In this document: positions 1 to 42,302 of the stretch, in pieces
How positions within the stretch are numbered: the stretch's first letter is position 1
Layout: each line of letters starts with the position of its first letter
IMG/VR virus record: IMGVR_UViG_3300043446_001706
Location: 1 to 42,302 of that record
Length of the DNA stretch: 42,302 nucleotides
DNA from: a virus
Reading direction: 5' to 3' (one strand)
Program-made: the position numbers and the translations under genes
Notes under the pieces: generated by a model
What the model was told of the DNA's origin: nothing
The model's database searches: none
Seen by the model: the letters and a program-made list of their open reading frames with translations, nothing else

Positions 1-806
1 GTTGGCTTGAGCGTTATACGATGCCTACTCAAGGAGAGTTTCAACGGTATTTGCGTGGTCAGCAGGGACAGTTTCAGCCTGTTATTAGTACGCTTCGTAA
101 TCAGTTGGCTATGATGCGTAATGTTAAGGATCCTACTGTTAAGGCTTATGAGAGTATGCTTGGTGCTTTGCCTAGTGGTGAGACTGTTGCTGGTGCGTAT
201 GGTGCTGGTTTGGAGAATGTTGCTAAGTATTTGCAGGGCATTGATCTTGCGCGTGGTGGTCAGGGTGTGAGTGAGGCTGTTGGTGCTATTGGTGGTGCTT
301 TGGGTGTTGAGGGCGCTGGTGATGTTGCTCAGGCTGCGGGTACTGTTAGTGGTATTGGTGCTGCTGGTGGTGATGTTATGTCGAAGGCGTTGATGCAGGC
401 GGCTGCTGGTCAGTTTGCTGGTTTGCAGACTGAGCGGTTGGGTCAGTTGGGTGAGCAGCGTCAGGCTTTGACTCTTGGTGCTGGGGAGGCTCGTAAGGCT
501 GCGCGTGAGCAGCGTATGGAGTTGGCTCGTATGCTTGCTGAGGCTCGTGGTCAGCGTCGTGGTGCTGCACCTAATCCGTTTGAGTTGGCTAGTATGGTTA
601 TGCAGTATCAGCAGAATCGTCGTGCTTTGAGTGGTACTGGGCGTGGTGCTGGTACTAGTACCACAAGTGATACAAATGGTGCTGGTCCTGCTGTTGGTGC
701 TACTCAAAATGAGATTCTTAAGTGGCTTCAAAGTCAGTATGGTACGATTGGTAAGGGTGGTCTTGGTTCTGAGGCTGCTGCTGCCCATCAGGGTAGGCCG
801 CGTTAA
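1..806 (+). CDS. C-terminal part of a Gly/Ala-rich virion protein (continues from 41741)
   Basis: The frame is open at the left edge. Reading the last base of the window followed by bases 1-2 gives a codon that joins it in frame to the gene starting at 41741, for a total of 455 residues. There is no ribosome binding site before the internal ATG at 21, which supports a continuation rather than a start. The protein is rich in Gly, Ala and Gln, with a helical, charged stretch near the middle of this part (EQR, REQR and EARG segments) and a low-complexity Gly/Ser/Thr region before the stop. It lies directly before the 1885-residue protein and after the tail fibre genes, the place where podoviruses keep internal core or ejection proteins such as T7 gp14/gp15. 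That role is inferred from position and composition only. Confidence 0.75.
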   Translation, partial: WLERYTMPTQGEFQRYLRGQQGQFQPVISTLRNQLAMMRNVKDPTVKAYESMLGALPSGETVAGAYGAGLENVAKYLQGIDLARGGQGVSEAVGAIGGALGVEGAGDVAQAAGTVSGIGAAGGDVMSKALMQAAAGQFAGLQTERLGQLGEQRQALTLGAGEARKAAREQRMELARMLAEARGQRRGAAPNPFELASMVMQYQQNRRALSGTGRGAGTSTTSDTNGAGPAVGATQNEILKWLQSQYGTIGKGGLGSEAAAAHQGRPR

Positions 807-830
807 TAACTACTTATTTGGAGGTGTGTA

Positions 831-3800
831 ATGGCTACGAGTAACAATCCTTTGACTCGTAATGTTCCTGCTCGCGCTGTTATTCGTGGTAATAAGTTAG
901 TTCCTTCGTTTTCTGTTCAGGTTGCTAATAGGCCGAATGCGATTGTTGTTGGAAATAAACTTGTTAATGTTGCGGATGTTAAGCAGCCGAAATATACGTT
1001 TGGTGAGGCGATGGGGCTGGCTAAGTATGGTTATGCTGGTCTTTATGGTCGTTCTAAGACGAAGAAAACCGTTGGTCTTATGGGTGAGAATTGGCAACAG
1101 TTGTATGCGTTGTCAAAGTATAGGCGTGGTCGGAATGTTCCAGAGTTTTCGTTGTTTGATCGTACTCCTAAAGAAGTATTACTTGATATTTCTGCTGCTA
1201 CACAATTAATTCCGGGTAAGCCACAATATAATTCTCTTAATCAGTTGTATACTGATTTTGCTGATAAGTATGGTGCGGATGCTAGTGGGTTTGTTAAACG
1301 GTATGGTGCTATGCCTTCTGTTGAGGGCAAGTATGGCGTATTGTTTGATATTAATAATCGTAAGATTCGTAGTGATGATGTTCGTGGAACATACCAGAAT
1401 AGTCTTGCTAAGACTATGATTCAGGCTGGTAAGGCTTTGTCTGCAGATAATATGCCGGATACTGATAAGGCTATTGGTATTGAGTTGATTGCTATGGGTC
1501 AGGATGCTCGGCTTGCTTCTTCTAGGTCTAAGCCTAATAATGAGAAGATTAAGGCGCTTGAGGATCAGTTTGGTTTGTTGGAGCAGCGTTATTCGCCTCA
1601 GGTTCAGGCTGCTGTGAGTGAGGCTACGGGTATTAGTGGTGATGCGCCGTCGTATTCTAAGACTGCGACTAGTGCTGCATTATCCTTATTGGCTGGTCCT
1701 ATTGGTGCTGTTGTTGGTAATACTACTAGTGGTAATGATTTGACTAATCGTGCTCTTGATTATATGAGTGGTTTGTCTGAGCATGATATTCTTAAGGGTA
1801 AGAAGGTTTGGTGGACTGGTTCTGATAAGCCTGAGGGTGCTTCGTGGGATTCTCGTGGTTTGCTTGGTATGTGGATGAACTGGAATAAGGGGTTGGCTCG
1901 GTTTGGTCTTGGTTTGCCTGCTGGTGTGTTTGCTGCTGGTGGTGAGGCGCGGTTGGCTGGTGAAGAGTCTATTAAGGCTCCTAGGCAGGCTGCGGCTGGT
2001 ATTATTAGTTCTGCGCTTGCTGTTGGTACGCTTGGTGCTGTGGATCAGGATAAGGCTAAGAAGGCTATTGAGAGTGTTATTGGTCGGGAACAACGCGATT
2101 GGGGTGATGGTGTTGATTTTCAGATTGGTGATGCTATGTGGGCTGATTATGCTAAACGGTATTATGATCCTTTTGCGTATCAGGTTGATGAGAATGGTAA
2201 TTTTATTCTTGATGCTGAGAATAAGAGGAAGTTTCAGGGTTTTTGGTCTGGTGTAACTAATCAGGATAATTATGATGCTATGGGTCAGGCTATTGCTTAT
2301 GATCCTTTGGCGTATACGTTGGATGCGTTGGATGTTGCTCCTGCTATTGGTTTTGCGGCTAAGTCTGCTAGTGTTGCTAGTATTGCTGCTCGTGTGCCTC
2401 GTTATGGTGGTAAGTTGGGGATTACTCGTGCGGATATTGTTGCGATTGAGGAGGCTTCTAAGCGGGTTAGTGTGGCTGAGAAGGCAGTTGAGGCTATTCC
2501 TACGATTCAGCGTGAGTCGGCTGAGAGTATTATTCGTAAGTTGGATGAGAATCCTGAGTTGGCTGATGTTCTTGATGAGGATCAGATTCTTGAGGCTGGT
2601 AGGATTCTTGCTCCTGTTGAGGAAGTTAGGGCGGCTAAGTTTGAGTTGGAGACTTTGCAGCGTAAGGTTGATTCTGCTCCTAGTCCTCGTAATTTTCGTA
2701 AGATTCTTCGTGCTGCTATTAATGGTGATGCTGAGAGTATTCGTCGTTTTGATGAGTGGAAGGCTCAGGGTCTTGCGTTTGATGGTATTGAGAATAAGTG
2801 GACGGTTCGTGCTAGTGCGTTGTTTGAGCCGCGTAGTAAGGTGTTAGAGAAGCCTGAGAGTGTTCTTGAGGGGTCTGATACTGCTATTATTCGTTTGCCT
2901 GCTAGTCCTATTGTAAGGGGCTTAAAAGAGGGCTGGTATTGGGTTGGTCGTAAGACTGAGGCTATGGCTGCTAAGGAGTTGGCTAAGCCTGAGACTGGTC
3001 GTGCTAAGGCTGCTGTGCTTAGTAAGTGGATTGATATGCCTCGTTTTGGTTATCGTTGGTCGTATACTCGTGCTATTAAGAATGAGGCTATTTATGATTG
3101 GGGCGATAATGCTAGTGAGTTGTATCGTCAGGGTCGTATTTTGGAGATTGATGGTGCTACGAGTATTAGTGCGCCTATGCGTCAGGCTATTGAGGCTGAG
3201 ATTTTTGGTGGGGATGGTCTTATTGGGCCTGCTAGTGCTCCACAGATTCAGCGTCAAGCGTTGCAGGATAAGTTGCGTTCGCTTGCTCGTGATACGAATG
3301 GTAGGGTTCTTCCTGCGTTGCGTAATGATGAGGCTTTGTATACTAAGAAGTTGAATGATCTTATGGATCGTGAGTTGGCTCAAGTTGATACTAAGTTGGC
3401 TGAGGCTGCGTTTGATGAGGCTTGGGAATCGGGTCGTCAGGATCTTAAGGCTCGTATTGCTGATCCGGCTTATAAGGCTGGTGATGTTGAGTTGGATGCT
3501 GCTATGGATTTGTATCGTAGGCTTATTCGTCAGGATGAGGCTATTCGGCATCGTCTTGTGCATGAGGATATGACTCCGACTACGCTTAATCATTTGAAGC
3601 AATTGTATGCTGAGGCTATGAATGGTTTGCGTTTGACTCCTGATCGTTTGTTTGGGAAGCGTGGTCGTTTGAAGAAGTATACTAAGAGTGTGTTGCGGCC
3701 TAATAATGCGCTTGCTATGTATCTTGGTAGGCTTGTTAATGTTGATGATGCTGATGAGATTATTGCTGCTGCTCAGGCTGGGGATCGTATTGGTACTGTG

Positions 3801-6488
3801 TTTGATGGGTTAGAGCCGAATATTAGGAAGGTTCGTGAGGACCAACTTGTTAATGCGGTTCGTGTTCTTGTTAATGATAATGCTGGTATTTTTCGTGATG
3901 GTTTGGGTGGTGCTGGTGAGATTGGTCGTCCGGTGCTTATTCTTGCTAAGGAGCAGACTGCTGGTGCGGGGTTTGTGCAGTTTCATATTCCACGGTTGCG
4001 GCATACGCTTGATAATGGGCGTGTGATTAATGGTAAGTTAGTGGATGAGGCTGAGGTGTTTACGCTTCCTAAGGAGTTCTTTGTTCGTACTAAAAAGGGT
4101 CCTAAGGTTGAGGATGCTACTACTGGTACTAAGTTGCTTGAGGCTGGTTCGTTGAATGCTATGGCTGATGTGTATCCGAATGCTCGGTTTTATTCTGAGA
4201 AGGTTGCGGAGACTGGTCAGCAGGGCATTCGTATGAATGAGAAGATGGTTAAGACTGAGAGTGTGATTGCTAATAGTGCGTTGCGTGAGCATAGTTTGGC
4301 TCAGGTTGTGCGTAGTCAGTATAATTATTTTGTGTCTCGTGTTGAGCGTGATTTGGCTACGCTTGCTGAGTCTCAGGCTGTGCTTATTCCGGCTAGTCAG
4401 GTTGCTGGTCGTGATCCTGTTGTGTCTGGTTATCGTGTTCTTGATAATGTGCGTACGTTTGATAATCTTGCTGATGCTCGTGATTTTGCTAGGCAGCGTG
4501 GGGTTCTTAACGAGTTTGAGCGTACTGTAGAATTATATGATGCTGGTTTGCTTGAGGATGTTTCGTCTACGCTTGATGTTCCTGCTGGTATGGGTGTTCG
4601 TACTATGCCGGATGGTTCTACTGAGTTTATTGTTCGTGGTGGAGTGGAGGATTGGGCGCCTTATGCTATTAATGAGAGTTTGGAACAACATTCTACGCTT
4701 GCTGCTTATCGTGATGTTATGTATTCTGATCCTGTTGACATTCCCGATCATGGGTTTGTTCTTGCTGTTCCTAATCAGGTTGATCGTCAGTTAAGTGTGC
4801 TTGCTATTGAGGGTGATGATTTTGCTACTCGCTTGTTGTCGAATCCTATGCTTAAGGGTTCTACGAATATCTTTAAGTGGTGGGTGCTGAATTTTAATCC
4901 GAAGTTTATTTCTAATAATGTGCTTGGTGGGTTGACGATGATGATGATTCATAATCCGTCGTCTGCTCCTAAGATTCTTATGCGTACGGCTCAGGCTATT
5001 GCTCGTAAGAATGGTGATACTCGTATGAGTAATATTGTGCGAGAGTCTGATGCTGTTAATCGTCAGTTGCAGTACGAGTTTAATCATAATGCGTATCGTA
5101 AGGATGCGAATTTCCGTGATTCGATGCCTGATTCTATTCGTGATTTGTCGAATAAGCATATGTGGTTTAAGAAGTATATTCAGAATTTTGGTTATACTAC
5201 GATTAGTGCGTTTGAAGAGTTTATTCGTAGGAATGTGGCTGTTGATTTTCTGCGGCAGGATCCTACGTTTAATGCGTTTATGCTTGGTAGTGAGGTTAAG
5301 GATTATATTCGTCGTGGTGTGGATTGGGATGGTAATGTGCGTAAGGGGGATGATGCGATTACGCCGTTTGAGGCGGCTGTGGATCTTCTTCTTGATCGTA
5401 ATTCGCCGTATTTTAATGCGGAGTTGAAGCATCGTATGCGTTATTCTACGAATACTGTGTCTGGTAATTATCATCGTTTTAGTGCTAGTGAGCAATTGTT
5501 GCGTAATTTCTTGATGCCGTTTTATGCTTGGCAGCGTCATTCTGTGACGTATACGTATCGGCTCGCTGTGGATAAGCCTATTACGACGAATGTGTTGTAT
5601 AATGTTGGTCAGTATGGTTATGTGCAGGCTAGTAATAGTGGTGTGCCTGATTATCTTATGATGACTGTTCCTCTTCCTGATACTATTAAGGAGATGTTTG
5701 GTATTGAGGATGAGGATTTTCGTATTGATATGAATGCGTTGTCACCGTTTGCTACTACTGGTGATATGGCTAGTGCTGCTACTCGTTTGTTGACGGGTAC
5801 TGATCTTGGGGCTAGTGTGTTTGAGTTTACTAACCCTTATGTTAATCAGATTATTAAGGATACTCTTGGTGTTGATCCGCGTACTGGTAAGTTTGATTTT
5901 ACTGGTGAGCAGTCTGGTAAGGGTTTCTTTAAGGCGTTGTATGATACTGCTACTGGTATTGGTAAGGGTTCTTATCTTGGTCGTGCTAAGGGTTTGTATG
6001 ATGCTGTTGAGAATACGTATGAGCAGGATGCTCTTAGTAATAAGTATTATGCTATTGATAATGCGGCTGATATTCTTAAGAATTATGAGGCTGGTGAGAC
6101 TTTTAGTGATTGGCGTTTGAGTGTTCCTGAGATGCGTAAGACTGAGGATCTTAGGGGTAATCGTACTGCTGGTATTCTTGCTGGTTTGGGTATTAGTACG
6201 TATAAGGTTAATCTTGATGCGTTGGATGAGAAGCAGCGTGGCGAGGTTGTTGGTGCGTATGTGTTGAATAAGGTGAATGAGTCTCAGTTGGCTGAGCAGT
6301 CACAGTCTCGGCTTAATGGTGTGCAAGAGTGGCAGCGTAGGCGCGATTATGTGTATCAGGTTTGGTTGCCTACTGCTGAGGCTCAGGGCTTGTCAGAAGA
6401 GCAGATTAGGCTTGTGCTTATGAAGATTGAGGATGAGAAGCCTAAGAATAAGAAGTCACAGAAACTATTAGAGATGATGGGAGGATAA
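831..6488 (+). CDS. very large virion protein, putative internal/ejection protein (1885 aa)
   Basis: The start has a clear ribosome binding site (TTTGGAGGTGTGTA before ATG). This is the longest gene in the window. The N-terminal third alternates Gly/Ala-rich hydrophobic stretches (around residues 275-300 and 360-405) with charged segments. The middle is long and helical. Around residues 1365-1580 there is a compact aromatic, basic region (LNFNPKFISNN, LRNFLMPFYAWQRH) resembling LPD38-type domains of large polyvalent proteins carried by phages and mobile elements. I see no obvious lysozyme, transglycosylase or protease active site. In T7-like phages the giant last structural protein (gp16) is stored in the head and ejected into the cell. 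Size and position suggest the same here, but this is an inference. Confidence 0.8.
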   Translation: MATSNNPLTRNVPARAVIRGNKLVPSFSVQVANRPNAIVVGNKLVNVADVKQPKYTFGEAMGLAKYGYAGLYGRSKTKKTVGLMGENWQQLYALSKYRRGRNVPEFSLFDRTPKEVLLDISAATQLIPGKPQYNSLNQLYTDFADKYGADASGFVKRYGAMPSVEGKYGVLFDINNRKIRSDDVRGTYQNSLAKTMIQAGKALSADNMPDTDKAIGIELIAMGQDARLASSRSKPNNEKIKALEDQFGLLEQRYSPQVQAAVSEATGISGDAPSYSKTATSAALSLLAGPIGAVVGNTTSGNDLTNRALDYMSGLSEHDILKGKKVWWTGSDKPEGASWDSRGLLGMWMNWNKGLARFGLGLPAGVFAAGGEARLAGEESIKAPRQAAAGIISSALAVGTLGAVDQDKAKKAIESVIGREQRDWGDGVDFQIGDAMWADYAKRYYDPFAYQVDENGNFILDAENKRKFQGFWSGVTNQDNYDAMGQAIAYDPLAYTLDALDVAPAIGFAAKSASVASIAARVPRYGGKLGITRADIVAIEEASKRVSVAEKAVEAIPTIQRESAESIIRKLDENPELADVLDEDQILEAGRILAPVEEVRAAKFELETLQRKVDSAPSPRNFRKILRAAINGDAESIRRFDEWKAQGLAFDGIENKWTVRASALFEPRSKVLEKPESVLEGSDTAIIRLPASPIVRGLKEGWYWVGRKTEAMAAKELAKPETGRAKAAVLSKWIDMPRFGYRWSYTRAIKNEAIYDWGDNASELYRQGRILEIDGATSISAPMRQAIEAEIFGGDGLIGPASAPQIQRQALQDKLRSLARDTNGRVLPALRNDEALYTKKLNDLMDRELAQVDTKLAEAAFDEAWESGRQDLKARIADPAYKAGDVELDAAMDLYRRLIRQDEAIRHRLVHEDMTPTTLNHLKQLYAEAMNGLRLTPDRLFGKRGRLKKYTKSVLRPNNALAMYLGRLVNVDDADEIIAAAQAGDRIGTVFDGLEPNIRKVREDQLVNAVRVLVNDNAGIFRDGLGGAGEIGRPVLILAKEQTAGAGFVQFHIPRLRHTLDNGRVINGKLVDEAEVFTLPKEFFVRTKKGPKVEDATTGTKLLEAGSLNAMADVYPNARFYSEKVAETGQQGIRMNEKMVKTESVIANSALREHSLAQVVRSQYNYFVSRVERDLATLAESQAVLIPASQVAGRDPVVSGYRVLDNVRTFDNLADARDFARQRGVLNEFERTVELYDAGLLEDVSSTLDVPAGMGVRTMPDGSTEFIVRGGVEDWAPYAINESLEQHSTLAAYRDVMYSDPVDIPDHGFVLAVPNQVDRQLSVLAIEGDDFATRLLSNPMLKGSTNIFKWWVLNFNPKFISNNVLGGLTMMMIHNPSSAPKILMRTAQAIARKNGDTRMSNIVRESDAVNRQLQYEFNHNAYRKDANFRDSMPDSIRDLSNKHMWFKKYIQNFGYTTISAFEEFIRRNVAVDFLRQDPTFNAFMLGSEVKDYIRRGVDWDGNVRKGDDAITPFEAAVDLLLDRNSPYFNAELKHRMRYSTNTVSGNYHRFSASEQLLRNFLMPFYAWQRHSVTYTYRLAVDKPITTNVLYNVGQYGYVQASNSGVPDYLMMTVPLPDTIKEMFGIEDEDFRIDMNALSPFATTGDMASAATRLLTGTDLGASVFEFTNPYVNQIIKDTLGVDPRTGKFDFTGEQSGKGFFKALYDTATGIGKGSYLGRAKGLYDAVENTYEQDALSNKYYAIDNAADILKNYEAGETFSDWRLSVPEMRKTEDLRGNRTAGILAGLGISTYKVNLDALDEKQRGEVVGAYVLNKVNESQLAEQSQSRLNGVQEWQRRRDYVYQVWLPTAEAQGLSEEQIRLVLMKIEDEKPKNKKSQKLLEMMGG

Positions 6489-6494
6489 AGTGTA

Positions 6495-6731
6495 ATGAGT
6501 GAGGGTGATATTCAAGTTATCCTTCATCGTTTAGACGAGTTGGATCAGAGGTTGTGTCAGATTCATGATGAGGTTAAGCGTACTAATGGGCGTGTGACTG
6601 ATCTTGAAATTGATAATGCTAAGTGGGATGGTGTTGCTGAAGGTAAGCGTATGCAGACTATGATTGCTACGAGTGTTCTTAGTGGTGGTATTCTTGCTGG
6701 TGTTATTTGGTTTGTTTCTCAGGCGATTTAA
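6495..6731 (+). CDS. small coiled-coil protein with C-terminal membrane segment (78 aa)
   Basis: Residues 5-45 form a charged amphipathic helix (HRLDELDQRL, DEVKRTNGRV) that looks like a short coiled coil. Residues about 56-76 are a hydrophobic membrane segment. This layout matches XhlA-type haemolysin-like or spanin/holin-accessory proteins of phages. It starts a few bases after the 1885-residue gene and is followed at once by a basic microprotein and a holin-like gene, so it probably belongs to a late lysis cassette. It could instead be a membrane anchor for an ejected virion protein. Confidence 0.75.
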   Translation: MSEGDIQVILHRLDELDQRLCQIHDEVKRTNGRVTDLEIDNAKWDGVAEGKRMQTMIATSVLSGGILAGVIWFVSQAI

Positions 6732-6742
6732 GGAGGAGGGTT

Positions 6743-6880
6743 ATGCCGTATAAGAATGGTAAGGTTGATATGACTGGTTATGGTGCGTCTACTAAGACGA
6801 TGAAGCCGGTTATGAAGAAGTCTTATAAGACTAAGTTGGCTAGTATGAAGGCTAAGAAGAAGAAGGGTGGTATGCGGTGA
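6743..6880 (+). CDS. Lys-rich basic microprotein (45 aa)
   Basis: A strong ribosome binding site (AAGGAGGAGGG) precedes the ATG. The product has about 16 lysines in 45 residues, with a KKKK run near the end, and is very basic. Its stop overlaps the GTG start of the next gene (GTGA), so the two are probably translated together. Similar tiny Lys-rich proteins lie among virion genes of many podoviruses, where they may be minor capsid or DNA-associated proteins. No specific function can be assigned. Confidence 0.7.
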   Translation: MPYKNGKVDMTGYGASTKTMKPVMKKSYKTKLASMKAKKKKGGMR

Positions 6881-7077
6881 ACTGGCGCGAGGTAGTGACC
6901 CGTGCGGTCTTAACGTTTGTGCAAGCGTTTCTTGCTGTTCTGCTTGTTGATGGTGTTGCTGGTGTGGATCAGGCCGAGGATCTTATGGCTCCTGTTGTGG
7001 CTGGTATTGCTGCTGTGTTGTCGCTTGTGTATAATATTGTGCGTCAGTATCAGGCTAGTAAGGGTTGGTCTGAGTAG
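6877..7077 (+). CDS. putative holin (66 aa, two membrane helices)
   Basis: It starts at GTG overlapping the previous stop. There are two hydrophobic helices, about residues 10-24 and 37-54, joined by an acidic turn (DGVAGVDQAEDL) and followed by a polar, partly basic tail. The TRAVLTFVQAFLAVL segment resembles the r1t-type holins of phages of Gram-positive hosts. Holins collect in the cytoplasmic membrane and open it at a set time so that the endolysin reaches the wall. The endolysin of this phage lies far away on the minus strand (14153-14887). The family call comes from size and topology. Confidence 0.7.
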   Translation: MNWREVVTRAVLTFVQAFLAVLLVDGVAGVDQAEDLMAPVVAGIAAVLSLVYNIVRQYQASKGWSE

Positions 7078-7079
7078 TT

Positions 7080-8399
7080 ATGCCGGGGCCGTTTGAAAAT
7101 AGGATGGATAATCCTGCTATTAGGCGGCGTCGCGCGTTGGCAGAGGCTACGTCTAAGCGGGAATCTGGTAATCGTAGTATTGTTAAGCGTGATCTTGCTG
7201 CTATTAGGAAAAACGCTGGATATAATCCTCGTGTTACTGCGTTTAAGAAGTATGGCGGAGAATTAAATACTAATGATCCTATTACTCCTATTGCAGTTAG
7301 TGCCGTTGCTAATATGCTTCCTGATCCTATTATGCTTAGACAAGCAGCACAAGATCCTATTGGTACTCTTAAGGGCGCTGCCGAAATTGCTAGTCTTGCT
7401 AGTCCGTTGGCTAATGCTTATCGTGGTTATAAACTTGTTACTGGTCAGGGTGCTAGTGTGACTGGTGCGGATATGCAGGATATTGAGCAGGCGGTTGAGG
7501 TTGCTGGTCTTATTCCTCAGGGTAAGGGTGTTAAGGCGGCTGGTAAGTTAGGTAATGCGTTTCTTCGTAGTAAGGTTGGTTTAGAGTTTTATCAGCCTAT
7601 GAAGGAGGCTGGTCAGGCGGGTATTCGTAGTTTGAATATGGGTATAAATCCCGATATTGGTTTACGTAGGGCTGGAGTAGATTTAAATAAAGAGTTAGAT
7701 AAAGCACAAAGTTGGCTGAATGATTGGGAATGGTCGCCCGGTTCTGCAACAGAGTTTGATACAGTTACAGCGGCAGTTGATAAGATTAATTGGGGACCAT
7801 ATCAGCGCCCTGTTAGCAAAAGAGTTGCTGGACCAACAGATATTACTAAAATTAATCTTGAAGATATGTCGTCTACAGAGCGCAGTTATTTTTCTGAGGA
7901 AGAACTACAAGTATTTGATAATTTAGATTATTTAAAGTCTATTGATAGGCAAACGGATGCGGCTTTTAGGGGTAGTGCTGAGCCTGTTAGAGTTAGAGTT
8001 CAAAAATACCCGACGTGGGAACAGTTTAGGGATAGGCTAACTGGTGAGCGTTTAGGCGGAATTCCTACAAATAAAAAAAGAGAACTTTATGATGAAACTT
8101 TAAAACTTATTGATGATACTGGTGGTTATTGGAGTGTTAAAAAGTTAGAAATTGGTAAGAAGCCTGTTAGTGTTGGTGGAATGGATATGGCGCATTTGCA
8201 GCATTTTGCAACATTAGGAGGAAGAGGTGTTACTTCTAAGGGCACTATTAATGTTGAAGCACAACAAGCAGCGTTAAATAGGGCGCAGCAAACACAGGGA
8301 GTTGGAGGACATTCTGGTTTTAAAGATTGGTGGGAAGCCAACCAAAAGTCTGCTTCTAATCGTGCTATTATTGAAGCGTTATACTTTGATAGATTTTAA
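7080..8399 (+). CDS. unknown late protein with an atypical C-terminal half (439 aa)
   Basis: The last gene of the late arm, ending just before the convergent terminator. The N-terminal part (to about residue 190) has the Ala/Gly-rich, GGT/CGT/GCT-using character of neighbouring virion genes and hydrophobic stretches near residues 70-85 and 90-110. From about base 7660 codon choice changes to AAA, TTA, ACA, AGA and GAA. The C-terminal 80 residues contain a His-bearing segment (MDMAHLQH, then N-containing helices) that only faintly recalls HNH-like toxin nucleases. A virion-delivered effector or a cargo protein with an exchangeable C-terminus is possible. I do not recognise the family. Confidence 0.6.
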   Translation: MPGPFENRMDNPAIRRRRALAEATSKRESGNRSIVKRDLAAIRKNAGYNPRVTAFKKYGGELNTNDPITPIAVSAVANMLPDPIMLRQAAQDPIGTLKGAAEIASLASPLANAYRGYKLVTGQGASVTGADMQDIEQAVEVAGLIPQGKGVKAAGKLGNAFLRSKVGLEFYQPMKEAGQAGIRSLNMGINPDIGLRRAGVDLNKELDKAQSWLNDWEWSPGSATEFDTVTAAVDKINWGPYQRPVSKRVAGPTDITKINLEDMSSTERSYFSEEELQVFDNLDYLKSIDRQTDAAFRGSAEPVRVRVQKYPTWEQFRDRLTGERLGGIPTNKKRELYDETLKLIDDTGGYWSVKKLEIGKKPVSVGGMDMAHLQHFATLGGRGVTSKGTINVEAQQAALNRAQQTQGVGGHSGFKDWWEANQKSASNRAIIEALYFDRF

Positions 8400-8403
8400 T
8401 ATT

Positions 8404-8438
8404 AGAGGACCGGGCGCTTGCCCGGTCCTCTTTTTTTT
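8404..8438. terminator. bidirectional Rho-independent terminator between convergent arms
   Basis: A perfect 12-bp GC-rich stem (8404-8415 with 8420-8431), loop GCTT, followed on the plus strand by eight T residues. On the minus strand the last bases of the ribonucleotide reductase gene, including its stop, lie in the T/A tract, so the hairpin can also stop leftward transcription. It separates the late arm (ending 8399) from the metabolic arm (ending 8437). Confidence 0.9.
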
Positions 8439-10353
8439 ATCCCTTAATATCCACAACCTCACAAGCATCACTCGTACAAGCAAACGTCTGAGAGGACTCA
8501 GTATTATCCTCCAACTCGTACTCAGCAAGTCTCTCCCACTCAATCACACTAGGAGACTCCTTCACAAGAGCATCATACTCATCCTTACTAATAGCCTCAT
8601 ACGGAGCCTGACGATACGTATGATCACTCTTAGGTAAGAAACTAATACCACTCACCTGATCAAAATGATCATACACCCAAGCACCAACACTCATCCACTC
8701 ATGCTCAGCAACACTCACAGTAATACTAGGCTTATGCTCACACCAATACTCCTGATAAGCCAACCATAATTCTAGATGATCAAGCGCCGTCAACTCGCCA
8801 CGATACGTCGTAGGAGACTTCTGAGGAAACGAGAATACCATCATATTCTCAGGATTCATAACATCAGCCTCACAAGGAACACCACTATCAACAAGGAATT
8901 GAGTCAATGGGTCCTTGACATCTCCACGTACACGACGAATATAATACTCAGAATAACGAGGATGAATGCCACTAGCGGAATCCACCAACTGAGACACAGT
9001 ACCACTAGGCTTAACACAAGTAATAGCAGTAGACTGCGGAATACCAATTGCCTTAGCATACTTCTCATTTGTAGTTACTGCAACCTTCCTAAGATCAGGC
9101 AAGAGATTACCCAACTGGTATACACCCTTACCAACCATAATCTTATTATCAAAGATACCTGTTAGCGACACTCCAAGCAGACGCTCTTCTTCCGTGTTCT
9201 GCTTCCACACTTTACGCAAATACTTAAAGTCTGTGAGAGTGGCTTGCATCGTACCAAGAATCGTAGCGAGCCGAACCTTACGCTCAAGTGAAGTTGGATC
9301 ATCATCAGCACGAACCACAACCTCAGTAAGATTACAAAACTGGTGCGGACGTAGAATAATCTCAGAGCATGGATTAGTGCCAAACGCATGATCGTACTCG
9401 CGCCTCCCATTCTTAGCGGCTTGCTTACGAGCAGCCTCACGATTAAAGATACCACGCTCACCACTCTTACTAGCATAGAGACTCATCCACTCTTCCATAA
9501 AAGCATCCATACCGGGAGTCTCAGAGTAGGCTACACTATTATTAGCGAGTGCGCGTTGAGGGTTATCAGTCCACCACTCACCACTCTTAGCATTACGCAT
9601 ACGACCATCTGAAAGATTACTAAGAGAAATAAGTGCGGAGCGGCGAACACCACCAACAACTACTACCTCAGCAATCTTACAAACAATATCATGACACTCA
9701 ATAGCATACAACTTGCGACCAGCAGCATTCTGAAATACGCTAATAACAAACTTAAATAAGTCCTCTAGAGGCTCTGGACCACTAGCCCTACCACCGAACG
9801 TCTTGAGGCGACTACCAGCAGGACGAACTTGACTCATATCCCATGAGGGGATCTGACCAGCATAGAGCATAGCGATCAACTCGCGGAGTGCCTTAGCCCA
9901 ACCAGCCTTAGAATCAGCGACCTTAATGATCGTATCCGACTGCTCAAAATGCTCATTCACAATCGGCAATTGGCTAACCTCATCACGCTCAACAGAGAAA
10001 CCAACACCGACACCATTCATAAGAATGTAAAGAATCTCATCAAAACAACGCGGATGATTAACTGGAGTATAAGAACAATTATAACCAGCAACATTCTCCC
10101 TAGCAAGAGCAGGCCCAGCAGTCATAAGTGCTCGCATACTAGGCATAACTTCTAGTCCAATAATAGCATCCAACAATTCGGCCTTAAGTGTAGGCTCCAT
10201 CTTATACTTATGCTTCTCACGAAGAGACTGATCAATGTACTCAATATACCGATTCACAGTCTCAGGCCAATATTCTCGCCGCTTCTCATCATCCAACCAA
10301 CGAGCATAACGCGAAGTTGCAATAAATGTTTGATAATCAGTAGGTAGACTCAT
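8437..10353 (-). CDS. nrdJ: class II (adenosylcobalamin-dependent) ribonucleotide reductase (638 aa)
   Basis: The enzyme makes deoxyribonucleotides for phage DNA synthesis, using adenosylcobalamin as radical source and a reductant from the host. All five expected catalytic positions can be placed: Cys in NCS (about residue 93), Asn, Cys and Glu in NPCSEI (about 327, 329, 331), and Cys in FCNLTE (about 340). PSGTVSQLVDSASG follows as the phosphate-binding region. A CTSDAC pair close to the C-terminus fits the swinging reducing cysteines. There is no partner small subunit, as expected for class II. The ATG at 10353 is chosen because AAAGGAGAAGT lies just upstream; an upstream ATG at 10368 and the longer open frame to 10374 have no such site. 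tRNA-Leu lies immediately upstream. Confidence 0.93.
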   Translation of the reverse strand: MSLPTDYQTFIATSRYARWLDDEKRREYWPETVNRYIEYIDQSLREKHKYKMEPTLKAELLDAIIGLEVMPSMRALMTAGPALARENVAGYNCSYTPVNHPRCFDEILYILMNGVGVGFSVERDEVSQLPIVNEHFEQSDTIIKVADSKAGWAKALRELIAMLYAGQIPSWDMSQVRPAGSRLKTFGGRASGPEPLEDLFKFVISVFQNAAGRKLYAIECHDIVCKIAEVVVVGGVRRSALISLSNLSDGRMRNAKSGEWWTDNPQRALANNSVAYSETPGMDAFMEEWMSLYASKSGERGIFNREAARKQAAKNGRREYDHAFGTNPCSEIILRPHQFCNLTEVVVRADDDPTSLERKVRLATILGTMQATLTDFKYLRKVWKQNTEEERLLGVSLTGIFDNKIMVGKGVYQLGNLLPDLRKVAVTTNEKYAKAIGIPQSTAITCVKPSGTVSQLVDSASGIHPRYSEYYIRRVRGDVKDPLTQFLVDSGVPCEADVMNPENMMVFSFPQKSPTTYRGELTALDHLELWLAYQEYWCEHKPSITVSVAEHEWMSVGAWVYDHFDQVSGISFLPKSDHTYRQAPYEAISKDEYDALVKESPSVIEWERLAEYELEDNTESSQTFACTSDACEVVDIKG

Positions 10354-10394
10354 ACTTCTCCTTTCCATGTACACTTTTTATTAGAAAATAAACA

Positions 10395-10476
10395 TAGGGC
10401 CGAAGGGGGTCGAACCCTTATGCCCGAAGGCTACGGATTTTAAGTCCGCTGCGTATACCAATTCCGCCACGGCCCC
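10395..10476 (-). tRNA. tRNA-Leu (anticodon UAA)
   Basis: Cloverleaf with a GGGGCCG/CGGCCCT acceptor, discriminator A, and a class II long variable arm with CCTTCGGG at its core. The T arm is GGGTTCGACCCC, and the anticodon loop CTTAAAA gives UAA. CCA is not encoded. It decodes UUA and possibly UUG. It sits between the metallophosphatase and ribonucleotide reductase genes in the same transcription direction. Confidence 0.93.
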
Positions 10477-10481
10477 ATAAC

Positions 10482-11249
10482 CTACTTAGAACGAGCATTA
10501 ATCTTAATGCCACGCGCTCCATAACTAACCATATCAGGCTTACCATTCGTGATAAACCAATACCCATTACACCAACTAGGATACGTAGTCGTACCCTGCA
10601 AATACTCCGTTTGTGGAATATTAAAGAAACCACCCAACTCGCCAACAACGAACGAACCACTAGCATCCCAACCCATAGCACAATGATGCGTATGAGCAGT
10701 AAGGACATGACACTTCTTAACCTCAGCAATAGCAAGAGGATTATTCAACGGCGATCTAGAATAAGAATCAGGATGAGCAATGAAGAAACGCTCACGATTG
10801 CTAGTGATGTAGCAATGATCAAGATTGCTAAACCTAAGTTTACAACTATGTCGGGGAACATCCTTAAACACCTCCGTCATAGACTCAACAAACGATTCCC
10901 GATACTCAGCCGCCTTTGTATACCGATAATCATGATTACCACGCAAAAAGACAATGTTACTGAAATTCTGACAAAGAACCTCCATAAGGCTCTTAGCCTC
11001 ACTAATCTCCTTCTCAATACCCGCACTCTTCTGCTTCGGATAATATTGACTCAACGAGTCACCATTCAGAAAATCACCAGCAATGAGAAGATTCTTATAA
11101 TCACGAGACTCGTCAAGAAACTCGTTCACAAGATTAGCATCATACAATGGTACATGCCAATCCGCAGTCACAGCCCAATCACCCTTCAACTCAAACGGAC
11201 GATCAAGCCCAAACTCAAACCTACTTTTATCCTTGGTATCAACCCTCAT
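10482..11249 (-). CDS. calcineurin-like metallophosphatase (255 aa)
   Basis: The metallophosphatase signature motifs occur in order: DxH (ADWHVP), GD (AGDFLNGD), GNHD (LRGNHDYR) and a late paired histidine motif (TAHTHH). These bind two metal ions and the protein should be a soluble phosphomonoesterase or phosphodiesterase. Phage homologues lie in DNA-metabolism modules, and their substrates are mostly unknown. The start at 11249 has GGAGAG seven bases upstream; an in-frame ATG at 11264 would lengthen it by five residues. It overlaps the end of the sigma region 4 gene. Confidence 0.85.
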   Translation of the reverse strand: MRVDTKDKSRFEFGLDRPFELKGDWAVTADWHVPLYDANLVNEFLDESRDYKNLLIAGDFLNGDSLSQYYPKQKSAGIEKEISEAKSLMEVLCQNFSNIVFLRGNHDYRYTKAAEYRESFVESMTEVFKDVPRHSCKLRFSNLDHCYITSNRERFFIAHPDSYSRSPLNNPLAIAEVKKCHVLTAHTHHCAMGWDASGSFVVGELGGFFNIPQTEYLQGTTTYPSWCNGYWFITNGKPDMVSYGARGIKINARSK

Positions 11250-11535
11250 CAACCATCTCTCCATTCATAATATTAGTCAAGGTATCCAACCCATCATTCA
11301 AACGATAATTAATCATACGAGTCGTAACACCCTCATTGTGTGCTAGGTCCTGAATAGGCATACCAGAAACAAACACATTAATCAGCGTATAATATAATAC
11401 TGAATTATCCTTCTGCAATTCCTTCAAACCATACATAAGATCCATATAATAGTGTGAGAACGTAGAATCAGGATGCCGTTGTAGACTATAATAATTCCTC
11501 AGCAGATTCTCCACTATCTCCTTCTCGTACTCCAT
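11239..11535 (-). CDS. sigma factor region 4-like HTH protein (98 aa)
   Basis: The C-terminal half (MPIQDLAHNEGVTTRMINYR) reads as a helix-turn-helix of the sigma region 4 type that would contact a -35 element. The preceding helix has leucines spaced as in sigma-70 family proteins. There is no region 2. That region is encoded by the gene just upstream (11486-11821), whose end overlaps this start by 50 bases in another frame. The ATG at 11535 has its own site, GAGGAG eight bases upstream, so separate translation is plausible. The two products may act as a two-piece sigma factor directing host RNA polymerase to phage promoters; that is inferred. Confidence 0.65.
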   Translation of the reverse strand: MEYEKEIVENLLRNYYSLQRHPDSTFSHYYMDLMYGLKELQKDNSVLYYTLINVFVSGMPIQDLAHNEGVTTRMINYRLNDGLDTLTNIMNGEMVDEG

Positions 11536-11821
11536 TTAGAATCTCCTCATAGTCAACAGATTGATTATGCCTTAACCGTTTGGTATAACGCACCCAATCC
11601 TTCATCCGATTATAAATAATCCTACTAACTAGTTTAACGTCCTCATTCGTTCCTTTTTGTCTAAGCATATAGACTTGATTGACTGTATCAGGAGAACATA
11701 ACCATAATGAGATCATGCCCTCCTGATACAAATCATCATATTCTGCTGCTTTACGGAATGTATAAGCAGCCGCAGCGATGGCTCCCTTATATTCCCCGAT
11801 AAACTCTTCGGGGGTCCACAT
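11486..11821 (-). CDS. sigma factor region 2-like protein (111 aa)
   Basis: The YDDLYQEGMISLWL segment and the following RIIYNRMKDWVRYTKR helix match the layout of sigma-70 region 2, the part that binds the RNA polymerase clamp and reads the -10 element. The protein ends after an acidic tail (EGDSGESAEELL) and lacks region 4, which is in the overlapping downstream gene. Its ATG overlaps the SSB stop (TAATG), suggesting coupled translation. It could be the front half of a frameshifted single sigma gene, but the downstream gene has its own ribosome binding site. With no phage RNA polymerase in the window, a sigma-like switch is a reasonable way to turn on late genes. Confidence 0.7.
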   Translation of the reverse strand: MWTPEEFIGEYKGAIAAAAYTFRKAAEYDDLYQEGMISLWLCSPDTVNQVYMLRQKGTNEDVKLVSRIIYNRMKDWVRYTKRLRHNQSVDYEEILNGVREGDSGESAEELL

Positions 11822-12171
11822 TAGAACGGGAAGTCGTCGCCAGTCGCATCAGCAGCCACGGCCTGCTTCGTCGGTGCAGCACTAGGAGTAGCATCACCAG
11901 CGACACGCACAATCGTCGTAGCCGACAAATTATGATACGTGACCTGCTCACCCTCCTTATTCTGACCAACACTCTGCGAATACTTACCATCACAAACAAG
12001 GAAATCACCCTTGTTCACCGGGATACCAGCCTTCTCAGGCCAAATCGTAACACTAAAGTTCTTATTAGAACCGATGGCACGGATAACAACATCCCGCACA
12101 TCCTTACCACCAGCCTGACGGGTACGAGGATCAAACTGCACGATACCCGCAATAGTCACATACTCACTCAT
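11821..12171 (-). CDS. ssb: single-stranded DNA-binding protein (116 aa)
   Basis: An OB-fold-like N-terminal region (EYVTIAGIVQFDPRTR, then VTIWPEKAG and GDFLVCDGKYSQ) is followed by a short Ala/Thr-rich linker and a terminal ATGDDFPF tail. That acidic tip ending in Pro-Phe is the hallmark by which SSB proteins recruit replication and repair partners. The start at 12171 has AAGGAG nine bases upstream. The longer open frame upstream overlaps the resolvase gene and has no site. The protein should coat single strands made by the Toprim-helicase and split polymerase of this arm. Confidence 0.88.
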   Translation of the reverse strand: MSEYVTIAGIVQFDPRTRQAGGKDVRDVVIRAIGSNKNFSVTIWPEKAGIPVNKGDFLVCDGKYSQSVGQNKEGEQVTYHNLSATTIVRVAGDATPSAAPTKQAVAADATGDDFPF

Positions 12172-12493
12172 TATCTTGTTCTCCTTCTGTATACGCATCC
12201 CACATTTTGAGGAATGTCTTATAGGGTACAACTACGAATCGTCTACCAGATTTGGCTTCTCTCAAGAATAATGACCACTCACGGCCTCTAGCATTATGGT
12301 CTGCCTGCTTTAGGTCAGCATCCTTGAGAGATAACCTCTTCTGATACTTACATTCCGGTGCAAAACCACCGGGTAGATCAATCACATCAGGAACATCAAA
12401 ACCTCTAGGTCCTGTGCGAGTACCACCAAGATCACGAGCGACTTCACGCTCCCAATCCTTCCATTGTTTACTACGATTAGGCGGTAGGCTCAT
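12164..12493 (-). CDS. PD-(D/E)xK nuclease, resolvase-like (109 aa)
   Basis: The arrangement W-x-x-E-R-E near the N-terminus, then VPDVID and PECKYQK, fits the PD-(D/E)xK fold with an ECK catalytic triad part. The small size and single domain match phage Holliday-junction resolvase-like or recombination nucleases. It would process branched DNA before packaging or during recombination with the Rad52-like protein. The ATG at 12493 is chosen because GGAGG lies six bases upstream. It overlaps the neighbouring genes at both ends. Confidence 0.65.
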   Translation of the reverse strand: MSLPPNRSKQWKDWEREVARDLGGTRTGPRGFDVPDVIDLPGGFAPECKYQKRLSLKDADLKQADHNARGREWSLFLREAKSGRRFVVVPYKTFLKMWDAYTEGEQDNE

Positions 12494-12857
12494 GCTCATC
12501 CTCCGGTTGCTCATCACCCGGATCACGATTAACAAGAAAATCTACCTCATCCTCAACATACTCATCCCAAGACTTAAAATTCTCAGGAAGAATATCATGT
12601 AGATTAGTAGCAGCATCATGAGCCGCGATAACAGTAATAGCCTGCTTATCATCAGTCATGAGGTAAAACGGCCCATCAACGATAGCGCGAACAGTTAGAA
12701 ACTCTAACACGCCAGCGATAATACGACCCAACTCTTCCTCAGCGACCGTGCCAAGCAACTCTTGCATAGCAGACTCATACTCAGCCTCCGACATCTCAGG
12801 AGTCTCAGCACCCTGCCACTCACCAGTAAACTCTACAACATTATCCTCTGTATCCAT
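12477..12857 (-). CDS. acidic protein of unknown function (126 aa)
   Basis: A very good ribosome binding site (AAGGAGGTGAAGT) precedes the ATG. The protein is strongly acidic (Glu/Asp throughout, ending in EDEHEPTA) with one compact hydrophobic core at about residues 40-85. No cysteine motif, membrane segment or known catalytic pattern was seen. It sits between the Toprim-helicase and resolvase-like genes, so an accessory role in replication or recombination is possible. I do not recognise the family. Confidence 0.7.
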   Translation of the reverse strand: MDTEDNVVEFTGEWQGAETPEMSEAEYESAMQELLGTVAEEELGRIIAGVLEFLTVRAIVDGPFYLMTDDKQAITVIAAHDAATNLHDILPENFKSWDEYVEDEVDFLVNRDPGDEQPEDEHEPTA

Positions 12858-12868
12858 ACTTCACCTCC

Positions 12869-14149
12869 TTAGAATGCTTCGTTAGCGACAATTAGATCAA
12901 CTTGCCCATCAATGGTATCACAGATTTCTACCTTTGTCAAGCCTCCGGCTTGTGTTCTGCGACTCTTGAAATGGACGAGGTTGAACTTGTTAGGCCCAGT
13001 TTTACGAGCCTCAATACCACAATCAACGGCTGCACCAATGTCTGACGAGCCACGAGTCCTAACATACGAAGAAGTAGAATCACTCTTATTTGTATGGTGT
13101 AGGATAATTACGGCTGCTCCGGTTTCTCGGCATAGCACGTTGATTGAATCATTAAAGAGGGCAGCCATCTCACCAGCATTATTCTCATCACGAGTATGGA
13201 ATCGGGTGAGTGAGTCTAGTACGATCATACTAGGATCATATGCGACTGCCTCATCTAGTAGTTTATCAAAGTTACGGTCTAGTCGTACGCCTTGCCTATG
13301 CAAGTAGCGTAGATTATCTAGGTTTGATGCGCCTAGTTGTCGCAAGCGGTGATAGACTACATCATGCGGATTCTCTTCATCAATGTAGAGGACGCGACCA
13401 TTATTGGTTACTTCGTGTCCGATCCACGTATTACGATTATCTGCCATCGCTACTGCGAGTGAGAGGCTGATCCATGACTTGCCAACGTTAGGCTCACCAA
13501 CGATAAGAGTCGTATCACCCTTACAAATCAGACCCTTCACTAGCCACTCATAATCTGGCGGGGGCATAGTAAGATCAAGAGCCTTATAATGATATGTACC
13601 ATTGATACTCTCTTTGACGATGTTCTTGAAAATATCATTCGTATATGATTCAAAGAATTCGCATACGTCTTTTACATCATCGGGAAGCATGACGCGACGA
13701 GCCTTAGAACCTAGAATACCGCGCATCCTACCCCAAGCAGCATCAACAGTATTACGAGTATTATAATCAGTATCATTATCTAGGATTACAAAGACGCGAT
13801 CAAACTTCTCTAGGGGCTTTAGAATTTCCGGTCGAAATGTGTTAAATCCGGGCAATCCAAAAGTGTTCTTATATCCTTCTTGCCAGAGGCGCATCGTATC
13901 AGACTCGCCCTCAACAAGGAAACAATAATCACGCTTAGTATCTAGTTCTTGAGCATGATACAAACTAATCTTAGCACCCTTAGAGAAACGAAACTCGCGT
14001 TGACCAATCATCTTACGACTACGCTCACCCGTGTCATACGGTAGGATCAACCAATCATCACTCGCAGAATGCACACCAAACGCTTCTAGAGTCTCACCTG
14101 TAATACCACGCTCTGTTGCATACCAATTCTTATGAGCATCTAGAATCAT
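12869..14149 (-). CDS. Toprim domain-RecA-like helicase/primase (426 aa)
   Basis: The N-terminal half holds a Toprim fold with the acidic residue in LVEGESD (Glu about 80) and the DxD motif in VILDNDTD (about 124-126). The C-terminal half is a RecA/DnaB-type ATPase: Walker A in VGEPNVGKS (about 218-225), Walker B in MIVLDSL (Asp about 312) and ILHHTNKS after it. This is the T7 gp4 or AAA_25 plan, but the N-terminal zinc-binding primase module is absent. It may therefore be a helicase with a Toprim remnant, or a primase needing another factor. It should act at the replication fork with the polymerase pieces and SSB. Confidence 0.87.
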   Translation of the reverse strand: MILDAHKNWYATERGITGETLEAFGVHSASDDWLILPYDTGERSRKMIGQREFRFSKGAKISLYHAQELDTKRDYCFLVEGESDTMRLWQEGYKNTFGLPGFNTFRPEILKPLEKFDRVFVILDNDTDYNTRNTVDAAWGRMRGILGSKARRVMLPDDVKDVCEFFESYTNDIFKNIVKESINGTYHYKALDLTMPPPDYEWLVKGLICKGDTTLIVGEPNVGKSWISLSLAVAMADNRNTWIGHEVTNNGRVLYIDEENPHDVVYHRLRQLGASNLDNLRYLHRQGVRLDRNFDKLLDEAVAYDPSMIVLDSLTRFHTRDENNAGEMAALFNDSINVLCRETGAAVIILHHTNKSDSTSSYVRTRGSSDIGAAVDCGIEARKTGPNKFNLVHFKSRRTQAGGLTKVEICDTIDGQVDLIVANEAF

Positions 14150-14152
14150 AAT

Positions 14153-14887
14153 CTACTCCCAAACCCGAACGAATCCGATTACATCACGAACATTACGATC
14201 ACGATACATTACAGCACCACCATTAGAATCATTAGTGATACTAGTGTTACCTTCAATCGTCTTAAACCAACCATCCTTCACAGGAGGATCAACAACTAGA
14301 CCAACATGATTAGCAACACCATCCTGCTTCCAAGAGAAGAGAACAATATCACCAGCCTGTACCTTATCCTTCGTGATAAGATTCAGACCATTATCTTGTT
14401 GGCGAGCATCAGCAAGCAGGAAAGGACAATACGCATAACGTACCCCCTTCTTAAAATGCTTAGCATTAGCCTGAACATAACAATACGTTACGAACATTGC
14501 ACACCAAGGACCAATGATCCCATACCAATTAGAGAACATAACCTTATTACTATTCGGAGGATTCTCCTTCACACCAATAAACTGACGAGCAACCTCTAGT
14601 GCAGTATCACGAAGCGGACGCTTATCCATACGCTTCTTAGCGCGTTGCCGCATCAACATAGTAGGCTTACGATACGTCAAGAATGCTTGCAAACCAGAAT
14701 CATAAGTACGATCCACATTCGCATCACGATACCCTAGACGATACTTAGCCGCACTCGTAGCACGAGCAGTCTGCTCATCATACACACCACTCTTACCAAC
14801 CGTAAGACCAAACGCCTTAAGATTCTTCTGTGCAGTCTTAACATCATCACCCTTCATAAAGGGAGTAGTCAAACGCAACTTCCTCAT
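14153..14887 (-). CDS. endolysin with peptidoglycan-binding and CHAP domains (244 aa)
   Basis: Residues about 8-70 form a peptidoglycan-binding-type repeat (GDDVKTAQKNL, GVYDEQTARA, then a second shorter copy). After a basic linker comes a CHAP amidase/endopeptidase domain with catalytic Cys in GPWCAMF (129), His in ANHVGLV (194) and the TIEGNTS motif. It has no signal peptide, so release should depend on a holin. The gene sits inside the DNA-metabolism arm, as gene 3.5 does in T7, and not next to the holin-like gene at 6877-7077. Wall cleavage by the CHAP domain is family knowledge. Confidence 0.9.
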   Translation of the reverse strand: MRKLRLTTPFMKGDDVKTAQKNLKAFGLTVGKSGVYDEQTARATSAAKYRLGYRDANVDRTYDSGLQAFLTYRKPTMLMRQRAKKRMDKRPLRDTALEVARQFIGVKENPPNSNKVMFSNWYGIIGPWCAMFVTYCYVQANAKHFKKGVRYAYCPFLLADARQQDNGLNLITKDKVQAGDIVLFSWKQDGVANHVGLVVDPPVKDGWFKTIEGNTSITNDSNGGAVMYRDRNVRDVIGFVRVWE

Positions 14888-15120
14888 ACATAACTCCTAA
14901 CTGTATTAATTGCTCGTTGTTCCTCAATATAAATCAACCGCTCAATATACCATTGAGCCTTACGAAGATCCTCAATACCATTCTTATAACGATACCGAGA
15001 CACATACTTTAGTACATTACCCTGATGATAATCAAGTCCCAAACCCTCAATAGCAGTAATAACTTCCATATCACCTTGAGTATAATGCTTCGGACTATTG
15101 ACAGGATCATCAAGCGACAT
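14884..15120 (-). CDS. DUF3310 protein (78 aa)
   Basis: Starts with VNSPKHYTQGDMEVI and continues with GNVLKYVSRYRYKNGIEDLRKAQWYIERL, the full signature of the phage DUF3310 family. These small proteins lie next to replication genes in many phages. A nucleotide-kinase-like role has been suggested by annotation but is not established. The start overlaps the HNH gene end, and the stop overlaps the endolysin start by four bases, so it is part of a tightly packed operon. Confidence 0.88.
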   Translation of the reverse strand: MSLDDPVNSPKHYTQGDMEVITAIEGLGLDYHQGNVLKYVSRYRYKNGIEDLRKAQWYIERLIYIEEQRAINTVRSYV

Positions 15121-15484
15121 TATTTAGTTCCTTATGGATCTGCCTATGACAAGGACGACACACCGGAACACACTTATCAATCTCATTCTGCAAGGACGTA
15201 GCAGACCTATGATAAATAGCAGTAGAAATATTAATCTCCTTCTCCTTAGGATCAAGATGGTGAAGATCAATAAGCGACGGGTGAAGCAACTTACCACAAC
15301 AATGACAAGGCTTATACTTTGCCGCCGCTACAATGCCACGATTAACTGTAGCCTGTACGTCCGTCTTAGCACGACGACAATCACGACACAAACTCTCCAC
15401 GCCATACCTACCCTTCTTATCCTTATAATACTGACTCGTATGCTTAACTTCCTTACAATGAGTACACTTCTTATAATTATCCAT
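15110..15484 (-). CDS. HNH endonuclease (124 aa)
   Basis: Three Cys-pair zinc sites (CTHCKEVK, CRDCRR, CHCCGK) lead into the HNH core: LIDLHHLDP, then a variable helix, CVPVCRPCHRQIH. The ATG at 15484 is preceded by AAGGAG and overlaps the end of the polymerase C-terminal gene. Such free-standing HNH enzymes are usually homing endonucleases that cut an unoccupied allele and spread themselves with flanking DNA. Its place directly downstream of a broken polymerase gene makes it the obvious candidate for causing, or once having caused, the split. Confidence 0.87.
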   Translation of the reverse strand: MDNYKKCTHCKEVKHTSQYYKDKKGRYGVESLCRDCRRAKTDVQATVNRGIVAAAKYKPCHCCGKLLHPSLIDLHHLDPKEKEINISTAIYHRSATSLQNEIDKCVPVCRPCHRQIHKELNNVA

Positions 15485-16217
15485 TATACGGCTCCTTATC
15501 TGCCCAGTTAGTATAACTAATTTCACAATCTGTTTCTATTCTAACGAACTCTTCTACAGTATTATTCCCCATAAGTGTTGGAATCTGATTAACTAGTGTA
15601 ACGATTTCGTTACGATCAGCATCTAAGATCAACTCGTCATGCACGATATTTACAATGTGTGTAGCATAATTTGCATATAGATACTTGTCTACTCGTACTA
15701 CAGCATCCCGCATTAGATCCGCTGCTGACCCCTGAATAAGAGCATTCAACGCCTTATGGGACTCTAATACGTGAAGCCTACGACCATACAAACTCTGGAT
15801 ATAACCACGCATATCCAAGGTTTCTGCGATACTTTGGTTTAATAGTTTGATTCCCGGCCTTGTATCATGATACGCAGCAAGCAATCGTTTAGCCTCCTTA
15901 TAGTTTACTCCTAATTGTCGCATGATTGTAGGAGTGCCACCACCATAGATGATACTAAAGTTTAGTGTCTTACCCACTTGCCGCTGCTCGTCTGTGATGC
16001 TGTCAGTAGCGTATAGTCCTTTGGCGGTAACAGCATGAGGATCTGATCCATTGTTAATCTCGTTCGCCAACGAATGGTCGTTGATTGCCGCTGCCAAGTA
16101 GTATGCGAGCAGCCTGACTTCGATGGCTTTGTAGTCGAAAAATAGGAATGCATCAAGTTTGGGTAGAAACGCTCGTTTGACATCCTTTTGACTCCTTGGA
16201 ATATTCTGTACGTTCAT
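15477..16217 (-). CDS. polA: family A DNA polymerase, C-terminal piece (palm and fingers, 246 aa)
   Basis: Begins with MNVQNIPRS, which in intact family A polymerases lies inside the polymerase domain just after the TGR-L/M-SS motif. It carries motif A (FFDYKAIEVRLLA, Asp 28), motif B or O-helix (RQVGKTLNFSIIYGG, Lys 83, Tyr 91) and motif C (IVHDELILD, residues 193-195), so all catalytic residues for nucleotide addition are here. AAGGAG eight bases before the ATG lies in the end of the glycosyltransferase gene, whose stop overlaps the start as ATGA. Activity would require assembly with the separately made N-terminal piece (16978-17919). Confidence 0.93.
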   Translation of the reverse strand: MNVQNIPRSQKDVKRAFLPKLDAFLFFDYKAIEVRLLAYYLAAAINDHSLANEINNGSDPHAVTAKGLYATDSITDEQRQVGKTLNFSIIYGGGTPTIMRQLGVNYKEAKRLLAAYHDTRPGIKLLNQSIAETLDMRGYIQSLYGRRLHVLESHKALNALIQGSAADLMRDAVVRVDKYLYANYATHIVNIVHDELILDADRNEIVTLVNQIPTLMGNNTVEEFVRIETDCEISYTNWADKEPYNG

Positions 16218-16981
16218 GCAAACCGCTCCTTAATCTGCTTTTCATACATACTAGAGATAATTGCTACTCGTTCTTGAATCTCAGCATTATGAACTCTCTG
16301 AGCCGTATTAGGACTAATATACTGCTTATAGAGCAACTTATCAATATGCTTTGCCTTTGTATTCAGTATAGTCCTAATCATAAACTCGTAATCATCAGCG
16401 ACTCGTAGACTAGGATCATGCCCATTCAGCATACGGTATACGCTTGATCGCCAAGCGCGAACATGATTCGGAGCACTAACAATATGACTCATTGTAATCT
16501 CATTAAGTTCTGGTGCTCGCATAACCATCACTTCATGCTCCTTATCATAATATTCTGACCCATACCCAAACGCCCAACCATCAGGATAACGACACGACTC
16601 CCCTTGCTCATTAATCTCACACCAATTAGAATACACGAATCCAACGTCAATGTCAAGGAACGCATCATGAATCTCATCAAGAGCATCAGAAGTAAGTTCA
16701 TCATCATGATCCAATTCAACAATAATAGTACCATTACTAATCATACTAGCCCACCGCTTTACCTCGCCAATACGACCAGATGGAACATGACTACGAAACA
16801 TACTAATCTTATACCGCTCATCAGAACAAAATCCGTATACTTGATTCCAAGCATTATTAGTATGCGAATCGTCCCAAACAATCCATTCCCAATTCGTATA
16901 TGTCTGTTGTTTGAGACTATTCCAAGTACGCGCCAACACAATGGGATCAGTCTCATAAATAGGAGTAATAACACTAATCAT
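16214..16981 (-). CDS. GT-A glycosyltransferase family 2 protein inserted in the polymerase gene (255 aa)
   Basis: Starts ISVITPIYETDPIVLARTW with the WEWIVWDD strand, the classic nucleotide-sugar-binding start of GT2 enzymes. A DxD-type metal motif is in ELDHDDEL (91-94) and an acidic catalytic motif in VADDYEF (about 195-200). It has no membrane segment and appears complete. GGGAG nine bases upstream lies in the end of the polymerase N-terminal piece. Both gene borders overlap their neighbours as ATGA. Possible targets are modified DNA bases, virion proteins or host surface glycans; none can be chosen from sequence. Its place inside a replication gene is the odd part. Confidence 0.88.
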   Translation of the reverse strand: MISVITPIYETDPIVLARTWNSLKQQTYTNWEWIVWDDSHTNNAWNQVYGFCSDERYKISMFRSHVPSGRIGEVKRWASMISNGTIIVELDHDDELTSDALDEIHDAFLDIDVGFVYSNWCEINEQGESCRYPDGWAFGYGSEYYDKEHEVMVMRAPELNEITMSHIVSAPNHVRAWRSSVYRMLNGHDPSLRVADDYEFMIRTILNTKAKHIDKLLYKQYISPNTAQRVHNAEIQERVAIISSMYEKQIKERFA

Positions 16982-17919
16982 GCTTCAGCACTCCCACTAC
17001 TCATACGACCCGTTCTAGTACCATGCTGACGAAAATTAGGATGCAACACACCATGCTTAGACTCATCATACATAGCATCAAAATACGTAGTCTTAATCTT
17101 ATTTGCTTCTCGCAAATCTACGATGAGCGTAGCCAACTCATCATCCACGCTGGCAAGTGTCGCCTTATCCGTCTTTGAGACTGACACTCCGCGCTCTTCC
17201 AAGGCTGCGAGGACTTGTTGCGGCGACTGAGGGTTGAAGTCTGGCCCGGATAACTCTGCAATTTTCGCTTTCGTCCAATAAATCTTATCACCATACTCCC
17301 TTCGTTTTTGTGTAATATACTCACGATCTACGTGCATACCTTGTGCCTCAATACGAAGCAAGGCTAGCGTCATCTCCTTTTCCATCTCATAAAGAGGATA
17401 TGACTCTTTAGGCAAACGATTAATTAGATACTCATACAAGCGAAGTGTAAACTCTGCATCCTTCTTAGCGTAAGGCGCTAGAATATCATAAGGAATAGGC
17501 TCATACCCATCTTCCTTCTTCAACTTAGCCTTACGCCGATATACCTTTAGTACCTCATCCTCATCCGTAGTCTCATTAAGATATACACGAGCAAGATGTT
17601 TTAGACTAGTAGACTGATGCTCATCAATAAGGTGTGCCATCGCTTGCGTATCCTCAAACTTGTCATAGAATACCCGACCATTGATACCAAGACGAATCAA
17701 TTTCTGCATGTCAAACTTGGCATTGTGCATGATGATCTTATCAGCGTTGGCTAGTGCCTTAAAGACTTCTGCAATAGCATCATCCCATTCACCAATACTC
17801 ATAATACGACGATCATAGACAATGCTATACGCATCAGTCGCCATGCTAATCATGAAGGCTTCATCATACCAGCCAACGCCGGTAGTTTCAGTATCAATCG
17901 CCACTAGATCCAAGACCAT
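16978..17919 (-). CDS. polA: family A DNA polymerase, N-terminal piece (3'-5' exonuclease and thumb, 313 aa)
   Basis: The proofreading domain is intact by motif: Exo I in AIDTETTG (Asp 9, Glu 11), Exo II in MHNAKFD (Asp 70), Exo III in PYAKKDAEFT (Tyr 150, Asp 154). A thumb region follows with PQSPQQVLAAL and LHPNFRQHGT. The protein stops right after TGRMSSGSAEA, in the middle of the polymerase domain and just before the NVQNIP motif, which is encoded 760 bases away after the glycosyltransferase. The start overlaps the dUTPase end and has AGAGGGG upstream. It could work as a separate exonuclease subunit or reassemble with the C-terminal piece. Confidence 0.93.
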   Translation of the reverse strand: MVLDLVAIDTETTGVGWYDEAFMISMATDAYSIVYDRRIMSIGEWDDAIAEVFKALANADKIIMHNAKFDMQKLIRLGINGRVFYDKFEDTQAMAHLIDEHQSTSLKHLARVYLNETTDEDEVLKVYRRKAKLKKEDGYEPIPYDILAPYAKKDAEFTLRLYEYLINRLPKESYPLYEMEKEMTLALLRIEAQGMHVDREYITQKRREYGDKIYWTKAKIAELSGPDFNPQSPQQVLAALEERGVSVSKTDKATLASVDDELATLIVDLREANKIKTTYFDAMYDESKHGVLHPNFRQHGTRTGRMSSGSAEA

Positions 17920-18319
17920 TATCCCCTCTAAGAGAATACCAAACCATATTATCTGCTCGCAACAAGTGAATATCCCACAATGGGATAATCATCAATTGTG
18001 CAATACGATCACCCTTCTTAACACGATACGGCTTATGATTAAGATTACCAAGAATAACTTTGATTTCACCATGATAACCAGAATCAATAATGCCCGGAGC
18101 ATTTAGAACGAATACACCATGATTAGCCGCTAGACCACTACGACTACAGATCATACCAACGAAGTCTTGTGGAATGTGCATACTAATTCCCGTAGAGACT
18201 ACATCATAATTATCAATGGTTTTATTCTCTACAGCATACAAGTCAAAGCAAGCATCATGCTTGTATGCTTTGGTTGGCTCTTGTGCCAACTCATGCTTAT
18301 GCTTGTAATATACTAGCAT
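17894..18319 (-). CDS. dut: dUTPase (141 aa)
   Basis: All five trimeric dUTPase motifs are present in order: DACFDLYA, CSRSGLAANHG, APGIIDSGYHGEI with VIL, GDRIAQLMI, and the C-terminal GDNGLGSSG. The enzyme hydrolyses dUTP to dUMP and pyrophosphate, keeping uracil out of phage DNA and feeding thymidylate synthesis. Length is normal for the family. The start overlaps the preceding stop (TAATG), and the end overlaps the polymerase start by 26 bases. Confidence 0.93.
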   Translation of the reverse strand: MLVYYKHKHELAQEPTKAYKHDACFDLYAVENKTIDNYDVVSTGISMHIPQDFVGMICSRSGLAANHGVFVLNAPGIIDSGYHGEIKVILGNLNHKPYRVKKGDRIAQLMIIPLWDIHLLRADNMVWYSLRGDNGLGSSGD

Positions 18320-18555
18320 TAGTCCATCCGATACGAACGATCATGCTGACAATCAGGACAATCACAAATACAATCAACCGTATCAAGTCCAACCTTCTGG
18401 TTAAACTTATCTAGAAAACTAGTATCATCCAACTCCATCTGCATCTCATCAAGACGCATCATTACATCATCAGCCATCTCCATAATAAGACGAATCTGAC
18501 GAGTAATCACCGCCAACTGCTGCTGATAAAACGTACTATCAACCTCAACATACAT
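18319..18555 (-). CDS. helical protein with C-terminal Cys cluster (78 aa)
   Basis: Residues 8-50 are a charged, Met-rich amphipathic helix region. The tail holds four cysteines within 10 residues (CICDCPDC) that could bind zinc or an iron-sulphur cluster. Start and stop overlap both neighbours as TAATG, which places it firmly in the operon between the Rad52-like protein and dUTPase. A partner or regulator of recombination or nucleotide metabolism is possible. No family recognised. Confidence 0.75.
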   Translation of the reverse strand: MYVEVDSTFYQQQLAVITRQIRLIMEMADDVMMRLDEMQMELDDTSFLDKFNQKVGLDTVDCICDCPDCQHDRSYRMD

Positions 18556-19190
18556 TATACAATCCCCTTCTTAGACATGGACTCACGAATACTATCAACA
18601 TCAAGATCCTTAATATCAAGAACCTCCATCATCTGATCCTTATCCGGCATCGAACCCGGATCCAACTCCAACACTCGCTGAGTATACGATACAACCAACT
18701 GCTTGAGTGCAATATCATCTGTCGCAGCACGACGCTGCAACTCAACATAATCACGCTCAGCAGCATCCCACAAATAGAGTGCAATACCATATTGGTGACA
18801 AGCCTTCTTAAGTGCCTCTGCCTGAGCACTCTTCACAGCAGTATCAGGATCAAAATTAACATTAGCACCAATACCATCACGACTAATCATAGCCTTCTGA
18901 GTAGTAAAGTATGCGTCATCATCATCCGGACCAGCACTAACAACACCAATATCCGAAAGAATAATAGTAAGAGTGCCCTGCACAACAGCCATAAACTGTG
19001 GCTTACCACTCTTCGTAGGAGAAGCATCACGAATTTCCCACGAATTAATCTGCCACGCCCAAGCATGACCAAGCACATCATTAAGACGATTAATATAACC
19101 ATCAATGGCTACATAATCCTGACCACTCTGATTCTTCTTTACTAGAGTAGGATGAAACTTCTCAGTAAGTTCTTTAGGAATCATACTCAT
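18555..19190 (-). CDS. Rad52-like single-strand annealing protein (211 aa)
   Basis: The first half follows the phage Rad52/Rad22 annealing-protein pattern: YVAIDGYINRLNDVLG with a following W-x-W, a long beta region, then DPDTAVKSAQAEALKKACHQYGIALYLW, the most recognisable segment of the family. The C-terminal part is an acidic helical tail. These proteins bind single strands and anneal homologous ends in recombination-dependent repair and replication. AGGAGG seven bases before the ATG at 19190 fixes the start. Together with the Cas4/RecB-like nuclease (19795-20637) and SSB it can form a complete recombination set. Confidence 0.83.
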   Translation of the reverse strand: MSMIPKELTEKFHPTLVKKNQSGQDYVAIDGYINRLNDVLGHAWAWQINSWEIRDASPTKSGKPQFMAVVQGTLTIILSDIGVVSAGPDDDDAYFTTQKAMISRDGIGANVNFDPDTAVKSAQAEALKKACHQYGIALYLWDAAERDYVELQRRAATDDIALKQLVVSYTQRVLELDPGSMPDKDQMMEVLDIKDLDVDSIRESMSKKGIV

Positions 19191-19201
19191 ATTCTGTCCT
19201 C

Positions 19202-19639
19202 CTAGACAGGCCAATAATAATTGTATTCCCCAACAACGTCAGGGTAGAACTGATTATACCATACCGGATCCTTAAATACAAGGGCTGACTTGTGTGAATC
19301 ATGCACACGATTATCGCCAAGCCAATGTGGATAACATACATACTGTGGCCATTCTGGCAAATAACCAAAGTGTTCCTTATACACATCAAGGGTCTTTTCC
19401 CAACAAGTATCCTTATACCCACGAGCCTTCCACTCACGAACAGTATGCATCTGATACATCACAAGAGCATCCTCATAACCACGCCACATACGAGTAGCAG
19501 GATGATTAACCCAACCCTTACTAAGACCAGCAAGAGCCTTCATAATCTGCAAAGTCTCTACACGCTGCTTACCTAGACGTTGACGATCAAGGACACGAAC
19601 ACTATTTGCAAATGAAATTTCTGGTACGAACGTTTGCAT
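19202..19639 (-). CDS. MSMEG_6728-like conserved protein, possible DNA-lesion enzyme (145 aa)
   Basis: MQTFVPEISFANSVRVLD, RLGKQRVETLQI, NHPATRMWRGYEDAL and the late PHWLGD with DSHKSALVFKDP match a compact family found in actinobacteria and their phages. It is sometimes annotated as pyrimidine-dimer DNA glycosylase. The conserved Arg, Lys, His and Trp residues support an enzymatic role, but the lesion activity is annotation lore and not shown here. It is encoded just before the annealing protein, in keeping with repair. Confidence 0.7.
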   Translation of the reverse strand: MQTFVPEISFANSVRVLDRQRLGKQRVETLQIMKALAGLSKGWVNHPATRMWRGYEDALVMYQMHTVREWKARGYKDTCWEKTLDVYKEHFGYLPEWPQYVCYPHWLGDNRVHDSHKSALVFKDPVWYNQFYPDVVGEYNYYWPV

Positions 19640-19838
19640 GACGCTTCTCCGCTTCTTTAAGTCCGGCTTTAACCCTCTCTAGTCCCTTATCAGTAAAAAA
19701 CCACTCACCACGATACAACTCAATATAACCCAACTGAGACAAGAATACAATCTCATCATCATTAACCTCAATATGAAACCGCCGAGGATTATACCTACTC
19801 CACAATTTCTTCAACGTACGCAAGCAGCGTTTCCTCAT
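19602..19838 (-). CDS. small basic protein, possible winged helix (78 aa)
   Basis: After a very basic N-terminus comes VNDDEIVFLSQLGYIELYRGEWFFTDKGLERV, which reads like the recognition helix and wing of a small winged-helix DNA-binding protein. The start is uncertain: ATG at 19838 has GAGGG just upstream, while a TTG at 19847 or a later TTG are alternatives. It overlaps the genes on both sides. A small transcription regulator or DNA-binding accessory protein is the best guess. Confidence 0.55.
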   Translation of the reverse strand: MRKRCLRTLKKLWSRYNPRRFHIEVNDDEIVFLSQLGYIELYRGEWFFTDKGLERVKAGLKEAEKRHANVRTRNFICK

Positions 19839-20637
19839 CACCCTCAATCACCGTCCTCTCATAATCAACTTTACCAATCATAATACGCTTCTGTTGGCTA
19901 CAACCACAAGGATCATCATCACCCATATATCGCCACGGACAGAACATACTAGAATAATGCGGTTGATAGAACAACTCATAATGCTTATTGCGCTTATTTT
20001 GTTTCCACTTATACTCGCCCTCAGGCCACGGAGGAAGCAATCTGGTACTAGCATAAATACTAATATCAGACTCCACACCAGCAATACGATCAAGAATCTC
20101 CTGCTTAGGCAGCGGAGTAACATCATAAATCATAGGCTCATGCCAACGACGCTTATAGTCCTGACTCACAGGAAGATACATAATCTGCACATTATCAGGT
20201 TGCCAATAATTCAGATGATAATAACAAGAGACTTGCATGATATGCTCAGGACGAGGCTCCTGCAAAAACGTAAGACCAGCACCACTAATAGTCTTATAGT
20301 CTACGAGTGTCCACTTATTATCATATCTGATAAATGCGTCTGCTGTACCACCCCAAGGATAATGAAAGTCCTGATCCTCAGGAACAATTGCAACCTCAGC
20401 ATAATAATCATCAATGCGACTATCCTCCATAAAAATAGCATGGATACGATCATGAATAGCGGTACCTTGTAGAAGAGGGAGTGTATTCGCCCACGGCTCA
20501 CTCTTAATCTTAGGATAACCAAACCACCAATACAAAACCGTATGACGATTATGATTAAGATGCGACGAGAAATGCAGCATCTTATCATTACGAGGCTCTA
20601 GCGTATGGTCTTTAATAATATCAATTAAGCCGCTCAT
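19795..20637 (-). CDS. Cas4/RecB-like PD-(D/E)xK exonuclease (280 aa)
   Basis: Motifs in order are GTAIHDRIH, WGGTADAFIRY, TLVDYKTISG (catalytic Asp and Lys) and QVSCYYHLNYW, the RecB/Cas4 nuclease set. A C-terminal cysteine group (FCPWRY, PCGC) could hold an iron-sulphur cluster as in Cas4. It would resect double-strand ends for the Rad52-like annealing protein encoded 600 bases downstream, as in phage exonuclease and annealase pairs. There is no CRISPR array in the window. The ATG overlaps the previous gene end and has GGAGG very close upstream. Confidence 0.83.
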   Translation of the reverse strand: MSGLIDIIKDHTLEPRNDKMLHFSSHLNHNRHTVLYWWFGYPKIKSEPWANTLPLLQGTAIHDRIHAIFMEDSRIDDYYAEVAIVPEDQDFHYPWGGTADAFIRYDNKWTLVDYKTISGAGLTFLQEPRPEHIMQVSCYYHLNYWQPDNVQIMYLPVSQDYKRRWHEPMIYDVTPLPKQEILDRIAGVESDISIYASTRLLPPWPEGEYKWKQNKRNKHYELFYQPHYSSMFCPWRYMGDDDPCGCSQQKRIMIGKVDYERTVIEGDEETLLAYVEEIVE

Positions 20638-20812
20638 AATCCTCCATAAAATCCTCCCACTCCTTCATCAAACGACCATTGCCATCCTCAATCTGAATCA
20701 TAGTCTCACCATCATAACGAACACTAGCATAAATAGTAAGAAGTTTCTGACCATTATAAAAAAGAGCGGACTCATTATCATGATGATCGCCTTTACTAAC
20801 AAACTTAAACAC
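20621..20812 (-). CDS. small protein of unknown function (63 aa, GTG start)
   Basis: The GTG at 20812 has GAGGT five bases upstream and overlaps the preceding stop; the longer open frame upstream has no such signal. The product has a basic N-terminus, a beta-like core (LFYNGQKLLTIYASVRY, TMIQIEDGNG) and an acidic helical C-terminus. It is part of the tightly overlapping run of small genes. Function unknown. Confidence 0.65.
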   Translation of the reverse strand: MFKFVSKGDHHDNESALFYNGQKLLTIYASVRYDGETMIQIEDGNGRLMKEWEDFMEDYERLN

Positions 20813-20999
20813 TATTAACCTCATTAATAATAATATTTGTTCGATCACTGCAATCAATAACCATGGCCTCGTACCAAGCACCATGATCTTCTTGAATAAT
20901 CATACCAATCGCCTCATGCTCATTAGCGGCCTCAAATGATTCAGTAGTCTCAAACGTAATATAATGCGTTTCCTTCCATCTAGCAGTATATTTAGGCAC
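20805..20999 (-). CDS. small protein, MPKY-type paralogue (64 aa, GTG start)
   Basis: GTG start inside the previous gene's end (GTGCCTAA), with AAGGAG upstream. The N-terminus MPKYTARWKE, with EAANEHEAIGMI later, resembles the gene at 22800-22973 (MPKYLLTWTE, EADTEDQAWERL). The two look like diverged copies of one small alpha/beta protein. Function unknown. The repeated use of this fold in the first-expressed region suggests host-directed proteins. Confidence 0.7.
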   Translation of the reverse strand: MPKYTARWKETHYITFETTESFEAANEHEAIGMIIQEDHGAWYEAMVIDCSDRTNIIINEVNSV

Positions 21000-21126
21000 G
21001 TTCCTTCTCCTTCATTTTGCGCGCCTGACGAAGAGCCTTCGCCTCCATCTTCTTTTTACCACGCTCCAAACGCTTATTCATATTCTCTTCCAACTTACGC
21101 TTCTTCGTACTACCCGCAACAGCCAT
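20992..21126 (-). CDS. Lys/Arg-rich microprotein (44 aa)
   Basis: Nearly half of the residues are Lys or Arg, in one long predicted helix (KKRKLEENMNKRLERGKKK, then RQARKMKEKERA). The ATG overlaps the previous stop (TAATG) and has AAGGAG upstream. The gene is too short for usual gene callers but is fully embedded in the operon by overlaps at both ends. It could bind nucleic acid. Confidence 0.7.
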   Translation of the reverse strand: MAVAGSTKKRKLEENMNKRLERGKKKMEAKALRQARKMKEKERA

Positions 21127-21365
21127 TACCCATTCTCCTTATTATAATCAAAAACAAGACAATCAGCAGTAAACTTAGGCTTACCACTCGCAGTCACACC
21201 ACGACGATAAGCATACACCTTATACCCATTACAATACAATAGATCAGTAGCCTTAATCAAACTACTAGCCCTACCAATCTTACTACCATTAACCTTAACA
21301 GTCCAACCATCATTCCTAAAAGAAACAACAGCCTCAACTAGTTTCCTATCCTTCTTCTTACTCAT
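21126..21365 (-). CDS. small basic beta-rich protein (79 aa)
   Basis: Starts MSKKKDRK and continues with beta-strand-like segments (EAVVSFRNDGWTVKVNG, GYKVYAYRRGV, FTADCLVFDY). The start overlaps the previous stop as ATGA. No motif or family recognised. It belongs to the run of small genes read leftward from the promoter near 21558-21586. Confidence 0.7.
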   Translation of the reverse strand: MSKKKDRKLVEAVVSFRNDGWTVKVNGSKIGRASSLIKATDLLYCNGYKVYAYRRGVTASGKPKFTADCLVFDYNKENG

Positions 21366-21523
21366 ACTCCACTATCCCAATACTCACTAGGAGGATAATC
21401 CATATCATCCCTATCAATACTATTCATATACTTATTCGTAAGATATTCTATACGATCCTCATACATTCTATATTCCCTATCATACTCAATATAATCCTCA
21501 TATGAAGTATAGTATGGATTCAT
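21362..21523 (-). CDS. Tyr- and acid-rich microprotein (53 aa)
   Basis: The ATG at 21523 has AAAGGAAAGG directly upstream; an upstream ATG at 21562 would lie at or before the likely transcription start. In 53 residues there are ten tyrosines and many Asp/Glu (YTSYEDYIEYDREYRMYEDR). This is the composition of small DNA-mimic or other acidic anti-host proteins, but no family can be named. It is the first gene after the tRNA pair. Confidence 0.7.
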   Translation of the reverse strand: MNPYYTSYEDYIEYDREYRMYEDRIEYLTNKYMNSIDRDDMDYPPSEYWDSGV

Positions 21524-21550
21524 TTTTCCTTTCCTTTGTAGGTTATAACG

Positions 21551-21586
21551 ATATGGTAGCATAGATCCTTCCGAAATGCTAGTAAA
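21551..21586 (-). promoter_or_regulatory. putative sigma-70-type promoter
   Basis: On the minus strand TTTACT (21586-21581) and TATGCT (21563-21558) are separated by 17 bases, close to the -35/-10 consensus. It follows the two tRNA genes and precedes the Tyr/acid-rich gene, so it could restart transcription into the replication operon after tRNA processing. Found by eye only. Confidence 0.45.
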
Positions 21587-21610
21587 TATTCTGTTAATTG
21601 TTTGTTAGGA

Positions 21611-21681
21611 CTGAGGGACTAGGATTCGAACCTAGATAATGGGCACCAAAAACCCATGTCCTACCGTTAGACGATCCCTCA
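21611..21681 (-). tRNA. tRNA-Gln (anticodon UUG)
   Basis: Acceptor TGAGGGA/TCCCTCA with discriminator G, D arm TCGTCTAACGGTAGGA typical of tRNA-Gln, anticodon loop TTTTGGT (UUG), and T arm AGGTTCGAATCCT. CCA is not encoded. It lies one base from the adjoining tRNA-Leu gene, so both come from one precursor. Confidence 0.93.
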
Positions 21682-21682
21682 A

Positions 21683-21764
21683 TAGGGGTAGAGGGAGTCG
21701 AACCCCCATGCCTTGCGGCGCTAGATTTTGAGTCTAGTGTGTCTACCAATTCCACCATACCCCC
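21683..21764 (-). tRNA. tRNA-Leu (anticodon CAA)
   Basis: Acceptor GGGGGTA/TACCCCT with discriminator A, long variable arm (CGCCGCAAGGC), T arm GGGGTTCGACTCC, and anticodon loop CTCAAAA giving CAA. It reads UUG, the leucine codon that the late structural genes use very heavily. CCA is not encoded. Confidence 0.93.
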
Positions 21765-21769
21765 ATTTG

Positions 21770-22321
21770 TTAGTTGGCGCTCCCCCGGAAGGCGCACCAA
21801 ATTGCAGCCTGAGTATCGCGCGGCGTCATACCAAGCACATCAGCCACAGTACGCACACCCTGCTCAACCTCAGCACGAATCTTACTAGTCACATCACTAC
21901 CATAACCAGCAGCCTTACTCATAATACTATCAACAGTAATAGGATCAGTATGACCAAGAATATTAAGGTAAAAGTTAGTCACCTTAGGCCCGGTTACATG
22001 ACGGCTGTAGTAGCGGTCGTTAGCAACGAGCATTCCCTTACGAGCATTAGCCGGAAGGATACCATAATACGACTGCCGCTTATACTCTGGCACTCGCAGA
22101 TCATCCAGCAGCATAGCAACAGCAGCAGTGTTCTTAGACCAACGAGCACGAGGACTAGTCACAGCAAGCATAGCAGCAACCCGTTCTGGTGTCACAGCAT
22201 GATACTTAGAAGCAAACTTGCAGAACTTCCAAGCATTAGGATACCAAGCCTGACCCTGCTCCGTAGCAAGGTCAATACCGTATGCATCAAGCGTCTTGTA
22301 AAACTTATTAGCAGTAGTCAC
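21770..22321 (-). CDS. conserved phage protein, DUF7178-like, possible helix-hairpin-helix fold (183 aa)
   Basis: MLAVTSPRARWSKN, GPKVTNFYLNILG and DPITVDSIMSKAAG are segments I associate with a family common in actinobacteriophages that is usually listed as hypothetical. The helical layout with GPKV and a Thr-Val-Asp motif recalls helix-hairpin-helix DNA glycosylases, but catalysis is not shown. The GTG at 22321 overlaps the previous stop (GTGA) and has GAGGT six bases upstream. The gene ends just before the tRNA-Leu gene. Confidence 0.65.
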   Translation of the reverse strand: MTTANKFYKTLDAYGIDLATEQGQAWYPNAWKFCKFASKYHAVTPERVAAMLAVTSPRARWSKNTAAVAMLLDDLRVPEYKRQSYYGILPANARKGMLVANDRYYSRHVTGPKVTNFYLNILGHTDPITVDSIMSKAAGYGSDVTSKIRAEVEQGVRTVADVLGMTPRDTQAAIWCAFRGSAN

Positions 22322-22803
22322 AAGCAAACCTCGTAAACATTATCAATAGTCACATTATAAATATCATAATCAAGGCTGAACGCCTCTACACCATGATTAT
22401 CAATATACTCAGTGGCGGCTTCCTCCGCCTGATCCTCATTCATGGCCTCAACCGTGACGGTCACACTAACAGGAATAGTCACGGTCACTTCATACTCACG
22501 CCGAAAGTTCTCAATATCAAGATCAAAACCAAGTTCATTCAGCCTATCAATAATATCCTGCGGCTCAATACCAGTATCATCCATAGCATACTGCACAGCA
22601 CTAATCATCTCGTGCATAGCACTACGCTCAACACACATAGTCCAAAAATGCTGAATGATAGGAAGCAGGATGCTAGTATCCCTAGCCTCTAGATTCCACA
22701 TACTCAGCAACTTGGAATACTTATCCTTCCAAACGTCTACATGCTCTTCATTCATATCAGTCACAGTATTCTCCATAATAATAGGCATAGTCATAAAGAT
22801 CAC
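22318..22803 (-). CDS. acidic protein sharing a C-terminal beta module with 22973-23395 (161 aa)
   Basis: The N-terminal two thirds are acidic and helical. The C-terminal third starts with RREYEVTVTIPVSVTVTVEA and continues with an acidic helix and DYDIYNVTIDNVYEV. The same module ends the protein at 22973-23395, so the two genes look like paralogues. GTG at 22803 overlaps the previous stop; ATG codons at 22794 or 22788 are alternative starts. Function unknown. Confidence 0.7.
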   Translation of the reverse strand: MIFMTMPIIMENTVTDMNEEHVDVWKDKYSKLLSMWNLEARDTSILLPIIQHFWTMCVERSAMHEMISAVQYAMDDTGIEPQDIIDRLNELGFDLDIENFRREYEVTVTIPVSVTVTVEAMNEDQAEEAATEYIDNHGVEAFSLDYDIYNVTIDNVYEVCL

Positions 22804-22973
22804 TTAACAATCTCCGCAGTATGACCAAAAGAGTTCATAACATCCCAATCCTCTAGTTCATAATCCGCACCATTCTCTAGCCGTTCCCAAGCCTGATCCT
22901 CAGTATCAGCCTCAACATAACTATAATAACTATTCAGAACCTGCTCAGTCCATGTAAGCAAATACTTAGGCAT
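22800..22973 (-). CDS. acidic microprotein, MPKY-type paralogue (57 aa)
   Basis: The ATG overlaps the preceding stop (TAATG), and its stop overlaps the next GTG start (GTGA). MPKYLLTWTEQVLNSYYSYVEA resembles the start of the protein encoded at 20805-20999. The rest is acidic (DTEDQAWERLENGADYELEDWD). The gene is short but tightly placed between the two paralogous beta-module genes. Function unknown. Confidence 0.7.
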   Translation of the reverse strand: MPKYLLTWTEQVLNSYYSYVEADTEDQAWERLENGADYELEDWDVMNSFGHTAEIVK

Positions 22974-23395
22974 TAGACCTCCCGAACCTCCTCAACATCA
23001 CCAGTATAATGCACATTATACTCCATATCATACGCCTCTAGACCATTACACTCTACACTATCCATAGCATTCTCACTAGCCTGACTAACAGAATGCGCCT
23101 CAATCGTAAGAGTAACACTCACCGGAACAGTAATCGTAACCTCATACTCTCGCCGCAAATAACACTCATCAATCACATTATGAAAATCAAGAATATCAAC
23201 AATCTCATTACGCTCAGCAGTCATATCACCAATAATCTCACTAATGATAGACGACTCAATACACTCACGCTCAATAATCTCACTAAGAATATGCGCTACA
23301 ATACTAAGTTCACGATCACGATGCTCAAGAGTATGCTTAGTAATATCAAGATCATGCTTAAGCGAATCCACATACTCACTAGTCATATCAGTCAT
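22973..23395 (-). CDS. helical protein with C-terminal beta module, paralogue of 22318-22803 (140 aa)
   Basis: ATG at 23395 has AAGGAG upstream; the longer open frame overlaps the previous gene. A long acidic helical region (DLDITKHTLEHRDRELS, ILSEIIERE) is followed by RREYEVTITVPVSVTLTIEA, nearly the same module as in the neighbouring paralogue, then YDMEYNVHYTGDVEEV. The intervening gene 22800-22973 separates the two copies. The function is unknown, but the alternating hydrophobic module should form a beta hairpin or sheet. Confidence 0.72.
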   Translation of the reverse strand: MTDMTSEYVDSLKHDLDITKHTLEHRDRELSIVAHILSEIIERECIESSIISEIIGDMTAERNEIVDILDFHNVIDECYLRREYEVTITVPVSVTLTIEAHSVSQASENAMDSVECNGLEAYDMEYNVHYTGDVEEVREV

Positions 23396-23663
23396 AGGTA
23401 TAATCTCCTTCATCATCATTAGGATAATCGTCAGGATAATCATAATCCATCGTCCAATCATGCGACGATGCGTAATCCTCAGGCTCCAACTCAGTATGCC
23501 AACCCGGATACTGGTACTCTGGCGGATCACTTAGCACGAACGTATCATCCAATAGACTAGCATCATCCCGTAGGTCATCTACAACCTTAGGGAACCAAGA
23601 ATGTGGGCCAACCATACCATTATCCTTCCACTCCATATACTTAGCAATATCAGACACTCGCAT
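23388..23663 (-). CDS. acidic, Tyr/Asp-rich protein (91 aa)
   Basis: The start at 23663 has GGAGG six bases upstream and overlaps the end of the ArdC-like gene. The N-terminus (MRVSDIAKYMEWKDNG) looks folded, while the last 30 residues are mainly Asp, Glu, Tyr and Pro (DYDYPDDYPNDDEGDYTYD). Such tails are typical of DNA-mimic or nucleic-acid-competing proteins. Its coupling to an antirestriction gene suggests a defence-evasion role, which is an inference. Confidence 0.7.
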   Translation of the reverse strand: MRVSDIAKYMEWKDNGMVGPHSWFPKVVDDLRDDASLLDDTFVLSDPPEYQYPGWHTELEPEDYASSHDWTMDYDYPDDYPNDDEGDYTYD

Positions 23664-24540
23664 AAACATCCTCCATCATGTAGTCTACAGCCTTCTCAGC
23701 CATGTTAGCAGCACTCACGAGTAGACTAGGCTCATCCTTACAACGCTGCGCCCAACCCTTCAGGTATGCAGCGGACTGCTCCATATCAGCAGGAATATCC
23801 AACGCACCACACATCATAGCAGCACCAAACTCTGCAACAAGTTCCTCCTTTGCATAAGAATCAGTACCAAAACCAGCCTTCTCCAGACGATTCAGCCGGG
23901 TATCAGCACCGGTAGCATGAACAATCTCATGAGCCAACGTCTGAGCATACCAAGACGAACGATGAAACATATCACGATCAGGCATACGAATCTGATCCTC
24001 ACTAGGAATATAACAAGCCTTGTTAGAACCATGTTCCAGAGACAGGTTAGCATCGCACCAATCATACATGACGCTGATACCAGCATAATCCTCATCACCA
24101 TCAGGCTGAACCGGAGCCTCAACCTCTACATCATACTCAGGCAGACCATCAATCTGCGAAGCATGAAAAACCTTATAGAATCGCATATTCCACCAAGTAT
24201 AAGTCTCAACCTCACCTTTATCATTCTCCTTCTCACTCACAGCAGGAGCATTATAGACAACGATAGTAGACTTACTACCCTTACGAACCTTAGCACCAAG
24301 ATCCTTCACATTACCAAACGTAAACCAACGAGGATCATTACTACCAAAACTCTCTTGCATCCAGCCGAGGTAGATACGGTTAAAACCGTTGTAAAGACGA
24401 CTACTAAAACCATTCTGCGGCTGGTAAGCCTTGCTTACAACCCACGGCTGCTGCCAAATAGCAACACCCTGCTCCATCTGCTCAATCAGACCAGCAGTCA
24501 CTTGCTGGTAGAGTTCCTTTTTCTTATCAGCATCCATCAT
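23650..24540 (-). CDS. ArdC-like antirestriction protein (296 aa)
   Basis: Two domains are visible. The N-terminal ArdC/DUF1738-type domain (QQVTAGLIEQMEQGVAIWQQPW, NGFNRIYLGW, VRKGSKSTIVVY) is known in the family to bind single-stranded DNA. The C-terminal part is a zinc-metallopeptidase-like domain with HExxH in LAHEIVHATG (about 204-208) and EELVAEFGAAM as the third ligand region. ArdC proteins protect incoming DNA against restriction. GGAAAGG lies just upstream of ATG 24540. The transcript leader contains the hairpin at 24581-24614. Confidence 0.85.
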   Translation of the reverse strand: MMDADKKKELYQQVTAGLIEQMEQGVAIWQQPWVVSKAYQPQNGFSSRLYNGFNRIYLGWMQESFGSNDPRWFTFGNVKDLGAKVRKGSKSTIVVYNAPAVSEKENDKGEVETYTWWNMRFYKVFHASQIDGLPEYDVEVEAPVQPDGDEDYAGISVMYDWCDANLSLEHGSNKACYIPSEDQIRMPDRDMFHRSSWYAQTLAHEIVHATGADTRLNRLEKAGFGTDSYAKEELVAEFGAAMMCGALDIPADMEQSAAYLKGWAQRCKDEPSLLVSAANMAEKAVDYMMEDVYASV

Positions 24541-24580
24541 ATTTTCCTTTCCGGTTTCCGGCAATCTCTATTCTCTCTAA

Positions 24581-24614
24581 GATAACTAATCTCACTAAAG
24601 TTCGATTAGTTATC
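24581..24614 (-). promoter_or_regulatory. leader hairpin with GAAC...AGTGA loop upstream of the ArdC-like gene
   Basis: A perfect 10-bp stem (24581-24590 with 24605-24614) closes a 14-base loop, which on the minus strand reads CGAACTTTAGTGAG. It sits about 40 bases before the ArdC start codon and overlaps the last codons of the upstream gene. The hairpin at 26209-26241 has a different stem but nearly the same loop, also in a leader. It has no T run, so it is more likely a binding site or RNA processing signal than a terminator. Confidence 0.55.
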
Positions 24615-24791
24615 GTGAGAGATATAGGCTACAGTCTCAGCATACCGAATGGCAGCCTCACCATCCTCAATAGCCCAATCCTTGCGCTCGTAAGTACCAT
24701 AAAACTCCCAAGTATAACCAGCATCATCGCTGACATACAAATCGTAGCAATCCTCAGCGATTTCATCAATATTGTATACAAAATCATTCAT
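24606..24791 (-). CDS. small acidic protein (61 aa)
   Basis: The ATG at 24791 follows the stop of the preceding microgene and has GGGAG farther upstream; the longer open frame has no good start signal. The product (EIAEDCYDLYVSDDAGYTWEFYG, then an acidic amphipathic helix) is small, acidic and aromatic. It is the last gene before the ArdC leader hairpin. Function unknown. Confidence 0.6.
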   Translation of the reverse strand: MNDFVYNIDEIAEDCYDLYVSDDAGYTWEFYGTYERKDWAIEDGEAAIRYAETVAYISHDN

Positions 24792-24795
24792 GATT

Positions 24796-24927
24796 TTACT
24801 CACTCTCCCACTCGTTATCCTGCTCATCATCATAATCCAGATACTCATCAGGATTATACTCAGGCTCAAAGTAAAGATAATCGTACCAAGTTTCCTGCGC
24901 TTCGATGTAAAAATCCTCATTCATCAT
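24796..24927 (-). CDS. highly acidic microprotein (43 aa)
   Basis: AAAGG lies four bases before ATG ATG; the second ATG at 24924 is equally possible. Roughly two fifths of residues are Asp or Glu and many others are Tyr, Trp or Phe (WYDYLYFEPEYNPDEYLDYDDE). This composition fits a DNA mimic of the Ocr kind by character only; there is no sequence relationship I can show. It heads the short operon leading to the ArdC-like gene. Confidence 0.6.
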   Translation of the reverse strand: MMNEDFYIEAQETWYDYLYFEPEYNPDEYLDYDDEQDNEWESE

Positions 24928-25052
24928 ATAGCCTTTCTAAGCGTTTCAGATACCCTACCTGTGGGGTAGTATTCCTACCCCCCTACAAGTGCCTTAGAAC
25001 GCGCTCTAGGCCCCTTAAAATGGACGCTAGAGGTAGGCGTCCCCCTACACGC
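24928..25052 (-). other. structured untranslated stretch between 25053 and 24927
   Basis: No gene is visible. On the minus strand it contains a terminator-like hairpin (6-bp stem 25022-25027 with 25037-25042, followed by ATTTT), a weaker imperfect stem around 24991-25011, and a perfect 7-bp hairpin (24963-24969 with 24975-24981, loop of five) about 36 bases before the next start. The first could end the upstream transcript, the last could control the acidic microprotein and ArdC genes. Confidence 0.5.
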
Positions 25053-25232
25053 TTACTCTCCCTTTTTAAGGTTGTTTCGAATATCCCGAAGAGCCTGATA
25101 GATTTCATCCTCGGAGATATCATCATCAAACTCAGGAACCTTATCCATGGGAACAATCACAAGGTCGTCCACCTGACATTCACCCCATGAACCGTCGGGT
25201 GCTGCCCACACAACGTACTCATCAGCATTCAT
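25053..25232 (-). CDS. small acidic protein (59 aa)
   Basis: The ATG at 25232 overlaps the previous stop (ATGA) and has AAAGGAG upstream. The product has an N-terminal beta-like part (DEYVVWAAPDGSWGE) and a Val/Asp-rich centre, then an acidic helix (FDDDISEDEIYQALRDI). It is followed by a terminator-like hairpin at 25022-25042. Function unknown. Confidence 0.68.
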   Translation of the reverse strand: MNADEYVVWAAPDGSWGECQVDDLVIVPMDKVPEFDDDISEDEIYQALRDIRNNLKKGE

Positions 25233-25426
25233 GCTACTTCTCCTTTAGTTTCACAATCCTCAAGCACATTTTCCATCTTATTGATGGAATCCTGCACACG
25301 AGCAAGAAACACATCATCATGCTCAACACCACGAAGATGCTCATCAATGCAAGCATCCAGCAGAGGAATCAACACGCGCATTTCCTCAATAGACAGAGGA
25401 ACATTCTGCTTATCCCACGGCTTCAT
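25229..25426 (-). CDS. small helical protein (65 aa)
   Basis: It starts MKPWDKQNVPLSIEEMRVLIPLLDACIDEH and continues as an acidic helix (ARVQDSINKMENVLEDCE). The start overlaps the end of the previous gene, and its stop overlaps the next start, so three genes are read in a coupled chain from 25602. No family recognised. Confidence 0.7.
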   Translation of the reverse strand: MKPWDKQNVPLSIEEMRVLIPLLDACIDEHLRGVEHDDVFLARVQDSINKMENVLEDCETKGEVA

Positions 25427-25602
25427 GCTGCCACCTCGTAGACGTACGCCACCTCATTCCAATCGTAACCCATCCCCTCCACATAATCGCGGAGGTCAGC
25501 CACAGCCTCACCCGTGATGATATACGCAAGATCAGTATCCACACTCATGAAGTCCAGCCACTTCATCGCGCTATCATCGAACTCAACATGGAACATAATC
25601 AT
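25423..25602 (-). CDS. small acidic protein (59 aa)
   Basis: ATG at 25602 has GGAGG five bases upstream; the longer open frame covers the promoter-like region and should not be coding. The product is aromatic and acidic (MIMFHVEFDDSAMKWLDF, then DLRDYVEGMGYDWNEVAYVYEV). It is the first gene after the promoter candidate at 25632-25661. Function unknown. Confidence 0.7.
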   Translation of the reverse strand: MIMFHVEFDDSAMKWLDFMSVDTDLAYIITGEAVADLRDYVEGMGYDWNEVAYVYEVAA

Positions 25603-25631
25603 ATCAGCCTCCCGGCTAGTTGCTTGCAGAC

Positions 25632-25661
25632 AGCCTACAGCACACACCCTTAGACTGTCAA
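25632..25661 (-). promoter_or_regulatory. putative promoter with perfect TTGACA box
   Basis: Minus strand TTGACA (25661-25656), then 18 bases, then TAGGCT (25637-25632). The -35 box is perfect, the -10 box weak. It lies in the 109-base gap before the gene starting at 25602, a natural place for an early promoter. Confidence 0.45.
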
Positions 25662-25711
25662 GTAAGGAAAATGTAAAGGTTGATTTATGGCTCAACCAAA
25701 CCGTTTCTTGC

Positions 25712-26191
25712 CTAGCCCCGCTCGTCGTCGCGGAGGCGGCTGTTCGTGGGCAGACCCACCGGCTCGCAACCCTCGCGCTTGCCGCGCTTCGCATAACCCT
25801 TGCTCTTGCCCATGTACCTAGCCGCCACACGCTCGCTATGCGCGCTGCTCAGGCGCTTGACCTTCCAACGCTTACCATCAATCACCACCGAAACAGAGTT
25901 TCGACCACGCTTACCCATACGACCGATCACCTCAACCTCAGGATTTTCAGCATAGGCAACATCATCGGAGTCCAGCGCAGTCCTACAGGACTTGCACACT
26001 CCGTCCTGCACACGACGAGCCTTCTTGTGAAATCCACAAACCTTGCACTTGATCTTCTCAGACGGCATGGCCTTCGGCTCCTGCGCCGTCTGCTCCTGCA
26101 CATCCGACACGATGCCGAGGTCATCACGGAGAGCCTGACGCTGCTCCGGCGAGAGGCTATCAATCCTCACAATCATCTCGTCAACAGTCAT
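25712..26191 (-). CDS. zinc-finger, basic-tailed protein (159 aa), first gene of the leftward arm
   Basis: Residues 1-35 form an acidic helix (MTVDEMIVRIDSLSPEQRQALRDD). Around 48-70 there is a CxxC...CxxC finger (CKVCGFHKK, GVCKSC), and the last 70 residues are very basic (GRMGKRGRN, GKRWKVKR, GKSKGYAKRGKREG). This looks like a nucleic-acid-binding protein, possibly an early regulator. AGGAAGGAAAG precedes the ATG. The hairpin at 26209-26241 stands just upstream in its leader. GC content looks higher than in neighbouring small genes. Confidence 0.75.
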   Translation of the reverse strand: MTVDEMIVRIDSLSPEQRQALRDDLGIVSDVQEQTAQEPKAMPSEKIKCKVCGFHKKARRVQDGVCKSCRTALDSDDVAYAENPEVEVIGRMGKRGRNSVSVVIDGKRWKVKRLSSAHSERVAARYMGKSKGYAKRGKREGCEPVGLPTNSRLRDDERG

Positions 26192-26208
26192 CTTCTTTCC
26201 TTCCTAGA

Positions 26209-26241
26209 GGTTCTTATCTTCACTACGTTCAGATAAGAACC
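26209..26241 (-). promoter_or_regulatory. leader hairpin with GAAC...AGTGA loop upstream of the first leftward gene
   Basis: A perfect 11-bp stem (26209-26219 with 26231-26241) closes an 11-base loop that reads GAACGTAGTGA on the minus strand. It ends 17 bases before the ATG of the zinc-finger gene, right above its ribosome binding site. The loop matches that of the ArdC leader hairpin (GAACTTTAGTGA), while the stems differ. Confidence 0.55.
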
Positions 26242-26278
26242 GTCTGGAAGGGAATAGAGGGAATCGGCGACAACTCCC

Positions 26279-26667
26279 TAATCTCTACTCTATAGAGAGT
26301 AGAGATTAAACTATCCTTAATAGTCTTATATAATCTAATGCCAAAGGCACTTAGATTATTAATAAGACATAAGGATAAACCTAACTAATCAAAGATTAGT
26401 TAAACTTATATCCATAAATGGATATACCTGTACAATCTAGAGATTCTTTAATAATCTCTAGATTATGGCTCTAATAAACAGATATCTAGTAGTAATGTAT
26501 TACTACTATATCTGTATTCTTTAGCCAGATAAAAGATACTTATGGAATAAGTATGTGTAATACTACTAATCCTTAGTAGTATTAGTTCTTATAGTATATA
26601 TATATATACTATATAGGGGGCTGACATAATCAATGGATACTATAGGTATTATATATATAATACCTAT
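26279..26667. repeat. array of ten successive, non-identical hairpins
   Basis: Ten inverted repeats follow each other: 26279-26308 (11-bp stem), 26312-26377 (stacked stems of 8, 7 and 8 bp plus a GC tip), 26382-26402 (9 bp), 26407-26426 (8 bp), 26434-26464 (12 bp), 26478-26515 (7 plus 9 bp with a two-base bulge), 26536-26554 (8 bp), 26558-26584 (12 bp), 26590-26613 (12 bp, no loop) and 26642-26667 (12 bp). Stem sequences differ from unit to unit, loops are mostly 2-8 bases, and no reading frame runs through. The region is very AT-rich. It lies between the leftward and rightward arms and could be a replication origin, a packaging signal, a structured RNA or a transcription barrier. Confidence 0.85.
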
Positions 26668-26974
26668 GCGAAGTAAAATCTCCGATGTAAAATATTACTA
26701 GGGTCTACGCATACCCCACTTGTAAAATACTACAAATCGGCTCGTACATATACGCATATGCATACCCATACCCCCGTTATGACCCCCCCACATATATATA
26801 ATTACACTACATATATTTTTTGTACGATATGATTTTTGGCTTATTCTCGTTATAGTATGTTAAGTGTTTGTTAAGATTATGATTTTTATTTCCGATTTGT
26901 GTTGTTTTGTTCGTTAGTATATATGAGGGACTATTTTTTTGTTATTGTTTGTTGATTGCGCCGGGGAGGTGTTT
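26668..26974. promoter_or_regulatory. non-coding region upstream of the late arm with short direct repeats
   Basis: No gene is visible. TGTAAAATATTAC (26686-26698) and TGTAAAATACTAC (26721-26733) are near-identical direct repeats; a third GTAAAAT occurs at about 26673. They are followed by C-rich plus-strand tracts with CATACCC units (about 26709-26790) and a T/G-rich stretch. Rightward transcription of the late genes must start in or near here. TATAGT- and TATATA-like boxes exist (26851, about 26918), but no good -35 partner was seen. Confidence 0.5.
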
Positions 26975-27748
26975 ATGTCTTACGCGAATATGGATGGTGT
27001 GCCTACGCAGACTGCGGGTACGAGTGAGTTGTTGGCTTCGGATTGGAATACCTATGTGCGCGATAATTTTGATGCGATTAAGTTTGGTCATATTGTTTGT
27101 ACTGATTCTACTCGTCCTACGGGTATTGCTGAGGGTACGATGATTTATGAGACTAATACTAATAAGGTGTTGGTTTATTCTGGTAATGCTTGGATTGAGA
27201 TTAATGATTTGGATAATACCGGCGGTGTTAGTGATGGCGCATTAACTCTGGGTCCTGTTGGTAGTATTACGGCTTATGCGGGTGCTTCTGCTCCGTCTGG
27301 TTGGTTATTGTGTGATGGTTCGGCTGTTTCTCAGACTACGTATGCGGCTTTGTATGCTGTGCTTGGTAGTACATATGATGTGACTTCTCCCGGGGCTGGT
27401 AATTTCCGCGTTCCTGATTTGCGTGGGCGTAGTATTTTTGGTAAGGATGATATGGGTGGTAGTGCTCAGAATCGTATTACTTATGGTAATAGTAGTATTA
27501 CTGGTACTACTCTTGGCGCTGCTGGTGGTGATGAAAGATTACATGGTCACGCGCATACTCAATGGACACTTTATACTACTGGTAGTAGTGGTAACGCTAG
27601 CGGTTTTACTAATGATGGTACTGTTCCGCGTTCGACACCAAACCAGTATGGTATTAATTATGGTGGAGGAGATACTGGGACTACGGGTAGTGGTTCAAGT
27701 CAAAATATGCCTCCTGCAATTATTTTGAATTATATTATTAAAACATAA
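26975..27748 (+). CDS. phage tail-collar-domain fibre protein (257 aa)
   Basis: ATG at 26975 has GGGGAGG upstream. The N-terminal 70 residues (VPTQTAGTSELLASDWNTYVRDNF, MIYETNTNKVLVYSG) look like a virion attachment or beta region. The collar domain follows: [44 protein letters not shown], then a His-rich part (HGHAHTQW). The C-terminal [16 protein letters not shown] is shared exactly with the collagen-like fibre at 40093-41478. Such domains bind receptors or close the tail tip. It is the first gene of the late arm, separated from the other tail genes. Confidence 0.87.
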   Translation: MSYANMDGVPTQTAGTSELLASDWNTYVRDNFDAIKFGHIVCTDSTRPTGIAEGTMIYETNTNKVLVYSGNAWIEINDLDNTGGVSDGALTLGPVGSITAYAGASAPSGWLLCDGSAVSQTTYAALYAVLGSTYDVTSPGAGNFRVPDLRGRSIFGKDDMGGSAQNRITYGNSSITGTTLGAAGGDERLHGHAHTQWTLYTTGSSGNASGFTNDGTVPRSTPNQYGINYGGGDTGTTGSGSSQNMPPAIILNYIIKT

Positions 27749-27749
27749 T

Positions 27750-27887
27750 ATGTTTAATTCTAATGTTCAACCAAAAGTAAAAAAGATTGATGTTCCTAAA
27801 GAGCCTTGGTATTGTCATCATTGTGATTTGGAGAATCCTCATTATTATTCTAAGTGTCCTCAATGTGGGAGTCACAGAGAGCATTAG
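27750..27887 (+). CDS. zinc-ribbon microprotein (45 aa)
   Basis: Two CxxC pairs (YCHHCDLENP and KCPQCGSH) with the spacing of a zinc ribbon, after a basic N-terminus. It begins right after the collar gene stop and ends nine bases before TerL. GGAG of the next gene overlaps its end. It may bind DNA or protein during packaging. No named family. Confidence 0.7.
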   Translation: MFNSNVQPKVKKIDVPKEPWYCHHCDLENPHYYSKCPQCGSHREH

Positions 27888-27896
27888 GAGGCTTTT

Positions 27897-29354
27897 GTGG
27901 GTAATTATTCGTATGCTTCGGAGAAATTGTCTGCTAAGGCATTAGAGTCTACTATTCTTGAGTTTCCTGAGAAGATGGGCTGGTTCTTGAGTAAGGGGTA
28001 TGCGCCTCATTATTATCAGGTGTTGTTTCATACTGATAAGAATGCTAAGAATCTTACTCGTTTTCGTCATTTGGTGGCTGGTCGTCGTGGTGGTAAAACT
28101 CTCTCAGCGGCTTGGGAAGTGTTATTTTATTGTTTGCATCCTGAACAATTCCATTTGGATGCTCATAATAAGAAGAGTGATGCTTCTTTGTGGGTTTGGG
28201 CGCTCTCCGCATCGTATAAGGTGGGACGGCCCTCGTATTTGACGTTTCGTGAGGCGTGTATTAAGGCTGGCTTGACGATTGGTAAGGAAGTTAAAGAGAA
28301 TAAGGGCGGTTTACGTTTCGAATTTGAGAATGGGAGCCTTGTAGAGTTTAAGTCTGCTGAGGATCCACAGTCTCTTCGCGGTGCTGGCTTGGATATTCTC
28401 TGGATGGATGAGGCCGCGTTTATTAAAACGGATGAGGCTTGGGGCGTTATTCGCCCATCCCTCTCTGATAAACAAGGCTTACTTATCACAACGACCACAC
28501 CAAACCAGAAAAACTGGTTTTATGAAGAGTTTTTTAGTGATGATGCTCGCAAAGACACGAATAATAGTCGTGTAGAGTATCGTAGTATTGATAATCCTTA
28601 CTTCCGCAAAGAAGAGTGGGAGTATGTGAAGTCTAGGTATCATCCGCTGCTATTCGCACAAGAGTATATGGCGAGTTTTGACAGTATGGCTGGCAAAGAC
28701 CTAGCCGGAGACTGGCTTCACTATTATACAAGTGATGATCTCCTTGATGATGAGGGGAAACCGCGAAAACTGCGTAAATACATGGGAGTTGACCCGGCAA
28801 TTAGCCTCTCTGCTAATGCGGATAGGTTTGTGATTACCATTATTGGGGTATCAGACTCTAACGAGGTGTTTCTACTAGAGCAGTATGCGGCGCGAATCCC
28901 ATTTGCGGAGCAACTTCTTAAGATTGAAGAGTTTTATATTAAGTATAAGCCTGAGATTATTGGTATTGAGTCTAATGCTTATCAGGCGGCGCTAGTGCAG
29001 CAAACTGAAAGGTTGCAAACGATGCCGCCGGTTGTTCCTATGTTTGCGAAGGGTAAGAAGTGGGAGCGTATTCTTGCTATGAGTCCTTTGTTTAGGATTG
29101 GTAAGGTTAAGATTAAGAAGGATCATGCTGATTTTATTCAGGAGTGGGTTGATTATGATTCTAGTGTTCGTGCTCCTGCTGATGACTGTTTGGATTCTAT
29201 GGAGATTACTCTTCGGACTGCGGGTGCGTTGTTGGGTGAGTTTTCTCCTGTGCAGGATGAGACTAGTGTTTTGCCGGATTGGGTTTTGGATGATCGTCCG
29301 GGTAATAAGAGAGAAGATCGTTTTGTTGACGAATTCATGGGGAGTATATGGTGA
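27897..29354 (+). CDS. terL: terminase large subunit (485 aa)
   Basis: The GTG start has GGAGG five bases upstream. ATPase: Walker A in VAGRRGGKT (61-68), Walker B in LDILWMDEAA (Asp 171, Glu 172), and the coupling motif LITTTTPN. Nuclease domain: YMGVDPAISL (Asp about 299), IIGIESNAY, and PADDCLDS near the C-terminus. The enzyme cuts concatemers and drives DNA into the prohead through the portal. Position directly before the portal region fits. Confidence 0.94.
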   Translation: MGNYSYASEKLSAKALESTILEFPEKMGWFLSKGYAPHYYQVLFHTDKNAKNLTRFRHLVAGRRGGKTLSAAWEVLFYCLHPEQFHLDAHNKKSDASLWVWALSASYKVGRPSYLTFREACIKAGLTIGKEVKENKGGLRFEFENGSLVEFKSAEDPQSLRGAGLDILWMDEAAFIKTDEAWGVIRPSLSDKQGLLITTTTPNQKNWFYEEFFSDDARKDTNNSRVEYRSIDNPYFRKEEWEYVKSRYHPLLFAQEYMASFDSMAGKDLAGDWLHYYTSDDLLDDEGKPRKLRKYMGVDPAISLSANADRFVITIIGVSDSNEVFLLEQYAARIPFAEQLLKIEEFYIKYKPEIIGIESNAYQAALVQQTERLQTMPPVVPMFAKGKKWERILAMSPLFRIGKVKIKKDHADFIQEWVDYDSSVRAPADDCLDSMEITLRTAGALLGEFSPVQDETSVLPDWVLDDRPGNKREDRFVDEFMGSIW

Positions 29355-29695
29355 TGTCTGGTTTTATTGAGCAGCGTGGTAATGCGGCTGATTCGCTTAC
29401 GAATGAGCGTATTTTTCCGGGTGAGCGTGTTTTTGATACTGGTTTGCCTAATCGTAGGGCACCGTATTTGGGGCATTCTAGGACGAGGCTTTTGAAGGAG
29501 GCTACGATTGTTTGGTTGGCGGAACAAGCAGGATACGATGTTGTTAAGCGTGATGCTGGAGATTCTGGAAACGCAGAAGTCGTGGACGGAGAGGATGTTG
29601 GAGTTGGAAACGGAGAGGCTGAGGCTGGAAAGGCTAAGGCTGGAGGGAGCAAGCCCGTTAAGCGACGTTCCTCTGGGGCATCTAAGAGTAAGTGA
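29354..29695 (+). CDS. unknown protein with low-complexity tail (113 aa), overlaps next gene
   Basis: The first 65 residues (SGFIEQRGNAADSLTNERIF, RAPYLGHSRTRLLKEATIVWLAEQAGYDV) use the usual late-gene codons and look folded. From about base 29555 the frame becomes Gly/Ala/Glu-rich (GDSGNAEVVDGEDVG, NGEAEAGKAKAGG) with rare GGA codons and ends in a basic tail. In this stretch the other frame (29538-29807) encodes a coiled coil. The start overlaps the TerL stop (TGATG); GTG at 29351 is an alternative. Function unknown. Confidence 0.6.
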   Translation: MSGFIEQRGNAADSLTNERIFPGERVFDTGLPNRRAPYLGHSRTRLLKEATIVWLAEQAGYDVVKRDAGDSGNAEVVDGEDVGVGNGEAEAGKAKAGGSKPVKRRSSGASKSK

Positions 29696-29807
29696 GGAAG
29701 AGCAAGACGCTGATTGGGCTTTGAATCAGGGTATTATTTCTCCTTTTGAGTATAATGAGATTTTGTCTAAGTCTGGTTTGGCTCCTACGGATTTAGAGTT
29801 TAATTAA
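29538..29807 (+). CDS. coiled-coil protein (89 aa), overlaps previous gene by 158 bases
   Basis: Residues 5-40 are an almost perfect charged heptad region (LEILETQKSWTERMLELE, TERLRLERLRLEG). The C-terminal half (EEEQDADWALNQGIISPFEYNEILSK) has typical late-gene codons and is clearly coding. The start is uncertain: ATG at 29538 has a weak CAGGA upstream. The product may be a small head-assembly or tail-length helper. Its N-terminal region might instead be read by a shift from the preceding frame. Confidence 0.6.
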   Translation: MLLSVMLEILETQKSWTERMLELETERLRLERLRLEGASPLSDVPLGHLRVSEEEQDADWALNQGIISPFEYNEILSKSGLAPTDLEFN

Positions 29808-29818
29808 GGAGGCTCGTA

Positions 29819-32128
29819 TTGGACGATACTAGCGCACAGTTTGTTGAGGATATTCCTGCTGGTTTTGCTTCGGCGGCTAGTCTCGTTAAGCGTGTCGAAG
29901 AGTTGGAGCGGCAGCGTGAACTTATGGAGCGTCAATGGAAGTTGAATTTGTCGTTTTATAAGGGTAAGCAGTATGTGTTTTATAATCGTAAGTCGCGTCG
30001 TATTGAGGCGTTGCCTGTTGAGGATGGGGATAAGCCGCGTTATCGTGTGCGTTTGGTGTCTAATCAGATTGCTCCGAATACGCAGTCGCTTCTTAGTCGG
30101 CTTGTGAAGTCTAAGCCACAGTTTTTTGCTACGCCGGGTCAGGCCTCGTATGAGGCTCAGAAGGCTACTGAGGTTGCTGAGAATCTTCTTGATTATTGGT
30201 GGGACGAGTTTAGTCTTACTGAGAAGCGTGAAGAGGCGATGATGTGGGCGATTATTTGTGGTAATGGTTTTTGGAAGATTACATGGGATGATAAGCAGGG
30301 TCCGGGTATGGATGTTTTGATGAGTCCTACTGGTGAGCCTATTGTTGATCCTATGGTGCGTCATTTTTTTGAGAAGAATCTTGAGGCTGCTGGTATTGAT
30401 TCGGATGAGTTTGAGCAGCGTATTTATCAGGGTGAGATTCGTGTTGATGTTATGTCTCCGTTTGATGTGTTGTTGGATGATGCTGCTGGTGTGTTTGAGG
30501 ATTGTCAGTATGCGTTTTGTAAGCATCCTATGGGTAGTGATGAGATTTTGTCGCGGTATGGTGTTCGTTTGAAGCCGAATGCGGTGAATAAGTATCCTGA
30601 TGAGACTTTGCCGGGTGTGTTTGGGAATACTGATGCTAAGACGCAGGAGAATGTGCGTGTTGTGTATTATGGGTATTTTCTTCCTTCTCCGAAGAGGCCG
30701 CAAGGTAGGTTTGTTGTGTTTACTAAGGATCCTTCGGTTGTATTGTATGATGCGCCTTGGCCTTATCCTTTTGAGAAGTTGCCTCTTGTGAAGTTTCCGG
30801 GTTTGCGTGTTCCGGGCCAGTTGTGGGATTCTTCGGTTGTTGAGCAGGCGATTCCTTTGCAGAAGGAGTTGAATCGTACGTTGTCGCAGATGATTGAGTA
30901 TAAGAATCTTACGTTGAAGCCGCAGATGTTGGCTCCGGTTGGTTCTTTGCGTCAGCGTATTACGGATGAGCCGGGTGCTATTTTTGAGTATAATCCGGTT
31001 GCTGGTAAGGTTCCTGAGGCGATTCCGATTCCGTCGTTGCCGCCGTATGTGTTTGAGCATTTGCAGGATCTTGGTGCTCGTTTGAAGGATGTTTTTGGTT
31101 TGAATGAGATTGTGGAGGGTAGTGTGCCGCCTAATGTTGAGGCTGGTGTTGCTATTGATTTGTTGCAGGAGGCTGCTACGGATCGTTTGGCTCCGCAGAT
31201 TATGCTTATGGAGAAGGCGTTGGAGCGTTGTGGTAATCTTATGTTGCAGTTGGCGCAGGAGTATTATACTGAGCCTCGTACGATGATTATTACTGGTTCT
31301 GGTTCTAAGCCTAAGGTTGAGCGGTTTGATGATGCTGATCTTATTAAGGGTGTGAGTGTGAAGGTTGAGGCTGGTTCTGGTTTGCCTCGTACTCGTGCTG
31401 GTCGTCAGGCGCGTGTGTTGCAGTTGTTGCAGATGGGTATTTTGTCGCCTACGAAGGCGTATAAGTATCTTGATATGGCTGATTTTAAGGGTTTGCAGAT
31501 GCAGTTTGAGGCGGATGAGGAGCAGGCTATGCGTGAGCATGATCGGCTTATGGATGGTGGTATTGTGAATGAGCAGGCTGCGAAACAGGCGCAGGAGCAG
31601 TTGATGATGAGTATGATGCAGTCTCCTGATCAGCCTATTGATCCGATGTTGTTGCAGCAGAGTGTTGAGGCTGGTTTGCAACCGTTGGCGTTTGAGAATA
31701 AGGCTGTGCATTTGGAGGTTCATTCTCAGTTTATGAAGAGTGCTGAGTTTGAGATGATGCCGGATATGGTTAAGGATCAGTTTTATAAGCATTATGAGTT
31801 TACTCGTGCTGCGTTGCAGGCTGAGAATTCTCCGCAGGGTGAGGCTCCGCGTGTTAGCCTTCAGTTGCGTGGTGCTGTTGGTCCTACGACTGGTTCTAAG
31901 ATGCTTAATCAGGCTGGTTTGTCTGATGTTACTCCGCAGGAGTTGTTGGAGCCGCCGCTTGATACGGTGGTTATTGATAATAAGGATAAGGCTAATGCTG
32001 TTGAGGGTACTGCTGGTGCGATGGATGCGTATCAGATGCAGTTGTTACAGCAGTTGCAGTCGGATCAGGCTAAGGCGGATCAGCAGATGGCTCAAGAGTT
32101 GGCTATGAGGACGGTGAGTGGTGAGTAA
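29819..32128 (+). CDS. portal protein (769 aa, TTG start)
   Basis: The TTG start is supported by AAGGAGG six bases upstream. Features of podovirus portals: the N-terminal clip/wing helices (RVEELERQRELMERQWKLN), SRLVKSKPQFFATPG, an acidic-aromatic middle (NLLDYWWDEFSLTEKREEAMMWA), PLVKFPGLRVPGQLW, a channel-helix-like region (ALERCGNLMLQLAQEYY), and a long Gln/Met-rich helical C-terminus from about residue 560. The twelve-fold ring anchors terminase and tail. Gene size is larger than for HK97-type portals and fits P22/T7-like connectors. Confidence 0.88.
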   Translation: MDDTSAQFVEDIPAGFASAASLVKRVEELERQRELMERQWKLNLSFYKGKQYVFYNRKSRRIEALPVEDGDKPRYRVRLVSNQIAPNTQSLLSRLVKSKPQFFATPGQASYEAQKATEVAENLLDYWWDEFSLTEKREEAMMWAIICGNGFWKITWDDKQGPGMDVLMSPTGEPIVDPMVRHFFEKNLEAAGIDSDEFEQRIYQGEIRVDVMSPFDVLLDDAAGVFEDCQYAFCKHPMGSDEILSRYGVRLKPNAVNKYPDETLPGVFGNTDAKTQENVRVVYYGYFLPSPKRPQGRFVVFTKDPSVVLYDAPWPYPFEKLPLVKFPGLRVPGQLWDSSVVEQAIPLQKELNRTLSQMIEYKNLTLKPQMLAPVGSLRQRITDEPGAIFEYNPVAGKVPEAIPIPSLPPYVFEHLQDLGARLKDVFGLNEIVEGSVPPNVEAGVAIDLLQEAATDRLAPQIMLMEKALERCGNLMLQLAQEYYTEPRTMIITGSGSKPKVERFDDADLIKGVSVKVEAGSGLPRTRAGRQARVLQLLQMGILSPTKAYKYLDMADFKGLQMQFEADEEQAMREHDRLMDGGIVNEQAAKQAQEQLMMSMMQSPDQPIDPMLLQQSVEAGLQPLAFENKAVHLEVHSQFMKSAEFEMMPDMVKDQFYKHYEFTRAALQAENSPQGEAPRVSLQLRGAVGPTTGSKMLNQAGLSDVTPQELLEPPLDTVVIDNKDKANAVEGTAGAMDAYQMQLLQQLQSDQAKADQQMAQELAMRTVSGE

Positions 32129-32618
32129 TCGTACTGAGTGGACTGATGAGGATAAGGCTGCTGCGTATGTGATTTGGATTAGTAATGATAAGAATATTCG
32201 TGCTACTGCGCGTCAATGTGGTATTGGGCATACGACGGTTGCGTATTGGGTGAAACAATGGGAGAAGGATGGTCCTCCTGAGCGGTTGGATGATAAGATT
32301 CGTGCTAATGCTTATGAGTTTGTTCATCATGCTTCTGCTGTTCGTCAGAAGGCTATGGATAAGTTAGAAGAGTTGATTCCTGAGGCTGAGATTAAGCAGT
32401 TGGGTACTCTTGCTACTGTTGTTGGTATTATGGATGATAAGATTCGTTTGGCGCAGGGTTTGGCGACTAAACGGACTGAGACTGTTCACACTCTTCCTAC
32501 GAGGGAAGAGATGAAGGAGTTGATGAGTGGTTTTGCGGATAATCTTGTTGGTGCGGCTGAGGATCGTGCCAGAGAGGTTGTTGAGATTTCTGCTGAGAGT
32601 GTTGTTGTGAATAATTAG
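32121..32618 (+). CDS. HTH protein, possible terminase small subunit (165 aa)
   Basis: The N-terminal 50 residues form a helix-turn-helix (IRATARQCGIGHTTVAYWVKQW), as in DNA-recognising small terminase subunits and transposase-type HTH proteins. A helical middle (AMDKLEELIPEAEIKQL, LATVVGIMDDKIRLAQGL) suitable for oligomerisation follows. No other TerS candidate was seen. The placement after the portal is unusual, since TerS normally precedes TerL. The start overlaps the portal stop; GTG at 32118 or 32121 are equivalent. Confidence 0.65.
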   Translation: MSNRTEWTDEDKAAAYVIWISNDKNIRATARQCGIGHTTVAYWVKQWEKDGPPERLDDKIRANAYEFVHHASAVRQKAMDKLEELIPEAEIKQLGTLATVVGIMDDKIRLAQGLATKRTETVHTLPTREEMKELMSGFADNLVGAAEDRAREVVEISAESVVVNN

Positions 32619-32663
32619 CGACCAACCCAATAATGGGAGTCGTTTGAATTATAGGAGGATACC

Positions 32664-33482
32664 ATGAATGATGGTATTGATTTGGATGGCGCTTTAGAGG
32701 CGTTGTCGGCTGAGTTGCCTGACGAGTTGCCGGGTAGCGAGGCGGATGCTAGTGTTGAGACTGTGGTTGAGGATAATCAGTCTGAGACTGAATCCTTTAC
32801 TGGTTTTGATCCTAGTGTTCTTCCTGAGGATATGCAAGCGGTATATAAGTCTATGCAGGCTGATTATACTCGTAAGACTCAGGAGATTGCAGAGTTGCGT
32901 CGTGGTTTTGGGGCGCTCTCTGAGCAGGGAGTGGATCCTGATGTTGCGCTACAAGCAGTCGGATTCGTGCAGGCGTTGAATGAGGACCCGGATTTTGCTA
33001 TGCAAATTGCGGCGCAGATTCAGCAGAATGCAGGAACACCCGATGTTAGCCAGCCTACGGTGGAGACTATTCCTGAGAATAATGATAATAGTTACGAAGG
33101 GCTTCCTCCGCAACTTGCGGCTGAGTTAGAGGAGATGCGAGCATTCCGTGAGAGTATGCTTGAGTTTCAGGCTCAGCAAGAATCGTTAGAAGAGTTGGAG
33201 GCGATGGAGAATACTATTAAGACTTCTAATCCTCATTATAATGATGATGATATGGAGACTATTTATTCTTTGGCGTATGCTCATGATGGGGATCTTATGG
33301 CTGCTGCTGAACAGTATCATGCGATGCAGCAACGTATGCTTGGCTCGTATTTGCAGTCTAAGCAGGTTCCTCATGGGGCTACTCCGGCTCCTGCTATGCC
33401 GTCTAGTGTTCCTAGTCCGGGCTTTAAGAGTTTGGATGAGGCGCATAAGGCTGCTTTGGAGGCTGTTCGTAACATTTCCTAA
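32664..33482 (+). CDS. scaffolding protein (272 aa)
   Basis: A strong site (TAGGAGG) precedes the ATG. The protein is acidic and predominantly helical, rich in Glu, Gln and Ala, with MQADYTRKTQEIAELRRG, ELEEMRAFRESMLEFQAQQESLEELEAME and a short C-terminal basic/Ala helix (LDEAHKAALEAV). Such a C-terminal helix commonly binds the coat protein. The position directly before the major capsid gene confirms the role of guiding prohead assembly. Confidence 0.83.
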   Translation: MNDGIDLDGALEALSAELPDELPGSEADASVETVVEDNQSETESFTGFDPSVLPEDMQAVYKSMQADYTRKTQEIAELRRGFGALSEQGVDPDVALQAVGFVQALNEDPDFAMQIAAQIQQNAGTPDVSQPTVETIPENNDNSYEGLPPQLAAELEEMRAFRESMLEFQAQQESLEELEAMENTIKTSNPHYNDDDMETIYSLAYAHDGDLMAAAEQYHAMQQRMLGSYLQSKQVPHGATPAPAMPSSVPSPGFKSLDEAHKAALEAVRNIS

Positions 33483-33500
33483 TAAGGAGGTGTGTGTAGG

Positions 33501-34754
33501 ATGGCTGGTGCTAATCTTACTACGCTTAGTGATATTCTCAAGGAGTATTACCTTGGGCCGGTTGCTGAGCAATTGAATAATGAGGTTCTTCTACTGTCGC
33601 GCCTTGAGCCGAAGTCGGAGGATCTGGTTGGTAAGCGCGCTTATGTGCCGCTTCATGTTTCGCGTTCTGGTGGTATCGGCGCTCGCGCTGAGGATGCCGC
33701 GCTGCCGGACGCTGGTAATCAGGATTACGATAAGGCCGTTTATGACCTTAAGTACCTGTACGGTCGTGTTCGCGTGACTGGTCCTTCGATGGCTAAGACG
33801 AAGAATGAGGCTGGTGCGTTCCTTCAGGCTCTTAAGTCTGAGTTGGATGGTATTCGTAATGATCTTAAGAAGGATCTTGCTCGTCAGGTGTATGGTAAGG
33901 GTGATGGTATTATCGCTGAGTGTGGTACTACTTCTTCGTCTACGACCGTGCAGTTGAATACTGATGGTGGCAAGGAGGCGATCCGCAAGGGTCAGTTGTA
34001 TGTTGGTATGGTCATTGACATTGGTACGAATGCGGATGTTAATGGTAAGGCCGCTGGTGTTTCGATCACGGCTGTTGATTATGATAATGCTCGCATTACG
34101 ATCAGCGGTTCGGCTATTTCCACGACTTCTTCGGATGCGGTTCGTCGCGCTGGTGTTGGTGTGGATAATGGTACGAGTGGTACGGGTTCGTGGTCGGCTG
34201 AGGTTGATGGTCTTAAGCGCCTCGTGTCGGTCGGTCAGGAGTATGTTGGTGAGATCAATCCTGCTACGAATACGTGGTGGGATAACAAGCGTATTAATGT
34301 GAATGGTGCGCTTGCGGCTGGTCTTGAGGACTTGCAGAAGGGCATGAACCTTATTCGCCTTGAGGGTGGTACGCCTACCGTCATGGTCACGTCGCTTGGT
34401 GTGCAGCGTGAGGTTTACATGCAGTTGGAGGATTCGGTTCGTTACACGAACCCGGATACGCTGACGTATGCTGCTGGTTTCAAGGTGCTTGAGTACGGTG
34501 GGATGCCGATCATCGCGGATATTGATGCTCCGTATGGTCGTATCTACATGCTGGACGAGAATTCTGTTAAGGTGTTCTCGGATCAGGATTGGCATTTCCT
34601 TGATGCTGATGGTCAGACGCTTCGGCAGGTGTCGGGTTACGATGCTTTTGAGGCTGTCATGACTCGTTACATGAATCTTGGTTTGACGAAGCGCAATAAT
34701 CATTGTGTCCTGTATGGGATCACGGTGGATAGCGCGACTGATACTGGTATCTAA
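33501..34754 (+). CDS. major capsid protein (417 aa)
   Basis: ATG at 33501 is preceded by AAGGAGG ten bases upstream; GTG at 33492 would add three residues. HK97-type features: an N-terminal helix (LSDILKEYYLGPVAEQLNNE), an E-loop-like region (SRSGGIGARAEDAALPDAGNQDYDKAVY), a spine helix (FLQALKSELDGIRNDLKKDLARQVYG) and A-domain strands near the end. It uses many C-ending codons (GAC, TAC, ATC, TTC, AAC), unlike its neighbours, as often seen in the most abundant protein. It is followed by a hairpin terminator. Confidence 0.9.
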   Translation: MAGANLTTLSDILKEYYLGPVAEQLNNEVLLLSRLEPKSEDLVGKRAYVPLHVSRSGGIGARAEDAALPDAGNQDYDKAVYDLKYLYGRVRVTGPSMAKTKNEAGAFLQALKSELDGIRNDLKKDLARQVYGKGDGIIAECGTTSSSTTVQLNTDGGKEAIRKGQLYVGMVIDIGTNADVNGKAAGVSITAVDYDNARITISGSAISTTSSDAVRRAGVGVDNGTSGTGSWSAEVDGLKRLVSVGQEYVGEINPATNTWWDNKRINVNGALAAGLEDLQKGMNLIRLEGGTPTVMVTSLGVQREVYMQLEDSVRYTNPDTLTYAAGFKVLEYGGMPIIADIDAPYGRIYMLDENSVKVFSDQDWHFLDADGQTLRQVSGYDAFEAVMTRYMNLGLTKRNNHCVLYGITVDSATDTGI

Positions 34755-34760
34755 TTGGTT

Positions 34761-34790
34761 TAGGGAGGGGCTTCGGCCCCTCCCTATTCT
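34761..34790 (+). terminator. hairpin terminator after the major capsid gene
   Basis: A perfect 11-bp stem (34761-34771 with 34776-34786) with a very stable TTCG tetraloop, followed by a short TTCT tract only. It likely ends or reduces transcription after the capsid gene, or protects the 3' end of its messenger. Genes downstream continue in the same direction. Confidence 0.8.
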
Positions 34791-34808
34791 AACATGAAGG
34801 GGGCTATA

Positions 34809-34979
34809 GTGGCTGGTATGAGTAAGTATGATCGGCTCGTGAAGAGCCTCGCGGCTAAGGATAAGGGTAAAGGGAAGCCTCGTGATGTGAAGGCGCTTGC
34901 TGCTTGGATTGGTCGTAAGAAGTATGGTAAGGCTGAGTTTCAGCGTCGTGCTGTTGCTGGTCGGAAGAAGGCGATGTAA
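34809..34979 (+). CDS. small basic protein (56 aa, GTG start)
   Basis: GTG has AAGGGGG five bases upstream; an earlier ATG at 34794 lacks a site. Lys/Arg-rich helix protein (KYDRLVKSLAAKDKGKGKPRDVKALAAWIGRKKYGKAEF). Small basic proteins of this kind follow the capsid gene in many podoviruses and may bind DNA or capsid. The stop overlaps the next ATG (TAATG). Confidence 0.75.
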   Translation: MAGMSKYDRLVKSLAAKDKGKGKPRDVKALAAWIGRKKYGKAEFQRRAVAGRKKAM

Positions 34980-35098
34980 TGCCTAAGAAGGTTGAAGAGA
35001 TTGTTGCTGCGCTTGAGCGGGATAATCCGTCGTGGCCTAAGGGTAAGGTTTGGGCTATTGCGAATGCAACGTATAATAAGATGAGGCGTGGTAAGTGA
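34979..35098 (+). CDS. basic microprotein (39 aa)
   Basis: Begins PKKVEEIVAALERDNPSWPKG and goes on to VWAIANATYNKMRRG. The sequence resembles small phage proteins with a W-P-K-G turn located between capsid and tail genes. Overlaps both neighbours by one or more bases (TAATG, TGATG), so it is translationally coupled. Function unknown. Confidence 0.7.
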   Translation: MPKKVEEIVAALERDNPSWPKGKVWAIANATYNKMRRGK

Positions 35099-35160
35099 TG
35101 AGTGGTTTTGCTCATTGGAAGTATCGTTTGCGTCGTTATTATTTTCGTCGTTGGGGGTGA
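35098..35160 (+). CDS. possible 20-residue basic peptide
   Basis: The frame starts at an ATG overlapping the previous stop (TGATG) and fills the gap exactly up to the next gene. The peptide (MSGFAHWKYRLRRYYFRRWG) is Arg/Tyr/Trp-rich. Codon use (CGT, TAT, TTT) matches the late genes. The chance of a spurious frame is considerable at this length. Confidence 0.4.
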   Translation: MSGFAHWKYRLRRYYFRRWG

Positions 35161-35163
35161 TGT

Positions 35164-35442
35164 ATGGCTAGTTCTCCGGCTTGGCAGCGTAAGGCTGGTA
35201 AGAATCCTAAGGGTGGTTTGAATGCTGCTGGTAGGGCTTCGTATAATAGGGCTAATCCGGGGAAGCCGGGTTTGAAGCCTCCTGTTAAGATGGCGCAGGC
35301 TAAGAAGTCTCCTAAGGCTGCTGCACGGCGTAGGTCGTTTTGTGCGCGGATGCAGGGGATGAAGAAGCGTTTGACTAGTGCTAAGACTGCTAATGATCCT
35401 AATAGTCGTATTAATAAGAGTTTGAGAGCGTGGGATTGTTGA
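35164..35442 (+). CDS. DUF6321-like basic protein (92 aa)
   Basis: ASSPAWQRKAGKNPKGGLNAAGRASYNRA, then RRRSFCARMQGMKKRLTSAKTANDPNSRINKSLRAWDC, matches a conserved small basic protein of podoviruses listed as DUF6321. It is very rich in Lys, Arg and Ala. The family's role is unknown; DNA condensation or a minor capsid role is suggested by its charge. Stop overlaps the next ATG (TGATG). Confidence 0.8.
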   Translation: MASSPAWQRKAGKNPKGGLNAAGRASYNRANPGKPGLKPPVKMAQAKKSPKAAARRRSFCARMQGMKKRLTSAKTANDPNSRINKSLRAWDC

Positions 35443-35879
35443 TGAGTAATATTTATATTCCGGGTAAGGGTGAGATGTCTTGGGATGAGATTCGGGTTGA
35501 TCGTGCTGTGAAGAATTATGATGAGCGTTTGTTTTTTGCTAAGAATGCTGATACGCGCGATTGGTGTGTTTTTATTCGGATGCCGCATGGTGAGCCTGCG
35601 TATCCTGTTCTTGGTTTTGGTCAAGTTATTCCTAGTGTTGATGTTGTTCTTGATAAGTTGTATCGTGGTGATATGACTCGTCATGGTTGGAAGTTGTATG
35701 ATGAGATTGTTAAGTCTCAGGAGGATTATAAGCGTCGTTTTCGTGAGAAGGCGGATGAGGCTACTGAGGAGTCTGCGGAGGTTGTGGAGCATTTTCTTCG
35801 GAAGCATGGTAAGTCTCCTGTGATTAAAGGGTTTATTTCGCATGATGTTCCGAAGGGGGGTGAGGCGAGTGACGCTTGA
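35442..35879 (+). CDS. unknown structural-region protein (145 aa)
   Basis: Starts MSNIYIPGKGEMSWDEIRVDRAVKNYDERLFFAKNAD and has a beta-rich core (WCVFIRMPHGEPAYPVLGFGQVIP), then a charged helix (EIVKSQEDYKRRFREKADEATEE). Its position between the capsid and the tail adaptor suggests a head-completion or head-tail joining protein. The end overlaps the next gene by 11 bases. The family is not recognised. Confidence 0.7.
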   Translation: MSNIYIPGKGEMSWDEIRVDRAVKNYDERLFFAKNADTRDWCVFIRMPHGEPAYPVLGFGQVIPSVDVVLDKLYRGDMTRHGWKLYDEIVKSQEDYKRRFREKADEATEESAEVVEHFLRKHGKSPVIKGFISHDVPKGGEASDA

Positions 35880-36585
35880 TGAGATGTTTGATGAGATGGA
35901 GTTGTATGGTTTTGAGGATTTTGAGGATGCTCAGAAGTTGACGCTTCTTAATGAGGCGTATTTTGATATTGTTACTCGTGAGCCTTGGCCTTTTTTGGAG
36001 AAGATGGTTTCGTTTATTGTGCCTAGTGGCACTAGTCAGATTACGAGTGGTTCTTCGTTTAAGGTGCGTACTAGTAATAATACTCTTGATAATTCGTTGT
36101 CGAATCCGGTGCTTATTCCGTATACGTCGTATAGTGTGAATAGTGTTTTGTCGTTTGTTGATACGACGAATGATATTGTTATGACTCCTGAGCGTGGGGA
36201 TGTTATTGAGAAGAATTATCGTCTTGTGAATGATACGAGTACGCCTACCCGGTATTATTTTGTTGGTGATGATATGTTTGTGTATCCTGCTACTGGTGGT
36301 GATACGACGTATCGTTTATATTTTCTTCAGTTGCCTGTTGCTGCTTCGGATACGGGTAGTGCGTCGGATTCTGATACGTTTCTTATTCCGGCTAGGCATC
36401 ATAGTGTGATTGTGTATGGTGCGCTTGTGAAGGCGTTTCTTGTTAATGATGATCCGCAGGCTGCGGTGTTTCAGAATTTGTTTGAGTCGCGTTATCAGCA
36501 GATGAGGAATGATGTTTGGATGAATCAGTATGATCGTACGGATACGATTCATACGCTTTCGGATTCGTATGATTGGGCTTATTAA
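35869..36585 (+). CDS. tail tubular protein A-like adaptor (238 aa, GTG start)
   Basis: The GTG at 35869 has GGGGGG and TGAGG upstream; upstream ATGs overlap the previous gene. The N-terminal helices (LDEMFDEMELYGFED, LTLLNEAYFDIVTREPWPF) and the later helical part (HHSVIVYGALVKAFLVNDD, FQNLFESRYQQMRNDV), with a beta domain between, match podovirus tail tubular protein A / adaptor proteins. These bind below the portal. Position before the 1093-residue tail protein agrees. Confidence 0.8.
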   Translation: MTLDEMFDEMELYGFEDFEDAQKLTLLNEAYFDIVTREPWPFLEKMVSFIVPSGTSQITSGSSFKVRTSNNTLDNSLSNPVLIPYTSYSVNSVLSFVDTTNDIVMTPERGDVIEKNYRLVNDTSTPTRYYFVGDDMFVYPATGGDTTYRLYFLQLPVAASDTGSASDSDTFLIPARHHSVIVYGALVKAFLVNDDPQAAVFQNLFESRYQQMRNDVWMNQYDRTDTIHTLSDSYDWAY

Positions 36586-36598
36586 TCAGAGGGGGTGA

Positions 36599-39500
36599 GT
36601 GGCCTTGTCGTTGACGTTTGTTAATCAGATTGGTGCGGCTGATGGTATGAATCAGGCTGCTCCCGGCTCGTTTATTCCTGAGTCGTTTGTGCGTTGGGCG
36701 CAGGATGTGTTATTTGATCGTGTTGGTTATTTGCGTAGGCGAGCGCCTTTTAATTTTTTCCCTTTGTATAATAATGCTACTATTCCTTCGTTGTCGTATC
36801 CTAGTACGAAGGATGAGCGCGTTGTTAGTGTTGTTTCTACGCTTAGTCCTGATGGTGAGCGTATTACTGGGCTTGTTTTGTCTACGTCTAGTGCTACTCG
36901 GTTTTTGTTATATGATGAGAATTTCCGTAATACTGGGTCTGGTACTCTTACGGCTATTCCTGTTGATACTGTTTTTGATTGTAAGCAGGCTAGTAATGGT
37001 GGTATGTGGTTATCGTTTTTGGAATCGTATAAGCCTGCTGCTAGTGCTAATGAGTATTATCAGTATTATTGGTATGGGGGTCATGGTACTGAGCAGACGG
37101 TGACGGGTGTTGATTTTGATTATACTGGTACTACGTCTAATGCTACATATTTGAATACTATTCAGGGTACGTTTGATACTACTACAATTACTAGTGGTAT
37201 GTTTGTGTATGTGAGTTATGGTTCTCCTGCTACGGATCGTTATATTGGTATGGTTAAGAGTGTTACTGGTAGTGTTTTAACTCTTGATAAGGATATTCTT
37301 CGTTTTGAGAATAATGCTAATATCTATAGTACGACTGCTTTGCATGATAATTTGACTATTAAATTTCGTAATGTACGTCCGTATATTCATACGCATGGTC
37401 GTGGTCTTATTACGTATGATGGTAATGGTGGTGATATTACTTCTGGTGCTATTGGTACTGATGGTGAGGGACATTTTAAGTCTGCTGATCTTGGTGGTGA
37501 TATTCGTGGCGTGAATTGGGCTGTATATAGGGCTACTGATGGTGAGTGGCTTGGGGATATTGATACTGCTACAAATAATACTACGCTTGATGTTAATAAT
37601 ACATATCATAGCAAGCAATCTAATACTGCTATGACTGCTGATGAATATATTGCTTGGCCTTATGTTAGTGTTCCTTCTGCTACGATTAGTAATGCTGATT
37701 CTGATAAATTTGCTGGTATTTTTAATGCTACATATGCTGGTTATCAATGGTTTGGTAATGGTGGTAATACGAATGATCAGAATCGTGTTGTGTTTAGTGC
37801 GTATCATAATGCTGAGAGTGTTGATTTGTCGTTTGATTCTGCGGATTCTATTATTATTCCGGGTGCTGCTGAGATGCGTGGTATTGCTGGCAGTACGGCG
37901 GGGCTTCTTGTATTTATGTCCGATAAGACGTATATTATTCGTGGTAATTATCGTGCTAACTTCTCGTTGGAAGAGTTGTATCCTGAGGGTTGTTTATCTT
38001 CGATGAGTATTGTTGAGTACGGTGGTGGCGTATTCTGGGCTAGTCGTGTGGGTATTCTTTTTTATGATGGGGCTAGTGTTCGTAATCTTACCGAGTCTAA
38101 TCTTGGTGTGTTTTATACTGATAGTGTGCGTACGTTTGATGTAAATGCGGATCGTATTTACTCGTTTTTGCATAAGGATTATTTATTTGTACATTTTAAT
38201 GCGTTTGCGAGTGCGTTTAATCCTGTGCGTTATGAGCCTGTGTATGCTGAGAATATTGATAATACGCCTGCTATTGCTGATTTTGAGGCGGATGATTGGG
38301 ATCCTGATTTTACTACGGATGATTTTCTTGTAGAGAATAATATTCCTGTGTATTGGGATTATGTTTCGTTGTATGATTCTACTGGTGCTACGTCTACGCG
38401 ACTTATTCCTGTTTGGGCGGATGGTAAGTCGTATGTTGATGTTGGTACTACTAGTGGTAGTGCTAATATTACTAGTGTTTCTTTAGAGACTTTTACTGGT
38501 GCTGCTAGTACAACTACGGAAAAGATTACGCTTGCTTCTCATGGTTTGTCAAATGGTACTCTTGTTCGTTTTACGAGTCTTGGTACTATTACTGGTCTTA
38601 CGGCTAATACTACTAATTATTATGTTGTTAATGCAACAACTAATGATTTTCAAGTTTCTACTAGTGTTGGTGGTTCGGCTGTTAATCTTGGTGGCACAAA
38701 CGGTAGTGTAACTGGTGTGGTTCTTCCGGGTACTGATATTATTGGTCCGGGTATTCCTAGTGGTACAACGATTAGTAGTGTTACTTCTACTACTGCGATT
38801 ACTATGAGTGCTAATGCTACAGCGACGGATACGATTACGGCTAGTATTGTTACGACGCCTATTACTTATCGTTGGGGCGATCCGGGTACACAGTTTGTTT
38901 GGGGGCCTATTCGTAAAACTTCGGGTATTACGTTTGCTATTTATCTTCCTACGAATGCTATTACTACTATTAGTAATTTTGATTTTCGGGGTGCTACAAA
39001 GATTGATGCTATTAGTGGTATTAAGGCTTTGACGGGGAGTAATATTGTTGATCCTGAGTTTACTGTAGTTCGTAAGAGTTTAACTTCTAATGTTGCTACG
39101 CTTACGCTTGATGCGGCTGGTGTTCCTAATGGTAATACGATTACTGTTAGTGGTATTGATTCTACGTTTGATGGTACGTATACGGTGAGTGCTGTTAGTG
39201 GTACTACGGTTTCGTATGCTAAAACGGCTGGTAATGTTACAGAGGTTGCTGCTACGGGTACGGTTAGTGTTGATGGTGTGTTTCCGCGTGCTATTGATGT
39301 GGATTCTATTCTTGAAACTACTAATGATCGTAATACTAGTATTGATGCTGGGCTTATTGAGAATAATGGTAAGTCTGAGGATACGTATATTAAGGGTCCA
39401 GATTTTTATTTGCAGACGAAGCATTTTACTGTTGGTGATCCTGTGCTTCGTAAGTGGTTCCGTCAGGTTATGCTTAATCTTTATCTTCTTGATGGTGGTT

Positions 39501-39880
39501 TGCGTATGGATATTGTTGATATGGAGGATAAGGATCGTATTGATGTGACGAAGAAGCAGCATAAGAATTGGGAGTTGTTTGGTGAGGCTGGTTATTCTTG
39601 GGATGAGTTTGAGCAGATTGTGCTTCCTAAGTTGTTGTCTCCTGATCGTTCTACTTGGGAGAATGTTGAGGCTCTTGATGAGACTTGGTATGAGGTTAGT
39701 GATGCTGAGTTTACTCGTCGTCGTAAGAAGATTAGTTGGCGTTATCCTAGTGTTGGTTTTAGGTTGTATCAGATGAATGAGTATCGTCCTGCTAATTATC
39801 AGGATGCTCAGCGTCCGCATACGATTATGCTTGATGCTTGGAATATTGGGTTTAAGCCTATGCGAGCGAGTAGGGTATAG
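36599..39880 (+). CDS. large tail protein, tail tubular B/nozzle-like with Ig-like insert (1093 aa)
   Basis: GTG start with GAGGGGGTGA upstream. The N-terminal 450 residues alternate beta strands and loops with GAAEMRGIAGSTAGLLVFMSDKTYIIRG and LEELYPEGCLSSMSIVEYGGGVFWASRVGILFYDG, the propeller-like pattern of podovirus nozzle proteins. Residues about 625-875 are Ser/Thr/Gly-rich beta repeats (including NGNTITVSGIDSTFDGTYTVS), probably exchangeable Ig-like decorations. The C-terminal 150 residues return to the conserved style. It should form the distal tube of the short tail. Confidence 0.78.
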   Translation: MALSLTFVNQIGAADGMNQAAPGSFIPESFVRWAQDVLFDRVGYLRRRAPFNFFPLYNNATIPSLSYPSTKDERVVSVVSTLSPDGERITGLVLSTSSATRFLLYDENFRNTGSGTLTAIPVDTVFDCKQASNGGMWLSFLESYKPAASANEYYQYYWYGGHGTEQTVTGVDFDYTGTTSNATYLNTIQGTFDTTTITSGMFVYVSYGSPATDRYIGMVKSVTGSVLTLDKDILRFENNANIYSTTALHDNLTIKFRNVRPYIHTHGRGLITYDGNGGDITSGAIGTDGEGHFKSADLGGDIRGVNWAVYRATDGEWLGDIDTATNNTTLDVNNTYHSKQSNTAMTADEYIAWPYVSVPSATISNADSDKFAGIFNATYAGYQWFGNGGNTNDQNRVVFSAYHNAESVDLSFDSADSIIIPGAAEMRGIAGSTAGLLVFMSDKTYIIRGNYRANFSLEELYPEGCLSSMSIVEYGGGVFWASRVGILFYDGASVRNLTESNLGVFYTDSVRTFDVNADRIYSFLHKDYLFVHFNAFASAFNPVRYEPVYAENIDNTPAIADFEADDWDPDFTTDDFLVENNIPVYWDYVSLYDSTGATSTRLIPVWADGKSYVDVGTTSGSANITSVSLETFTGAASTTTEKITLASHGLSNGTLVRFTSLGTITGLTANTTNYYVVNATTNDFQVSTSVGGSAVNLGGTNGSVTGVVLPGTDIIGPGIPSGTTISSVTSTTAITMSANATATDTITASIVTTPITYRWGDPGTQFVWGPIRKTSGITFAIYLPTNAITTISNFDFRGATKIDAISGIKALTGSNIVDPEFTVVRKSLTSNVATLTLDAAGVPNGNTITVSGIDSTFDGTYTVSAVSGTTVSYAKTAGNVTEVAATGTVSVDGVFPRAIDVDSILETTNDRNTSIDAGLIENNGKSEDTYIKGPDFYLQTKHFTVGDPVLRKWFRQVMLNLYLLDGGLRMDIVDMEDKDRIDVTKKQHKNWELFGEAGYSWDEFEQIVLPKLLSPDRSTWENVEALDETWYEVSDAEFTRRRKKISWRYPSVGFRLYQMNEYRPANYQDAQRPHTIMLDAWNIGFKPMRASRV

Positions 39881-39882
39881 TT

Positions 39883-40089
39883 ATGCGAGAGTTTGATTTA
39901 ACTACTGCTGCTGGTCAGCAAGCGTTTCAAAGGTATGTTGTTGAGTTGGTTCGTAATGAGATTAATTCTTATGCAAAGCAGGTGTTGTTTGATCGTACGT
40001 CTACTACTTATGTTGATCCTACTAGTATTACTGGTTTAACAGATCAACAGCGTATTGAGCGTTTAGAACAGGCTATTTTTAGGGGGTGA
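39883..40089 (+). CDS. small helical protein before the fibre gene (68 aa)
   Basis: An acidic-basic helical protein (TTAAGQQAFQRYVVELVRNEINSYAKQVLF, and DQQRIERLEQAIF at the end). The GGGGGTGAT of its tail serves as the ribosome binding site of the fibre gene. It may be a chaperone or attachment subunit for the fibre. Family not recognised. Confidence 0.68.
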   Translation: MREFDLTTAAGQQAFQRYVVELVRNEINSYAKQVLFDRTSTTYVDPTSITGLTDQQRIERLEQAIFRG

Positions 40090-40092
40090 TTT

Positions 40093-41478
40093 ATGTCGGT
40101 TAGTTATACTACAAATTATGGTTTTCCTTATCCTAATGGGGATGATAGTCTGTCTCTTGTTGCTGAGCGTATTCAGCAGTTGGCTGAATATATTGATTCT
40201 ACGTATAGTTTGATGGATGTGAATCTTCTTGATTTTAGTTTGCCTGAGGGTCCTCAGGGCGCTCAGGGCAGTCAGGGTGCTCAAGGTTCTACGGGTGCTC
40301 AGGGTAGTCAAGGAGCGCAGGGAGCACAGGGCGCTACGGGTAGTCAGGGCGCTACTGGGCCACAGGGTTCGCAAGGTAGTCAGGGTCCTCAGGGTACACA
40401 GGGGCCACAGGGTACGCAAGGTCCACAGGGTAGTCAGGGTTCTACTGGTCCTCAGGGATCTACTGGGGCGCAGGGTGCTACTGGTTCTCAGGGGGCTACT
40501 GGTGCTCAAGGCGCTACTGGATCTCAGGGTGCTACAGGTGCTCAGGGGCCGCAGGGAGATGTTGGCGCTCAAGGTCCTCAGGGTAATACTGGTGCTCAGG
40601 GTAGTCAAGGTAGTCAAGGGCCTCAGGGTGCGACTGGATCTCAAGGTCCTCAGGGCGATATTGGTCCTCAGGGTGCACAAGGAGCGACTGGTGCTCAGGG
40701 ACCACAGGGCACTCAAGGCCCTCAAGGAGATATTGGTCCTCAAGGGGCAACTGGTCCACAAGGTAGTCAAGGCGCTCAGGGGGTTACAGGATCACAAGGG
40801 CCTCAAGGGGACGTTGGTCCTCAGGGCGCTCAAGGCGCTACTGGTAGTCAAGGTTCTCAAGGACCTCAAGGGGCACAAGGCGCACAAGGCGCACAAGGCG
40901 ACACTACCCCAACAGGCAGCGTTATACCATATGCAGGACCAACTGCTCCTACGGGTTGGCTTTTATGTGATGGTAGTGCTATTTCTAAAAGCACTTATGC
41001 GGCTTTGTATGCTGTTATTGGTGATACTTATAATGTTACTGCTCCGGGAACGGGTAATTTTCGTGTTCCTGATCTTACTGGTCGCGCTGTATTTGGTAAA
41101 GAATCTGTTGCAACGCGAATTACAAATGCTGTTTCTGGTATTACTGGTTCTACTCTTGGTTCTTATGGTGGCAATCAGAATATGCACCAGCATACTCATA
41201 CTCAAGATGCTCATACGCATACAACTAGTGGAGATGGTACTCATAATCATGATGTTGCTGCAAGAGATTATGCTTGGGAGGGTGTTTCTGGTAGGGATTA
41301 TGTAGCCGCAGGACGATCTAACTCTGGTCTTAGTCCTACATCTGGCGGGTTAGGGTATGTAACAGGGGGACATAATCATACTCTTAGTTCTACAACGGCT
41401 ACTAATCAGAATACGGGATCAGGCGCATCCCAAAATATGCCGCCAGCAATTATTCTTAATTATATCATTAAAACCTAA
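40093..41478 (+). CDS. collagen-like tail fibre with C-terminal collar domain (461 aa)
   Basis: An N-terminal 50-residue part ([19 protein letters not shown], then a helix) should attach to the virion. Residues 53 to about 269 are Gly-x-y triplets (GPQGAQGSQ type), which in phage fibres form a rigid trimeric collagen-like stalk. The C-terminal 190 residues are a tail-collar receptor domain: [40 protein letters not shown], His-rich loops ([13 protein letters not shown]), ending in [16 protein letters not shown]. The same end occurs in the fibre at 26975-27748. Confidence 0.92.
40249..40899 (+). repeat. collagen-like Gly-x-y coding repeat (about 72 triplets)
   Basis: Nine-base units encode [15 protein letters not shown] and GDV/GDI triplets. 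Synonymous codons are mixed (GGT, GGC, GGA, GGG; CAG, CAA), so DNA identity between units is reduced although the peptide is highly repetitive. Confidence 0.9.
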
Positions 41479-41489
41479 GGAGGTGAGTC

Positions 41490-41741
41490 ATGGCAACGAG
41501 TAATTTTGGGCTTTTGCAGTTAAGTGGTTCAGATACTGCTGGTTATAATAGTATTAATTCTTTGATTACGGATATTGATAATAAGTTGTATGCTCGGGTT
41601 GCTGTTCCCGGTATGGTTATGCTGTGGCGGACTGCTGCTGGTAGTGTGCCTACTGGGTGGACTGATGTTACCTCTACGCTTACTGCGGCTGGTGCGGCTA
41701 GTGTCACTGGGTATAAGTATATTGAGAAGGCGAGTACCTGA
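41490..41741 (+). CDS. short tail-tip or fibre-accessory protein (83 aa)
   Basis: AAGGAGG precedes the ATG. The C-terminal half (VAVPGMVMLWRTAAGSVPTGWTDVTSTLTAAG, GYKYIEK) resembles the first strand pair of a collar domain (VGxIxxxxxxxxPxGW), truncated before the central cysteine. The N-terminus (MATSNFGLLQLSGSDTAGYNSINSLITDID) is like the trimer-contact part of fibres. It could cap or complete the fibre. The stop overlaps the next ATG (TGATG). Confidence 0.7.
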   Translation: MATSNFGLLQLSGSDTAGYNSINSLITDIDNKLYARVAVPGMVMLWRTAAGSVPTGWTDVTSTLTAAGAASVTGYKYIEKAST

Positions 41742-42302
41742 TGGCTATTGATTTGACTTCTAGTGCGGCTAGTGCTGCTGTTGCTTATCAGGATGCTTTG
41801 AATCAGGCGCGTAATACTCAGAATATGTTGTTGAGGCAGTATGGTTTTACTGCTCCTACTGTTGGTGGTGAGTATAGTGTTGAGGCTGCTCAACAAGCAT
41901 TTGATCCTAATGTGTTGTTTGATAAGGCTACGGGTGGTATTGATCAGGCTAAGTTGCAGTCATTGGCTGGTTCTTTGAGGGCTGGTTCGACTGGTTTGTT
42001 GGCTGATATTGCTCGTAGTGGTGCTTCTAGTGAGGCTGAGGCTGTGTTGGGTGCTCGTGCTGCTGGTTTGGGTGGTGGTGGTTTGGCTGCTCAGCGTAGG
42101 GCGCTTGTTGAGGCGCAGACTAGTGGGCAGTTGGGTCAGGCTCGTAGTGAGTTCTTGTCTGGTTTGGCTGGTGCTTTGCAGCCTATTGGTGGTGCGTATC
42201 AGCAGTTGCAGATTGCTCAGGCGCAGGCTAAGGCTCAGGAAGAGGCGGCTAAGGCTGCTGCGGCTACTATTCCTCAGACTCCTGAGGAACAGGCTATGGC
42301 TG
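41741..42302 (+). CDS. N-terminal part of a Gly/Ala-rich virion protein (continues at 1-806)
   Basis: The frame begins at an ATG overlapping the fibre-accessory stop and stays open to the right edge. Sequence: DLTSSAASAAVAYQDALNQARNTQNMLLRQYGF, then Ala/Gly/Gln-rich helices (LGARAAGLGGGGLAAQRRALVEAQTSGQLGQA, QLQIAQAQAKAQEEAAKAAAA). Joined with the left edge it gives a 455-residue protein with the same composition throughout. Its place between fibre and giant protein genes suggests an internal core protein. Confidence 0.78.
   Translation, partial: MAIDLTSSAASAAVAYQDALNQARNTQNMLLRQYGFTAPTVGGEYSVEAAQQAFDPNVLFDKATGGIDQAKLQSLAGSLRAGSTGLLADIARSGASSEAEAVLGARAAGLGGGGLAAQRRALVEAQTSGQLGQARSEFLSGLAGALQPIGGAYQQLQIAQAQAKAQEEAAKAAAATIPQTPEEQAMA

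Follow-up and report, generated by a model that had tools for sequence, protein, structure and literature searches.

Sigma region 2 and region 4 are carried on separate proteins that act together in the SigO-RsoA system of Bacillus subtilis (PMC8103513, PMC10028694). In bacteriophage T4, a "split sigma" serves the late genes, in which the phage region 2 protein gp55 and the β-flap binder gp33 act on the host RNA polymerase; gp33 has no sequence similarity to sigma and does not read DNA, and the genes for gp33 and gp55 lie far apart (PMC2988020). A review of T4 late transcription, to which no natural fusion was known, asks why the split sigma has never been found fused in nature (PMC2988020). 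Here we describe a pair of overlapping genes in a viral genome (IMG/VR record IMGVR_UViG_3300043446_001706, positions 1 to 42,302; this whole stretch of 42,302 nt is referred to as the window) that together appear to supply both essential halves of a sigma factor, the first encoding an ECF-like region 2 protein (gene 1) and the second a region 4-type helix-turn-helix (HTH) protein (gene 2). The nearest relatives of the window's capsid protein belong to Arthrobacter, Microbacterium and Cellulosimicrobium phages, and on this kinship the host is most likely an actinobacterium.

SigO-RsoA is the nearest described system in architecture. It is a bacterial stress regulator whereas the window pair is viral, and the region 4 gene comes first in its operon, as the name yvrI-yvrHa indicates, whereas the region 2 gene comes first in the window, the order of a normal sigma factor. 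The T4 system differs in that its flap-binding partner lacks sigma similarity, whereas the gene 2 family matches sigma region 4 models; moreover, the window genes overlap and natural fusions exist among their relatives. Phage SPO1 likewise has two adjacent overlapping genes, gp33 and gp34, for late transcription. SPO1 gp34 alone gives a region 2 match together with a weak region 4 match, and gp33 belongs to a family of its own, Phage_Gene33. Profile comparisons of the window families with the SPO1 proteins gave 0.2-3%, except for a weak match of gene 2 to the region 4 of gp34 (42%), and the SPO1 proteins showed no similarity to gene 1. Among open-licence papers, we found none describing a sigma factor split between regions 2 and 4 in the phages studied here. 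The new element is thus the clean division of a phage sigma factor into two genes, homologous to sigma region 2 and region 4, respectively, which occur naturally fused in some relatives.

Gene 1 (11486-11821, minus strand; KRLRHNQSVDYEEI) encodes a protein of 111 aa that ends just past region 2.4, and gene 2 (11239-11535, minus strand) a protein of 98 aa. The two genes overlap by 50 nt (11486-11535, minus strand), gene 2 being in the +1 frame relative to gene 1, which agrees with the positions and the 50-base overlap in different frames reported in the initial annotation. The ribosome-binding site GAGGAG of gene 2 (11543-11548, minus strand), which that annotation had also pointed out, lies inside gene 1, 7 nt rather than eight 5' of the gene 2 ATG. 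Its bases double as codons for the conserved Glu-Glu of YEEI in gene 1, and it is kept in eight relatives (L002, L004, L005, L007, L008, L011, L013 and L014). A TAA stands immediately 5' of this ATG in the frame of gene 2, so the start is proper to gene 2 and the frame is not open beyond it. The pair is further linked to both of its neighbours. An SSB-like gene (11821-12171, minus strand) stops on the first base of gene 1; its product had no match in the family search and is a putative SSB by its C-terminal DDFPF motif. On the other side, a gene for an SbcD/MRE11-like metallophosphoesterase (10482-11264, minus strand; PHROG metallo-phosphoesterase, E=1.8e-7) begins within gene 2 and overlaps its end. 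With overlaps at both ends of the pair, the four genes form a chain. A ribonucleotide reductase gene (phrog_367, 8437-10374, minus strand, E=3.6e-192) lies beyond the metallophosphoesterase gene.

The identity of gene 1 was assessed by family profiles and by predicted structure. Gene 1 passes the Pfam Sigma70_r2 cut-off (24.6 versus 24 bits, E=2.2e-5), and the same model was matched by all 21 nonredundant gene 1 homologues, with a best value of 4.2e-8. AAEYDDLYQEG is near-invariant in the family alignment and DLYQEG is invariant; we take the latter to correspond to DLxQEG of region 2.2, the core-binding motif of sigma. Searching PDB sequences with the region 2 family profile gave one weak sigma match only (8x6g_H, E=0.0047). 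The AlphaFold model of gene 1, with a pLDDT of ~95 over residues 1-80, found its best solved structures in region 2 of sigma70, sigma28, sigmaE and sigmaS (Z 7-8.3), and each of the 50 structural matches listed was a chain of a sigma factor, aligned across region 2 (72-74 residues, Z up to 8.3). By profile (21/21) and by fold, gene 1 therefore has the region 2 of group IV (ECF-like) Sigma-70 factors.

For gene 2, the window protein alone gave no significant Pfam match, and a PDB sequence search with the region 4 family profile gave no sigma match. At the family level, 11 of 21 members matched Sigma70_ECF (best 7e-6) and 14 of 21 matched the NCBIfam SigF model (best 3.2e-5). The AlphaFold model (pLDDT 91.6) had as its best structural matches region 4 of sigma28 (Z 9.7), region 4 of SigL (Z 9.4) and the antiterminator Q of phage 21 (Z 9.2). 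Taken by themselves, the Foldseek E-values (0.3-1) are weak, and Z-scores of this size can arise by coincidence between helical proteins, so that Z alone is not decisive for small helical proteins such as these. The evidence from fold counts mainly because sigma factors make up nearly all of the top matches, and the argument for sigma is carried by the sequence evidence together with this near-uniformity of the structural matches. The structure predictions called for in the initial annotation thus returned models that match solved structures of sigma regions 2 and 4, and its description of a region 2 gene followed by a region 4-like HTH gene is borne out by family profiles as well as folds. 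The division between the genes lies within the linker that joins region 2 to region 4; no region 3 was seen, as is the case in ECF sigma factors.

The match to phage 21 Q raises a different reading, in which the two products form no joint sigma. Gene 2 would then encode either an antiterminator of the phage 21 Q type or a late activator resembling RinA/ArpU, working with host sigma-A at the single late promoter, and gene 1 would encode an independent region 2-type factor or an anti-host protein. Q has a fold like that of gene 2 along most of the gene 2 protein (rmsd 2.4 over 84 residues), a match about level with that to region 4; there is also a weak PHROG Q match (E=0.027), and PF06530 was weakly matched by 5 of 21 gene 2 members (best 0.0062). 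However, the sigma models score better and in more members than these, and Sigma70_r4_2 was matched by all 11 region 4 proteins examined from homologous Streptomyces phages, with a best value of 7.9e-9. Together with the 11 Sigma70_ECF matches in the window's own family and the fold, these results place gene 2 with the region 4 of group IV factors. To our knowledge, Q has neither a region 2 partner nor a fusion to one, and the fusion of gene 2 homologues to region 2 in two lineages, described below, would be unexpected for an antiterminator. Only one strong late element was found per genome, which suits this reading; a single late element per phage is also the situation at lambdoid pR'. Taken together, we consider an antiterminator role for gene 2 quite unlikely.

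We also examined how the split is distributed among relatives. Scanning IMG/VR with gene 1 returned 30 contigs, and scanning with gene 2 returned 28 of the same contigs, with the pair side by side. The genes overlap with a +1 offset in 27 of the 30 relatives; in two others (L020 and L023) they share a frame, with a stop and 12 nt between them, and in the last (L025) they form one continuous frame of 181 aa. Regions 2 and 4 are accordingly on separate, co-encoded proteins in 29 of the 30, and this gene arrangement was found repeatedly in metagenomes of independent origin. When a tree was built from the concatenated proteins, two well supported groups enclosed L025, which branches deep among the split relatives, indicating that its fusion is derived. 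The five phages with related capsids that were searched (from Arthrobacter, Microbacterium and Cellulosimicrobium, and two uncultivated) had no detectable pair, and a scan of the genome_contigs set found no relative and hence no prophage or host link from that source.

The +1 offset in 27 of 30 relatives is what programmed +1 frameshifting in the overlap might leave, with a full sigma and a truncated form as its products. This reading is highly improbable in view of the variation around the junction: the overlap ranges from 8 to 53 nt when conserved start codons are used, no common slippery sequence was seen in the overlaps, and L020 and L023 have an in-frame stop and a gap in place of an overlap. 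In addition, a gene 2 start codon is present in all relatives, with a good ribosome-binding site in many, and homologous Streptomyces phages have overlaps of 4 nt, 1 nt or none. A one-base change could in principle join the overlapping frames, as would be expected of a sequencing or assembly error or of a decaying, broken sigma gene. The missing or extra base that the initial annotation had named as a refuting outcome is excluded by the identical 50-nt overlap in six close relatives from other datasets (L002-L007). Decay is likewise refuted by the relatives, as the split is spread over the whole tree and, outside the overlap, dN was 0.06-0.18 against a dS of 0.39-1.27 in both genes, measured against four close relatives; both frames are under purifying selection there. 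The likelihood left to error or decay is practically negligible. The relatives with a continuous frame have different linkers and represent fusions that arose in evolution rather than corrected readings of a split gene.

More distant homologues were found in cultivated phages. Neither blastn of the locus nor tblastn of gene 2 matched any of the phage records searched, and the corresponding translated search with gene 1 gave one match of 28% identity (E 0.3), in Streptomyces phage Puginator, which became the key lead. Searches with Puginator gp47 and gp48 reached 164 and 172 Streptomyces phage records, so homologues of both halves occur in at least 160 Streptomyces phages (Arquatrovirinae). Profile comparison of the window family with the Streptomyces family gave a probability of 95% for region 2 (E=2.7e-8) and 63% for region 4 (E=6.8e-5), against 0.2% for controls in which the halves were crossed. 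Conversely, when the Streptomyces region 2 profile was run against all six-frame ORFs of six genomes, gene 1 was the best of them (E=7.4e-6).

The arrangement in these phages (cluster BD, with R4, phiHau3, Puginator and Salutena) resembles that of the window, with a homologous pair in the same order and the same MRE11 and ribonucleotide reductase neighbours. In the twelve split records examined, the halves sit next to each other in the order of the window, just after a gene for an MRE11-like nuclease that carries several annotation names; ribonucleotide reductase usually follows the pair. In contrast, the nuclease gene lies on the other side of the pair in the window, and the short or absent overlaps of the Streptomyces phages differ from the 50 nt in the window. 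Most of the Streptomyces records examined keep the halves separate, whereas the pair is a single gene of 291 aa in at least three phages, Caliburn, Hydra and SunsetPointe. Fusion in the same order has therefore occurred in two lineages, that of L025 and that of these three, which is the best evidence that the halves may work as one factor; internal starts could still be used in the translation of a fused ORF. Existing labels are piecemeal: RefSeq calls the second gene "sigma factor" and the first mostly "hypothetical", "sigma factor" or "DNA binding protein" appears elsewhere, and of the records examined, those of Salutena and Vanseggelen are the only ones in which both halves carry a sigma label, either "RNA polymerase sigma factor" or "sigma factor". 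The description of such two-part factors as rare in the initial annotation thus needs qualifying, as the pair is common in these actinophages, albeit mostly unrecognized in annotation; its reading of a bipartite sigma, on the other hand, is well supported by profiles, folds, the conserved split and natural fusions.

Domain identity, fold, the conserved split, co-occurrence and natural fusions together lead to the reading that we consider probable, namely a two-part ECF-like factor (sigma2-linker-sigma4) that borrows the host core RNA polymerase and most likely serves a late promoter at ~26.9 kb. According to this model, a single operon in the middle of the genome would yield both proteins, their overlapping genes probably being translated in a coupled manner. 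The region 2 protein would dock on the host core polymerase at the β' coiled-coil, opening the -10 region, while the region 4 protein would sit on the β flap and read the -35 element, both halves being needed together on the core to direct transcription. The most likely target would be the single rightward late promoter at ~26.9 kb, which would drive the structural genes. Joint action on the host polymerase, late timing and recognition of the late element are all inferred here.

The late genes run rightward from ~26.9 kb, and a candidate promoter element, TTTCCGATTTGTG...CGTTAGTATATATGAGGG, lies upstream of the late operon (26889-26929, plus strand). Alignment of the regions upstream of the first late gene in eight phages gave a family consensus of about TGTCACTTTTTT-N11-CGTTATTAT, followed by a GGTAGAG-like stretch. 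With models that left out the genome itself and its close kin, the element was the top match in each of seven whole genomes, and in seven phages this element, T-rich and found by aligning upstream regions, outscored 299 or all 300 of the shuffled versions made from its own region. Its -10 is near-standard and its -35 unusual, a combination that a promoter read by another sigma would be expected to show, and we infer that the element is the target of the pair. This one conserved promoter-like element before the late operon is the basis on which control of the late genes by the pair is suggested. The pair itself sits in the replication operon, so it could be a sigma factor for early or middle (replication) genes, or one that redirects host transcription, rather than a late factor. 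We regard this assignment as unlikely, given that the sole strongly conserved promoter-like element found precedes the rightward late operon, leftward promoters having been examined less.

The initial annotation had linked late transcription to the host polymerase on the ground that the phage has no RNA polymerase of its own. None was detected in the major ORFs scanned; two very large proteins encoded on the plus strand, of 1885 aa (831-6488) and 1093 aa (36599-39880), had no Pfam match, and the former had no PHROG match either. The search with the phage polymerase model PF00940 matched nothing anywhere, controls included, and carries no weight.

If the reading of a two-part sigma holds, relatives that carry one phage sigma either split or fused, cultivable Streptomyces phages among them, make the question of the split testable by swapping states, and allow one to ask why a phage keeps its sigma in two pieces. 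It would also give a function to ~160 proteins, most of them called hypothetical, and a group of uncultivated actinophages would gain a candidate late promoter. A fuller version would hold that both halves are true sigma domains, that the split is ancestral and stably kept in the window's clade, that fusion has arisen more than once, that the split itself is selected and that a new promoter class exists alongside; this combination is tentative and, taken whole, somewhat doubtful. If true, the split might, for example, make late transcription depend on both halves accumulating on the host polymerase, and the new promoter class would have a TGTCAC-like -35 and a TATTAT-like -10.

Several further features were observed in the window. 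A second, weaker copy of the late element lies at 7019-7058 (plus strand), just before the gene at 7080-8399; the product of this gene has no homologue in the sister contigs. The divergent noncoding region at 26200-26670 contains about a dozen consecutive near-perfect inverted repeats with arms of 9-27 nt, and one relative (L072) has a similar layout of hairpins with different sequences, which looks like covariation. Three tRNA genes were found on the minus strand, Leu-TAA (10394-10477), between the ribonucleotide reductase and metallophosphoesterase genes, Gln-TTG (21608-21682) and Leu-CAA (21682-21765). The minus-strand gene at 23650-24564 strongly matches a PHROG annotated as anti-restriction protein (E=7.9e-71). 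DNA polymerase I is also divided between two genes (15477-17919, minus strand), with the break at the TGRMSS / NVQNIPR junction; an HNH-like ORF (15110-15526) adjoins this locus. A gene for a family 2 glycosyltransferase lies between the polymerase halves in the window and in three relatives, while in other relatives the halves are near each other without a detectable copy of the glycosyltransferase.

Follow-up and report, generated by a model that had tools for sequence, protein, structure and literature searches.

A phage family A DNA polymerase encoded in two pieces around a slot for exchangeable genes

In a lineage of uncultured viruses of bacteria, we found the family A DNA polymerase divided between two genes, with a slot of variable content between them. 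In the 42,302-nucleotide stretch of viral DNA analyzed here (the window), this slot holds an intact GT2-type glycosyltransferase (GT) gene. It is likely that a heterodimeric family A polymerase replicates the lineage and that its old, fixed break serves as a slot for exchanged cargo, the GT probably acting on a tail fibre.

Architecture of the split polymerase locus

The N-terminal piece, PolA-N (positions 16978-17919, minus strand), is a protein of 313 amino acids that comprises the 3'-5' exonuclease, the thumb and, from the palm, the TGRMSS motif. It ends in TGRMSSGSAEA, five residues past TGRMSS. The C-terminal piece, PolA-C (15477-16217, minus strand, 246 amino acids), begins with MNVQNIPRS and contains the palm and fingers; its motifs A, B and C read DYKAIE, RQVGKTLNFSIIYGG and HDE, respectively. 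The slot between them is occupied by its passenger, a GT of 255 amino acids (16214-16981, minus strand). PolA-N and PolA-C are separate open reading frames (ORFs), each with its own stop and start, and at either junction with the GT the upstream stop codon overlaps the downstream start codon by 4 bp. An ATGA at 16978-16981 (minus strand; junction GCATGATTAGT) links the stop of PolA-N to the start of the GT, and another at 16214-16217 (minus strand; junction GCATGAACGTA) links the stop of the GT to the start of PolA-C.

Jointly, the two pieces display the domain coverage, motifs and folds of a family A DNA polymerase. PolA-N matches PF01612 and positions 2-123 of the 381 positions of PF00476, and PolA-C matches positions 127-380; PF00476 is thus tiled as one domain, its first third in PolA-N and the other two thirds in PolA-C. 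In an alignment with Klenow, PolA-N ends at TGRLSS (chain residue 349) and PolA-C starts at NLQNIP (352), which places the break inside the palm and not between domains. Relative to both Klenow and PF00476, nothing of substance is missing between the two pieces. The three exonuclease motifs are intact in PolA-N (D9, E11, D70, Y150, D154), as are the polymerase motifs A, B and C in PolA-C (D27, E32, R78, K82, F86, Y90 and H192-D193-E194). Single-chain AlphaFold2 models (pLDDT 93.2 for PolA-N and 92.5 for PolA-C) match the exonuclease/thumb part and the palm/fingers part, respectively, of solved PolA structures. The GT contains a PF00535 domain and the acidic metal-binding motif of GT2 enzymes; ITPIYETDP, LDHDDEL and VADDYEF are present in the window, and the VELDHDDE region is invariant. 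ORF coordinates, motifs and Pfam matches bear out the original prediction of a family A polymerase in two ORFs around an intact GT2 gene, including the exonuclease motifs and terminus it assigned to PolA-N and the start and motifs A, B and C it assigned to PolA-C.

That prediction came with the check that no independent complete polymerase should exist in the same genome, and none was found with PF00476, PF00136 or PF07733. PF00476 was matched at these two places only in the window record, and the same holds for 18 of 19 records checked; the exception, L093, has PolA-C alone, on a contig that begins about 1.3 kb upstream of it. Searches of seven records, including the window, with PF00136 and PF07733 gave no match, and a PF03175 search of seven records gave none either, but here the positive control was silent as well. 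An Rfam search of 14500-18500 (E ≤ 1) returned no match, so no group I or group II intron was seen. Intein splicing blocks in frame with the polymerase were likewise not seen. The insert is a separate ORF with its own start and stop and with PF00535 only, and the intervening gene of the window is no endonuclease (an HNH endonuclease does sit in the slot of relative L003). The Rfam result, the separate ORF and the sole PF00535 match uphold the claim that the insert is neither intron, intein nor endonuclease.

Conservation of the break and turnover of the slot

Scans of IMG/VR revealed dozens of contigs with the same split arrangement. All close relatives are metagenomic contigs; a whole-genome scan for the host gave two distant matches only, and no close isolate was found by polymerase, terminase or helicase. 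Elsewhere, the window encodes an 1885-amino-acid ORF without a Pfam match (831-6488), a Rad52-like annealing protein adjoining a pyrimidine dimer DNA glycosylase (18555-19639) and an ArdC-like antirestriction protein with a metallopeptidase domain (23650-24564).

Both ends of the break were inspected in 36 loci representing 34 different polymerases, and the break was the same in all 36. PolA-N stops five to seven residues past TGRxSS, using TGA, TAG or TAA, and PolA-C starts directly before N[VLFAI]Q, always with a table-11 start codon (18 ATG, 11 GTG, 4 TTG and one each of ATT, ATA and ATC). The rare ATT, ATA or ATC starts, at L003:4875, L092:1615 and L262:5998, could hold the level of PolA-C down. 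The gene is still split in relatives with 43-52% identity in PolA-C (L092, L094, L257, L258, L262, L263 and L264), whereas the next polymerases, at or below ~39% identity, are single uninterrupted ORFs where checked. The break is therefore old. It is also carried by close relatives without any GT and by GT-less relatives at 43-52% identity. We conclude that the break is old, fixed and kept in the lineage, and that the GT is a later, optional passenger.

A GT that broke the polymerase gene, as originally pictured, is not needed to explain the arrangement, and we rejected the GT as the cause of the split, which is present in relatives that lack it. An assembly artefact was rejected as well, the same arrangement recurring in many independent contigs. 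Other checks that the original prediction proposed gave consistent answers: a continuous frame was looked for in near relatives and not found, intact polymerases appearing only at about 39% identity and below, and independent contigs share the polymerase-GT-polymerase order.

Both pieces evolve under purifying selection, with dN/dS values of 0.05-0.20 in all pairs tested. The arginine of the TGR motif is invariant in 51 aligned PolA-N sequences, although PolA-N lacks the catalytic site. At the DNA level, synonymous sites at the break show only a mild rise in conservation, and selection there is therefore weak or absent; the idea of a strongly conserved DNA site for cutting or recombination was rejected on the same observation.

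The gap is a slot for interchangeable passengers, whose stop and start codons usually overlap those of their neighbours. Within the near lineage, the slot is empty in L009, L010, L012 and L015, where the PolA-N and PolA-C frames overlap by 4 bp. It contains a small acidic ORF in L001, L028 and L029, and this ORF plus one more in L031. The window and many others have the GT alone; elsewhere the GT is accompanied by the small ORF or by more, with an HNH ORF among the slot genes of L003. Unrelated genes occupy the slot in distant members, of which L093 has an RNase H-like ORF upstream of PolA-C. The distance between PolA-N and PolA-C has a standard deviation of 465 bp, compared with 9-138 bp at four neighbouring junctions; two further junctions of the operon vary, but less so, namely C-MazG (with or without HNH) and MazG-PGRP. 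The original description of the GT as a cargo gene thus holds insofar as it is a passenger and not an intron or intein, but the GT is one of several inserts in a variable slot and not the only one.

Several slot contents deserve description in their own right. A family of ~60-amino-acid acidic proteins (WxxYYxSM ... WPVFAxxFDxAM; for example, L001:7813-8004 and L029:7831-8004) sits immediately ahead of PolA-C wherever it occurs; for one member no match was found among phage isolates, and for three members none among PHROGs. The small slot ORFs are mostly without a PHROG match. The slot of L030 (6067-7009) contains a short ORF motif (EAFAAIRRAAEVAR ... IRAAIGSEK) in repeated form, and the motif also occurs in L003 and L031. 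In L094, a tyrosine recombinase gene (2862-3677, minus strand) runs antisense in the interval between PolA-N and PolA-C, with a SLOG-like ORF beside it.

The presence of the GT requires eight changes on the polymerase tree (gains and losses counted alike), and at least four of these changes are forced by well-supported branches. The slot GTs cluster in a single clade, distinct from the sampled GTs that phages encode elsewhere in their genomes. Within this clade, the branching disagrees with the polymerase tree, pairing L003 with L023, L030 with L008 and L032 with L089; slot contents have therefore been swapped between phages. Between L013 and L014, the dS of the GT is 0.04, versus 0.34 and 0.57 for the flanking polymerase halves. 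L001 and L003 share 96.5% base identity at the end of PolA-N, yet L003 has a GT insert and L001 has none, making the pair convenient for comparing the locus with the glycosyltransferase and without it. The GT itself is under purifying selection (dN/dS 0.07-0.16; 0.35 in one very close pair). Recombination in the flanking polymerase sequences would be the simplest route of exchange.

What the glycosyltransferase may act on, and what may move it

Relatives of the GT are encoded in more than 500 viral stretches, and in other phages their frequent neighbours are a 2OG-Fe(II) oxygenase or a collagen-like tail fibre. The oxygenase gene precedes the GT homologue in three such phages (L181:3356-4765, L192:3363-4765 and L206:1660-3248). 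This suggests that oxygenase and GT homologue form a hydroxylate-then-glycosylate pair for collagen-like fibres. The window also encodes a collagen-like tail fibre (40093-41478, plus strand), the putative substrate of its GT. Among near-complete records, a collagen-like ORF is present in all six with the GT (the window, L003, L004, L007, L024 and L030) and in one of four without it (L015, the exception, but not L009, L028 or L029); Fisher's test over this small set of ten near-lineage records gives p = 0.033 with kinship ignored. As a lead, the GT may glycosylate the collagen-like tail fibre, and it is probably unrelated to DNA copying.

Two other readings of the GT and its slot bear on this point. 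The GT sits inside a replication operon, and DNA glycosylation has been suggested for glycosyltransferases of freshwater actinophages (PMC10202952), so it might glycosylate modified bases of the phage genome and be coupled to the polymerase for that purpose. We give this little credence: many close relatives lack the GT and have no other copy in their records, its homologues adjoin tail fibres and 2OG-Fe(II) oxygenases, and a scan of part of the ORFs showed no base-hydroxymethylating enzyme. The other reading concerns movement. An HNH endonuclease-like ORF (15110-15526, minus strand), present only in some relatives, overlaps the 3' end of PolA-C, and such ORFs directly follow PolA-C in the window and in L001-L007, with one inside the L003 slot. 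Polymerase genes are frequent sites of homing endonucleases (PMC2988022), and the HNH protein might move slot and GT by collaborative homing. This, too, is unlikely, for the two genes are not tied: L001 has the HNH ORF without a GT, and L008 and many others have a GT without the HNH ORF. As the presence of the two is uncorrelated, HNH as the sole mover of the GT was rejected.

Assembly of the polymerase and comparison with known systems

The favoured reading is a heterodimer. PolA-N and PolA-C would be translated from one operon as separate polypeptides, PolA-N contributing the exonuclease, the thumb and the arginine of TGRxSS, and PolA-C the palm, the fingers and the catalytic carboxylates. 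Their association would rebuild the palm and yield an active enzyme. The TGR arginine corresponds to Klenow R668, a residue that contacts the primer. Joined by stop/start overlaps, passengers would disturb neither polymerase piece, and the GT could be exchanged between related phages, most simply through recombination in the flanking polymerase sequences. The heterodimer is the likely state because neither piece is plausible as a complete polymerase and both are constrained.

The alternatives either rejoin the chain or leave the pieces apart. Group I introns and inteins are common in phage polymerase genes (an intron was raised for MEP401, PMC10580990, and MIJ3 has a split intein, PMC6892783), and a -1 shift would join the pieces in L009, L010, L012 and L015, with their 4-bp frame overlap. 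It is nonetheless highly improbable that an intron, intein-like element or frameshift site in the interval yields a single final chain. Rfam had no match in 14500-18500, slot contents are unrelated between members, and in the window a single chain would take two shifts through a complete 255-amino-acid GT. Moreover, the break retains a stop codon and a start codon, whichever of three stops and six starts is used, which speaks for separate proteins and against splicing; their retention in 36 loci and the purifying selection on both pieces support the two separate polypeptides originally proposed. Alternatively, PolA-N could be a free exonuclease and PolA-C a minimal polymerase that form no stable complex. 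Some phages do have one gene for the exonuclease and another for the polymerase, and PHROG families named 'DNA polymerase exonuclease subunit' match PolA-N weakly. However, the break lies within the palm and not at a domain border, and in 36 of 36 loci PolA-N retains the thumb and runs on to the TGR motif near its very end, making this arrangement rather improbable.

We return to the heterodimer, for which a more tentative extension is conceivable: the break could be a dedicated exchange dock, its passengers stop/start-coupled, swapped via the flanks and tied to the expression of an essential enzyme, and the ~60-amino-acid acidic ORF could be a bridging third subunit. If so, the lineage would keep a swappable cargo dock inside its replicative polymerase. 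Under the heterodimer reading, a replicative polymerase cut through the palm can survive as a pair of chains for long evolutionary times, the gene of an essential enzyme, once broken, can become a lasting site for varied cargo, and a natural two-piece enzyme would directly test how family A polymerases assemble.

The closest known case is that of MEP401 and MEP402, Methylophilales (OM43) phages whose split family A polymerase is kept in most related metagenomic genomes (PMC10580990). As here, the ORF for the exonuclease side precedes the second polymerase ORF, and another ORF separates the two. In contrast to our lineage, their insert is one small ORF, their sequences are only distantly related, and MEP401 is broken ~20 residues later, past NLQN but ahead of motif A. 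Because of this offset and distance, the two splits appear to be independent events at nearly the same place. The replicative polymerase is also two chains (gene 43A/43B) in Aeromonas phages 25 and 44RR, and a precedent for the heterodimer is the split gp43 of phage 25, whose chains purify together and show activity (Petrov et al. 2010, reviewed in PMC2988022). Unlike ours, these are family B enzymes, separated by a seg-type homing endonuclease or an untranslated spacer and not by a cargo gene. In Pseudomonas phage MIJ3, too, the polymerase is encoded by two ORFs that flank another gene (PMC6892783), but this enzyme belongs to family B and carries intein blocks that would rejoin the protein; no such blocks were seen here. 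The nrdA gene of Aeromonas phage Aeh1, split by mobE and still functional (PMC2988022), is likewise an essential phage enzyme in two pieces; it is, however, a ribonucleotide reductase, and its insert is itself the mobile endonuclease. The words 'split' and 'intron' are absent from a survey of marine family A polymerases (PMC6302109), and further searches of the open-access literature added nothing relevant; an earlier description of the lineage elsewhere is possible. Split phage polymerases are already known from Aeromonas phage 25 and MEP401. What is new is the age and universality of the break within a lineage, its changing cargo and the presence of a full enzyme gene as that cargo.

Follow-up and report, generated by a model that had tools for sequence, protein, structure and literature searches.

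The window analysed in this study is the whole 42.3-kb stretch (42,302 nucleotides) of the virus record IMGVR_UViG_3300043446_001706, which lacks end repeats and derives from an uncultured tailed phage. Its minus-strand (early) arm (8437–26191) carries replication and host-takeover genes, including those for a DNA polymerase A in two parts, a primase/helicase-like ATPase, a Rad52-like protein, a class II ribonucleotide reductase, an ArdC-like anti-restriction protein and a small sigma-like protein, while the plus-strand (late) arm (26975 to the window end, then 21–8399) carries the tail collar, TerL, portal, capsid, tail and fibre genes. The first gene of the early arm (gene 1; 25712–26191, minus strand) encodes a 159-aa zinc-ribbon protein (CxxC...CxxC). 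In a search of isolated-phage proteins, the portal was most similar (approximately 27% identity) to those of Arthrobacter, Microbacterium and Cellulosimicrobium phages, and one window gene was assigned to the MSMEG_6728 family; these sequence similarities suggest that the host is likely an actinobacterium. All TerL matches among isolated phages were below 60% identity, a homologue of gene 1 (from contig L047) was unmatched in the same kind of search, and neither TerL nor gene 1 was found in GTDB contigs representing host genomes. The product of gene 1 had no convincing match to a known family, and its structure model, of low confidence (pLDDT 65) and too poor for conclusions on the fold, had no fold match.

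The region between the two arms is occupied by a tightly packed row of unlike hairpins, none of which is assigned to a strand. All ten hairpins listed in a preliminary description of this DNA were recovered, with perfect stems of 8–13 bp, loops of 0–12 nt and a distinct sequence for every stem, and an eleventh, hairpin a (HPa; 26196–26254), belongs to the row just outside the range given there. HPa consists of an 11-bp core (26209–26241) and an outer stem, with an apical loop AC-TAC-GT that reads AC-TTC-GT in most relatives. Hairpin 2 (26279–26308) has a 13-bp stem and the loop ATAG, which is kept, with its orientation, in nearly all relatives, the stem being altered on both sides. When bulges are allowed, two of the ten stems become longer than originally described: the perfect stem at 26330–26359 extends to form hairpin 3 (26312–26377), a long stem with conserved bulges and a top TGCC-AAA-GGCA that is retained in relatives or covaried to TGAC-AAA-GTCA, and the 10-bp perfect stem at 26487–26508 is enclosed by a TGGCT...AGCCA closing stem to form hairpin 7 (26466–26527). 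The remainder of the row comprises hairpin 4 (26382–26402; 9 bp, C(AAA)G triloop), hairpin 5 (26407–26426; 9 bp, 2-nt loop), hairpin 6 (26434–26464; 12 bp), hairpin 8 (26536–26554; 8 bp, T(GGA)A triloop), hairpin 9 (26558–26584; 12 bp, A(TCC)T triloop), hairpin 10 (26590–26613; a 12-bp AT palindrome without spacer) and hairpin 11 (26642–26667; a spacerless 13-bp palindrome that follows the conserved linker GGCTGA).

Two conserved blocks lie between the array and the late arm. The putative minus promoter block (26780–26830, minus strand; TCGTAC-17-TAATTA...TATATATG) is proximal to the array, and transcription from it would make the array the 5′ leader of gene 1. The putative plus (late) promoter block (26850–26940, plus strand) combines GTTAAG repeats with a TATATAT-GAGGG start region; a plus promoter near 26915 would start beyond the array and so produce a transcript that excludes it. 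A promoter consensus scan listed neither block, its scores being indistinct from those of shuffled sequence. The conserved direct repeat GTTAAG (26850–26880, spacing of about 11–12 bases), which almost every relative carries upstream of the plus promoter block, is a possible activator site. Three GTAAAAT motifs (26673–26740) between the array and the minus promoter block also recur in relatives, with some copies within TGTAAAAT..TACA-like dyads; they are candidate operators or iterons, yet, despite the three copies beside the array, the motif is not enriched genome-wide, and it was rejected as an iteron.

The density of stems in this region far exceeds chance. Eleven perfect stems of at least 8 bp (8–13 bp) were counted at 26209–26667, compared with 0.45 on average and never more than 3 in 1000 dinucleotide-preserving shuffles, and other 400-base windows of the genome, array edges aside, never contained more than two. 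Fold z-scores of the array were −13.3 for plus-strand RNA, −15.7 for minus-strand RNA and −16.0 for DNA. The shuffled controls proposed in the preliminary description thus failed to reproduce the stems, and its exclusion of several familiar repeat classes was upheld: the only self-matches were those of hairpins to their own reverse complement, all stems being different, as expected of neither a CRISPR nor tandem repeats, and no terminator-like site (G+C-rich stem followed by a T run) was found within 26196–26667. A scan of the window against Rfam 15 at the gathering score returned tRNAs only, searches of the open literature for such phage arrays yielded nothing matching, the 2.3-kb region had zero DNA matches in 50,697 phage records, and all three Arthrobacter/Microbacterium/Cellulosimicrobium-type phage records examined were without an array.

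A TerL search retrieved 80 related loci, approximately 30 of which reach the divergent region and carry an array at the same place, with up to 10 or 11 perfect stems, or fewer where the contig is cut. Related arrays were found in contigs with TerL identity as low as 74%, and searching with gene 1 brought in more diverged arrays of 10–15 hairpins, some with entirely different stems. The order of the hairpins, some linkers (GGCTGA, GTACA, TGGCT) and three loops, those of the hairpins proximal to gene 1 (ATAG; TGCC-AAA-GGCA; AC-TTC-GT), are retained in most arrays. The proposal that structure rather than sequence is conserved, to be checked by compensatory changes in relatives, was borne out: in an alignment of 20 arrays, two-sided changes were seen in 38 of the 49 pairs, and 150 cells were changed on both sides versus 15 on one side, although the structure was derived from the same sequences and cells represent sequences, not events. 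None of 500 shuffles reached the observed covariation measures, and slid controls dropped to about 40% paired. Independent changes must nevertheless be many, given that many stems in distant arrays are unalignable. RNAalifold on the whole alignment recovered the well-aligned hairpins only, because the stems are too diverged for MAFFT, and counting was therefore performed hairpin by hairpin. Many contigs of relatives start inside or just beside the array at scattered points (L009, L020, L036, L037, L042, L044, L045, L049, L103, L110, L116, L122 and L135), which is probably due to assembly or sequencing breakage at this hypervariable hairpin region.

The array is linked to gene 1. In the virus collection, it precedes every homologue of gene 1 for which the contig includes upstream DNA, these homologues being zinc-ribbon proteins of about 93–173 aa. 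Conversely, one relative (G003; TerL identity 85%, replication proteins mostly 58–74%) has neither gene 1 nor the array while retaining the conserved promoter block and replication and packaging genes matching those of the window, and in a second lineage (G007/G008; most shared genes 64–93% identical to those of the window) the zinc ribbon is lost, leaving a C-terminal remnant, and the array is eroded to a few hairpins, with the replication genes kept. Array and gene 1 therefore appear to be kept or lost together, although only two lineages without gene 1 were seen, too few to make coincidence improbable. In four contigs (L145, L154, L159 and L056), extra perfect triloop hairpins (e.g. ACCTCATC-ttc-GATGAGGT) occur within the coding sequence of gene 1, towards its 5′ end.

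These two lineages also bear on the suggestion that the array is a replication origin, a packaging site or a telomere-like end of the phage genome, which would be in keeping with its AT-richness, its location at the gene strand switch and the cumulative GC skew minimum, its likeness in form to Streptomyces telomeres (PMC7205883, PMC4513846) and the many relative contigs that end in or near it. The GC skew is confounded by gene orientation and was rejected as proof of an origin, and the contig ends are scattered over the array rather than placed at one point. Near-complete relatives break at three other places, with a gene order circularly permuted with respect to the window, and the array is thus internal in the phage genome. 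Since both G003 and G007/G008 keep their replication genes (and G003 also its packaging genes), the array is dispensable for replication and packaging in this group, and we consider a role as origin, packaging site or genome end improbable. The same two lineages weaken the preliminary suggestion of an essential insulator, together with those of an origin and a packaging site, whereas cruciform extrusion and a structured leader, proposed alongside them, are now the leading possibilities.

Among 102 distinct triloops, 50 are R-N-A and 46 T-N-Y, with 6 others, such that 96 of 102 fit a rule for which composition, under the constraint that loop ends must not pair, predicts a share of approximately 48%. 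The closing pair is C:G in 78 of the 102 and G:C in 4. Only 11 of 42 chance triloops elsewhere in the window fit the rule, compared with 41 of 41 in eight diverged arrays (p 7e-14). T-N-Y is the reverse complement of R-N-A and the two occur in near-equal numbers; the rule is therefore strand-symmetric and concerns double-stranded DNA rather than one transcript. GNA or its complement accounts for about one third of the triloops and ANA for the rest. The extra stability of GNA loops is well documented, and the predominance of ANA over GNA counts against reading the array as DNA hairpins. Comparable loop chemistry is already known for DNA, in the GNA-type sheared-purine loops of Streptomyces telomere palindromes (PMC7205883) and in the N4 early promoters, whose hairpins extrude at physiological superhelicity only when the closing pair is C:G and the triloop has G on its 5′ and A on its 3′ side (PMC4496689).

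Comparison between relatives often revealed identical arms enclosing inverted loops, namely ATA/TAT (in several arm families, including hairpin 8, whose loop occurs in both orientations with identical arms), GAA/TTC, AAA/TTT and AC/GT. Such reversals are most simply inversions, since the alternative of two or three separate substitutions that all fall in the loop is unlikely, and loop inversions with identical arms are a signature of template switching, as are multiple simultaneous stem changes (PMC8794818). Both signatures are abundant here and are consistent with the array being mainly a mutational product, in which template switching at quasi-palindromes perfects stems and flips loops, sheared-purine loops simply mark the best-forming hairpins, and function is weak or absent. 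Against this, the place, order, linkers and three gene-proximal loops are fixed across very diverged stems, and the array is lost together with gene 1; mutational bias alone predicts neither this loss nor the fixed layout. A largely mutational origin without appreciable function is hence a rather unlikely account, but template switching may still explain how the perfection of the stems is maintained.

The stems themselves contain very little wobble pairing, with 2456 distinct Watson–Crick pair contexts versus 22 single mismatches; 8 of these would be wobble pairs in minus-strand RNA, 1 in plus-strand RNA and the other 13 in neither. A rough count in the tRNA acceptor stems of the same phages gave approximately 12% G-U. 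Counts of G-U over the whole region on both strands were uninformative, because the linkers pair too. Taken together, scarce wobble, loop inversions and the symmetric loop rule point to DNA hairpins rather than RNA alone, and we consider it more likely than not, on fairly good evidence, that the hairpins act as such at the DNA level.

The main rival to a DNA-level role is a structured 5′ leader RNA of the minus operon, in which 10–15 hairpins would form co-transcriptionally, the last hiding the ribosome-binding site of gene 1, and would shield the untranslated leader against Rho, nucleases or backtracking or titrate an RNA-binding protein such as the gene 1 product. The array does lie between the putative minus promoter block and gene 1, and the 3′ arm of HPa, as minus-strand RNA, contains the Shine-Dalgarno sequence of gene 1, which was paired in HPa in all four sequences folded. 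The conserved bulges of hairpin 3, the conserved linkers GGCTGA, GTACA and TGGCT, and the 8:1 excess of minus-strand over plus-strand wobble also fit an RNA contribution. On the other hand, G-U is almost absent although stems switch freely between A-U and G-C, T-N-Y is as common as R-N-A although RNA gives no reason for the strictness of T-N-Y, and the leader has no Rfam family match. As an explanation of the array, the leader RNA is thus unlikely, though a serious contender. The three gene 1-proximal hairpins, however, hold one loop orientation (ATAG, AAA/GAA and TTC/TAC), and AAA loops outnumber TTT loops (19 versus 5), both suggestive of a strand-specific role; an RNA role is plausible for at least the gene 1-proximal part of the array.

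Several known systems share parts of this architecture. CsrB/RsmZ-type sponge RNAs form a long row of different hairpins sharing a CsrA-binding GGA loop motif, and resemble the array in being a row of unlike hairpins, but the array loops vary and invert. Streptomyces telomeres and N4 promoter hairpins are close enough in form to revise the preliminary statement that no named element has this form, but the array belongs to neither. Streptomyces telomeres contain a row of 5–8 different palindromes with compensatory changes and rapid turnover (PMC7205883, PMC4513846) and 3-nt sheared-purine loops of the types GCA, GGA and GNA (PMC7205883). The array likewise consists of tightly packed, different palindromes with compensatory changes and of sheared-purine-type triloops closed by C:G (96 of 102 and 78 of 102, respectively), probably also in an actinobacterial setting, given the likely host. 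Unlike these telomeres, which lie at the end of a linear replicon and work with a terminal protein, the array is internal, flanked by both gene arms, AT-rich and dominated by ANA loops; in scans of the phage proteins that took in part of the small ORFs, no Tpg/Tap homologue was seen. The N4 early promoters are likewise short hairpins with loops of 3 nt, found beside a tailed phage's early genes, with C:G closing and a 5′ purine/3′ A loop (PMC4496689), a sequence rule that the array largely follows, the 5′ position being A or G. They differ in being three separate hairpins of conserved sequence, each recognised by the virion RNA polymerase and conserved from −17 to +1, whereas the array comprises 10–15 unlike hairpins with stems that all differ within and between arrays. 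An N4-type virion RNA polymerase was not recognised: the 1885-aa late protein (831–6488, plus strand) had no sequence match in PHROG, Pfam or PDB and gave no motif B in a pattern search. The template-switch hairpins of Monttinen and Loytynoja (2022) share perfect stems, instantaneous compensatory changes and loop inversions with the array, but reflect a way in which rRNA and microRNA genes mutate rather than an element, and inversions are rare there and frequent here (PMC8794818). As the array fails one defining feature each of telomeres (end location) and of N4 promoters (conserved promoter sequence), and no described family was found for it in Rfam or in the open-literature searches, it seems to be a structural DNA element of a new kind, assembled from known building blocks. 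The more specific proposal of a new class, in which an array of orientation-free, supercoil-extruded DNA hairpins is defined by a loop code (C-RNA-G or the reverse complement) and not by sequence, works with a dedicated zinc-ribbon protein where a phage early operon begins and is perfected by template switching, is tentative and rather less likely than not.

Our preferred explanation, held with a little less than even confidence, is that the 10–15 DNA hairpins form an accessory, supercoil-extruded platform controlling the early operon together with gene 1. The selected feature would be DNA structure, in the form of short perfect Watson–Crick inverted repeats with loops suited to extrusion under negative supercoiling, as at the N4 promoters, and the array would be an accessory module co-inherited with the gene for the small zinc-ribbon protein. 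Supercoiling of the incoming genome by host gyrase would extrude the hairpins at the head of the early operon, where they would offer a platform to a protein that binds by structure, the gene 1 product being the simplest candidate. In the mRNA, HPa would hide the ribosome-binding site of gene 1 and, with the platform, set the timing or level of early expression, while template switching would keep stems perfect and flip loops. The array, its conservation and covariation, the loop rule, the loop inversions and the linkage to gene 1 are direct observations, from which we infer extrusion in vivo, the transcript borders, binding by the gene 1 protein and the regulatory effect.

If this explanation is correct, the shape of DNA hairpins is under selection in a regulatory region that is in live use, and the divergent arrays of approximately 30 phages constitute a natural experiment showing which hairpins can arise in supercoiled cellular DNA, a question otherwise approached through a few model sequences such as N4. 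Functional DNA cruciforms, of which few are known, would gain one more family, and early control in phages would be connected with the physical rules that telomere palindromes follow, probably within the same bacterial phylum. Its loop inversions would, in addition, be an unusually clear natural record of template switching.

Several features elsewhere in the genome were also observed. The DNA polymerase A gene is split (15110–17919, minus strand) into ORFs 16978–17919 and 15477–16217, with a glycosyltransferase gene between the halves and an HNH endonuclease gene after them; in G003 and G007 the halves are close together and a glycosyltransferase match was not found. At 11239–11821 (minus strand), a sigma-70 region 2-like ORF (11486–11821) overlaps a small ORF (11239–11535) that may hold region 4, the two possibly forming a two-piece phage sigma factor. 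The tail fibre gene (40093–41478, plus strand) contains long collagen-like GxQ/GPQ repeats.
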